Notes under the pieces: generated by a model
What the model saw: only the letters and a program-made list of their open reading frames with translations
Told to the model about the DNA's origin: nothing
The model's database searches: none
Assembly: GCA_030535425.1 (NCBI GenBank)
Contig: JAUNHQ010000021.1
Coordinates: 1-41,661, forward strand
From: Pseudomonadota bacterium
Lineage (GTDB): Bacteria; Pseudomonadota; Gammaproteobacteria; Burkholderiales; Burkholderiaceae_C
DNA: 41,661 nucleotides
Direction of reading: 5' to 3'
Program-made: the position numbers and the translations under genes
Shown here: one piece after another, positions 1 through 41,661 of the stretch
Numbering within the stretch: the first letter of the stretch is position 1
How the letters are laid out: each line of letters starts with the position of its first letter

Positions 1-331
1 TGCGCGGCTTGCCCATGCGCCTGGCCAGCATGGCCTGGCCGATGACGTTGTTGATCTTGTGCGCACCGGTGTGGTTGAGGTCTTCGCGCTTCAAGTAAAT
101 CTGCGCGCCGCCCAGCTCGCGGCTGGTGCGCGCGGCGTGATACACGGGCGACGGACGGCCCACGTAGTGCGCCAGCTCGGAGCGGAATTCGGCCAGAAAG
201 GCCGCGTCGTGCTGGTATTTGGCGTAGGCATCTTTCAGCTCGTTGATGGCGTAGGTCAGCGTTTCGCTGATGAAGCTGCCGCCATAGGGGCCGAAATGCC
301 CTTGCGGGTCGGGTTGGTGATAGGTTGTCAT
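1..331 (-). CDS. trpB: Tryptophan synthase beta chain (partial, N-terminal 110 residues)
   Basis: TrpB is the PLP enzyme that joins indole and serine to make tryptophan, working with TrpA in the cytoplasm. Reading the minus strand from the ATG at 331-329 gives [20 protein letters not shown], then [17 protein letters not shown], which is the conserved TrpB segment carrying the PLP-binding lysine (HTGAHKIN). The gene leaves the window at position 1, so the remainder is not visible. Its ATG overlaps the trpF stop codon (ATGA, 331-328), so the two are probably translationally coupled. Identification is secure; no defect is seen in the visible part. Confidence 0.97.
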
Positions 332-1047
332 GGTGTGCTAGCCAAAGAGGCATCGGCCGCGCGCGCGGCGGCGATGAACTGGTGAATCTTGCTGGCGTCT
401 TTGATGCCCTTGAGCGGCTGGCCGTCTTCGGCCGTGGCTTCGACGCCGGAGGACACGTCAAGCGTGAGCGACAAGCCCCGCCCGTGCAGCGCGCGCATGC
501 CATCGCCCACGTTTGCAGGCGTCAACCCACCACTTAAAACGAGGTGAGCGGCGACGTTTGTTGGCAGAAGTGACCAATCGAATGTCTTTCCGCCGCCACC
601 GTAGCCCTGCACATGGGCGTCCAGCAGCAGCGCCTGGGCGGCTGAGTATTGCGCGGCAAAGTGTAGCAAGTCAAAGCTCTGTGCTGCATTCAGCGGAATG
701 CGGGCGGCGCGCCAGAAGGGGCGGCCCGCCTGCCGCGCGGCGGCCTGGCATTGGGCCGGTGTTTCATCTCCATGAAATTGCAGGATAGCGCCCGGTACAA
801 GCGCGCAAGCAGCTTCTATTTCTGTAGCAGATGCGTTGACGAACAGCAGCACGGGCGTGATGAGCGGCGGCAGGCGGCGGGCCAGATCGGCCGCGCGCTG
901 AGGGGTGACGCAGCGCGGGCTTTGGGGGTAGAGCACAAAGCCAATGGCATCGGCCCCAGCGGCCACGGCGGCGTCCACATCTTGCTCGCGGGTGAGGCCG
1001 CAGATTTTGATGCGGGTGTGGCGAAGGAGGGCAGGGCGGGTGGTCAT
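328..1047 (-). CDS. trpF: Phosphoribosylanthranilate isomerase
   Basis: TrpF performs the Amadori rearrangement of N-(5'-phosphoribosyl)anthranilate to CdRP in tryptophan synthesis. The 239-residue protein has the expected (beta/alpha)8 signatures: KICGLTR with the catalytic Cys at residue 16, the LLDA motif with the catalytic Asp at 143, the phosphate-binding LSGGL (171-175) and LDVSSGVE (196-203). Length is slightly above the usual 200-230 because of short N- and C-terminal extensions. It overlaps truA upstream and trpB downstream by 4 bp each, making a compact truA-trpF-trpB block. No attenuator or trp leader is visible, so control presumably lies upstream of truA or is constitutive (inference). 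Confidence 0.96.
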
Positions 1048-1850
1048 GCGGGCAGCCAGTCAAAAGCGGCGGTGCGTTCGGGCAGGCCCCATTCGGGGGC
1101 GTAGCGCGGGCCGAGGAAGTACAAACCATCGGGCGCAAAAGTGGGCGCGGCCGCGTCGCGGCTGCGGGCGGCGATGACTTCGCTGATCCATTCGGGCGGG
1201 TACTGGCCCTGGCCCACGGCCACCAGGCAGCCCATGAGGTTGCGAATCATGTGGTGCAAGAAGGCGTTGGCCTCGAAGTCAAAGCGCCAGTAGGCACCGC
1301 AGCGCGTGATGTCCAGCCGCGTGAGGTGCTTGACAGGCGACAGCGCCTGGCAGGCGGCGGCGCGGAAGGAGCTGAAATCGTGCTCGCCCCGCAGCAGCGC
1401 GGCAGCCTGGCGCATGGCCGTGCCATCCAGCGGGCGAAAGCTCCAGCCCACGCGGTGCGCGTCCAGGCTGGGGCGCACAGGCGACTCCAGCAGCACGTAG
1501 GCGTAGCGGCGGGCCACGGCGCTGGCGCGGGCGTGAAAACCATCAGGCACGGGCTGCGCCCATTGCACGGCAATATCGGCGGGCAAAAAGCGGTTGGTGC
1601 CGCGCACCCATGAAAACGGCTCGCGCTGCAAGCTGGTGTCGAAATGCACCACTTGCATCAGCCCGTGCACGCCCGCGTCGGTGCGGCCCGCGCACAAGGT
1701 GGCAACAGGGGTGGTGGTGAAGGCGGCAAGGGCTTTTTCCAGATGGTCTTGCACCGTCTGGCCCGAAGGCTGACTTTGCCAGCCCTGGTAGGGCGTGCCG
1801 AGATAGCTGAGGCCAAGGGCGATTCTCACGCGGTGGATTGTCGCCGACAT
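1044..1850 (-). CDS. truA: tRNA pseudouridine(38-40) synthase TruA
   Basis: TruA isomerises uridines 38-40 in the anticodon stem-loop of tRNAs. The conserved GRTDAGVHG motif holds the catalytic Asp (residue 58 from the start chosen), and [13 protein letters not shown] and RRYAYVLL are family blocks. I chose the ATG at 1850 because the protein then begins [18 protein letters not shown], close to the family's usual N-terminus; an in-frame ATG at 1871 would add seven residues, and neither start has a strong Shine-Dalgarno. The gene leads the truA-trpF-trpB block and its TGA overlaps the trpF ATG. The 260 bp upstream hold no gene, only the repeat at 1993-2030. Confidence 0.94.
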
Positions 1851-1992
1851 GCAGAGGCCTGGGCATGACATGCGGCGCTATCAAACGGTAGATGCGGCCC
1901 GCTCGGTCTGCATGGCAGGGTGATGTGGAAGATGTGCTGTGTGACGCAAAGATGCGCATTGAAAATCGGAATTTGCGCGCTTCTACATTCAT

Positions 1993-2030
1993 TTTTTTGC
2001 TATCAAAATAATATTTGAAGCAAGACCCGT
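1993..2030 (-). repeat. Dispersed AT-rich intergenic repeat, partial copy
   Basis: Read on the minus strand this AT-rich stretch contains TATTATTTTGATAGC, identical to the beginning of the copy at 27541-27606. It lacks the downstream 'GCGCAAATGGCC' half, so it is a partial or decayed copy. It lies between the divergent truA and lipoprotein genes; the rest of this 260-bp gap (1851-2109) shows nothing I can name. Confidence 0.5.
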
Positions 2031-2109
2031 GATCAGGCTTTACACGTCCGCATTACAGTGTGGCAGGTCTTTTCTTATCTACGGATGACATCGACAGGGG
2101 AAAGCAGAG

Positions 2110-2628
2110 ATGGCGGCTGAGTGTTTTTCTCGCATGCCACGCCGCTTGGCGCTGACCATGGCGGCAAGCGCGTTGGCACTGCTGGGCGGGTGTGTGGTGG
2201 CGCCGGTTGGCCCCTACGAAGTGGGCGCACCAGTGGTGTACTCCGACGGCTATGCGGGTACGACGTATGGCACCTATGGTTATGGTGGCTATCCGTATGG
2301 CAGCACCACCATATACAACTACGGCAGCCCGTACCACTACTACGGACTGCCGCCGGTGTCGCTGGGTTTTCATGGCTATTGGAGTGACCGCGACCGGGCA
2401 CGCAGCCCCGGCTGGCGTGGCCACAATCCGCCCCCGCCACGCTGGAACAACCGGCCGGGCCCTGCGCAGCCGCCTGCTGGCTATGCTGGCCCACGCCGGC
2501 CGCCGGGAGTTGGCAACAGTGGTGGCCGCCCGCCGCGCGTTCACGGTAATACGGGTGCGCAACCGTCCCGCGCAATGCCTGAATTGGGCAGGCGTGAACT
2601 ACCGCCAGCCAGTGGACTGAGGCGCTAA
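2110..2628 (+). CDS. Putative lipoprotein rich in Gly, Tyr and Pro
   Basis: I do not recognise the family. The N-terminus has two arginines, a hydrophobic stretch and the lipobox LGGC with the lipidated Cys at residue 28, so export and lipidation are likely. Residues 40-85 are rich in Gly and Tyr (YGTYGYGGYPYGS), and the C-terminal half is rich in Pro, Arg and Gly and looks disordered. At 172 residues it resembles many small, poorly conserved envelope lipoproteins. It stands alone on the plus strand, converging on the NlpC/P60 gene. In-frame ATGs at residues 9 and 17 are alternative starts; the first is preceded by a purine-rich stretch (AGGGGAAAGCAGAG). No function is assigned. Confidence 0.75.
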   Translation: MAAECFSRMPRRLALTMAASALALLGGCVVAPVGPYEVGAPVVYSDGYAGTTYGTYGYGGYPYGSTTIYNYGSPYHYYGLPPVSLGFHGYWSDRDRARSPGWRGHNPPPPRWNNRPGPAQPPAGYAGPRRPPGVGNSGGRPPRVHGNTGAQPSRAMPELGRRELPPASGLRR

Positions 2629-2659
2629 AAGCACCACTGGTGAGAGGAAAGAGGGCAAG

Positions 2660-2684
2660 GGCGCGGCACACCTGCACCCGCGCC
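2660..2684. terminator. GC-rich hairpin between convergent genes
   Basis: GGCGCGG (2660-2666) pairs perfectly with CCGCGCC (2678-2684) across an 11-nt loop, in the gap between the lipoprotein stop (2628) and the NlpC/P60 stop (2705). There is no T-tract on either side, so it is at best a weak terminator or a transcript-end stabiliser. Confidence 0.35.
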
Positions 2685-2704
2685 ATCTAAGCGCCCCCAC
2701 GCAA

Positions 2705-3496
2705 TCAAGCGCGGCGTGTCGCCGTTGAGGGCCGCTTGGCTGGTTTGGCCGCCGCTTTGCGCTTATGGGGCTGGGCTGCGGCAGGCTTGGCTTTGGCAGA
2801 GTTGTTGCTGCCCAGTCGGACACTGCGCGGGGCAGGAGAGGGGCGGCTCAACATGCGTGGGGCTGTGCTCAGCGCCGTCTGCGCAGCAGCAGGCGCATTT
2901 TCGGTGCTGCCAGCCGTCGCTGTGGCGATGGCAGAGGCTGCTTCAGCATGGGCAGTGGTAGCCGCAGCCGGTGTTTTGCCCAGCAGCACCCGGCGGGCGC
3001 CATTGAAGCGGCTTTGCCAGTAGCGCACATTCATGCTTTCCACACGCACGTGGGCGCCAGTGCGAGGGGAATGGATGAACTTGCCATCGCCCACGTAAAT
3101 ACCTACGTGGCTGTTAGGACGACGCAAAGTGTTGAAAAAAACCAGGTCACCAGGCTGGAGATCGGTCTTGGCAATGTGCTGGGTAGCCGCAGCCTGCTCT
3201 GCCGCTGTGCGCGGCAACTCCAATCCTTCAGACTGCTGAAAGATGGCGCGCACAAAACCGCTGCAGTCAAAGCCTGTTTCGGCAGACGCACCGCCCAAGC
3301 GGTAGGGCACGTCGATGGCGCCCATGGCCGTCAGCACCAGTTCGGCAGCGCGGTCGGTTGCGTGTTGAATACTGTCGCCCAGGCGCGAAGCCAAGCCTTT
3401 CTGGTTCAGCAGATTTTCCATGTCGTCTGGCGCGGCGTGAGCGGTCTGAAAAGTCAGGGCGGTCAGCATCAAGGCGGCAGCGATCGGTTTCAGCAT
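2705..3496 (-). CDS. Secreted NlpC/P60-family peptidoglycan hydrolase
   Basis: NlpC/P60 enzymes cut D-Glu-to-diamino-acid bonds in cell-wall stem peptides. The 263-residue protein starts with a signal peptide (MLKPIAAALM..., likely cut after AHA at 21). It carries the catalytic Cys in FDCSGF (Cys78), His in SHVGIYVG (His130) and a third polar residue in FIHSPRTG (His142). After the domain, residues 173-263 form an Ala/Pro/Lys/Arg-rich basic tail (KRKAAAKPAKRP) that could bind anionic wall polymers (inference). I chose the ATG at 3496 because it opens directly onto the signal peptide; the reading frame stays open 240 bp further upstream, but that part has no signal-peptide character. Confidence 0.88.
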   Translation of the reverse strand: MLKPIAAALMLTALTFQTAHAAPDDMENLLNQKGLASRLGDSIQHATDRAAELVLTAMGAIDVPYRLGGASAETGFDCSGFVRAIFQQSEGLELPRTAAEQAAATQHIAKTDLQPGDLVFFNTLRRPNSHVGIYVGDGKFIHSPRTGAHVRVESMNVRYWQSRFNGARRVLLGKTPAAATTAHAEAASAIATATAGSTENAPAAAQTALSTAPRMLSRPSPAPRSVRLGSNNSAKAKPAAAQPHKRKAAAKPAKRPSTATRRA

Positions 3497-3522
3497 GGTG
3501 TGTGCGTGCAATCTCTGGTCAC

Positions 3523-3565
3523 GACTTGCGCAAGGCAGACACCATGTGCTGCTTGACTTGCGCAA
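3523..3565. promoter_or_regulatory. Tandem TTGCGCAA palindromes 32 bp apart
   Basis: The 11-mer GACTTGCGCAA occurs at 3523-3533 and again at 3555-3565; each holds the palindrome TTGCGCAA. The 32-bp spacing is about three helical turns, which would suit a regulator binding twice on one face. The first copy is 27 bp upstream of the NlpC/P60 start codon. The binding protein is unknown. This is one of two notable signals in the roughly 300-bp divergent gap 3497-3793. Confidence 0.4.
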
Positions 3566-3613
3566 AATCTGCGGATTCTGGTTGTGTCTGCCAGAGGCAG
3601 ATGACGATGGATG

Positions 3614-3632
3614 TTGTACTTTGGACGTACAA
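3614..3632. promoter_or_regulatory. Inverted repeat TTGTAC-N7-GTACAA
   Basis: Perfect 6-bp arms TTGTAC (3614-3619) and GTACAA (3627-3632) flank 7 bp in the divergent gap between the NlpC/P60 and dehydrogenase genes. The form suits a dimeric regulator; it does not match a site I can name. Confidence 0.35.
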
Positions 3633-3793
3633 AGCCCCGAAAGGGACAAGTCATAGTGTAGGACAAATACTTGCGTGAAGATGTGCAATAAATCTAAGGT
3701 TTTACCCTTTGCTTTTAGGTGCGCAGATGCCGCCAAGCTCTACGCTCAAGGGTGAACAGCCCCCAACGCATCAAGAAAGAAAAAGTGACAGCC

Positions 3794-4969
3794 ATGCCTT
3801 TCCATACGCATTTCCGGCGCATTGCGCGCATGTGCAGCCCGGTGCTCACCTTCGGAGTGCTGGTTCTGACGCCAGCGGCGTGGGCACAGGAAAGCGCAGC
3901 CGATGACGCGCAGATCGAGCGTCAAACCGTAGCCACGGGCTTGCAGCATCCGTGGGCGGTGGCCTTTTTGCCGAACGGGCAGTTTTTGGTCACTGAGCGC
4001 CCCGGCCGCATGCGCGTAATTGATGCCAATGGGCGCGTGCATTCGCCGCTGCAAGGTCTGCCGGACATCGCCGCTGGAGGGCAGGGCGGCTTGCTGGATG
4101 TCATCACTGACAGCGACTTTGCCAGCAACCGCACGGTGTACTTCTGTTTCTCCGAGCCTGGACAAGGCAACACCAGCAGCACGGCACTGGCAAGCGCGCA
4201 GCTTTCGGCGGACATGCAGAGGCTGCAAAACGTGCGTGTCATCTTCAGTCAACGTCCAAAGTACCGCAGTTCTTTGCACTTTGGTTGCCGCATCGTGGAA
4301 CGCATGGTCAATGGACAGCCCGACGGGACACTCTTTCTCACACTCGGCGATCGCTATGAGCGCCGTGACGACGCGCAGACGCTGGACAACCATCATGGCA
4401 AAACAGTCCGCATTGGCAAAGACGGTGCCGTGCCGCCAGACAACCCATTTGTTGGGCAGGCTGGGGCGCTGCCCGAGATATGGAGCTACGGCCATCGCAA
4501 CAGCCAGGGAGCCGTGATGGGGCCCAATGACACGCTATGGATGCACGAACACGGCGCACGCGGGGGCGATGAAATCAACCAAGTACGCCCTGGCCAAAAC
4601 CATGGCTGGCCCGTGGTGAGCTTCGGCGTGAACTATGACGGCAGCCCCGTGGGCACAGGACAGTCGGCCAAGGCGGGCATGGTGCAGCCGCTGCACCACT
4701 GGACGCCCTCTATCGCACCTTCAGGCATGGCCTGGCTCAACAGCAACCGCTATGGCTCAAGTTGGCGTGGAAGCCTGCTGGTGGGGGCCCTCAAAGGTCA
4801 ACACCTGGCTCGCATCGAATGGAAAAACGGCCAGGTAGGTGCCGAGCACCGGCTGCTGCAAAACCTGGGGCAGCGTATCCGTGACGTGCGGCAAGGGCCA
4901 GATGGGCTGCTTTACGTACTGACCGACAGCTCTCGCGGCCAATTGATCCGACTGCAACCCAGGCCGTGA
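3794..4969 (+). CDS. Secreted PQQ-dependent sugar dehydrogenase (GSDH/YliI type)
   Basis: This family oxidises aldose sugars in the periplasm with PQQ as cofactor on a six-bladed propeller. The 391-residue protein begins with a signal peptide (cleavage near AWA, residue 31). Family blocks follow in order: LQHPWAVAFLPNG, LHFGCRIV with the probable catalytic His162 (equivalent to the HxGGR His of soluble glucose dehydrogenase, here with Cys in place of the second Gly), GHRNSQG, HEHGARGGDEIN and NHGWPVVSFGVNYDG. I chose the ATG at 3794, just before the signal peptide, rather than the in-frame ATG at 3719. No PQQ synthesis genes are in the window, so the cofactor source is unknown. The substrate cannot be told. 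Confidence 0.87.
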   Translation: MPFHTHFRRIARMCSPVLTFGVLVLTPAAWAQESAADDAQIERQTVATGLQHPWAVAFLPNGQFLVTERPGRMRVIDANGRVHSPLQGLPDIAAGGQGGLLDVITDSDFASNRTVYFCFSEPGQGNTSSTALASAQLSADMQRLQNVRVIFSQRPKYRSSLHFGCRIVERMVNGQPDGTLFLTLGDRYERRDDAQTLDNHHGKTVRIGKDGAVPPDNPFVGQAGALPEIWSYGHRNSQGAVMGPNDTLWMHEHGARGGDEINQVRPGQNHGWPVVSFGVNYDGSPVGTGQSAKAGMVQPLHHWTPSIAPSGMAWLNSNRYGSSWRGSLLVGALKGQHLARIEWKNGQVGAEHRLLQNLGQRIRDVRQGPDGLLYVLTDSSRGQLIRLQPRP

Positions 4970-4983
4970 TTAACTCATTTTTT

Positions 4984-5065
4984 TATAGCTTCTTGCGCGC
5001 TTTGCATGGGGTTTTGATGCGAAAAAGACCCTGAAAACAAGGCGGGCAGGGCGCGAGAAGCTATA
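4984..5065. repeat. Long inverted repeat, variant of the dispersed element
   Basis: TATAGCTTCTTGCGC (4984-4998) is complementary, with one mismatch, to 5051-5065 (GCGCGAGAAGCTATA), giving a 15-bp stem with a 52-nt loop in the gap between the dehydrogenase and LD-carboxypeptidase genes (4970-5107). The ATAGCT and GCGC cores resemble the dispersed element seen elsewhere in the window. It may act as a transcription end point for the upstream gene. Confidence 0.55.
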
Positions 5066-5107
5066 TCATTCCTCTATTGGCTCGCCCTTTTCCTGCCTTG
5101 TATCTTC

Positions 5108-6037
5108 ATGGCCCACATCTACGTTTATTCACCATCCGGCGCTGTGCGCGACAAAGTGGCATTTCGCCGCGGTATCAAGCATTTGCAAGCCATGGGCCAT
5201 GAGGTAGAAGTTGACCCCGATGCCCTGAGCAGCCATCAGCGATTTGCGGGTGACGATGCCACCCGCCTGGCCGCCATTGGGCGCGCAGCCGCCAGCGGTG
5301 CAGATGTGGCCCTCATCACCCGTGGAGGCTACGGTATCAGCCGCCTGCTGTCCCATTTGCCCTATCGCCAAATGGCCCGCGCCATTGACAAGGGCACCCG
5401 CTTTGTCGGCCTGAGCGACTTTACCGCCCTGCAGCTGGCCCTATGGACCCAAACCGGTGCAGCCACCTGGGCGGGCCCCGCCTTGTGTGAAGGCTTCGGT
5501 CCTGCAAATGGGCCTGACGACATCATGCTGGCCTGCTTTAATGACTTGCTCAGCGGTGTGGGCGAAGGCACGGGCTGGCGCCTGCCTGTGGCAGACCTTG
5601 AACCCCTGGCACGCTTTGGCCAGCATCTGGCCCATGCAGCGCCCTTGTGGGGCGGTAACTTGGTCATGGTGACATCTCTGCTGGGCACCCCTTGGTGGCC
5701 AAAAGAGCAGGGCGGCGTGCTGTTTCTGGAAGACGTGGGAGAACACCCGTACCGCATTGAACGCATGCTGCTGCAACTGCTGCACGCTGGCGTGTTGGCG
5801 CGACAAAAAGCCATTGTGCTGGGGCAGTTCACCGACTACCAACTCACGCCACACGACCGGGGCTATCGCCTTACCCAAGTCATCGAGCACTTGCGTGCCC
5901 AGTTGAAGAAAGTGCCCGTACTCACGGGACTGCCATTCGGACACGTGCCTACCAAAGTACTGCTACCCGTGGGGAAACATGTGGATCTTCTGGTGCAAGA
6001 CCGCGAGGCACTGATCCTATGGGGGCATGCTCATTGA
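5108..6037 (+). CDS. ldcA: Muramoyltetrapeptide LD-carboxypeptidase (peptidase S66)
   Basis: S66 LD-carboxypeptidases remove the terminal D-Ala from murein tetrapeptides during cytoplasmic wall recycling. The 309-residue protein has the S66 triad in order: nucleophile Ser103 in GLSDFTAL, Glu208 in FLEDVGE, and His279 in LPFGHVPTK; the spacing matches the LdcA family. There is no signal peptide, as expected for a cytoplasmic recycling enzyme. MccF-type peptidases that inactivate microcin C share this fold, so a detoxifying role cannot be excluded, but no microcin genes are nearby. The ATG at 5108 opens onto the conserved N-terminal strand (IYVYSPSGAV). Confidence 0.9.
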   Translation: MAHIYVYSPSGAVRDKVAFRRGIKHLQAMGHEVEVDPDALSSHQRFAGDDATRLAAIGRAAASGADVALITRGGYGISRLLSHLPYRQMARAIDKGTRFVGLSDFTALQLALWTQTGAATWAGPALCEGFGPANGPDDIMLACFNDLLSGVGEGTGWRLPVADLEPLARFGQHLAHAAPLWGGNLVMVTSLLGTPWWPKEQGGVLFLEDVGEHPYRIERMLLQLLHAGVLARQKAIVLGQFTDYQLTPHDRGYRLTQVIEHLRAQLKKVPVLTGLPFGHVPTKVLLPVGKHVDLLVQDREALILWGHAH

Positions 6038-6128
6038 GAAAAGATAAAAAATGTTACGCTTGCTGCACTAAGCTGCTTTAAGCCCTCATATCCCACCTTC
6101 GCTTCTCAGGCCATCTCTTTTCGCGCGC

Positions 6129-7070
6129 ATGAGCACGCACCAAACCATGGTTTTCATTGACCTCACGGGCAGCACAACTGTCTACGAGGCATTGGGTAAC
6201 GCGCAGGTGGCTCCTGTCATTACCCAAGTGACCCAATGGATTGGCCGTGTCATCGTGGCACACGATGGCCAAGTCATCAAGTTCCTTGGTGATGGCGTGC
6301 TGGCATTGTTTCAGCACAGCCAGAACGCGGTGGAGGCAGCGGTCTTCTTGCAGCAAAACCATACCAGCCGCCTGCGTCACTGGCCCGAGCAACTGCGCAT
6401 GGGGCTCAAAATCGGCATGGCCAGCGGCCCAATGATCAGTGTGGGCGAGGATATCTTCGGCGACGCCGTGAATCTGGCTTCGCGCCTATCGGACATGGCT
6501 GGGCCCAACACCATCTGGGCAGCCGAGAGTGTCATCATCGATTTGAAACACCAACTGCCAGAAGCGCACGCCAGCAGCATGTCCGTGCGTTATCGCTCGC
6601 TTGGCTTGGTACGCATTCGTGGCCTTGCCCAGCCACATTCGGTTTTTCAAATCGAATGGAATGAAGAGGTCAGCACCGACTTGATGACCGTGCGCGGCGA
6701 ACTTTCAGCCATCGAGAGCGGGGCCCAAGACACTCCCCATGGCGCCATCGTGCTCGCTTGGCTGGGTACAAGCCAAGCGTTTTCAGCCATCGATTTGCCA
6801 ATCATCATCGGGCGCATGCCTGATTGCGGCTTCATCGTGGACGACCAGCGCGTCTCACGTCATCATGCGCGCCTTGAATGGACAGACGGCACGTTCAGCA
6901 TCACAGACACCAGCAGCTTTGGTACCTGGGTGCGTTTTACAGACAACCAAGCTGCGGACATCCCACTGCGTCGCACACATTGCATCCTGCATTCCACAGG
7001 TGAGATTGCGCTGGGCGCGCCATTTAGTGACTTCAGTGCCCCGACGGTCGCTTTTCAAATTCACGCTTAA
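6129..7070 (+). CDS. Class III adenylate cyclase with C-terminal FHA domain
   Basis: The N-terminal domain (about 5-175) is a class III nucleotide cyclase: metal-binding Asp11 in VFIDLTGST and Asp55 in KFLGDGV, adenine-selecting Lys51 and Asp112, and transition-state Asn115 and Arg119 in GDAVNLASRL. All canonical residues are present, which predicts an active enzyme preferring ATP. Residues 205-300 form an FHA domain with IIIGR (225-229), SRHH (243-246) and SFGT, the phosphothreonine-binding signature. The protein has no membrane segments, so it is probably cytosolic and recruited to a phosphorylated partner (inference). No Ser/Thr kinase or phosphatase gene lies in the window. It is alone on the plus strand. 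Confidence 0.9.
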   Translation: MSTHQTMVFIDLTGSTTVYEALGNAQVAPVITQVTQWIGRVIVAHDGQVIKFLGDGVLALFQHSQNAVEAAVFLQQNHTSRLRHWPEQLRMGLKIGMASGPMISVGEDIFGDAVNLASRLSDMAGPNTIWAAESVIIDLKHQLPEAHASSMSVRYRSLGLVRIRGLAQPHSVFQIEWNEEVSTDLMTVRGELSAIESGAQDTPHGAIVLAWLGTSQAFSAIDLPIIIGRMPDCGFIVDDQRVSRHHARLEWTDGTFSITDTSSFGTWVRFTDNQAADIPLRRTHCILHSTGEIALGAPFSDFSAPTVAFQIHA

Positions 7071-7114
7071 AACACCTTACTCGGTGGGAAAGGCTTATCC
7101 TTTGATTGTTTATT

Positions 7115-7142
7115 TATTAACATAATGCACATCGTATGAAGT
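7115..7142. other. dif-like half-site (XerD arm only)
   Basis: 7115-7125 reads TATTAACATAA, matching 9 of 11 positions of the XerD arm of dif written in this orientation (ATTTAACATAA). The six bases that would be the centre are TGCACA, but the other arm (7132-7142) matches the XerC arm at only about 4 of 11 positions. It is therefore not a normal dif. It ends at the start of the Xer-activator-like remnant, which makes it worth noting. The surrounding 60 bp are unusually AT-rich. Confidence 0.3.
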
Positions 7143-7325
7143 AAAGCCAAGACCGGCAGCACAAAGCACCTGCGCCAAAGCCGCGCGGAACAAGGCCGAA
7201 AGCTGTGGGCCATGTACCGCTCGCTGGGCATGTCACGCACCGATTGCGCGAAGTTCCTTCAGGTCTCCGAACGGTCTTTACATAACTGGGAGTCGGGCCA
7301 GCATCGCATGCCCCTGGCCGTGTTC
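7137..7325 (+). pseudogene. Truncated HTH gene resembling VC1465/XafT Xer recombination activation factor
   Basis: The reading frame from 7140 gives SKAKTGSTKHLRQSRAEQG, then LWAMYRSLGMSRTDC, then AKFLQVSERSLHNWESGQHR and MPLAVF, where similarity stops. This resembles the N-terminal helix-turn-helix part of the VC1465 family (Xer recombination activation factors of integrated elements), from memory of that family. It is broken at both ends. At the 5' end an in-frame stop (7137-7139) sits where a start is expected; dropping one A from ATGAAGTAAAGCC would restore ATG AGT AAA GCC. At the 3' end the frame runs into the tail of the opposite-strand gene at 7324. An ATG at 7212 exists but would omit half of the HTH. 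No product is expected. Confidence 0.6.
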
Positions 7326-7509
7326 AATTTTTTTTGCCTTCCCGACGCTCGCGGGCGCGGCGCTGCTGGCGGGTTTCGCTGGCTTGGGCAGCAGCGTCGG
7401 TCTGGGCTTGGCGCTTGGCGCGCCAGCGGGCAGACAGGCGCCGGCCCAGCCAGAAGCTGATGAGGCCGGTGGCCAGGCCTATGAACAGGGCAAAGACGCT
7501 GATGTCCAT
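7324..7509 (-). CDS. Small single-pass membrane protein
   Basis: This 61-residue protein starts MDISVFALFIGLATGLISFW, one hydrophobic transmembrane segment, and continues with a basic, Arg- and Gln-rich tail (RRLSARWRAKRQ, RQQRRARERREGKKN) that should sit in the cytoplasm. I chose the ATG at 7509; an upstream in-frame ATG at 7587 would place the start within the 3' end of parC. It lies 31 bp after parC on the same strand, so it is probably co-transcribed. No function is known to me; the composition is consistent with a small envelope accessory protein. Confidence 0.65.
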   Translation of the reverse strand: MDISVFALFIGLATGLISFWLGRRLSARWRAKRQAQTDAAAQASETRQQRRARERREGKKN

Positions 7510-7540
7510 TGTGGGCGGCTCCTGGAGGGGTGCGGGAGGC

Positions 7541-9937
7541 TTACAGCACGCGCTGCACGCTGTGGGGCTTGAAGCCGAAGCTGGCATCGCGCCCCTTGCG
7601 GGCGCGGGCGGCGCGGGCGTTGTTCAGGCTGCGGATTTCCAGCACTTCTTCGCGCGCCTTGCCACCGCGGCCGATGCCGGTGATGCGCACGCTGCGGGTG
7701 TAGGCGGCGGCGCCAGCCAGGCTGTCTTTGGGCTCCAGGTCCATCAGGGTCAGGCCCCGGCCGCCTTTTTCCATGAGCTTGAGCTCGCCCATTTCAAAGG
7801 TCAGGATGCGCCCGCCGGTGGATACGCAGGCCACATGGGTGGCGGCGACTGCATCAGGCGTTTCTTGCGCTTTGTCTGCCTGCGCCACGGGTGTTTTGGC
7901 GGCCGATCCGGCATCGACCAGCGAGGGGCGGCACACCTGCTCGCCCTGCCCGATGGTGATGAAAGCCTTGCCGCCTTTTTGGCGCGAGAGCATGTGACCC
8001 ACGCAGGCCAAAAAGCCGTAGCCGCCCGATTGCGACAGCAGCAGCGTGGCGCTTTCGGCGCCGGCAAAGTAGTGCAGCGGCTGGGTGCCGGCTTCCAGCT
8101 CGATCAAGGTGGTGATGGGCTGGCCGTCGCCGCGCGCGCCGGGCAGGCTGGCCACGGGGGTGCTGTACACGCGGCCGTTGCTGCCAAAGGTGATGAGCTG
8201 ATCGACCGTGCGGCATTCAAACGCGCCGTACAGGCCGTCGCCGGCTTTGAAGGCAAAGGCGGCGGCGTCGTGCCCGTGGCCCTGGCGGGCGCGCACCCAG
8301 CCTTTTTGGCTGATGACGACGGTGACGGGCTCGTCCAGCACCTTGACTTCGGCCACGGCTTTTTTTTCGGCCTGGATCAGCGTGCGGCGGGCGTCGGCAA
8401 ACTGCTTGGCGTCGGCCTCGATTTCTTTGACCATCAGGCGGCGCAGGCTGGCGGGGTTGGCCAGAATGTCTTGCAGCGCGGTTTGCTGCTGGCGCAGCTC
8501 AGCCAGTTCCTGCTCGATCTTGATGGCCTCCAGCCGGGCCAGCTGGCGCAGGCGGATGTCCAGAATGTCGTCGGCCTGCCGTTCGGTCAGGGCAAAGCGC
8601 GCGATGAGGGCGGCCTTGGGCTCGTCGCTTTCGCGGATGATGGCAATGACCTCGTCGATGTTGAGCAGCACCAGCTGCCGCCCTTCGAGGATGTGGATGC
8701 GGTCTTGCACCTTTTGCAGCCGGTGCTGGCTGCGGCGGGTGATGGTGTGCTGGCGAAACTCGATCCACTCCACCAGCATCTGGCGCAGGCTTTTTTGCAC
8801 CGGCTTGCCGTCCAGCCCCACGCTGGTGAGGTTGATGGGCGCGCTGGTTTCCAAGCTGGTGTGGGCCAGCAGGGTCTGGATGAGATCGCCCTGCCCCACG
8901 CTGCGGCTTTTGGGCGAGAGGACGATGCGCACGGGCGCGTCTTTGCTGGATTCGTCGCGCACTTCGTCCAGCACGGCCAGCACGCTGGCCTTGAGCTGGT
9001 TTTGCTCTTGCGTGAGGGCTTTTTTGCCGGCCTTGACCTTGGGGTTGGTGAGGTCTTCGATTTCTTCCAGCACTTTTTGCGTGCTCACGCCCGGGGGCAG
9101 CTCGGTGACCACCAGCTGCCACTGGCCGCGCGCCAGGTCTTCCACCTTCCAGCGTGCGCGCACTTTCAGGCTGCCGCGGCCGCTGCGGTAGGCGTCTTGA
9201 ATGTCTTGCGCCGTGCTGATGATCTGGCCGCCGCCGGGGTAGTCGGGCCCGGGCAGCAGGGTCAGCAGTTCCTCATCAGCCAGCTTGGGGTTTTTGATGA
9301 GGGCCACGCAGGCATCGGCCACTTCGCGCAGGTTGTGGCTGGGGATTTCGCAGGCCAGGCCCACGGCAATGCCGCTGGCGCCATTGAGCAGGGCAAAGGG
9401 CAGGCGCGCGGGCAGCTGGCGGGGCTCTTGCTCGCGCCCGTCGTAGTTGGGCACGAAGTCCACCGTGCCTTCGTCAATCTCATCGAGCAGCAGGCGGCAG
9501 ATTTTGGACAGGCGCGCCTCGGTGTAGCGCATGGCGGCGGCGCCGTCGCCGTCGCGGCTGCCAAAGTTGCCCTGCCCGTCGATCAGCGGGTAGCGCTGGC
9601 TGAAGTCTTGCGCCATGCGTACCAGCGCGTCGTAGGCGGCGCTGTCGCCGTGGGGGTGGAACTTGCCCAGCACGTCGCCCACCACGCGGGCGCTTTTGAC
9701 CGGGGTGGCGGGGGTGTTGCCGCCCGCGCCGCCATAGCCTAGGCCCATGCGGTCCATCACGTAGAGGATGCGGCGCTGCACGGGCTTTTGCCCGTCGGCC
9801 ACATCGGGCAGCGCGCGGCCCTTGACGACGGACAGCGCATATTCCAGATACGCGCGCTGGGCGTAGGCCGCCAGGGGCAGGCCGTCCTGCCCGTCATCGC
9901 CTGGGCCAGCCAGGTTCAGCTCTGCAAACTCACTCAT
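7541..9937 (-). CDS. parC: DNA topoisomerase IV subunit A
   Basis: ParC is the DNA-cutting subunit of topoisomerase IV, which unlinks daughter chromosomes together with ParE. The 798-residue protein has the winged-helix core [12 protein letters not shown], the quinolone-region motif [12 protein letters not shown] (Ser99 and Asp103 at the positions of E. coli Ser80 and Glu84, so no classic resistance change is seen), the catalytic Tyr138 in [10 protein letters not shown] and the usual long coiled-coil tower. The C-terminal beta-pinwheel is shorter than in E. coli but typical of betaproteobacteria. Its partner parE lies 8.8 kb away on the same strand, separated by a transglycosylase and a catabolic cassette. 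Confidence 0.97.
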
Positions 9938-9980
9938 TCAGCAAACCACTTCTTTCAGCAAACAAGCTCGATGGGAGAAA

Positions 9981-10022
9981 AAGAAAAAGCCGCGCCGCCC
10001 TGTGCCCGATGGCCGGCGCGGC
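9981..10022 (-). terminator. Rho-independent terminator after the transglycosylase gene
   Basis: On the minus strand a perfect 9-bp stem GCCGCGCCG/CGGCGCGGC (10022-10014 with 9997-9989) with a 16-nt loop is followed at once by TTTTTCTTTTTCTC. It lies just past the stop codon of the lytic transglycosylase (10037) and before parC, so parC should need its own promoter in the remaining 45 bp or depend on read-through. Confidence 0.8.
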
Positions 10023-10036
10023 ACCCGTGCGGGCCG

Positions 10037-11050
10037 CTACACGCCGCCGGGCACGAGGGTGGGCACGGCACTGGGCTCGGTCGTGTGGGCATCTGGCGCC
10101 CCCTCCGGCACACCGGGCTCGGCATGCAGCATCGGCGCAAGCGGTGCCTGCGGGGCGCTGACCAGATTCACCCGTATGCGCCCGCTGACCATGCGCCCCG
10201 GGCGCGCCGGGCGATCCACCGCTGGCATGGGCGCGCGGTTGACGGCCCGTGCCAAGGGCGCGGCCGCCGCCCTTTCAGCCGCCTGGGCGGCGGGCTGAAA
10301 CAGGCCGTACAGGCCCATCACGGTTTTGACGTAGTGCTGCGTTTCCTTGTAGCCAGGCACCTGGTTGCCGGCGCGGCGCACGGCGCCCTGCCCGGCGTTG
10401 TAGGCGGCCACGGCCAGCTCGGTATTGCCTTCAAACAAGTGCATCAGATACGCCAGATGGCGCGCGCCTGCAAAGATGTTGGTGCGCGGGTCGGTCAGTT
10501 TTTGCTGCGCCGTGCGCGCGGCGGTGGCAGAGCCGGGGTCAGCCGCATCGGCCACCACGCCGTACTGGCTGGCGGTGCTGGGCAGCAGCTGCATCAGGCC
10601 CACGGCACCCTTGGGCGACACGGCCTGCGGGTCAAAGCCCGATTCGGCGGCAATGACCGCCTTGATGAGCGCGTAATCCACCTTGTGGGCCTTGGCAGCG
10701 GCGCGGATGTGGTGGCGCACGGCCTTGTAGCCGATGACGTAGTCAATGGCCTTGAAACGACGTGGCGGCTCAAACCCGCTGGGCCGCAGGCCCGTTGCGC
10801 CGCTGCTGGCAGGCACCAGCCCCAAAGCGCTGGCGCCCAGGTCCAGCCTGGCCAGATCCGCACCCTTGTAAAACAGCTGGTAGCGCACATCCACCTGCGT
10901 GGCGGCAAAGTGGGTAATGCCCGCCTCATCCATGTAGCCCCACAGGTCGGCATGGGCGCTGGCAACGGGCAGCAGCAAGGCCGCGCACAGCCTAAGCGCT
11001 GTGGCGGCACGCAGGCAAGGCAGGCCGGGGCGGGTGTGTGCGGGTGTCAT
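10037..11050 (-). CDS. Lytic murein transglycosylase (SLT domain) with DUF4124-like N-terminus
   Basis: The SLT domain cleaves glycan strands of peptidoglycan. The protein has a signal peptide (about residues 1-34, ending ASAHA), a DUF4124-like strand region DLWGYMDEAGITHFA, and then the lysozyme-like domain with the catalytic Glu in AVIAAESGFDP followed by SPKGAVGLMQLLPSTA and AVAAYNAGQGAV, all canonical. The last 90 residues are Ala/Pro-rich and probably disordered. I chose the ATG at 11050 (337 residues); 11071 is also possible. The longest frame starts at 11131, inside a terminator stem, so that start is unlikely. It lies between parC and the Bug genes. Confidence 0.88.
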   Translation of the reverse strand: MTPAHTRPGLPCLRAATALRLCAALLLPVASAHADLWGYMDEAGITHFAATQVDVRYQLFYKGADLARLDLGASALGLVPASSGATGLRPSGFEPPRRFKAIDYVIGYKAVRHHIRAAAKAHKVDYALIKAVIAAESGFDPQAVSPKGAVGLMQLLPSTASQYGVVADAADPGSATAARTAQQKLTDPRTNIFAGARHLAYLMHLFEGNTELAVAAYNAGQGAVRRAGNQVPGYKETQHYVKTVMGLYGLFQPAAQAAERAAAAPLARAVNRAPMPAVDRPARPGRMVSGRIRVNLVSAPQAPLAPMLHAEPGVPEGAPDAHTTEPSAVPTLVPGGV

Positions 11051-11129
11051 GACAAGGGGCAGCAGATGCATCAGTCCACCAGCGGCGTGTCGGCGCAAAG
11101 CCGGGTGTCGGTATGCAGAAACGGGACGC

Positions 11130-11161
11130 AAAAAGGTGGGAATAGATACAGTATTCCCACC
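11130..11161 (-). terminator. Rho-independent terminator after the tandem Bug genes
   Basis: GGTGGGAATA (11135-11144) and TATTCCCACC (11152-11161) form a perfect 10-bp stem with a 7-nt loop. On the minus strand it is followed by TTTTT (11134-11130), 70 bp after the stop of the Bug gene at 11231. On the plus strand it is followed by ATTTT, so weak bidirectional action is possible. The perfect symmetry could also make it an operator, but the T-tract favours termination. Confidence 0.75.
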
Positions 11162-11230
11162 ATTTTAGATGCCTGCGGCAACCGCTGCCCCTGGCACCCG
11201 CCGCAGGGCGCCGCGCATGGCTTGAAAGGT

Positions 11231-12199
11231 TTAGCTGACCATGCCGGACGTGCTCATGATCTCGCGCAGGCTGGTGAATTGCGATTGCACGAACTGGCTG
11301 AACTCGTCACCGGTCAGCAAGGCCGGGGTCCAGTCGTACTTTTTCAGCGCGTCTTGCCAGGTGGGGGTTTGCGTGGCGGCGACGATGGCCTGAATCAGCG
11401 CCTGGCGCTGCGCGGGCGTGATGCCCACGCCGCCAAAAATGCCGCGCCAGTTGCCGATTTCGACGTTGATGCCCAGCTCTTTGAGCGTGGGTACGTCGGC
11501 TATGCCGGGCAGGCGCTGCGGCGCCGTGACCGCCACGGCGCGCATCTTGCCGGTGTGGATGTACTCGGCAAACTCGCTGTAGCCCGAGCCGCCCAGGGTC
11601 ACGTTGCCGCCCAGAATGGCCGCCGTGGCTTCGCCGCCGCCGCGAAAGGCCACGTAATTGATCTTGGCCGGGTCCACCCCCACTTCGCGCGCCAGCATGG
11701 CAGCGGCAATGTGCTCGGTAGAGCCGCGCGAGCCACCACCCCACTTGACGCTGCCGGGGGCTTTCTTGAGCTGGGTCACCACATCCGCCATGGTTTTGAA
11801 AGGCGAATTGGCGGGCAGCACGTACACGGCGTATTCGGTGGTCAAGCGCGCCAGAGGGGTGGCCGACATCAGCTGCAGGGGTGATTTGCTGCCGATCAGG
11901 CCACCCACCATGGTGGTGCCGGTCATGATCATCTGGTTCGCATCACCTTTGGCGCTGGAAAGAAAAGGCGCCAGCGCCAGTGCGCCAGAAGCACCGCCCT
12001 TGTTGTCGTAGTTGACCGAAGCGGCCTGCTTGGCCTCTTGCAAGGCGCGGCCCAGGGTGCGGGCCGTGGTGTCCCAGCCGCCGCCGGGGTTGGCGGGAAT
12101 CATGATTTTCAAATGAGCGCCAGCCTGGGCGCGGGCAGGCAGGCCAGCGCCCAGTGCGGCCAAGGCGGCCAGGCTTTTGAGAAAGGTGTCGCGACGCAT
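11231..12199 (-). CDS. Bug-family periplasmic receptor, TctC-like
   Basis: Bug proteins are periplasmic receptors for carboxylates, named after Bordetella uptake genes; TctC, which binds citrate and tricarballylate, is the classic member. The 322-residue protein has a signal peptide (MRRDTFLKSLAALAALG..., ending PARAQA) and then the Bug strand IMIPANPGGGWDTTARTLG. The Trp in PGGGWD is typical of TctC-like receptors rather than general Bug proteins. Further blocks are GWNNKGG-like YDNKGGASGA and the C-terminal NWRGIFGGVGI. A Shine-Dalgarno (AGGAGG) precedes the ATG. No TctA/TctB membrane subunits are here, so it must use components encoded elsewhere or act in sensing. It lies 47 bp behind another Bug gene. 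Confidence 0.9.
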   Translation of the reverse strand: MRRDTFLKSLAALAALGAGLPARAQAGAHLKIMIPANPGGGWDTTARTLGRALQEAKQAASVNYDNKGGASGALALAPFLSSAKGDANQMIMTGTTMVGGLIGSKSPLQLMSATPLARLTTEYAVYVLPANSPFKTMADVVTQLKKAPGSVKWGGGSRGSTEHIAAAMLAREVGVDPAKINYVAFRGGGEATAAILGGNVTLGGSGYSEFAEYIHTGKMRAVAVTAPQRLPGIADVPTLKELGINVEIGNWRGIFGGVGITPAQRQALIQAIVAATQTPTWQDALKKYDWTPALLTGDEFSQFVQSQFTSLREIMSTSGMVS

Positions 12200-12246
12200 G
12201 CTGTGTGCCTCCTGAAGTCGTGGTTGAGATGAATGAAACGGGCGTT

Positions 12247-13233
12247 TCAGTCCGCCTGGATGTTTGCGCTTTGGACGATGCGCTGGAATTTGGCACTTTC
12301 GGCTTGCACAAAGCTGCGAAATTGCGCCAGGTCCATGGGGCTGAGCTCGCCGCCCTGGTCTTGCAGGCGTTTGGCCAGTTCGGGTTTTTTCAGCGCCGCG
12401 TTGATGGCCTGGTTGAGCGTTTGCAGCACCGCATCGGGGGTGCGCGCAGGGGCGAAGACGCCAAACCAGTTGGCCAGCTCGTAGTTGGCTAGCGGCGGGT
12501 ATTCAGACAAAGCCGGTATGTTGGGCGCGAAAGCGGTGCGCTTGGCGGAAGTGACGGCCAAGGGCTTGACCTTGCCATCGGCAATGAAGCTGCGTGCGGC
12601 GGCGTAGCTCACGAAGGTCAGCGGCACGGTGCCTGCAACCACGTCAACCAGTTGCCCTGAAGCCCCCTTGTACGGCGCGTGTACCAGCTCAATGCCCGCC
12701 AGCTGCGCCAGCAGCGCACCGTTGAGGTGCTGCGGATTGCCCACCCCGCTGGAGGAATACACCACTTGGTCAGGATGTTGCTTGGCGTAGGCCACCAGCT
12801 CGGCCACCGTGTTGGGGGCAAAGCTTTTGCTGGCCACCAGTACATTGGGCACTTTGCTCACCAAGGCCACGGGGATCAGCTCGGTGGCGGGGTCGTAGCC
12901 CATGCGGCCTTTGTAGACAAAGGGGTTGATGGCGGTTTCACCCGCAGAGCCCATGAGCAAGGTGTAGCCGTCAGGCTTGGCCTTGGCCACGGCGCGCGCG
13001 CCAATCATGCCGCTGGCGCCAGGCTTGTTGTCCACGATCACGTTTTGCTTGAGCGAAGCGCGCAGCTCCTCGGCCAGCAGCCGGGCCATGGCGTCCACCC
13101 CGCCGCCCGCTGAAAAAGGCACAACGATGGTGATGGTCTTGGCCGGGTAGGTCTGTGCCTGGGCCAAGCCAGACCAGGCCAGACAAGCGGCCAGTGCAGT
13201 GCTGGCCAAGGCCAGTCGTCGGGTGGGGTTCAT
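12247..13233 (-). CDS. Bug-family periplasmic receptor
   Basis: This second Bug receptor has 328 residues, a Sec signal peptide ending AQA (about residue 27), the ligand-loop IVVPFSAGGGVDAMARLLAE, and the characteristic NKPGASGMIGA and KPDGYTLLMG blocks with a later VPYKG-like HAPYKGASGQ. It lacks the Trp of the TctC type, so its ligand probably differs from that of its neighbour. A GAGGAG Shine-Dalgarno lies 7 bp before the ATG at 13233. It is transcribed divergently from the aconitase gene, with only 84 bp between the start codons, so the two sides probably share control. Confidence 0.92.
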   Translation of the reverse strand: MNPTRRLALASTALAACLAWSGLAQAQTYPAKTITIVVPFSAGGGVDAMARLLAEELRASLKQNVIVDNKPGASGMIGARAVAKAKPDGYTLLMGSAGETAINPFVYKGRMGYDPATELIPVALVSKVPNVLVASKSFAPNTVAELVAYAKQHPDQVVYSSSGVGNPQHLNGALLAQLAGIELVHAPYKGASGQLVDVVAGTVPLTFVSYAAARSFIADGKVKPLAVTSAKRTAFAPNIPALSEYPPLANYELANWFGVFAPARTPDAVLQTLNQAINAALKKPELAKRLQDQGGELSPMDLAQFRSFVQAESAKFQRIVQSANIQAD

Positions 13234-13264
13234 GCAGTCTCCTCAAAACAGGTGCTCAGGGCGT

Positions 13265-13310
13265 TTGACGACACCCTGAAATTGCACTTTATTTTGAAAA
13301 TATGCAAAAT
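13265..13310 (+). promoter_or_regulatory. Candidate promoter and operator between Bug and aconitase genes
   Basis: A plausible sigma-70 promoter toward aconitase is TTGACG (13265-13270), 17 bp, TTTATT (13288-13293). Overlapping the -10 element is the inverted repeat ATTTTG-N8-CAAAAT (13291-13310). A repressor bound there would block transcription. The FadR-type regulator encoded two genes away is the obvious candidate (inference). The Bug gene on the other strand starts 58 bp away. Confidence 0.45.
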
Positions 13311-13317
13311 GCAAGCC

Positions 13318-15954
13318 ATGAAAACCCCGCATGTCCCCCACACCGCCGCGTTTGACTGGGCGGGCGAAAGCTTCACCATCGTTGACTTGCCTGCTGTGAT
13401 GGGGGAGCGCTTGCAGGCCCTGCCCACGGTGCTGCGCCTGCTGGCGGAAAACGCCATTCGCCATTTGCAAGGGGCGGAGCTGGACGCCGCGCTGAACGCG
13501 CTGGCCGACTGGTTGGCACAAGGCAGCAGCACGCATGAGATTGCGTTTCAGCCCGGCCGTGTGCTGATGCACGACACCACCAGCACCCCCGCGCTGGTGG
13601 ATGTGGCGGCCATGCGCGATGCGCTGGCCGAGGCCGGGGCCGACCCCACGGCGCTCAACCCCGTGTTGCCCGTGGAGGTGTCGGTAGACCATTCCCTGGC
13701 CGTGGAAGCCTATGCCCGCCCTGGCGCGGCAGAGGAGAACATGGGCTTTGAAATCCGCCGCAATGCCGAGCGCTACCGTTTTTTGCGCTGGGCTTCAGGG
13801 GCTTTGCAGGGCGTGCACATCAACCCGCCGGGCACGGGCATCATGCACACCATCAATCTGGAGCAGCTGGCCACCGTGGTGACGGCGCTGGAGCAGCGTG
13901 GCCAGCGCTGGCTGGCGCCGGACATGATGATCGGCACCGACAGCCACACGCCCATGGTCAACGGCATTGGCGTGCTGGGCTGGGGCGTGGGCGGCCTGGA
14001 GGCGCAAACGGTGATGTTCGGCATGCCCACCATGCTGCGCATTCCCGACGTGGTGGGCGTTCGCCTGCTGGGCCAACTGCCGCCGGGTGTGCTGGCCACC
14101 GACCTGGCCCTGACCATCACCCAGCGGCTGCGCGCGCTGGATGTGACAGGCGACTTTGTGGAGTTCTTCGGCCCCGGCGTGTCCGGCCTGACAGCGGGCG
14201 ATCGCGCCGTGATTGCCAACATGGCCCCCGAATACGGCGCCACCACCGGCTTTTTTGCTGTGGATGCGAACACCCTGGCCTATCTGCGCGAAACGGGCCG
14301 CAGCCCGGCGCACGTGGCCCGCGCCGAGGCGTATTTGCGCCGCACCGGCCTGTGGTTTGACCCCGCCGCCACGCCGCGTTACACCCGCACGCTGGACATT
14401 GACTTAAGCCGCATCGCCCTGCACGTGGCCGGCCCGCGCCGCCCGCAGGATTTGCTGCCCGCGTCAGACACGGGCCTGGCGCTGGCCCAAACGGGCTTTG
14501 CGCCCAGCGCCGACCACGCAGACAGCGCCTTGCCGCGTTTTCCCGTGGCGCTGGCGGCCATCACCAGTTGCACCAACACCTCAGACCCGGCCTTGCTCAT
14601 CGCCGCAGGCTTGCTGGCGCGCAAGGCGCGGGCGCGCGGGCTGCGGCCACCGGCCTGGGTCAAAACCTCGCTGGCCCCCGGCTCACCCGCCGCAGCCAGC
14701 TACCTGCAACGCGCGGGCCTGCTGGACGATTTGCAGGCCGTGGGCTTTGGCATCGTGGGCTATGGCTGCACCACCTGCATCGGCAACTCAGGCCCCTTGA
14801 CCGACGCCGTGGCCCAGGCCCAGCGCGAAGGCGCGGCCAAGGGCGTGGCCATTTTGTCGGGCAACCGCAACTTTCCGGGGCGGGTGCATCCCGACATTGA
14901 GCTGAGCTTCATCATGTCCCCGCCCCTGGTCATTGCCTTTGCGCTGGCTGGCGACGCGGCCTGCCAGATCGAGCAAGACCCGCTGCAAACCGCCCCTGAT
15001 GGCACGCCGGTGTACCTGCGCGAGCTGTGGCCCACGCCCGACGAAGTGGCCCAGTGCCTGCGCAAAGGTTTGGCGGCAGAAGACTTTCGGCGCGACTTTC
15101 GCATGGCCAGCGCCAACCCGCGCTGGGCCGCGCTGCAAGCGCCCCAGGGCGCGCTGTTTCCGTGGGATGCGCGTTCCACCATCTTGCGCCGCCCGCCTTT
15201 TGCCGCCCTGAGCGAAGGCAGCCAGCTGGGCCATTACACGGCCTACCCGCTGCTGGTGCTGGGCGATGACGTGACCACCGACCACATCTCGCCCGCCAGC
15301 GCCATTCCGACCGACAGCCTGGTGGCCGATTTTCTGGTGGCGCGCGGCGAAGACCGGGCCGACCTGAACGTGTTTGCCTCGCGCCGTGGCAACTGGGAAG
15401 TGATGCTGCGCGCGGCGTTTCACAGCAAGACCCTGGTCAACCTGCTGCAAGCCGGCATGCCGGTGGCCCACACCCTGCACGTGCCCAGCGGCGAGGTGCA
15501 GCCCATCTGGAACGTGGCCGAACGCTACCGCCAGGCGGGCGACTCGGTGGTGCTGGTGGCTGGCGAGCGCTACGGCATGGGCTCCTCGCGCGACTGGGCG
15601 GCCAAGGGCCAGCGCCTGCTGGGCATACGCGCCGTGCTGGCGGTCAGTTATGAGCGCATTCACCGCTCCAACCTCATCGGCATGGGCATCTTGCCCCTGC
15701 TGCTGCCCGAAGGCGTCACCCCTGCCACGCTGGCCATCGCGCCGGGTGACCGCATTGAAGTGGCCGCCGATGCCGCGCACATTCGCCCGCGCAGGCCGGT
15801 GGCTGTGACATTGCACCGTGCCAACGGCCAAGTGCAGCGCCTGAACGCCACTGCAGCCGTGGAAACCCAGCTGGAAGTGCAACTGCTGCACGCGGGCGGG
15901 GTGATTCCCACCATCTTGCAGCAGACGCTGCGCGCGCAGCAGGCCGCCGCATGA
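13318..15954 (+). CDS. acnA: Aconitate hydratase (AcnA/IRP type)
   Basis: Aconitase isomerises citrate and isocitrate through cis-aconitate using a [4Fe-4S] cluster. The protein (878 residues from the ATG at 13318) has the three cluster cysteines Cys418 in AITSCTNTS, Cys484 and Cys487 in GYGCTTCIGN, and the swivel-domain motif YGMGSSRDWAAKG with active-site Ser and Arg. The length and order fit the AcnA family rather than AcnB. Being in a regulator-receptor-lactonase cluster, it is probably a specialised paralogue for an imported tricarboxylate; the housekeeping copy would lie elsewhere (inference). No prpF is nearby, which argues against the AcnD methylcitrate route. The stop overlaps the start of the GntR gene (ATGA). 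Confidence 0.93.
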   Translation: MKTPHVPHTAAFDWAGESFTIVDLPAVMGERLQALPTVLRLLAENAIRHLQGAELDAALNALADWLAQGSSTHEIAFQPGRVLMHDTTSTPALVDVAAMRDALAEAGADPTALNPVLPVEVSVDHSLAVEAYARPGAAEENMGFEIRRNAERYRFLRWASGALQGVHINPPGTGIMHTINLEQLATVVTALEQRGQRWLAPDMMIGTDSHTPMVNGIGVLGWGVGGLEAQTVMFGMPTMLRIPDVVGVRLLGQLPPGVLATDLALTITQRLRALDVTGDFVEFFGPGVSGLTAGDRAVIANMAPEYGATTGFFAVDANTLAYLRETGRSPAHVARAEAYLRRTGLWFDPAATPRYTRTLDIDLSRIALHVAGPRRPQDLLPASDTGLALAQTGFAPSADHADSALPRFPVALAAITSCTNTSDPALLIAAGLLARKARARGLRPPAWVKTSLAPGSPAAASYLQRAGLLDDLQAVGFGIVGYGCTTCIGNSGPLTDAVAQAQREGAAKGVAILSGNRNFPGRVHPDIELSFIMSPPLVIAFALAGDAACQIEQDPLQTAPDGTPVYLRELWPTPDEVAQCLRKGLAAEDFRRDFRMASANPRWAALQAPQGALFPWDARSTILRRPPFAALSEGSQLGHYTAYPLLVLGDDVTTDHISPASAIPTDSLVADFLVARGEDRADLNVFASRRGNWEVMLRAAFHSKTLVNLLQAGMPVAHTLHVPSGEVQPIWNVAERYRQAGDSVVLVAGERYGMGSSRDWAAKGQRLLGIRAVLAVSYERIHRSNLIGMGILPLLLPEGVTPATLAIAPGDRIEVAADAAHIRPRRPVAVTLHRANGQVQRLNATAAVETQLEVQLLHAGGVIPTILQQTLRAQQAAA

Positions 15955-16874
15955 CGGCGGTGGCCTGCGGGCAGAATCTGGCGGCCATGAATTCCGCCAA
16001 GCTGATTGCCGCCCAGATCGTTGAGCTGATTCGCCAGGAACCCCTGCCCCCCGGCAGCCACCTGCCTGCCCAATGGCTGGCCGACCGGCTGGCCGTCTCG
16101 CGCACCCCCGTCAACGAAGCCCTGGCTGCCTTGCACGCCCAGGGTGTGCTGGAGCGGCGCAAAAACCGGGGCTACTTTCTGGCCCAGCCGGTGGACGCGG
16201 CCGCCGCACCCGCCGCCCCGGCCCAGGCGGATGACACGGCCACCCAAGCCTATTTCGCCATTGCCGAAGACCTGCGGCGCGGCGATCTGCCACAGCAAGT
16301 GTCTGAAGTGCTGCTGAAGCAGCGCTACCAATTGAGCGCCGCGCAGCTCAAGGCCGTGCTCAGCCGCATGACGCAAGAAGGCTGGGTGCAGAAAAAACGC
16401 GGCTATGGCTGGGCTTTTCAGGGCATGTTGACCACGCCGCAAAGCCTGCTGCAAACCTACCGCCTGCGGCTGGCGCTGGAGCCGGCTGCCCTGCTGGAGC
16501 CGGGCTACCACCTGGCGCCCGAGGTGATTGCGCGCTGCCGCGCCGCTGAAGAGCACCTGCTGGCCGGCGGCATTGACACCGCCACGCCCGACCAATTGCA
16601 CGAGCGCGGCGTGCGCTTTCACGAAGCGCTGGTGGAAGCCTCAGGCAACCCCTTTTTCATCGACACCATCCGGCGCGTGAACCACATCCGCCGCCTGATT
16701 TCGTACCGCTCCATGCAGGACCGCGCCCGCTACCCCGAGCACTGCCGCCAGCACCTGCACATTCTGGATTTGCTGGCGCAAGGCCGCCAGGCCGACGCCG
16801 CCCAGCACCTGCGCACCCATCTGGAGCGCACCCTCGCCAACCTGCAACACATCAGCCCCTTGCTCACACCATGA
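15951..16874 (+). CDS. GntR-family (FadR/FCD) regulator with two N-terminal winged helices
   Basis: Residues 14-79 are a GntR winged helix (WLADRLAVSRTPVNEALAAL, GVLERRKNRGYFLA). After an Ala/Pro linker, residues 96-157 form what looks like a second winged helix (LLKQRYQLSAAQLKAVLSRM, GWVQKKRGYGW). Residues 163-300 are an FCD ligand-binding domain with RFHEAL (His224), the His-rich YPEHCRQHLHIL, and HLRTHL, which fit the metal-binding FCD pattern. FCD proteins usually sense carboxylates. The ATG at 15951 overlaps the aconitase stop; the ATG at 15987 is an alternative start. It probably represses this cluster through the palindrome at 13291-13310. The doubled DNA-binding region is unusual for the family. 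Confidence 0.88.
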   Translation: MTAVACGQNLAAMNSAKLIAAQIVELIRQEPLPPGSHLPAQWLADRLAVSRTPVNEALAALHAQGVLERRKNRGYFLAQPVDAAAAPAAPAQADDTATQAYFAIAEDLRRGDLPQQVSEVLLKQRYQLSAAQLKAVLSRMTQEGWVQKKRGYGWAFQGMLTTPQSLLQTYRLRLALEPAALLEPGYHLAPEVIARCRAAEEHLLAGGIDTATPDQLHERGVRFHEALVEASGNPFFIDTIRRVNHIRRLISYRSMQDRARYPEHCRQHLHILDLLAQGRQADAAQHLRTHLERTLANLQHISPLLTP

Positions 16875-17617
16875 ACGCCTTGCCTGCCAGCCCCGACATT
16901 GCCCGCGCCTTTGCCCCCAGCGGCGTGCTGCGCGCTTCGATCAACCTGGGCAACCCCATCTTGGCCAACCGGGGGGCCGACGGGCAGCCCTGCGGTGTTT
17001 CCGTCGATCTGGCCCACGGGCTGGCGCAGGCGCTGGACGTGCCGCTGGAGCTGGTGGTGTTTGATGCGGCGGGCAAGTCGGTTGAGGCGGTGGAGCAAAA
17101 CCGGGCCGACATCGGCTTTTTTGCCATTGACCCCAAGCGGGGCGAGCACATCGCCTTTACCGCGCCCTATGTGCTGATCGAGGGCAGCTACCTGGTGCCC
17201 CAAGACTCGCCCCTGCACAGCAACGACGAGGTGGACCGCCCCGGCACCCGCGTGGTGGTGGGCAAAGGCAGCGCGTATGACCTGTTTTTGAGCCGCACGC
17301 TGCAAGCCGCCACCATCGTGCGCGCGCCCACCTCGCCCACCGTGGTGGATGTGTTCGTGGCGCAGCAAGCCGACGTGGCTGCTGGCGTGCGCCAGCAGCT
17401 GGAGGCGGATTTGCTGCGCTTTCCGGGGCACCGGCTGCTGCCGGGGCGCTTCATGCTCATTCAGCAGGCCATGGGCGTGGGCAAGGCGCGCGGGCCGGCC
17501 GCCGCCACTTTTCTGGCCGCGTATGTGGAGCAGCAAAAGGCCAACGGCTTCGTGGCCGAGGCGCTGGCGCGCCACCGCATTCAGGGCGCGTCGCTGGCAC
17601 CTGCCGCGCAGGAGTAA
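16871..17617 (+). CDS. Family 3 substrate-binding-like protein without signal peptide
   Basis: The fold is that of amino-acid ABC transporter binding proteins (SBP family 3): GVLRASINLGNPIL, CGVSVDLAHGLAQALDV, RADIGFFAIDPKRGEHIAFT, then DVFVAQQADVAAG and a C-terminal AYVEQQKANGFVAEAL. At 248 residues only the mature domain is present; there is no signal peptide or lipobox, so it should stay in the cytoplasm. The start is fixed by an ATGA overlap with the GntR stop and the fold begins 17 residues later, so no upstream extension is hidden. No ABC permease or ATPase is nearby. It may be a cytosolic ligand carrier, sensor or enzyme; function unknown. Confidence 0.82.
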   Translation: MNALPASPDIARAFAPSGVLRASINLGNPILANRGADGQPCGVSVDLAHGLAQALDVPLELVVFDAAGKSVEAVEQNRADIGFFAIDPKRGEHIAFTAPYVLIEGSYLVPQDSPLHSNDEVDRPGTRVVVGKGSAYDLFLSRTLQAATIVRAPTSPTVVDVFVAQQADVAAGVRQQLEADLLRFPGHRLLPGRFMLIQQAMGVGKARGPAAATFLAAYVEQQKANGFVAEALARHRIQGASLAPAAQE

Positions 17618-17623
17618 AGCGCC

Positions 17624-18685
17624 ATGTGGGCTTATGTGGGATCACGCACCACGCGCGAGCGCAACGCCCGTGGCGAAGGCATCAGCGTGTACCGGGTGGA
17701 CGCACACACCGGCGCGCTGGATTTGGTACAGGTGCTGGGCGGGCTGGTCAACCCGTCTTTTCTGGCCATCAACCGCGCGGCCACGCGCCTGTACGCCGTG
17801 CATGGCGACTGCGAAGACATCAGCGCCTTTGGCATAGAGCCTGGCACGGGCCGGCTGGCGCTGATCAACCGCCAGCCCACCGGCGGGCGCAACCCGGTGC
17901 ACCTGGCGCTGGACCCCAGCGAGCGTTTTGTCATCGTCTCCAACCACCTGGGCAGCAGCCTGGCCGTGCTGCCACTGGACGAAACCGGCGCGTTGCAAGC
18001 CCTGAGCCAGTTGCTCCCCTTGAGCGGCACCCCCGGGCCGCACCGGCTGGAGCAGCCCTTTGCCAAGCCGCATTTCAACCCCTTTGACCCCAGCGGCCGC
18101 TGGGTACTGGTGCCCGACAAGGGGGTAGACCGCGTGTTCGCCCTGCGCTTTGCCCAGGGCCGCCTGACGCTGGCGCACGAAGCCGTGGCGCGCGAAGGCG
18201 CGGGGCCGCGCCACCTGGCCTTTCACCCCCGCCAGCCCTGGGCTTATGCCATCAATGAGCTGGACTCTACCGTGACCACCTATGACTTTGACGCGGCCAG
18301 CGGCGCCTTGCAGCCGCTGCAAATCGTCAGCGCCTTGTCAGACCGTTTTACGGGCAACAGCCGCGCATCTGAAATCGCCGTGCACCCCGGCGGGCAGGCG
18401 CTGTACGCCTCCAACCGGGGGGAAGACAGCGTGGCCGTGTTCCGCATTGACCCGGCAGATGGCCACCTGCGCCTGGCCCACACCCAGCCCGCAGGCGGGC
18501 GCACACCGCGCTTTTTCACCCTCTCGCCCTGCGCGCGCTGGCTGTACGTGCTCAATGAAGACAGCGATGGCATCGTGCAACTGGCGGTGGATGACACCGG
18601 CCTGGCGCTGCGCGAGACGGGCCGCGCCTGGGCCTGCGGCAGCCCGGTGTGCATGGTGTTTGCCCAGCCGTTTGCCCAAGCCTGA
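17624..18685 (+). CDS. Seven-bladed beta-propeller lactonase (6-phosphogluconolactonase/muconate-cycloisomerase-like fold)
   Basis: The 353-residue protein shows the repeated propeller pattern of the lactonase family: SFLAINRAATRLYAVH, NPVHLALDPSERFVIVSNH, KPHFNPFDPSGRWVLVPDKG, GPRHLAFHPRQPWAYAINE, SEIAVHPGGQALYASNRG and TPRFFTLSPCARWLYVLNE. Characterised members hydrolyse 6-phosphogluconolactone; others act on different lactones. No signal peptide is present. An AGGAG Shine-Dalgarno lies 9 bp before the ATG, and the gap to the previous gene is 6 bp, so it is last in the acnA operon. With aconitase and TctC-like receptors beside it, a tricarboxylic-acid lactone is a reasonable guess for the substrate (inference). 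Confidence 0.88.
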   Translation: MWAYVGSRTTRERNARGEGISVYRVDAHTGALDLVQVLGGLVNPSFLAINRAATRLYAVHGDCEDISAFGIEPGTGRLALINRQPTGGRNPVHLALDPSERFVIVSNHLGSSLAVLPLDETGALQALSQLLPLSGTPGPHRLEQPFAKPHFNPFDPSGRWVLVPDKGVDRVFALRFAQGRLTLAHEAVAREGAGPRHLAFHPRQPWAYAINELDSTVTTYDFDAASGALQPLQIVSALSDRFTGNSRASEIAVHPGGQALYASNRGEDSVAVFRIDPADGHLRLAHTQPAGGRTPRFFTLSPCARWLYVLNEDSDGIVQLAVDDTGLALRETGRAWACGSPVCMVFAQPFAQA

Positions 18686-18716
18686 AGCTGCGTGAAGGCG
18701 CGCCTAAACAAGCGCG

Positions 18717-20696
18717 CTAAACATCTACCTCCACCGCATCGCCGTGCAGTTCCATCAGCTCGCGCCGGGCGGCGGCTTCGCCCTTGCCCATGAGCTTGGT
18801 CATTTCGGCGGCGGTTTGCATGAAGTCCAGCGCGCCCAGGCGCACGGGCAGCAGGCGCCGGGTGTCGGGGTTGAGGGTGGTTTCCCACAACTGCTCGGCG
18901 TTCATCTCGCCCAGGCCCTTGAAGCGGCCAATGCTCCACTTGCCTTCGGGCACGCCGTCCTTGCGCAGTTTGTCGAGGATGGCGGCCAGCTCGCCCTCGT
19001 CCAGCGCGTAGAGCTTGGCAGCGGGCTTTTTGCCGCGCGCGGGCGCGTCCACGCGAAACAGCGGCGGGCGCGCCACGTACACATGGCCTGCGTCGATGAG
19101 CTTGGGAAAGTGCCTGAAAAACAAGGTGAGCAGCAGCACCTGGATGTGCGAGCCGTCCACGTCGGCGTCTGAGAGGATGCAGATCTTGCCGTAGCGCAGG
19201 CCGCTCAAGTCCACCTCGTCCGTGGGGCCGTGCGGGTCTACGCCAATGGCCACGGAAATGTCGTGGATTTCGGTGTTCTTGAACAGCAAGTCGCGCTCCA
19301 CCTCCCAGGTGTTGAGCACCTTGCCGCGCAGGGGCAGCACGGCCTGGGTTTCCTTGTCGCGGCCCATCTTGGCGCTGCCGCCGGCGCTGTCGCCTTCCAC
19401 CAAAAAGACTTCGTTGCAGCTGAGGTCGCGGCTTTCGCAGTCGGTGAGCTTGCCGGGCAGCACGGCCACGCCGCTGCCTTTGCGTTTTTCCACCTTCTGG
19501 CCGGCGCGCTGGCGCGTTTGCGCGGCTTTGATGGCCAGCTCGGCCAGGCGCTTGCCGTAGTCCACATGCTGGTTGAGCCAGATTTCCAGTGCCGGGCGCA
19601 CGTAGTTGCTGACCAGGCGCAGCGCGTCGCGGCTGTTCAGGCGCTCTTTGATCTGGCCCTGAAACTGCGGATCCAGCACCTTGGCCGACAGCACGTAGCT
19701 GGCGCGGGCAAACACGTCTTCGGGCATGAGCTTGACGCCCTTGGGCAGCAGCGCATGCAGCTCGATGAAGCTTTTGACGGCCTGAAACAGCCCGTCGCGC
19801 AAGCCGCTGTCGTGCGTGCCGCCTGCGGTGGTGGGGATGAGGTTGACGTAGCTTTCGCGCACGGGCGCGCCCTCTTCCGTAAAGGCCACGGCCCATTGCG
19901 CGCCCTCGCCTTCGGCAAAGCTGCCGTCGTCGCGGCCCGCGTAGCCCTGGCCTTCAAACAGGGGGATGACCGCGTCCGCGGGCAGCGTCTGCTCCAGGTA
20001 GTCGCGCAGGCCGCCCTTGTATTGCCAGCTGTGCTGCTCTTTCTTTTTCTCGTCAACCAGGGTGACGGTCACGCCGGGCATCAGCACCGCCTTGCTGCGC
20101 AGCAGGTGCAGCAGCTCGTTCATGGGCAGGGCGCTGCTTTCAAAGTACTTGGCGTCGGGCCACACGCGCACGGTGGTGCCTTGCTTGCGGTCGCCCTCGG
20201 CCTGCGGGCGCTGGCTCAGCGGCTCGGCCACGTCGCCGCCGGCAAAGGCCATGCGCGCCACCTGGCCTTCGCGGTGGCTGGTGACTTCCATGCGCTGGGC
20301 CAGGGCGTTGGTCACGCTCACACCCACGCCGTGCAAGCCACCAGAAAAGCTGTAGGCGCCGCCTGAGCCCTTGTCAAACTTGCCGCCCGCGTGCAGACGG
20401 GTGAACACCAGCTCCAGCACCGGGGCTTTTTCCTCCGGGTGCAGGCCAAAGGGAATGCCGCGCCCATCGTCTTCCACGCTGACGGACGCATCGGCATGCA
20501 AGGTCACGCGGATTTTCTTGCCAAAGCCGGCCAGCGCCTCGTCGGCGGCGTTGTCGATCACCTCCTGGATGATGTGCAGGGGGTTGTCGGTGCGGGTGTA
20601 CATGCCCGGGCGCTGCTTGACGGGCTCCAGGCCTTTCAAGACCTTGATGGAGCCTTCGGCGTAAGCCGTGGAAGCGGTGGTGTCAGGTTTTGGCAT
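18717..20696 (-). CDS. parE: DNA topoisomerase IV subunit B
   Basis: ParE is the ATPase subunit of topoisomerase IV. The 659-residue protein has the GHKL ATP-binding motifs EVIDNAADEALAG and EDDGRGIPFG, the ATP-lid GGLHGVGVSVTNAL, the transducer Lys region, and TOPRIM motifs EVFLVEGDSAGGSAK and LSDADVDGSHI for metal binding. I chose the ATG at 20696 (MPKPDTTAS...), as the family's conserved region begins about 15 residues later; the frame is open to 20804 but that part has no similarity. It converges with the lactonase gene, 31 bp apart, with no clear terminator between them. Confidence 0.96.
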   Translation of the reverse strand: MPKPDTTASTAYAEGSIKVLKGLEPVKQRPGMYTRTDNPLHIIQEVIDNAADEALAGFGKKIRVTLHADASVSVEDDGRGIPFGLHPEEKAPVLELVFTRLHAGGKFDKGSGGAYSFSGGLHGVGVSVTNALAQRMEVTSHREGQVARMAFAGGDVAEPLSQRPQAEGDRKQGTTVRVWPDAKYFESSALPMNELLHLLRSKAVLMPGVTVTLVDEKKKEQHSWQYKGGLRDYLEQTLPADAVIPLFEGQGYAGRDDGSFAEGEGAQWAVAFTEEGAPVRESYVNLIPTTAGGTHDSGLRDGLFQAVKSFIELHALLPKGVKLMPEDVFARASYVLSAKVLDPQFQGQIKERLNSRDALRLVSNYVRPALEIWLNQHVDYGKRLAELAIKAAQTRQRAGQKVEKRKGSGVAVLPGKLTDCESRDLSCNEVFLVEGDSAGGSAKMGRDKETQAVLPLRGKVLNTWEVERDLLFKNTEIHDISVAIGVDPHGPTDEVDLSGLRYGKICILSDADVDGSHIQVLLLTLFFRHFPKLIDAGHVYVARPPLFRVDAPARGKKPAAKLYALDEGELAAILDKLRKDGVPEGKWSIGRFKGLGEMNAEQLWETTLNPDTRRLLPVRLGALDFMQTAAEMTKLMGKGEAAARRELMELHGDAVEVDV

Positions 20697-20802
20697 AACT
20701 GCGCATTCTAGCCCTTGCGCAGCGAAAAGGCTGTATGCAAACACAGATTCCTTCACCCTGCCCTGCCTGCTGGTGTCCTCATCAGGCCAAAGGGCGAATG
20801 GC

Positions 20803-20873
20803 AAAAAATCATTGCTCCTATTTATATAGCTAAAAGAGCTTATATAACGCGCGCAAATGGCCTTTTTCTTATG
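20803..20873 (+). repeat. Dispersed AT-rich intergenic repeat
   Basis: An AT-rich stretch with TATATAGCT and a terminal GCGCAAATGGCCTTTTTC, shared with the copies at 40099-40160 and 27541-27606. It occupies most of the gap between the parE start and the end of the small gene after murB (20697-20882); the rest of that gap shows nothing else. Confidence 0.7.
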
Positions 20874-20882
20874 ACAATCTCA

Positions 20883-21344
20883 TCATGCCCTGCCCCATGG
20901 GCCGGCGACCAGCCCGGTTTCGATAGCGGTGCGCGCCAGCAGTCGGCTGGCGGGGCTGCCAGGAGCGTGCTGGCGCAGATGCTGCAAGGCGTGCATGAGA
21001 GCCTGTGGCCACTGCTCTTGCAGCAGCCAGGCGCCCACGGCGTCGCTGACAGCGGCGGGCAGCAGCGGTTGCACGGCGTGCAGGGCCGCATATGCACACT
21101 GCGCAGCATCAAAGTCTGGTGCCGGAGCAAAGCGCGCCACAAAACCGGTGGCCGCCAGCGTTTCGATGAGATCACGCGCGGCCTGCGCGTGGGGCAGCGC
21201 CAGTACAGGCTGGCCGCCGCCGATGGCCGCGTGCAGTGCAGCCTGCGCCTGCGCGGGGGTGCAGGCAGTGTGCGCCACGATGGCTGACAGCGCGCGCGGC
21301 TTGTCGCGCACGCGGCGCAGGCGGAAGATTTCAATGGTGCGCAT
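20883..21344 (-). CDS. Conserved small protein after murB, faintly L7/L12-like
   Basis: I do not recognise a named family. The 153-residue protein begins MRTIEIFRLRRVRDKPRALS. Residues about 20-75 (AIVAHTACTPAQAQAALHAA, then GGGQPVLAL and ARDLIETLAATGFVARF) have the helix-helix-strand pattern of the ribosomal protein L7/L12 C-terminal domain, in which a pair of helices is followed by 'AxxIxxxLxxxGaxv'. The remainder is Ala- and Leu-rich and helical. I chose the ATG at 21344, which has a GAAGGG Shine-Dalgarno; an in-frame ATG at 21392 overlaps the murB stop. It is probably co-transcribed with murB. No function is assigned. Confidence 0.65.
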   Translation of the reverse strand: MRTIEIFRLRRVRDKPRALSAIVAHTACTPAQAQAALHAAIGGGQPVLALPHAQAARDLIETLAATGFVARFAPAPDFDAAQCAYAALHAVQPLLPAAVSDAVGAWLLQEQWPQALMHALQHLRQHAPGSPASRLLARTAIETGLVAGPWGRA

Positions 21345-21388
21345 GGCCGGGCCCTTCGCCTCTTGCCATTGGCCTTGGGCGCAACCGC

Positions 21389-22441
21389 TCACACCACCAC
21401 CGGCTCCGGCTCCAGCCGGATGCCAAAGCGCTCGTACACGCTGGTCTGGATGGCGCGCGCCAGGGTCATCACCTCACCGCCGGTCACCGGCTGCTCCGGC
21501 CCGCCCGCGTTGATGAGCACCAGCGCCTGCTTGTCGTACACCGCCGCATTGCCCACGCGCTTGCCCTTCCAGCCGCAGGCGTCAATCAGCCAGCCCGCAG
21601 CCAGCTTCACGCTGCCGTCGGGCATGGGGTAATGCACCAGCTTCGGGTCGCGGCCAATGATGTCCTGGCACTGCTCGGGCGTGACCGTGGGGTTTTTGAA
21701 AAAGCTGCCCGCGTTGCCAATGTGCGCCGGATCGGGCAGCTTGGCGCGGCGGATGGCGACGATCCAGTCAAACAGCTGCTGCGCCGTGGGCGTGCGCACG
21801 CCTTCTTCGGCCATCTTGCGCTCAATGTCCAGATAGCCCAGCTGCGGCTGCCAGGCCTTGGGCAAGGCCAGGCGCACGCGCAAGATCAGCGCGCGCCCGG
21901 CCAGGCCAAGCCCGCCGGGCTGCGCCGGGGTGTGCTTGAACACCGAGTCGCGGTAGCCAAAGCCGCACTGCGCCGCGTTCAGGGTAAACAGCTCGCCGCT
22001 GTGCAAGTCGATCGCGTCCAGCTCATGAAAGCGGTCTTGCAGCTCCAGCCCATACGCGCCAATGTTTTGCACCGGCGCCGCGCCCACAGTGCCGGGAATA
22101 AGCGCCAGGTTTTCCAGCCCGGGCAGGCGCTGCGCCATCGTCCAGGCCACCAAGTCATGCCAGCGCTCGCCCGCACCGGCTTCCACGATGGTGTGGCGCG
22201 CCGTTTCGCCCACCACCCGCATGCCGGGCACTTGCACTTTCAGCACGGTGGCCTTCACATCACCCGTGAGCACGATGTTGCTGCCCCCGCCCAGCACGAA
22301 CAGCGGCTGCGCGGCCAGCTCGGCATGGGCCAGCACGGCGCGCACGTCGTCTGCGCTGTGCACGCGCACCAGTGCCGCCGCGCGTGCGGCAATGCCAAAG
22401 CTGTTGAGGGCTTGCAGAGAAACGTTGCGCTCGATGACCAT
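21389..22441 (-). CDS. murB: UDP-N-acetylenolpyruvoylglucosamine reductase
   Basis: MurB reduces UDP-GlcNAc-enolpyruvate to UDP-MurNAc with NADPH and FAD, the second committed step in peptidoglycan synthesis. The 350-residue protein starts with the type I NTFGI-like block ([10 protein letters not shown]), then the FAD-binding [25 protein letters not shown], the YRDSVFK loop found in type I enzymes, [10 protein letters not shown] with the catalytic Ser, and a C-terminal LEPEPVVV with the conserved Glu. It diverges from yajQ with 46 bp between the starts. Confidence 0.96.
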
Positions 22442-22487
22442 GGGAGAATTCTCGCATTCGAGTCACACGTACACAGGAGCCTTTGCC

Positions 22488-22973
22488 ATGCCCTCTTTCG
22501 ACACCGTTTGCGACCCCGACATGGTGGAAGTGAAAAACGCCGTGGACAACGCGGCCAAGGAAATCGGCACCCGCTTTGACTTCAAGGGCACCAGCGCCGC
22601 CATCGAGCTGAAAGACAAGGACATCACCTTGCTGGGCGATGCCGATTTTCAGTTGCAGCAGGTCGAAGACATCCTGCGCAACAAGCTGACCAAGCGCAAC
22701 GTGGACGTGCGCTTTCTGGACAAAGGCCCCGTGCAAAAAATTGGCGGCGACAAGGTCAAGCAAGTGGTGAAAGTGCGCAGCGGCATCGCCAGCGAAGACG
22801 CCAAGAAGATTCAAAAACTCATCAAAGACAGCAAGCTGAAAGTGCAAGCGGCCATACAGGGCGACAGCGTGCGCGTGACCGGCGCCAAGAAAGACGATTT
22901 GCAAGCTGCGATGGCCCTGCTGCGCAAAGACATGGCCGAGCTGCCGCTGTCGTTTGACAACTTCCGCGACTGA
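22488..22973 (+). CDS. yajQ: YajQ-family nucleotide-binding protein (DUF520)
   Basis: YajQ-family proteins bind nucleotides; the Xanthomonas member binds cyclic di-GMP and works as a transcription co-regulator, and the Pseudomonas member activates phage phi-6 transcription. The 161-residue protein matches the family along its whole length: [48 protein letters not shown] and [24 protein letters not shown] Shine-Dalgarno lies 9 bp before the ATG at 22488. The frame extends upstream across murB, but that part is only antisense coding. Whether this copy binds cyclic di-GMP is not visible. Confidence 0.95.
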
Positions 22974-22985
22974 AAGTGCAGGGGT

Positions 22986-23058
22986 GAAAACCAGAAAATT
23001 GCTGCACTAAAAGTAGCAAAAAAACCTTGCTGATAAAGCGCGATTGGCCTTTTTTACT
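22986..23058 (+). repeat. Dispersed AT-rich intergenic repeat with hairpin
   Basis: Lies between the convergent yajQ and greB genes and ends in AGCGCGATTGGCCTTTTTTACT, a variant of the common element. Its left part folds as TTGCT-(GC)-ACT / AGT-AGCAA; on the minus strand that stem is followed by TTTTC, so it could end greB transcription. Confidence 0.6.
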
Positions 23059-23087
23059 GGCAGCCCCCTGCCCTGTCCGCCCTGGCC

Positions 23088-23672
23088 TCATACCTGTGCA
23101 GGCGGCGGGTACTGCACGTGCAGCACCTCAATCTCCTGCACACCCGCCGGGGTGGGCAGTTGCAGCACGTCGCCCACGCGCGCGCGCAGCAGGGTGCGGG
23201 CAATGGGGCTGATCCAGCTCACCTCGCCGGCCTGGTTGTCGGCCTCGTCAATGCCTTTGATGGTGATGGTGCGCTCGGCCCCGGCTTCATCGGCGTAGGT
23301 GACGGTGGCACCAAAAAACACCTGGTCGCCGCCGTGGTGCGCGCTGGGGTCGGTCACTTCGGCGATCTCCAGCCGCTTGGTGAGAAAGCGGATGCGCCGG
23401 TCGATCTCGCGCAGGCGTTTTTTGCCGTACAGGTAGTCGCCGTTTTCGCTGCGGTCGCCGTTCTTGGCGGCCCAGTGCACGGCCTCTACCACCTTGGGGC
23501 GCTCATCGTCCATCAGGCCCAGCAACTCGGCCCGCAGGCGCGCGTAGCCCGCAGGGGTGATGTAGTTTTTGCCGCCCACGGGCAGCGGCGGCAGGGCAAT
23601 GCCGTCGTCTTCGTCATCGCCATCGGTTTCGCGGGTAAAGGCTTTGCTCACACTGGCTGCCCTTTCGGTCAA
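23088..23672 (-). CDS. greB: Transcription elongation factor GreB
   Basis: GreB enters the RNA polymerase secondary channel and stimulates cleavage of backtracked RNA. The 194-residue protein has an acidic N-terminal extension (DGDDEDDG), then the GreA/GreB coiled coil with YITPAGYARLRAELLGL and KNGDRSENGDYLYGKKRLRE, where the acidic tip residues (Asp and Glu) position the catalytic metal, and a C-terminal FKBP-like domain (GEVSWISPIARTLLRARVGD). The YLYGKKRLREIDRRIRFL block marks GreB rather than GreA. It follows nnrS by 91 bp on the same strand and may be read from the same transcript, but a separate promoter is as likely. Confidence 0.94.
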   Translation of the reverse strand: MTERAASVSKAFTRETDGDDEDDGIALPPLPVGGKNYITPAGYARLRAELLGLMDDERPKVVEAVHWAAKNGDRSENGDYLYGKKRLREIDRRIRFLTKRLEIAEVTDPSAHHGGDQVFFGATVTYADEAGAERTITIKGIDEADNQAGEVSWISPIARTLLRARVGDVLQLPTPAGVQEIEVLHVQYPPPAQV

Positions 23673-23763
23673 GCGTGTCGGAAAAGAAGGGGAAAAAATC
23701 AGGCGCTGATTTTGCCCGCCCCGCGCTTGCCTTTGGCCTGCCTGGGCCTTGGCTACGCGGGCC

Positions 23764-25017
23764 TTAACCGCCCGGCCCTTCGGCCACGCCTGCGCAGCCT
23801 TCGGCCCCGTCGGCGCGCGGGCTCAGCCACACGGGCAGCATGTGCCAGGCCAGCAGGGCAAAGCCGGCTGCCCACAGCAGGCCCGACAGGGGCAGCAGCC
23901 ACTGCGGCAGCAGCGCATAAGACAGCGCGCGCAGCATGGCAGCCAGGGCCACGCAGGCGGCGGCCAGCAGTACCCAGGGGCGGCCTTCTTTGCGCAGCCC
24001 GCTGTGGGTGTAGCCCGCAATCACCAGCACCAGCAAAATGGCCAGCCCAAAGGCGCCGGCGGTGAGCAGGTGCAGGCCCGCGCTGGCGGGCACGGCCAAG
24101 CCCAGGCCGGCCAGGCCCATCAGGCCGTAGCCTGCGGCCATGAAGACGTACACCGCATACAGCATGAGCGGCCAGCGCGTGAGCAGCGCGCGGCCCACGT
24201 GCCAGTCGTTCAGCAGGTTGAGCAGGGCCGCAGCGGCGGCCAGTGCCAGCCACCCGCTGGTGCTGGCGGGCCATTGCAGCACCTGGGCCACGGTGTGCAG
24301 GGCAATGCACAGCACCGCCAGGTTGCGCCGGGGCGGGCGGGCCAGGTAGTGCAGCGGCTGGCCTTCGTCGTCGCGCACGTTCAGCGCCTCCAAGCTGGCG
24401 TTGACGATGCTCATGGAAATGCGGCTCAAGGCCACCACGATGAGGGCCATGTACGCGCCCAGCACGCCGTGCAGCCAGGGCATGGCGTGCTGGCCGCGCC
24501 ATGCCTGCACGTAAAAGCCCAGTGCGGCCAGCGCCCAGGCAAAGGCCAGGTGCCGCCGCTCGGGGGCGTGCCACAGGCGCGGCCACAGCAGGCGCAGCAG
24601 ATCCGCCAGCAAGACCATGTGCAAGGCCCCAACCAGCAGCAGCCCAGGCGCCCACGCGCCGCTGGCGGCAAAGGCCAGGCGCGCGGCCAGCCAGCACGCG
24701 GCCAGCCGCCGCACGTGGCGGGCGGCAAAGACGGGGGTGCGGGTGAATTCGGGCACGGCCGTCAGCACAAAGCCTGCGGCGGCGGCCAGGCCCATGCCCA
24801 GCAGCAGCTCGTGCGCATGCCAGGCCAGCGCGCCGCCTGCGCCGCCGCCCAGTGCGGGCAGGGGCCAGCCCAGCGTCAAAAACAGCACCCAAGGCAGCAT
24901 CAGCCCCAGGGCCGACAAAGCCGTGAGGGCAAAAAACGGGCGAAAGGCGCACAGCCATAGCGGGTGCGCCAAGGTCCAGATGGGTGGAAGGGGTGTGCTC
25001 AAGCGGGGGGCTGCCAT
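23764..25017 (-). CDS. nnrS: NnrS family haem- and copper-containing membrane protein
   Basis: NnrS proteins are polytopic inner-membrane proteins that contain haem and copper and are linked to nitric oxide stress, where they help keep the iron pool usable. The 417-residue protein is almost entirely hydrophobic, with about 12 membrane segments, and has the family blocks HPLWLCAFRPFF near the N-terminus, WHAHELLLGMG, GFVLTAVPEFT and later YTHSGLRKEGRP; several conserved His residues lie near membrane ends and are likely cofactor ligands. It overlaps the FmdE-like gene by 19 bp. No denitrification gene is in the window, so here it seems linked to the import operon. Confidence 0.9.
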   Translation of the reverse strand: MAAPRLSTPLPPIWTLAHPLWLCAFRPFFALTALSALGLMLPWVLFLTLGWPLPALGGGAGGALAWHAHELLLGMGLAAAAGFVLTAVPEFTRTPVFAARHVRRLAACWLAARLAFAASGAWAPGLLLVGALHMVLLADLLRLLWPRLWHAPERRHLAFAWALAALGFYVQAWRGQHAMPWLHGVLGAYMALIVVALSRISMSIVNASLEALNVRDDEGQPLHYLARPPRRNLAVLCIALHTVAQVLQWPASTSGWLALAAAAALLNLLNDWHVGRALLTRWPLMLYAVYVFMAAGYGLMGLAGLGLAVPASAGLHLLTAGAFGLAILLVLVIAGYTHSGLRKEGRPWVLLAAACVALAAMLRALSYALLPQWLLPLSGLLWAAGFALLAWHMLPVWLSPRADGAEGCAGVAEGPGG

Positions 25018-25784
25018 TCGCTAACTTGCACCAGACGTGGGTCGTCCACATGATCAATCAGCATGGCCTTCACGCGCGCCTGCCAGAGCTGGGCAAAGCG
25101 CGCCAGCTCCTGCGCGCTGGCCTGGCCCGAAACGGCGCGCGGCATCAGCTCGCGCATTTCCTGCGGCCAAGGGGTAATGCTGGCGTCCAGCTTCACGCGC
25201 ACGGCGCGGCCCGTGTCGCGGCGGCGCAAGGCCAGGTCGGCTTCAAGCGGGTGGTCGTAGCTCAACAGGTTCTTGCGGCTGAAGCGCCCCGCCGCGCCCA
25301 TGCCGGGAAAGCCGGTTTCCGCCGCCGCGCCGGTCAGCAGCGTGGCAACGGAGGCGATGACGCCGGTCACGCCCTCCTCGCGCCCGTTGCTCATCAGCAC
25401 TTCGATATTGCCGCGCTCGGGCATCTCGCTTGCGTAGAGCGCGCGCATGCCCTTGACGGTCATCAGATACGCGCCGGCCACCGTGGGGCAGGAGTGGCCG
25501 GCCAGGCGCACGGCGTCCACGTAGTGATAGTCCATTACGCCGCCTTCGGCAGCGCCCAGAAACTCGGCCAGCCTGTCGCGCACCCGCATGACCGGGGCCT
25601 GGTTGAAAAAGTCGGGAAAGCCTTTCATGGATTCATCCTCGCAGTTGTCTGTGCCGCCGCAGGCTTGCAGCGGCGCGCTCAAAGCCGCGGCCACGGAAAC
25701 GCCCGCGCCGGACAGCAGCGCATGTTTGAGCCATTGGCGACGGGCTGCGGCAGCCTGAGTGTTTGGGGTGTTCAAGGCGGTCAT
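24999..25784 (-). CDS. Tat-exported FmdE-like lipoprotein
   Basis: The N-terminus has a twin-arginine motif (ARRQWLKHALL, Arg15-Arg16) and a lipobox LQAC with Cys42, so it should be folded, exported by Tat and anchored by lipid. Residues about 87-115 (HYVDAVRLAGHSCPTVAGAY) match the GHxCP signature of the FmdE domain, named after a subunit associated with formylmethanofuran dehydrogenase; His97 and Cys99 are candidate metal ligands. The rest (IEVLMSNGREEGVTGVIASV, GRFSRKNLLSYDH) fits no methanogen enzyme. At 261 residues it is a stand-alone periplasmic protein. Tat export suggests that it carries a cofactor inserted in the cytoplasm (inference). It overlaps nnrS and follows the ABC genes. Confidence 0.75.
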   Translation of the reverse strand: MTALNTPNTQAAAARRQWLKHALLSGAGVSVAAALSAPLQACGGTDNCEDESMKGFPDFFNQAPVMRVRDRLAEFLGAAEGGVMDYHYVDAVRLAGHSCPTVAGAYLMTVKGMRALYASEMPERGNIEVLMSNGREEGVTGVIASVATLLTGAAAETGFPGMGAAGRFSRKNLLSYDHPLEADLALRRRDTGRAVRVKLDASITPWPQEMRELMPRAVSGQASAQELARFAQLWQARVKAMLIDHVDDPRLVQVSEWQPPA

Positions 25785-25869
25785 GTGTTTGCTCCTTCAA
25801 GGCTGTAGAAAAACCGGGGTCAAACATCATGGGAAGTCGGTGGTGGTGGTGGTCAAAAGCAGCCCAAAC

Positions 25870-26703
25870 TCAGCAGCCGTGGCGCGTCGCGGTCATCTCC
25901 GGGGCAACTGCCTGGCCTGCGGCCAGGGCATGCGCATCTGACACACCAGGCACCTCTGGCGCATCGCCGCTTGCCAGCGCCGGCAGACCAAAGGCCGCGC
26001 GCACGGGCGCTTGCGCCAGCAAGGCAGCAGTCTGGCGCAGTACCCAGGTGTCGCTGCGCTGATCGGGCGGCTGGGCCACATCCAGCCGCCAGACGATGCG
26101 CCCGGGCTGCGCGGCCATGACCAGCACGGTGTCGGCCAGCGTCACGGCTTCGGCCACGTCGTGGGTAATCATCAGCACGGCCAGGCTGCGCTGCACGCGC
26201 TGGGTTTGCAGCAGGCGGTGCATGTGGGCTTTCAGGCCAATGTCCAGCGCGGCAAAGGGTTCGTCCAGCAGCAGCGCGTCGGGCCATTGCACCAGGGCGC
26301 GGGCCAGGGCGGCGCGGCTTTGCATGCCGCCTGAAAGCTGCTGCGGGTACTGCCGCAGCGCCAGCGCGTCCAGCCCCAGCGCGGCGGCCTGGGCGCGGGC
26401 CTGCTGCCGGCGCTGGGCCAGCGGCACGCGGCGCGCTTTCAGGCCCAGGGCAATGTTGTCCAGCGTGTTCAGCCAGGGCAGCAGCAGGGCTTGCTGAAAC
26501 ATGACCGCCGTGCGCGCAAAGCCGTTGTGCAGGCGGCCCGACTGCACGGCCAGCAAGCCGGCGCACAGGCGCAGCAGCGTGGTTTTGCCGCAGCCTGAGG
26601 GGCCCACCAGCGCCACGCATTGGCCGGGGCGCACGCTCAGGTCGATGGGCGCCAGCACCTGGCGGGCGCCAAAGCGGTGTTCCAAAGCGGTGGCTTGCAG
26701 CAT
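25870..26703 (-). CDS. ABC transporter ATPase, NitT/TauT type
   Basis: This is the energising subunit of an importer. The 277-residue protein has Walker A GPSGCGKT (34-41), Q-loop Gln70 in VMFQQ, signature LSGGMQSR (123-130), Walker B ALLLDEPFAALD with Asp147 and Glu148, and the switch His181 in MITHDVAEA; all are intact. Sequence type and partner permease fit the nitrate/sulfonate/taurine group (SsuB/TauB-like). The start at 26703 lies 26 bp after the permease gene. The C-terminal 60 residues extend past the usual end and have no recognised domain. The substrate cannot be read from the ATPase. Confidence 0.93.
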   Translation of the reverse strand: MLQATALEHRFGARQVLAPIDLSVRPGQCVALVGPSGCGKTTLLRLCAGLLAVQSGRLHNGFARTAVMFQQALLLPWLNTLDNIALGLKARRVPLAQRRQQARAQAAALGLDALALRQYPQQLSGGMQSRAALARALVQWPDALLLDEPFAALDIGLKAHMHRLLQTQRVQRSLAVLMITHDVAEAVTLADTVLVMAAQPGRIVWRLDVAQPPDQRSDTWVLRQTAALLAQAPVRAAFGLPALASGDAPEVPGVSDAHALAAGQAVAPEMTATRHGC

Positions 26704-26729
26704 GGGGGCTCTTTTATTCAGTCCTGGCG

Positions 26730-27530
26730 TCAATCCTGGCGGCGCCAGCGTTCCAGCTCGCGCTTGATGGGCTCCAGCACGGCGTATTCCATCAGCAGCA
26801 GCAGGCCCACCACCAGACCAATCCACACCAGCGAAGTGGCCATGTCCAGCTGCGAGCGGCTGGCGGCCAGGGCCGCGCCCACGCCGTCGCTGCTGGCCAG
26901 CAGCTCGGCCATGACCACCACGCGCCAGGCGCTGCCCAGCGCCACCGTCCAGGCCGGAAACAGATACGACAGGATGTGCGGCAGGTTCACGTCGGTCAGC
27001 CGCATCCACCACGGCAGGCCCAGGCTGCGCGCCAGCTCGCGCCAGCGCCCATCCAGCGTGCGCGCGCCCTGCATGCCCGCCACCAGCACCACCGGAAAAC
27101 AGGCCACGAACACGGTAAACAGCGGCGTGCCATCGCCCGTGCCAAACCACAGCATGGCCATGACCAGCCAGGCAATGGGCGGCGTGCCCATGAGCACCGT
27201 GACCCAGGGCCGCGCCATCATGGACGCCGTGAGCGAGCTGCCCAGCAGCACCCCCGCCACGCTGCCCAGCAACAGCGCCAGCCCCAGCCCGGCAAACGCC
27301 CGCCGCGCGGTAATGCCCAGCTGGCGCAGCCAGTCACCGCCCTGCCCTGCGCCTTGCAGCAGCGCCTGCGCGGCCTGCGCCGTCTCGTGCGGGGTGGGCA
27401 GCACCAGCGGGCCAAAGTGGCGCGCCAGCGCGTCCCACGCCGCCATCAGCAGCAGCAGGCTGGCCACGGCGCCCCAGCCGCTCCAGAAATACGCGGGCAG
27501 CCGGGCCAGCCACAAGGCAAGTAGTCGCAT
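26730..27530 (-). CDS. ABC transporter permease, NitT/TauT type
   Basis: The 266-residue protein has about six membrane segments and a cytoplasmic coupling loop (ELARSLGLPWWMRLTDVNLP, the EAA-like motif) followed by HILSYLFPAWTVALGSAWRV, as in SsuC/TauC permeases. The N-terminal half holds PTPHETAQAAQALL, a family marker before the transmembrane core. It is followed closely by the ATPase. Upstream, the gap to the binding-protein gene is 88 bp and is filled by a dispersed repeat, which may partly uncouple their expression. Confidence 0.92.
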   Translation of the reverse strand: MRLLALWLARLPAYFWSGWGAVASLLLLMAAWDALARHFGPLVLPTPHETAQAAQALLQGAGQGGDWLRQLGITARRAFAGLGLALLLGSVAGVLLGSSLTASMMARPWVTVLMGTPPIAWLVMAMLWFGTGDGTPLFTVFVACFPVVLVAGMQGARTLDGRWRELARSLGLPWWMRLTDVNLPHILSYLFPAWTVALGSAWRVVVMAELLASSDGVGAALAASRSQLDMATSLVWIGLVVGLLLLMEYAVLEPIKRELERWRRQD

Positions 27531-27540
27531 GACAGAGGTT

Positions 27541-27606
27541 TACTATTATTTTGATAGCTGTTGCCACGCTCTGGGTGCGCGCAAATGCCGTTTTTCATAT
27601 CAAAAA
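27541..27606 (+). repeat. Dispersed AT-rich intergenic repeat within an operon
   Basis: TATTATTTTGATAGCTG at the left and GCGCAAATGCCGTTTTTC at the right match the two halves of the element elsewhere. It sits between the binding-protein gene (ends 27619) and the permease start (27530) and fills most of that gap, so it probably affects transcription or mRNA stability within the operon. Confidence 0.75.
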
Positions 27607-27618
27607 CCAGGGGAGTGT

Positions 27619-28704
27619 TCACACCCCGCCATAAAACCCCTCCGCCGGCAGCTTGCCGCCAATCAGGCCGGGCTGGCTGGCGCGCAGTTGCTCAAAGAAA
27701 AACTCCAGCTCGGCCCGCGCCTGCTGTGCCGGCACCACCTGGCCCGGCACGGCGCGGATGGCAGCGGCCACGCCTTCGGGGGTGAGCATGGGCAGGCGCT
27801 TGGCCACGGCCTGGCCGCAGGCATCGGGCTGGGTATTGCACCACTGCTGCGCTTGTGCATAGGCCTGTGCAAAGCGCGCCTGCAAAGCCGCGTTGCCCAG
27901 GTGCTTGCCCATGGCCACCATGCCCGCCTGCGGAATGCGGGGCGCGCGGGCAAAGGCTTGGCCCCATGCCTGCTGCACATCCACGCTGCGGTGCAGGGCC
28001 GGCGCAATCACACTGGCGGGCAGGCTGCGCGATTTGAGCAGGCCGACCGACACCGCCGGCTCGGCCAGCAAGGCGTGGTCGGCGCGGCGGGTCAGCAGCA
28101 GCTGCATGGCCTCCAGCGGCGTGGCCGTGTAGCGCAAGGTGATGGCGTCTGCCCCCTCGCCAATGGGCACCCCCAGCTTGGCCGCCACGGTGCGCAGCAC
28201 GATGTCGGGCATGTCGCCCCGAAAAGGCATGACCAGTTCTTTGCCTTTCAGATCGGCCAGGGTTTTGATGGCCGGATCGCGCGACACCACAAACAGCAAG
28301 CCCCAGATGCTGATGTTGAGCAATTGCAGCGCCACCCCCCGGTTGAACAAATTGGCCGCCACGTTGCTGGGCATGGCCATGAAGTCGGCCTTGCCCTCCA
28401 CCGCCATGGCGCGCAGCTGGTCGGGGTCTTTCCAGGGCAAAAACTCCACCTGCTCGGCCACATCGGCCAGCAGGCCCGCATCCACGATGCGGATGAGCGC
28501 ATTGCTGACTGAGGCGCTGGGGCCGGCCAGCAGCAGCTTGGGGATTTTGGCGATAGCCTGCGCGGGCGCCGAAGCCGCCGCTGGGGCGGCCACTGCGGTA
28601 GGCGTTGAGGAAGGGGCCTGCGCGCGCAGCCAGGGCGAAACCGCAGCGGCGCTGCCCAGCAGGGTGGTTTTCAGCACAGTGCGGCGGGTGGTGGTGTGCT
28701 TCAT
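27619..28704 (-). CDS. ABC transporter substrate-binding protein with Tat signal (NitT/TauT type)
   Basis: The 361-residue protein starts with a twin-arginine signal (TTRRTVLKTTLLGSAAAVSP), an Ala/Pro spacer, and a type II binding fold in the NMT1/SsuA group: IPKLLLAGPSASVSNALIR, FLPWKDPDQLRAMAVEGKAD, LADLKGKELVMPFRGDMPD and MQLLLTRRADHALLAEP. The ligand is unknown; the MPSNVAANLFNRG segment occurs in related receptors. Its ATG directly abuts the stop codon of the TonB receptor gene, with no intervening base, which argues for co-translation. Tat export means the protein folds before export. Confidence 0.88.
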   Translation of the reverse strand: MKHTTTRRTVLKTTLLGSAAAVSPWLRAQAPSSTPTAVAAPAAASAPAQAIAKIPKLLLAGPSASVSNALIRIVDAGLLADVAEQVEFLPWKDPDQLRAMAVEGKADFMAMPSNVAANLFNRGVALQLLNISIWGLLFVVSRDPAIKTLADLKGKELVMPFRGDMPDIVLRTVAAKLGVPIGEGADAITLRYTATPLEAMQLLLTRRADHALLAEPAVSVGLLKSRSLPASVIAPALHRSVDVQQAWGQAFARAPRIPQAGMVAMGKHLGNAALQARFAQAYAQAQQWCNTQPDACGQAVAKRLPMLTPEGVAAAIRAVPGQVVPAQQARAELEFFFEQLRASQPGLIGGKLPAEGFYGGV

Positions 28705-30807
28705 TCAAAAACTCGCGTTCCAGGCAAGGCTCAGGCTGCGGCCCGGCGCCATGATTTCATAACCGGGCAGGCCCACGGCCAGGTGGTCGTGGTAGCGACG
28801 GTTGGTCAGGTTCTTCACGGCCAGGCGCAGGCTGTGGCCCGCGCGGTAGCGCCAGGTGGCGCCCACGTCCACCACGGTGTAGCCCGGGGTGGCGTCTTCG
28901 GTGCCGCGCGAAAACACCGTGGCCACGCGGTCTTGCCGCGCCACGATGCGCGCTTGCGCATCCAGCGTCCAGGCGGGCGTCACGCGGCCTTCCCAGCCCA
29001 GCGTCAGGCTGTCGGCGGGCACTTGGTACAGCGGCTCGTTCAAGTCGTTGTTGGTGCTGCGAATGCGCGTGTAGGCGGCCGACAGCCAGTGCCCACGCCA
29101 GGCCTGCCAGCGCCCGCCTGCCTCAAAACCCTTGAGCGTGACGCTGCCCAAGTTGACCATCTGCCGGCAAATGGCGGCATTGGCCGCGCCGCAGGCGGCC
29201 ACGGCGCTGGCGCCACTGAGCGACTGGCCGGTGATGTAGTGGCTGATGCGGTTGCGGAAAAAGGCCAGCGAATAGTCCACATCCACCGTGCTGCCTTTGA
29301 TGCCCAGCTCGAACTGCGTGGCTTTTTCAGGCGCGATCTGCGGGCTGCCCGCGTAGTAAGCGCCGTCGTTGCGCAGGCCGGACTGGTAGCGCTCGCGCAT
29401 GTCGGCCGCGCGGAAACCGCGCGAGAGGTTGACATAAGGGCGCAGCCAGGGCGCGGCTTCGTACATCACGCCCAGGCTGCCCGAGGTGGCGCCATCGCTG
29501 CGGTCCAGCCCGGTGGTGACGCTGCCGTTGTTCATGGCCTTGGCGCTGCCGCGCACGCGGTCGTGCCGCAAACCGGCCAGCACGCGCCACTGGCCCAGCT
29601 GCATGTCGTCTTGCACAAACACGCCCACGGCGCGCAGCCTGCCGTCTTGGAACGGGTTGTTGGCCGTCCATTGCGTAAAGGCAGGTGGCGCGGCCTGGGC
29701 AGCATCGGGGCTGGCGCCCATTTGCCAAGCGTTCAGCCCGAACGACAGCACATGCTGCGGGTGCGCCAGCCATTCGGCCTTGGCATCCAGGCCGTTGGTG
29801 GAAAAGCGCACGTCGTTGGTCACGATGTCGCGCCCCAGCCCATTGGCAAAGCCGTTGATGGTGCGGTGCATTTGCTGGCGGTACACGCGCACATCCAGCC
29901 CCAGCGGCTGGCTGGCGCTGCGCGCTCGGCTGTAGCCAGCCTCAAACAGCGTGCGCTCTTGCCGGGGCGAATGCGTGGTCACGCTGCCCACAGCGGGCAG
30001 GCGGTGCGGCTGCGTGGCGCCGGGGTACCACACGTCATCGTCGCGCTGCTGCTGCACCGACAGGCGCAGCTGCTGGCTGGCGTCGATGCGGTAGCGGTAC
30101 TGCCCGATCAGCGCGCGCGAGTCATAGCCCGTGCGCGGCACTTGGCCGTCGGGCGAGCGGTAGTCGTTGTCGTGGCGCAGCGCCGCGCCCAGCATCAGCG
30201 CATGATCGCCGCCGCTGGCGTTCATCACCGCCACACCGTTGGTGCCACGGCTGGCGCTGTCAAAGCCCAGCCCGGTGCGCCAGTGCACGCCGGGGTCAAA
30301 ACGCGCCTGCGGCAGCCGCACGTTGATGGCCCCACCCAAGGCGCCCGTGCCGTACAGCACCGAAGCCGGGCCTTTGACCACCTCCACCTGCTCGGCCAGC
30401 CCCAGCGAGGCAAACGACGCCACCGCCCCCACCGGCTGGGCAGCGTTCAGCCGCACGCCATCGACCATCAGCACCACGCTTTCGCGCTGCAAGCCGCGAA
30501 TCACAGGATTGACCCCCTGCGCGCTGTCACCTGATGCGGCCAGGCCTGGCTCGCCCCGCAGCGCCTGGCCCACATTGGGCGCCTGTTTGCGCGCCAAATC
30601 CTCCTGCGTGAGCACGGTGGTGGACACAGGCGTGTCGGCCATGACGGCCTCATACCCTTTGGCGGTGACCGGCACAGGCGGCAGCGTCATGACCGGCTCT
30701 TCCTGCACCATGGCGGGCGCTGCCGCACCTTGCGCCCAAGCCATTTTCATGGGGCATGTCATACACAGCACCCATGCAGCCATCGCTATCGGGGTCAGCC
30801 TGGACAT
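28705..30807 (-). CDS. TonB-dependent outer-membrane receptor
   Basis: TonB-dependent receptors import metal complexes, haem or other large ligands across the outer membrane. The 700-residue protein has a signal peptide (MSRLTPIAMAAW..., ending AWAQG), an N-terminal plug (TPVSTTVLTQEDLAR, NPVIRGLQRESVVLMVDG, EQVEVVKGPASVLYGTGALGGAIN) and a beta-barrel ending in Phe (LSLAWNASF), as required for assembly. The plug style resembles the haem/haemoglobin and siderophore receptor groups, but I see no conserved haem-receptor His motif. The ATG at 30807 is fixed by a perfect AGGAGGT Shine-Dalgarno 8 bp upstream. A Fur-like box lies 88 bp upstream. It leads the six-gene block. Confidence 0.93.
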   Translation of the reverse strand: MSRLTPIAMAAWVLCMTCPMKMAWAQGAAAPAMVQEEPVMTLPPVPVTAKGYEAVMADTPVSTTVLTQEDLARKQAPNVGQALRGEPGLAASGDSAQGVNPVIRGLQRESVVLMVDGVRLNAAQPVGAVASFASLGLAEQVEVVKGPASVLYGTGALGGAINVRLPQARFDPGVHWRTGLGFDSASRGTNGVAVMNASGGDHALMLGAALRHDNDYRSPDGQVPRTGYDSRALIGQYRYRIDASQQLRLSVQQQRDDDVWYPGATQPHRLPAVGSVTTHSPRQERTLFEAGYSRARSASQPLGLDVRVYRQQMHRTINGFANGLGRDIVTNDVRFSTNGLDAKAEWLAHPQHVLSFGLNAWQMGASPDAAQAAPPAFTQWTANNPFQDGRLRAVGVFVQDDMQLGQWRVLAGLRHDRVRGSAKAMNNGSVTTGLDRSDGATSGSLGVMYEAAPWLRPYVNLSRGFRAADMRERYQSGLRNDGAYYAGSPQIAPEKATQFELGIKGSTVDVDYSLAFFRNRISHYITGQSLSGASAVAACGAANAAICRQMVNLGSVTLKGFEAGGRWQAWRGHWLSAAYTRIRSTNNDLNEPLYQVPADSLTLGWEGRVTPAWTLDAQARIVARQDRVATVFSRGTEDATPGYTVVDVGATWRYRAGHSLRLAVKNLTNRRYHDHLAVGLPGYEIMAPGRSLSLAWNASF

Positions 30808-30815
30808 TTGAGAGC

Positions 30816-30822
30816 ACCTCCT
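30816..30822 (-). promoter_or_regulatory. Strong Shine-Dalgarno (AGGAGGT)
   Basis: On the minus strand AGGAGGT lies 8 bp before the ATG at 30807. It decides the start of the TonB receptor gene over the in-frame ATG at 30864. Confidence 0.85.
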
Positions 30823-30894
30823 GTTTGAACAGCCTGAAGCCACCACACCTGCCCTGGCCTGCACGCATGGTGAAGATGAAGCACCTCAGATCGT

Positions 30895-30915
30895 AACAAG
30901 AGTAATTCTCATTTG
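30895..30915 (-). promoter_or_regulatory. Fur-like box upstream of the TonB receptor operon
   Basis: On the minus strand this 21-bp site reads AAATGAGAAT-T-ACTCTTGTTA. The left half matches the AAATGAGAAT half of Fur sites common in betaproteobacteria; the right half matches its reverse complement at 6 of 10 positions. It overlaps a possible -10 (GAGAAT) spaced 15 bp from TTGATC, so Fur with iron would block the promoter. The gap 30808-30966 also holds a small hairpin CCTGC-ATCC-GCAGG at the end of the LacI gene, without a T-tract. Confidence 0.6.
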
Positions 30916-30966
30916 CCTTAAACTGGATCAAGACTGCTCCCCTGCGGATGCAGGCATGGCCTCTCA

Positions 30967-32031
30967 TCACAGGTTTAGGGGTAGGTTCTTTCCACCGGCT
31001 GGCCAGGACACGGCTGGCCGCGTGCTGGCCCTGGCAATGACTTCAAAGCCTACGTCCAGGGTTGCGGCCACCTTTTCACCGTTCATGCGGGCGATCAATG
31101 CCTGCGCGCCCAGGTAGCCGATGCGGCCGCCATCCACTTTCACCGTGGACAGTGCGGGCACTGCATCTGCTGCAAGCGCCTGATCGCCAAATCCCAACAC
31201 GCCCAGCTGCTGCGGCACCTGCAAGCCCAGTGCATGGGCCTGCGCCAGCACGCCTTGCGCCAGCGCGTCAGAGCTGCAAAAGACGGCATCTGCATCGGGC
31301 GCCCTGGTACGCAGGGCATCCAGTGCCTCCCTGCCCCGGCCGGCCTGCGGGCTCTTTTCGGAAAAGACAATTTGCACAGGCTGGGCCGCACCCGCTTCAG
31401 CCGCCGCGCGCGCAAAACCTTGCGCTCTGCGGCTGGCCCGGCTGTCGTCTGAGCGCAAGATGGCTGGACGCTGGTAGCCACAAGCTGCCAAATACCGGAA
31501 AGCCGCCCTGCCAGCATCTTCCTGGGAAAAACCAATGGCCACGTCCAGTGGATAAGGCGAGTAATCCCAAAGCTCCACCACGGGGATGTCGCTGTTGAGC
31601 AGCAGGCGCCGCGCACGCGCCGTGTGCTCGGTGCCTGTGAGCACGACACCATCTGGCCTTCTGCTCAACATGGCAGCCAGCCAGGTTTCCTCGTGCTCAG
31701 GGTCATAGCTCGACACGCCAAGTGTCGTTTCGTAGCGCTGCGCCGCCAGACCGGAAATGAGTGCCGCCAGCATGTCGGAAAACAGCGAATGCGCCAGAGA
31801 AGGCACGATGGCTGCGACCAGCCGGGTCCGCCGGGAGGTCAAGCCGCCCGCCAGCGAATTGGGCACATAGCCTGATTGCTCTACCGCCTGAGCCACGCGC
31901 TCGCGTGTGGCCTGGGCCACCAGCTCAGGGCGATGCAAGGCCCGCGAGGCCGTGATGGGTGACACGCCAGCCAGGCGGGCCAAGTCTTTGAGTGTTGGGG
32001 CTGTGGCGCCGCCGGGGCTTCGGCGTGACAT
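30967..32031 (-). CDS. LacI-family regulator, gluconate-repressor type
   Basis: The 354-residue protein has an N-terminal LacI helix-turn-helix (TLKDLARLAGVSPITASRAL, residues 13-32), a hinge helix (YVPNSLAGGL, 55-64) and a periplasmic-binding-like effector domain. Its sequence pattern, including VVELWDYSPYPLDVAIGF and a C-terminal LDVGFEVIARAS, resembles the E. coli gluconate repressor GntR, which is a LacI member. It diverges from the sugar-acid operon, and palindromic sites lie in the shared intergenic region. I infer that it represses the operon and itself and is released by a sugar acid or a breakdown intermediate. Confidence 0.9.
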   Translation of the reverse strand: MSRRSPGGATAPTLKDLARLAGVSPITASRALHRPELVAQATRERVAQAVEQSGYVPNSLAGGLTSRRTRLVAAIVPSLAHSLFSDMLAALISGLAAQRYETTLGVSSYDPEHEETWLAAMLSRRPDGVVLTGTEHTARARRLLLNSDIPVVELWDYSPYPLDVAIGFSQEDAGRAAFRYLAACGYQRPAILRSDDSRASRRAQGFARAAAEAGAAQPVQIVFSEKSPQAGRGREALDALRTRAPDADAVFCSSDALAQGVLAQAHALGLQVPQQLGVLGFGDQALAADAVPALSTVKVDGGRIGYLGAQALIARMNGEKVAATLDVGFEVIARASTRPAVSWPAGGKNLPLNL

Positions 32032-32044
32032 GGTCGGGCTCCTG

Positions 32045-32064
32045 AAATGATTGCGCTGTCATGA
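32045..32064. promoter_or_regulatory. Second, partial LacI-type operator
   Basis: AAATGATTGCGC is identical to the left 12 bp of the perfect operator at 32139-32158; the right half is degenerate (TGTCATGA). It lies 13 bp before the LacI-family start codon, fitting autoregulation. Confidence 0.55.
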
Positions 32065-32069
32065 TAGCG

Positions 32070-32083
32070 ATGATCGGCATCAT
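32070..32083. promoter_or_regulatory. ATGAT-N4-ATCAT inverted repeat
   Basis: Perfect 5-bp arms around CGGC, with the same ATGAT/ATCAT arms as the main operator but a different centre. It may be a weaker third site for the same regulator. Confidence 0.35.
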
Positions 32084-32106
32084 TCGCGCCATGTTCTACC
32101 TAAGTG

Positions 32107-32134
32107 AACGTACGGATGGTGGCCCGTATGTCAA
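32107..32134 (-). promoter_or_regulatory. Possible promoter of the LacI-family gene
   Basis: On the minus strand TTGACA (32134-32129), a 16-bp spacer and TACGTT (32112-32107) make a fair sigma-70 promoter. Transcription would pass the partial operators before the start codon at 32031. Confidence 0.35.
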
Positions 32135-32138
32135 CAGT

Positions 32139-32158
32139 AAATGATTGCGCAATCATTT
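32139..32158. promoter_or_regulatory. Perfect 20-bp palindromic operator
   Basis: AAATGATTGCGCAATCATTT is its own reverse complement over all 20 bases, with the central CG typical of LacI-family operators. It lies 16 bp before the Bug gene start codon, where binding would block the operon. Confidence 0.8.
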
Positions 32159-32174
32159 CAAGGAGACATGCCGT

Positions 32175-33149
32175 ATGACCGATCGACGCCACTTTCTGGG
32201 CAGTGTCTTTGCCGCAGCCATGGCCCCTGCGGTGGTTCTGGCCCAAGAAAGCTATCCCAGCAAGCCCATCACTCTGGTGGTGCCTTTTCCGCCAGGCGGG
32301 CAAACGGATGTCATGGGGCGCCTGATTGGCGAGCGCCTGTCCCAGCGCCTGGGGCAACCAGTGATCGTGGAAAACAAGCCGGGTGTCAACGGCTCGCTGG
32401 CTTCCGATGCCGTTTCGCGCGCACGGCCAGATGGCTACACCCTGGTCATCGGCGGTCCAGGCACCCACGCCATCAACCAGCTCGTTAATCCCAATGTCAA
32501 ATACGACGCCCGCAAGGATTTCACCCACATTGCCATGCTCAGCCGCGTTCCCATGCTGCTGCTGGCGTCGCCCAAGTTGAGGGCGGCCTCTGTTGCCGAC
32601 ATTGTTGCCGCGTCCAAGGAAAAGCCCGGCTCCATCAACATGGCCTTGACTGGCATTGGCTCATCCAGCCACATGACCACCGAGCTGTTCAAGCAGGCAG
32701 CGGGCATCAGCTTCAACGAAGTGCCCTACAAGGGCGATATGCCTGCCATGACAGACGTGGCAGGCGGTCAGGCCGACTTGCTGTTCGTACCCGCCACATC
32801 CTCTATTGCCTTCGTGCAAGGTGGCAGGCTGCGCGCCTTGGCTGTGACGGGGGAAGACCGCTTGCCGTCGCTACCCAGCGTGCCCACCATGGCGCAAGCC
32901 GGGCAGCCGCGAGTGCTCAACTATTCCTGGGCCAGTCTGGCCGGCCCACCCGGCATGCCGGCAGCCATTGTGCAAAAGCTCAATCAGGCGTGCCAGGCCA
33001 TCCTGGCAGAGACCGAGGTACAGGCCCGCCTTGCCTCCATGAGCAATGAAACCACGCCCGGCTCCCCCGATCAGGCTGCGCGCTTCATCGCCTCTGAAAT
33101 CACCCGTTGGTCAGAAGTCGTCAAACATGGTGGCATCCAGATCAAATGA
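32175..33149 (+). CDS. Bug-family periplasmic receptor of the sugar-acid operon
   Basis: The 324-residue protein has a twin-arginine-like signal (DRRHFLGSVFAAAMA, cut after VLA), then the Bug ligand loop LVVPFPPGGQTDVMGRLIG, VIVENKPGVNGSLAS, RPDGYTLVIGGPGTH and VPYKGDMPAMTDVAGGQAD. It is the first gene downstream of the operator. The ATG at 32175 has AGGAG 9 bp upstream; an ATG at 32168 is out of frame. Bug receptors normally work with TctA/TctB membrane proteins, which are absent here, so the permease must lie elsewhere. The ligand is probably the sugar acid that this operon degrades (inference). Confidence 0.9.
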   Translation: MTDRRHFLGSVFAAAMAPAVVLAQESYPSKPITLVVPFPPGGQTDVMGRLIGERLSQRLGQPVIVENKPGVNGSLASDAVSRARPDGYTLVIGGPGTHAINQLVNPNVKYDARKDFTHIAMLSRVPMLLLASPKLRAASVADIVAASKEKPGSINMALTGIGSSSHMTTELFKQAAGISFNEVPYKGDMPAMTDVAGGQADLLFVPATSSIAFVQGGRLRALAVTGEDRLPSLPSVPTMAQAGQPRVLNYSWASLAGPPGMPAAIVQKLNQACQAILAETEVQARLASMSNETTPGSPDQAARFIASEITRWSEVVKHGGIQIK

Positions 33150-33970
33150 GCGTGTTGCCCTTCAACCACTTCAAGCACGCACTGGCTGCCGGCCAACGGC
33201 AGATTGGTGTCTGGTCAACGATTCCCTCGCCCTTTGTCAGTGAGCTGATCGGCGGCGCTGGCTATGACTGGGTGCTACTGGACACAGAGCACACACCAAC
33301 CGATGTGCCCCTGATGCTGCAGCAATTACAGGCGGTAGCGGCGGCACAGCCGGCGCATCCTGGTCGAGCCACCCATGCGGTGGTACGGCCAGCATGGAAT
33401 GACCCGGTGCTCATCAAACGCTACCTGGACATCGGCGCCCAGACGCTGCTTCTGCCATTCGTTCAGAACGCGCAGGAAGCACAGGCGGCCGTAGATGCCA
33501 TTCGCTACGCGCCGCATGGCATCCGGGGCATGGGTGGTTCTACCCGGGCTTCCAACTTCGGGCGTATTTCGGACTACGTGGCCCGCGCTGCTGAGCAACT
33601 GTGTCTGCTTGTGCAGGTGGAAACCGCAGAAGCATTGGCTGAGATCGAGTCCATCGCAGCTGTCGATGGCATTGACGGTATCTTCATTGGTCCGGCAGAC
33701 CTGTCTGCCAGCCTGGGCTACCCCGGTCAGGCGCGCCATCCCGCCGTCAGCAAGCAGATCGACCAGGCCATTGTCCGCATCCGCGCATGCGGCAAAGCAC
33801 CGGGCATCCTGATGGTGGATGAGCCGCGCGCACGCGAGTGCATGGCATTGGGCGCCCAGTTCGTGGCCGTGGCCCTGGACACGGTTTTGCTGCGTGATCG
33901 CCTGGACGCGGTTGCCACGCGGTTTGACGAGCAAGCCGCCGCCAGTGCGCCGGAAGCCAGCAGCTATTAA
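33146..33970 (+). CDS. HpcH/HpaI-type class II pyruvate aldolase
   Basis: These metal-dependent aldolases split 2-keto-3-deoxy sugar acids or 4-hydroxy-2-oxo acids into pyruvate and an aldehyde. The 275-residue protein has the family's active-site residues: His49 in LLDTEHTP, Arg81 in VVRPAWNDP, metal ligands Glu159 in VQVETAEAL and Asp185 in IGPADLSASLG, plus RGMGGSTRAS. The ATG at 33146 overlaps the stop of the Bug gene (ATGA). With a sugar-acid dehydratase downstream, its probable substrate is the 2-keto-3-deoxy acid made by that enzyme. Alternatives are 2-dehydro-3-deoxyglucarate (GarL-like) or deoxy-rhamnonate aldolases; the exact sugar is not visible. Confidence 0.88.
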   Translation: MSVLPFNHFKHALAAGQRQIGVWSTIPSPFVSELIGGAGYDWVLLDTEHTPTDVPLMLQQLQAVAAAQPAHPGRATHAVVRPAWNDPVLIKRYLDIGAQTLLLPFVQNAQEAQAAVDAIRYAPHGIRGMGGSTRASNFGRISDYVARAAEQLCLLVQVETAEALAEIESIAAVDGIDGIFIGPADLSASLGYPGQARHPAVSKQIDQAIVRIRACGKAPGILMVDEPRARECMALGAQFVAVALDTVLLRDRLDAVATRFDEQAAASAPEASSY

Positions 33971-33981
33971 AGGAGCTTCAC

Positions 33982-35406
33982 ATGTCTCTTGACACTCCTT
34001 CGTGGCTGGCCGAGGCGCATGCACTGATCGGGCGGGCCAACGTTCTGTCCACCCATCAAGGCGACGATCTGTCAGCCTACACCCGGGACTGGCGCAACAA
34101 GTTCAACACAACGGCACTGGCTGTGCTGAGACCCGGCAGCACCGAAGAGGTACAGCACATCGTGCGCTTTGCCGCACGCACGGGCGTAGCGGTGGTGCCG
34201 CAGGGGGGCAATACCGGCATGTGCGGTGCATCCGTACCCACCGACAGCGGCCCGCAAGCGATCTTGCAGCTTGGCCGGCTCAACCGAATTCTGGACATCG
34301 ACCTCGACAGCAACACCGCCACCGTGCAAGCAGGCTGCATCCTGCAAAGCCTGCAGGAGCAAGCTGCGGCCTGCGGGCGGCTGTTTCCCCTGTCATTGGG
34401 GGCCGAAGGCTCGTGCCAGATTGGCGGCAACATCGCCACCAACGCCGGTGGCGTGCAAGTGCTGCGCTACGGCAACATGCGCGACTTGGTGCTGGGTCTT
34501 GAAGTGGTGCTTCCAGATGGTTCGCGGCTGGACCTGCTGCGCGGGCTGCGCAAAGACAACACCGGCTATGACCTCAAGCAGCTGTTCATTGGCGCCGAAG
34601 GCACGCTTGGCATCATCACGGCCGCCACCGTCAAACTGTTTCCAGCCCCCGGCGCCAAGGCCGTTGCGCTGGCGGGCCTGTCTTCCATTGCGCAAGCCAT
34701 TGCGCTTTTGAGTGCGATGCGGGCGCAACTGGGAGACCGGTTCACAGCGTTCGAGCTCATCTCCCAAGACGCCGTTGAACTCGTGCGCCAGTATTTTCCC
34801 GGCACCCCCTCATTCCTGGCAGAACAACACGCCTGGTACGTGCTGATGGAAGCAGCCGATGGCAGCAGCGATGAAATGCTGCAAAGCGCCATGCAAACAG
34901 CCTTGATGACATGCCTGGAAAGCGGCTGCCTGCAAGACGTGGTGCTGGCCAGCCACTTGGCGCAGGCACAGGCTTTGTGGATGCTGCGTGAAAACGTTAC
35001 GCATGCGCAGCAAATGGACGGCGGCAACATCAAGCACGACATTTCCCTGCCCATTTCGCGCATACCCGAATTCGTCAGCCAAATGCTGCCACGGCTGCAA
35101 GAGGCATTTCCTGGCGCGCGCCCCATCGTCTATGGGCACCTGGGCGATGGCAACTTGCACTTCAACGTCAGTGCTCCCGTGGGCATCACGCCAGCCGCAT
35201 GGCAAGACCAGGCCATCCGCCTGCATCCACTGATTCACGACGCGGTTGCCCAGATGCGCGGCAGCATCAGTGCAGAGCATGGCATTGGCCAGCTCAAGCG
35301 AGCAGAAATGGCGCTTTACAAGACCCCCATCGAGCTGGATGTGATGCGCCGCATCAAGCACGCGCTGGATCCGTTGGGCCTGATGAATCCAGGCAAGGTG
35401 CTTTGA
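33982..35406 (+). CDS. FAD-linked oxidase (D-2-hydroxyacid dehydrogenase, GlcD/D-lactate type)
   Basis: The 474-residue protein has the PCMH FAD-binding region (AVLRPGSTEEVQHIVRFAAR, VVPQGGNTGMCGASVP, LGAEGSCQIGGNIATNAGG), and the C-terminal FAD-oxidase domain with YGHLGDGNLHFNV and ISAEHGIGQLKRAEM, as in D-lactate, glycolate and D-2-hydroxyglutarate dehydrogenases. It has no signal peptide and lacks the GlcE/GlcF partner genes, so electrons probably go to ETF or a quinone (inference). In this operon it may oxidise the glycolate, D-lactate or hydroxy acid left after aldol cleavage. The gap to the aldolase is 11 bp, with AGGAG before the ATG. Confidence 0.9.
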   Translation: MSLDTPSWLAEAHALIGRANVLSTHQGDDLSAYTRDWRNKFNTTALAVLRPGSTEEVQHIVRFAARTGVAVVPQGGNTGMCGASVPTDSGPQAILQLGRLNRILDIDLDSNTATVQAGCILQSLQEQAAACGRLFPLSLGAEGSCQIGGNIATNAGGVQVLRYGNMRDLVLGLEVVLPDGSRLDLLRGLRKDNTGYDLKQLFIGAEGTLGIITAATVKLFPAPGAKAVALAGLSSIAQAIALLSAMRAQLGDRFTAFELISQDAVELVRQYFPGTPSFLAEQHAWYVLMEAADGSSDEMLQSAMQTALMTCLESGCLQDVVLASHLAQAQALWMLRENVTHAQQMDGGNIKHDISLPISRIPEFVSQMLPRLQEAFPGARPIVYGHLGDGNLHFNVSAPVGITPAAWQDQAIRLHPLIHDAVAQMRGSISAEHGIGQLKRAEMALYKTPIELDVMRRIKHALDPLGLMNPGKVL

Positions 35407-35439
35407 ACCGTTGGGCGCTTCTCTTCCAAAGCCTTTTTC

Positions 35440-37167
35440 ATGAAACGCACATACGACACTTTGCGCAGCGCACGCTGGTTTGCGCCAGACGACTTCCGAT
35501 CCTTCGGCCATCGCTCCCGTGTTTTGCAAATGGGCTATGCCCATGAGGACTGGAAAGGCAAGCCTGTCATCGCCATCATCAATACCTGGAGCGATGCCAA
35601 CCAGTGCCATGCGCATTTCAAGCAGCGCGTGGACGATGTGAAGCGGGGCATCTTCCAGGCTGGCGGTTTTGCGTTGGAGTTGCCAGCCATTTCCCTGTCC
35701 GAAAGCATGGTCAAGCCCACCACCATGCTTTACCGCAACTTTCTGGCCATGGAGACAGAAGAGCTGCTTCGCAGCCATCCTGTGGACGGTGCCGTGCTGA
35801 TGGGTGGCTGCGACAAGACCACCCCTGGTCTGATCATGGGGGCGCTGTCCATGGGGCTGCCGTTCATCTACCTGCCCGCAGGCCCCATGCTGCGCGGCCA
35901 CTGGAAAGGCAAGGTGCTGGGATCGGGGTCCGATGCCTTCAAGTACTGGGACGAACGCCGGGCCGGGCGCCTGGACGAGCGGTCCTGGAGCGAGATGGAA
36001 GCCGGCATTGCCCGCAGCCACGGCACATGCATGACCATGGGCACCGCAGCCACCATGATGGGCATTGCCGAAGCCGTGGGGTTAACGCTGCCGGGCGCCT
36101 CATGCATTCCGGCTGCCGATGCCGGACATATCCGGATGAGTGCTGCCTGCGGCCGCCGCATCGTTGAGATGGTGTGGGACGACCTCACGCCCAGCCGGAT
36201 CCTGACACGCGCAAGCTTTGAAAATGGCATTGCCTGCGCCATGGCCATGGGGTGTTCGACCAACGCCATCATTCACTTGATTGCCATGTCCCGCCGTGCA
36301 GGCCACCCTATCAGCCTGGAGGACTTCGACGTCTTCAGCCGCCGTGTGCCCGTCGTCGCCAACATCCGTCCCAGTGGCGATACGTATTTGATGGAAGACT
36401 TCTTCTACGCCGGAGGGCTGCGCGCCATGCTCGAACGTATCCGCGTTCACTTGCACACCGAGGCGCTCACCGTCAACGGCAAGACCCTGGGCGAAAACAT
36501 TGCTGGCAGCGAAGTCTTTCATGACGATGTGATTCGTCCGCTGGACAAGCCCATCTACGCAGAAGGTGCGCTGGCTGTGCTCAAAGGCAATCTGGCGCCC
36601 GATGGCGTGGTCATCAAGCCCAGCGCCTGCGCGCCGCATCTGCTGCGCCACACGGGCCGGGCGCTGGTGTTTGATGATTACCCCAGCCTGAAAAAAGCCG
36701 TGGAGGATCCTGATTGGGATGTCACGGGCGACGACATCCTGGTGCTTCGCAATGCCGGCCCCCTGGGCGCGGGCATGCCTGAATGGGGCATGCTGCCCAT
36801 TCCCACCAAGCTGCTCAAGCAAGGCATTAGCGACATGCTGCGCCTGTCGGATGCGCGCATGAGCGGCACCAGCTACGGCGGATGCCTGTTGCACTGCGCC
36901 CCTGAGGCTGCTGCCGGGGGGCCGCTGGCGTTGGTGCAAACAGGTGATCGCATCACGGTCGATGTGCCTGCCCGCCGCATCCACCTGGAAATATCCGACG
37001 AAGAAATGGCCACGCGCCGCGCCGCCTGGACACCGCCGCCGCAGCGCTACGAACGCGGTTACGGCTGGATATTTGGCCGTCACATCAAGCAGGCCAACGA
37101 AGGCTGCGACTTCGATTTCCTTGAAACCACGTTCGGACAGCCTGTGCCCGAGCCCGACATCTTTTAA
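35440..37167 (+). CDS. IlvD/Edd-family sugar-acid dehydratase (L-arabinonate dehydratase type)
   Basis: Members of this group dehydrate aldonic acids to 2-keto-3-deoxy acids with an iron-sulfur cluster and Mg2+. The 575-residue protein has the cluster cysteines Cys56 in NTWSDANQCHAH, Cys124 in MGGCDKTTPG and Cys197 in SHGTCMTMGTA, each three positions before those of the [2Fe-2S] L-arabinonate dehydratase of Rhizobium as I recall it, and the C-terminal ARMSGTSYGG with the catalytic Ser. Blocks FFYAGGL, GNLAPDGVVIKPSA and GGPLALVQTGD match aldonate rather than amino-acid dehydratases. The substrate could be arabinonate, fuconate, xylonate or a related acid. Confidence 0.9.
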   Translation: MKRTYDTLRSARWFAPDDFRSFGHRSRVLQMGYAHEDWKGKPVIAIINTWSDANQCHAHFKQRVDDVKRGIFQAGGFALELPAISLSESMVKPTTMLYRNFLAMETEELLRSHPVDGAVLMGGCDKTTPGLIMGALSMGLPFIYLPAGPMLRGHWKGKVLGSGSDAFKYWDERRAGRLDERSWSEMEAGIARSHGTCMTMGTAATMMGIAEAVGLTLPGASCIPAADAGHIRMSAACGRRIVEMVWDDLTPSRILTRASFENGIACAMAMGCSTNAIIHLIAMSRRAGHPISLEDFDVFSRRVPVVANIRPSGDTYLMEDFFYAGGLRAMLERIRVHLHTEALTVNGKTLGENIAGSEVFHDDVIRPLDKPIYAEGALAVLKGNLAPDGVVIKPSACAPHLLRHTGRALVFDDYPSLKKAVEDPDWDVTGDDILVLRNAGPLGAGMPEWGMLPIPTKLLKQGISDMLRLSDARMSGTSYGGCLLHCAPEAAAGGPLALVQTGDRITVDVPARRIHLEISDEEMATRRAAWTPPPQRYERGYGWIFGRHIKQANEGCDFDFLETTFGQPVPEPDIF

Positions 37168-37183
37168 AGCGCCTGTCCGCACC

Positions 37184-37894
37184 ATGACACCCCATACCCG
37201 AGCCGCGTTGAAAAAAGTCAGCACCGCCACGCTATGCACCGCGCTGTTCAAGCGCGGCTTGCGTCACCAATTCATTCAGGACGTGCATCCGCTCAATCCT
37301 GGCCTGCCCAACATGGTGGGTGAAGCCTTCACGCTGCGCTACATGCCCGCGCGTGAGGATCGCAACACCATCGAAGTGTTTCAAAACCGCGACCACCCGC
37401 AGCGCCAGGCCGTAGAGCAATGCCCGCCTGGCGCCGTCTTGGTCATTGACAGCCGCAAGGATGCGCGCGCCGCCTCGGCGGGAGGCATCTTGCTGGCGCG
37501 GCTGATGCAGCGCGGCGTCGCCGGCGTGGTGACTGACGGGGGCTTTCGCGACAGCCCCGAGATCGCCGCATACGCCATGCCGGCTTATCACCGCCGCCCC
37601 AGCGCCCCAACCAACCTGACGCTGCACGAGGCCATTGAGATCAACGGCCCCATCGGCTGCGGCGATGCGCCGGTATTTCCTGGCGACGTGGTGGTCGGTG
37701 ATGCGGAGGGCGTGGTCGTTATCCCCGCGCACCTGGCCGATGAAGTTGCCGCAGAAGCCAGCGAAATGACGGTGTTTGAGGACTTCGTTCAGCAGCAGGT
37801 GATGCAGGGCCGCTCCATCCTGGGGCTTTATCCGCCAACCGATGCGCAAAGCCGCGCCGATTTTCTGGCTTGGCGTCAGTCCCAGGGGCGTTGA
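37184..37894 (+). CDS. RraA-like aldolase/decarboxylase family protein
   Basis: RraA-fold proteins include RNase E inhibitors, oxaloacetate decarboxylases and 4-hydroxy-4-methyl-2-oxoglutarate-type aldolases. The 236-residue protein has the family's GVVTDGGFRDSPEI with the active-site Arg-Asp, PAYHRRPSAPTNL and a C-terminal VFPGDVVVGDAEGVVVIPA. Its N-terminal third (RYMPAREDRNTIEVFQNRDH) differs from RraA itself, and in this sugar-acid operon a catabolic role is more likely than RNase control. It lies 16 bp after the dehydratase and is the last gene of the operon. The reaction is not certain; oxaloacetate or a hydroxy-oxo acid is possible. Confidence 0.83.
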   Translation: MTPHTRAALKKVSTATLCTALFKRGLRHQFIQDVHPLNPGLPNMVGEAFTLRYMPAREDRNTIEVFQNRDHPQRQAVEQCPPGAVLVIDSRKDARAASAGGILLARLMQRGVAGVVTDGGFRDSPEIAAYAMPAYHRRPSAPTNLTLHEAIEINGPIGCGDAPVFPGDVVVGDAEGVVVIPAHLADEVAAEASEMTVFEDFVQQQVMQGRSILGLYPPTDAQSRADFLAWRQSQGR

Positions 37895-37937
37895 AGGCCG
37901 CTGCCGCCGCACGCCCCCCCATCACCTACCCGCTGCT

Positions 37938-40160
<2,223 letters not shown>

Positions 40161-40172
40161 ACACCTTGTCTT

Positions 40173-41342
40173 TTAGCTGAACAAGCGCCGCGCCTGCGGT
40201 GAGCCGGCGGCCAAATCGTGCGACTCCAGCGTGTCGTACAGGCGCTCCAGATCCACGCCGATGGTGTCGATCATCTCGGGCTTGAGGGGCTGGCCCACGT
40301 CGTCGGTGATGACGCCGCCCATGGCGTTGGCCAGGGCAAAGGCGGTGTCGCGCAGGCGGGCAAAGGGCTGCTCGGCGCGCTGCACCTGGGGCACGTCAAG
40401 GTTGAGCGTGACTTCGGTCAGCGCGCTGTGGGCGGGGTCGTCGGCCAGGGCGGCCTGGGCATCAAAGCTCAAATCCAGCACGGGGGGCAGGCCCGCCTCT
40501 TGCGCGGGCAGCACCATGCGGCCAGGAATGACACCGGCCACAAAGCCCAGGCGCGCGGCCTGCTGGTGGACAAAGCCTGGGCTCCAGGCGGTGCCGCGCG
40601 CGCGCAAGGTAAGGCCCAGTTGCGCGTCGTGCTGGCTGGCGAACTGGTCCAGCTCGCGCGCGCGGGCCACTTCGTGCAGCATGTCGGGAAACTCGGGGGC
40701 ACCGCCAATGGCGTCGGCAAAGGCCTGGGCTTTGCCCACGAATTCGGAAAACTCGATTTCGTTCAGCGCGCCGGTGCGGTTGGCCAGTTGCACGCCAGCT
40801 TGCAAGGCGCCGTAGCGCTGGCCGGCCAGGGGAAATTCCCACGCCTGCGTGGCTTCGTTGCGCCCTTCCACGGCAAAGGGTTTGCTGCCCACGCGGCGGG
40901 TGGCGGGCAGCGCGGCCAGCACGGCATCGCCCGAGACGATGCGGCCATCCAGCGCAATGGGGGCGATGACGTCGATCAGCGCATCCAGCCCCGGGCGTTT
41001 GTCGGGCAGGGGCAGCATGGCCAGGCTGGTGGTGCTGGCAAAGTCCTCGGGCGGCTCTTCGGGCGGCTGCTCGATGTGATGGGCCTGGGGCGGCTGCGCT
41101 GCGGGCGGGGTGCCGGGGGCGGCGCCTGCGTCCAGCACGGGCTCGCGCCGCTCGGGCATGGCGGCGCTGGGGGGGCCGCTGAATGCGGGCTCGGTGCGCT
41201 CGCGCGGGGCCAGGGGCGCAGGCTGGGTATCGGGCTGGGCCTGGCGGGGTTCGTGGCGGCGCGCGTTCCAGGTGTTGTAGGCAATGACACCGGCCAGCAC
41301 CAGCCCGCCCGCCACGGCCAGACCGACTTGCAAAGAACTCAT
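40173..41342 (-). CDS. zipA: Cell division protein ZipA
   Basis: ZipA anchors FtsZ to the inner membrane at the division site. The 389-residue protein starts MSSLQVGLAVAGGLVLAGVI, one N-terminal membrane segment with the N-out topology of ZipA, then a Pro- and Glu-rich linker (residues about 30-120), and a C-terminal FtsZ-binding domain (about 250-385: LGFVAGVIPGRMVLPA, LTEVTLNLDVPQV, FARLRDTAFALANAMGGVITDD). Overall similarity to the E. coli protein is low, as usual in betaproteobacteria, but domain order and ligA neighbourhood agree. GAAGGA precedes the ATG at 41342. An smc gene often precedes zipA in this order but is not seen in the 319 bp upstream. Confidence 0.88.
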   Translation of the reverse strand: MSSLQVGLAVAGGLVLAGVIAYNTWNARRHEPRQAQPDTQPAPLAPRERTEPAFSGPPSAAMPERREPVLDAGAAPGTPPAAQPPQAHHIEQPPEEPPEDFASTTSLAMLPLPDKRPGLDALIDVIAPIALDGRIVSGDAVLAALPATRRVGSKPFAVEGRNEATQAWEFPLAGQRYGALQAGVQLANRTGALNEIEFSEFVGKAQAFADAIGGAPEFPDMLHEVARARELDQFASQHDAQLGLTLRARGTAWSPGFVHQQAARLGFVAGVIPGRMVLPAQEAGLPPVLDLSFDAQAALADDPAHSALTEVTLNLDVPQVQRAEQPFARLRDTAFALANAMGGVITDDVGQPLKPEMIDTIGVDLERLYDTLESHDLAAGSPQARRLFS

Positions 41343-41444
41343 ACGGTTTCCTTCAGGATGCGGGGGGCAAAGAGGTGATGAGAAATAAGGGATGACGGCA
41401 TGACCCCAGACCGCCTGGAGGCGGGCTGGATGAAGCATGAGCCA

Positions 41445-41505
41445 TGATGAAAAAGACCGTTTGCGCGCTTTTGGTGCGCGGCAGCAGCTATGATTTTTGC
41501 AGTTT
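41445..41505 (-). repeat. Dispersed AT-rich intergenic repeat
   Basis: Read on the minus strand it has AATCATAGCTGCTG, then AAAAGCGCGCAAACGG and TCTTTTTCATC, matching the consensus halves in order with some changes. It is 100 bp upstream of zipA. Confidence 0.65.
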
Positions 41506-41595
41506 CAAGAGATGGCAGAGCCAAGCTGTCCCCAGCCAAGGAGGCAAGCATTTGGACGCGATGGGGCATGCCAGCGCCGTGTGCCCTCACCCCTG

Positions 41596-41616
41596 CCCTC
41601 TCCCAGAGGGAGAGGG
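41596..41616. repeat. CCCTCTCCC-AGA-GGGAGAGGG inverted repeat
   Basis: A perfect 9-bp stem with a 3-nt loop, preceded by CCCTCACCCCTG. This type of short repeat occurs widely in intergenic DNA of proteobacteria (from general knowledge). No T-tract follows. Confidence 0.6.
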
Positions 41617-41661
41617 AGCCAAGCCAAGGGCCGCGGGGCAGGCGTGGCAGGCGGGGGGGGT

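What the first reader, a model, noticed from the sequence alone, without database searches (positions are those of the whole stretch)
23764..30930. Fur-boxed operon joining TonB receptor, NitT-type ABC importer, FmdE-like Tat lipoprotein and NnrS
Six adjacent minus-strand genes run with abutting or overlapping ends: TonB receptor directly abutting binding protein, permease 26 bp before ATPase, FmdE-like overlapping NnrS by 19 bp. A Fur-like box and a perfect Shine-Dalgarno precede the first gene. Outer-membrane and inner-membrane import plus a periplasmic GHxCP protein and a haem-copper membrane protein would form a complete route for some metal complex, haem or cofactor, but NitT/TauT-type transporters are not the usual partner of TonB receptors for iron. 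I know no described pathway with this set. Two of the proteins (the ABC receptor and the FmdE-like one) carry Tat signals, suggesting that they fold or load a cofactor before export.
Basis: partly seen in the sequence, partly recalled or inferred. Interest (0 to 1): 0.75.

Follow-up and report, generated by a model that had tools for sequence, protein, structure and literature searches.

The report
Iron-uptake operon for denitrifying growth
A conserved set of genes found mainly in denitrifying bacteria joins an outer-membrane receptor, an inner-membrane importer and the nitric-oxide-linked protein NnrS, and control sites in many relatives suggest that it is switched on when iron is scarce and oxygen is absent.

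Summary
The six genes are there as described, and the association is not chance. An SBP-anchored scan of GTDB contigs gave 441 relatives (best 80 kept); of 60 with enough flank, 59 have SBP–permease–ATPase–NnrS and 46 also the TonB receptor in front. Versions occur in Alphaproteobacteria and Campylobacterota. FmdE is optional (6 of 60); the full six-gene set was seen elsewhere only in Paracoccus. The window's FmdE leader was found in 0 of 56 relatives. Upstream of the cassette I found a composite site: an FNR/DNR-type box followed, usually after one base, by a Fur-like box (29 of 80 upstreams; 31 of 33 such pairs lie directly before the cassette). The window's own copy is degenerate. The host has nirK and nosZ. 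Best reading: an iron-acquisition operon for anoxic denitrifying growth, with NnrS guarding incoming iron against nitric oxide. Substrate unknown; an anionic iron complex is preferred and haem is the main rival (the receptor is haem-receptor kin, under the cut-off, without NPNL; half of its relatives keep a His in that stretch). Regulation, substrate and NnrS role are inferred; no paper found describes the cassette.

The parts
30918..30931 (-). FNR/DNR-like box TTGATCCAGTTTAA (8 of 10 consensus positions)
   Evidence: alone reached by 6.35% of 2000 resamplings; the equivalent site is strong in many relatives.
30897..30911 (-). Fur-like box TGAGAATTACTCTTG, 20 bp start-to-start after the FNR-like box (15 in most relatives that have the pair)
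30890..30895 (-). -10-like hexamer TACGAT (4/6), starting at +30 from the centre of the FNR-like box
   Evidence: Hand count; in relatives +30 is the preferred offset beyond the boxes, 19 of 35 sites with 4/6 or better.
30816..30822 (-). Shine-Dalgarno AGGAGGT before the ATG of the TonB receptor
28705..30807 (-). TonB-dependent receptor, 700 aa; nearest models TIGR01785/TIGR01786 (haem type) but under their cut-offs
27619..28704 (-). ABC substrate-binding protein (SBP), Tat-type leader, distant NitT/TauT kin; closest solved chain 3hn0
26730..27530 (-). ABC permease (PF00528)
25870..26703 (-). ABC ATPase (PF00005)
24999..25784 (-). FmdE-like protein with Tat-lipoprotein-like leader; accessory member of the cassette
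23764..25017 (-). NnrS-family membrane protein (PF05940)

Best explanation
The operon is an iron-acquisition system for anoxic, denitrifying growth. Inferred course: loss of oxygen (or NO) lets an FNR/DNR-type activator bind at about -41.5, and iron shortage lifts Fur from the adjoining box that overlaps the rest of the promoter, so the operon fires only when both conditions hold. The TonB receptor moves an iron complex, probably anionic, into the periplasm; the SBP and the NitT-like ABC importer carry the complex, or its released ligand, across the inner membrane. NnrS, made in the same operon, limits damage by iron-nitrosyl complexes that form when iron enters a cell producing NO. FmdE is an optional accessory. 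Shown here: the conserved gene set, the composite site in relatives, denitrification genes in the host. Inferred: regulator identities, substrate, role of NnrS.
For: Conservation: SBP-PERM-ATP-NnrS in 59 of 60 well-flanked GTDB loci, 46 of 60 also with the TBDR in front; cassette versions on plasmids of Cereibacter, Shinella, Agrobacterium, Aliarcobacter, Nitratiruptor and Sulfurimonas (8 of 67 records opened) and with FmdE and an Rrf2 gene in Paracoccus. Less biased phylum sample: of 10 further SBP loci (9 genomes), permease and ATPase nearby in 9, NnrS in 7, a TBDR in 6, one of these a weak match. Distances of the five proteins correlate (r 0.62-0.91, 55 loci, 0 of 500 permutations each). 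FNR+Fur pair at 14-16 bp: 29 of 80 upstreams, none in 20 resampled sets; of 33 pairs in the 88 loci, 31 lie in the 500 bp before the cassette and 2 before a TBDR-CobN operon. -10-like hexamer at +30. In the own genome the 6 places within 1 mismatch of the Fur-like consensus include one before feoB and one at a TBDR. Within 10 kb in relatives: FTR1, FeoA/FeoB, PiuC/YbiX, DUF1513, ExbB/ExbD, haem-type TBDR, CobN-like. Host has nosZ (941 bits) and nirK (445 bits). SBP and nosZ co-occur: 6 of 10 against 54 of 388, Fisher p 0.0012, 0.0048 without the own genome. NnrS relieves stress from iron-NO complexes in Vibrio cholerae, as stated in a passage of PMC10256816.
Against: The window's composite site is weak: 17/22 on the family consensus, spacing 20 instead of 15, and the Fur-like part is unremarkable on two of three consensuses. 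51 of 80 upstreams do not reach the pair threshold. 4 of 10 SBP genomes in the phylum sample lack nosZ at E 1e-100. 13 of 60 loci show SBP-PERM-ATP-NnrS without an adjacent TBDR by the script's limits; one of them, L148, has one just outside. Heavy-metal P-type ATPases (8 loci) and cupredoxins (4 loci) also occur nearby, and neighbour counts have no background control. Hexamers inside the Fur box score as well as the -10 (+13: 20 of 35). Kept loci are the 80 best of 441, mostly Burkholderiales/Rhodocyclales by title. FNR, DNR, ANR and kin cannot be told apart. No expression, binding or transport data.
Confidence: 0.52

Rival explanations
1. Haem (or another metalloporphyrin) importer for anoxic growth: the receptor takes haem, and iron is removed by a HmuS-like CobN protein or a HutW-type enzyme.
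For: Nearest receptor models are haem types (TIGR01785 281.3 bits) and nearest solved chain is PhuR; 30 of 61 cassette receptors have a His, and 14 of 61 an FRAP-like motif, in the stretch where haem receptors carry theirs; CobN-like protein in 8 of 88 loci and a haem-type TBDR in 6, two of them with the same FNR+Fur pair; Cereibacter cassette near hutW/hutX; HmuS is a haem de-chelatase (PMC12583661: title, abstract start and a term search seen).
Against: Window receptor is under the TIGR01785 cut-off and has FRAA, no His and SPQI there; NPNL in 0 of 61. CobN is not part of the cassette; NCBIfam calls the one scanned cobaltochelatase CobN (above cut-off), and likeness to HmuS was not tested by sequence. 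The own genome's single CobN lies on another contig.
Confidence: 0.23
2. Copper (or copper-chelate) importer supplying NirK, NosZ and NnrS during denitrification.
For: Host has nirK and nosZ; NnrS is described as haem- and copper-containing (passages); FmdE relatives lie next to nirK in Azospirillum and next to copper/cation P-type ATPases in Haloarcula; heavy-metal P-type ATPases in 8 and cupredoxins in 4 of 88 loci; receptor weakly matches TIGR01778 (125.8 of 472.45 bits).
Against: The second box fits Fur, and in the own genome such sites lie before feoB and at another TBDR; several neighbour families are iron-linked.
Confidence: 0.12
3. A nitric-oxide defence operon in which the importer serves something other than metal (for example an organic sulfonate or cofactor precursor).
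For: NnrS is a member of several NO-responsive regulons (PMC1274295 passages); the Paracoccus version holds an Rrf2-family regulator and DUF1971; NitT/TauT importers usually carry organic anions (established knowledge).
Against: Fur-like box and iron-linked neighbourhood; TonB receptors mostly serve metal chelates, haem or B12 (established knowledge).
Confidence: 0.1

Closest known systems
Fur-controlled TonB/ABC siderophore uptake operons (recalled)
   Same: Outer-membrane TonB receptor plus periplasmic binding protein and ABC importer with a Fur-like box.
   Different: ABC importer of distant NitT/TauT kinship instead of FecBCD/FhuBCD type, NnrS as near-fixed partner, and an FNR/DNR-type box adjoining the Fur-like box.
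Hmu haem system of Bacteroidota with the de-chelatase HmuS (PMC12583661: title, abstract start and term search seen)
   Same: Receptor of haem-type kinship; CobN-like protein within 10 kb in 8 of 88 loci.
   Different: No CobN in the cassette itself; SBP, NitT-like importer and NnrS are extra; NPNL absent in 61 of 61 receptors. A term search of that paper found no mention of NnrS, Pseudomonadota or ABC transporter.
NnrS under NsrR/DNR/NnrR/NorR control (Rodionov 2005, PMC1274295, passages seen)
   Same: NnrS as member of NO and denitrification regulons; DNR-regulated nnrS in P. stutzeri is listed there.
   Different: The terms TonB and ABC transport have no occurrence in its main text.
NitT/TauT importers (SsuABC, TauABC, NrtABC)
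   Same: Permease and ATPase superfamilies; SBP weakly like SsuA.
   Different: The best NCBIfam models are far under their cut-offs (SBP 24.6 of 163.5; permease 105.4 of 295 for SaoP and 67.3 of 209.05 for ntrB; ATPase 164.7 of 357).

Membership tests
NnrS (PF05940) | Score above Pfam gathering cut-off over the whole model | tested here: met
   234.6 bits against 28, model 1-371 of 371.
FmdE (PF02663) | Score above cut-off | tested here: met
   32.1 against 22.9 bits; H97 and C99 of GHSCP in 57 of 57 aligned.
TonB-dependent haem receptor (TIGR01785) | Score above curated cut-off | tested here: not met
   281.3 against 316.85 bits.
TonB-dependent haem receptor (TIGR01785) | FRAP and NPNL motifs with a His between (definition recalled) | tested here: not met
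   Window: FRAA, no His, SPQI. Family of 61: FRAP-like 14, His in the stretch 30, NPNL 0.
TonB-dependent copper receptor (TIGR01778) | Score above curated cut-off | tested here: not met
   125.8 against 472.45 bits.
NitT/TauT ABC importer, known subtypes | SBP, permease or ATPase above a curated substrate-specific cut-off | tested here: not met
   None of the models shown reaches its cut-off (1 for SBP, 6 for permease, best 25 of 189 for ATPase).
Fur regulon | Fur box at the promoter | tested here: inconclusive
   Window 11/14, 0.95% of resamplings; 6.45% and 16.65% with two other consensuses; stronger in relatives. Binding not testable here.
FNR/DNR regulon | TTGATNNNNATCAA at about -41.5 | tested here: inconclusive
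   Window 8/10 (6.35% of resamplings alone); 9/10 or 10/10 in many relatives, -10-like hexamer at +30.
Hmu-type haem iron extraction | CobN-like de-chelatase in the operon | tested here: not met
   None among the six genes; the own genome's single PF02514 match is on contig C136.

The most novel reading that the evidence does not exclude
The system takes up an iron-nitrosyl or comparable iron species of NO-rich surroundings, or imports iron in a form handled directly by NnrS, so that NnrS is the inner-membrane, NO-resistant end of an iron-import route: a dedicated iron supply line for cells that make nitric oxide.
Probability: 0.1. Interest if true: 0.88.

Novelty: new variant of a known kind. 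Interest (0 to 1): 0.65.

Why it matters
Denitrification needs much iron (haem and Fe-S enzymes) while producing NO, which attacks loosely bound iron. How denitrifiers bring in iron under those conditions is, to my knowledge, open. A conserved cassette with combined anoxia and iron control that couples uptake to NnrS would give NnrS a testable role and a marker for iron-limited denitrification.

Tried and rejected
Rejected: chance clustering. FmdE as core member (6 of 60), although FmdE and cassette co-occur in genomes of the order: 6 of 9 against 44 of 291, p 0.0009, 0.0037 without the own genome. Tat export as proof of cofactor loading: a loose pattern flagged Tat in 6 and a lipobox in 4 of 56 upstream reading frames, three with both; by eye these are read-through of long frames, and the combined pattern, which the window passes, fits 0 of 56. 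Led nowhere: solved structures for NnrS (0 hits) and FmdE (two weak histidyl-tRNA synthetase hits, E 0.05); PHROGs; exact FNR boxes in the own genome, 5 places, control 0, mostly beside genes of no evident relation, one near a hemerythrin-like gene recognised by eye; a tblastn of the window NnrS gave no match to the genome's second NnrS (L172) at 1e-3 but 28-63% to cassette NnrS, on which I do not lean because the profile finds that copy at 192 bits. First gene calling was poor at high G+C and was replaced; the replacement still misses genes (the window's ATPase), so presence was counted by tblastn. Literature: in the held open-access library; I saw listings, and passages of PMC9409073, PMC1274295, PMC6769254, PMC10256816, PMC9549626, PMC4417242 and PMC12583661. 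No described cassette found; most subscription papers are not held.

The consensus TGNGAATNATTCNCA, the spacing 14-16 and the threshold were chosen, so the resampling control tests rarity and is no independent prediction; the whole-locus scan is the better control. 9 of 89 upstreams were dropped as short or redundant before the count of 80, which includes the window. 20 of the 80 GTDB loci were left out of the 60 for short flanks.

Full report
Observation. Profiles name a TonB-dependent receptor, an SBP with only weak family matches, an ABC permease, an ABC ATPase, an FmdE-like protein and NnrS. Gaps of 88 and 85 bp before the permease and before fmdE mean that one transcript is likely but not proven. 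A LacI-type regulator lies 159 bp upstream on the same strand (30967-32031) and GreB follows downstream on the same strand, so read-through in or out is possible.

Conservation. A tblastn with the SBP found 67 plasmid records, of which I opened 8. SBP-permease-ATPase-NnrS is whole in Cereibacter, Shinella, Agrobacterium fabrum and Nitratiruptor; the same families in another order or orientation occur in Sulfurimonas and Aliarcobacter; Diaphorobacter and Pseudomonas nitroreducens have partial sets. Paracoccus denitrificans carries TBDR, an Rrf2 gene, FmdE, DUF1971, SBP, permease, ATPase and an NnrS stretch in one run: the only other place where I saw all six families together. The scan of GTDB contigs with the 10-row SBP alignment gave 441 relatives, best 80 kept. 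Of 60 with enough flank, TBDR was beside 47, permease, ATPase and NnrS beside 59 each, FmdE beside 6; SBP, permease, ATPase and NnrS together in 59, with TBDR in 46. The one miss for permease, ATPase and NnrS is L094; L148 counts as lacking a TBDR only because of a distance limit. None of the 6 loci with FmdE has a TBDR next to the SBP. In 398 genomes of the phylum, 10 had the SBP, the own genome included; in 10 loci fetched from the other 9 genomes, permease and ATPase were nearby in 9, NnrS in 7, a TBDR in 6 (one weak, one on the other strand). In the genus, 9 of 29 genomes have the SBP, while the FmdE profile found only one weak partial match among the 28 congeners, in a genome without the SBP; so FmdE looks like a late addition here, with the caution that this profile is insensitive. 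Protein distances correlate across 55 loci, as for a unit inherited together, though shared descent of the hosts also contributes.

Control region. Scanning 500 bp before the cassette showed FNR-type and Fur-like boxes at a fixed distance. With a threshold of 19 of 22 and spacing 14-16, 29 of 80 non-redundant upstreams have the pair and none of 20 resampled sets does. Over the whole 88 loci (2.92 Mb summed over both strands) 33 pairs occur: 31 in the upstream regions (40 kb, one strand) and 2 before a TBDR-CobN operon in Pseudoduganella and Massilia. A -10-like hexamer sits at +30 from the FNR centre in 19 of 35 sites of score 18 or more, the best offset beyond the boxes; +13, inside the Fur box, has 20 of 35, which I put down to box composition. 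An FNR site at about -41.5 is the class II layout (established knowledge). The Fur-like box then covers the region behind it, which suggests repression by occlusion. The window site is a degenerate version: FNR-like 8/10 at 30931-30918, Fur-like at 30911-30897, TACGAT at 30895-30890. As a pair with spacing 12-22 it is not reached in 1000 resamplings, but that range was set after seeing the relatives, and on the family consensus it scores 17/22.

Is the second box Fur's? In the own genome six places match the consensus within one mismatch. One lies before feoB; one at the 5' end of a called TBDR next to an AraC-type gene. Of the other four, Pfam scans of genes beside three gave no iron gene (one is beside a ChlI-like gene, about 2 kb from the genome's CobN gene), and the fourth was only read by eye. 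Sites with up to two mismatches number 35 against 11 for the reversed pattern. Nitratiruptor has a FUR-family gene directly before its cassette. This supports Fur but does not prove it.

Setting. The host has nosZ (C144) and nirK (C121). SBP and nosZ co-occur in the phylum sample, 6 of 10 against 54 of 388. Many named cassette hosts are denitrifiers by general knowledge (Thauera, Stutzerimonas, Azonexus, Denitromonas, Thiobacillus). Agrobacterium's cassette is followed by nap genes, with nnrU within 7 kb.

Substrate. Families recurring within 10 kb in the 88 clustered loci include CobN-like (8), heavy-metal P-type ATPase (8), haem-type TBDR (6), FTR1 (6), DUF1513 (5), ExbB (5), ExbD (4), FeoA (4), FeoB (4), PiuC/YbiX (4), siderophore-type TBDR (4), cupredoxin (4) and DUF2325 (13) (one representative of each scanned, ExbB, ExbD, FeoA, FeoB and the siderophore-type TBDR recognised by eye). 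There is no background control for these counts. The cassette receptor is of haem-receptor kinship but under the cut-off. In the stretch FRAx-MRERF...(R)GDGYYY-NPQ, arginines R471, R473 and R479 are kept in 57 of 61, which fits an anionic ligand; an FRAP-like motif is present in 14 of 61 and a His in 30 of 61, but neither in the window, and NPNL in 0 of 61. The SBP's closest solved chain is 3hn0, deposited as a nitrate transport protein; I did not check its ligand. I prefer an anionic iron complex over haem and over copper, at moderate confidence.

NnrS. Its near-fixed presence is the oddest part. In V. cholerae NnrS is reported to relieve stress from iron-NO complexes (passage in PMC10256816). 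A cell that takes up iron while denitrifying would need such protection, so co-expression makes sense. A direct part of NnrS in transport is not excluded.

FmdE. It is encoded in 50 of 300 genomes of the order, far more than the cassette (9 of 300), and co-occurs with it. In Azospirillum it follows nirK. All 57 aligned sequences keep H97 and C99. In six GTDB loci it follows NnrS; in L141 it lies between ATPase and NnrS as in the window. The window's leader is unusual (0 of 56 relatives): a start at M54 would give the usual length, but the strong Shine-Dalgarno before 25784 (by eye) favours the long form.

Novelty. The searches listed under Tried and rejected found no description. PMC9409073 (passages) links NnrS and iron in P. 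denitrificans through NtrYX and names TonB receptors and an NnrS gene, Pden_4044, but the passages show no such operon; whether Pden_4044 is the cassette copy I did not test. I file it as a new variant of TonB/ABC iron uptake.

Noticed in passing
L111:680 and L125:693 (Pseudoduganella, Massilia): A TBDR-CobN-ExbB/MotA-like operon (the last named by eye; CobN with a signal-like start) next to the cassette carries its own FNR+Fur composite site: a candidate anoxic haem-iron system in Betaproteobacteria.
   Followed up: partly
L197 (G553), 4948-8597: TBDR-SBP-FmdE (29%) with no permease, ATPase or NnrS beside them by tblastn, and an FNR+Fur pair (19/22) upstream.
   Followed up: no
L040 (Azospirillum TSH58 plasmid) 866-11208: FmdE-like gene between nirK and a hemerythrin-domain gene, near NorQ-like, cytochrome oxidase-like and hmp genes: FmdE may be a general denitrification accessory.
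   Followed up: no
L042 (Haloarcula plasmid) 2521-8660: FmdE-like gene directly after a cation P-type ATPase, with a copper P-type ATPase nearby.
   Followed up: no
L098, L105, L106, L109, L112, L117, L120, L121, L126, L131, L154, L161, L163: A DUF2325 protein (one representative scanned) recurs near the cassette in 13 of 88 loci, and a DUF2325 gene lies near the Nitratiruptor cassette: possible further partner.
   Followed up: no
L120: A contig titled Bacteroidia carries a cassette nearly the same in layout and identity as Pseudomonadota loci L121 and L123; probably mis-binned.
   Followed up: no
NZ_CP119140.1, NZ_CP119142.1: 2.17-Mb gonococcal records listed as plasmids; by size they look like chromosomes.
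   Followed up: no
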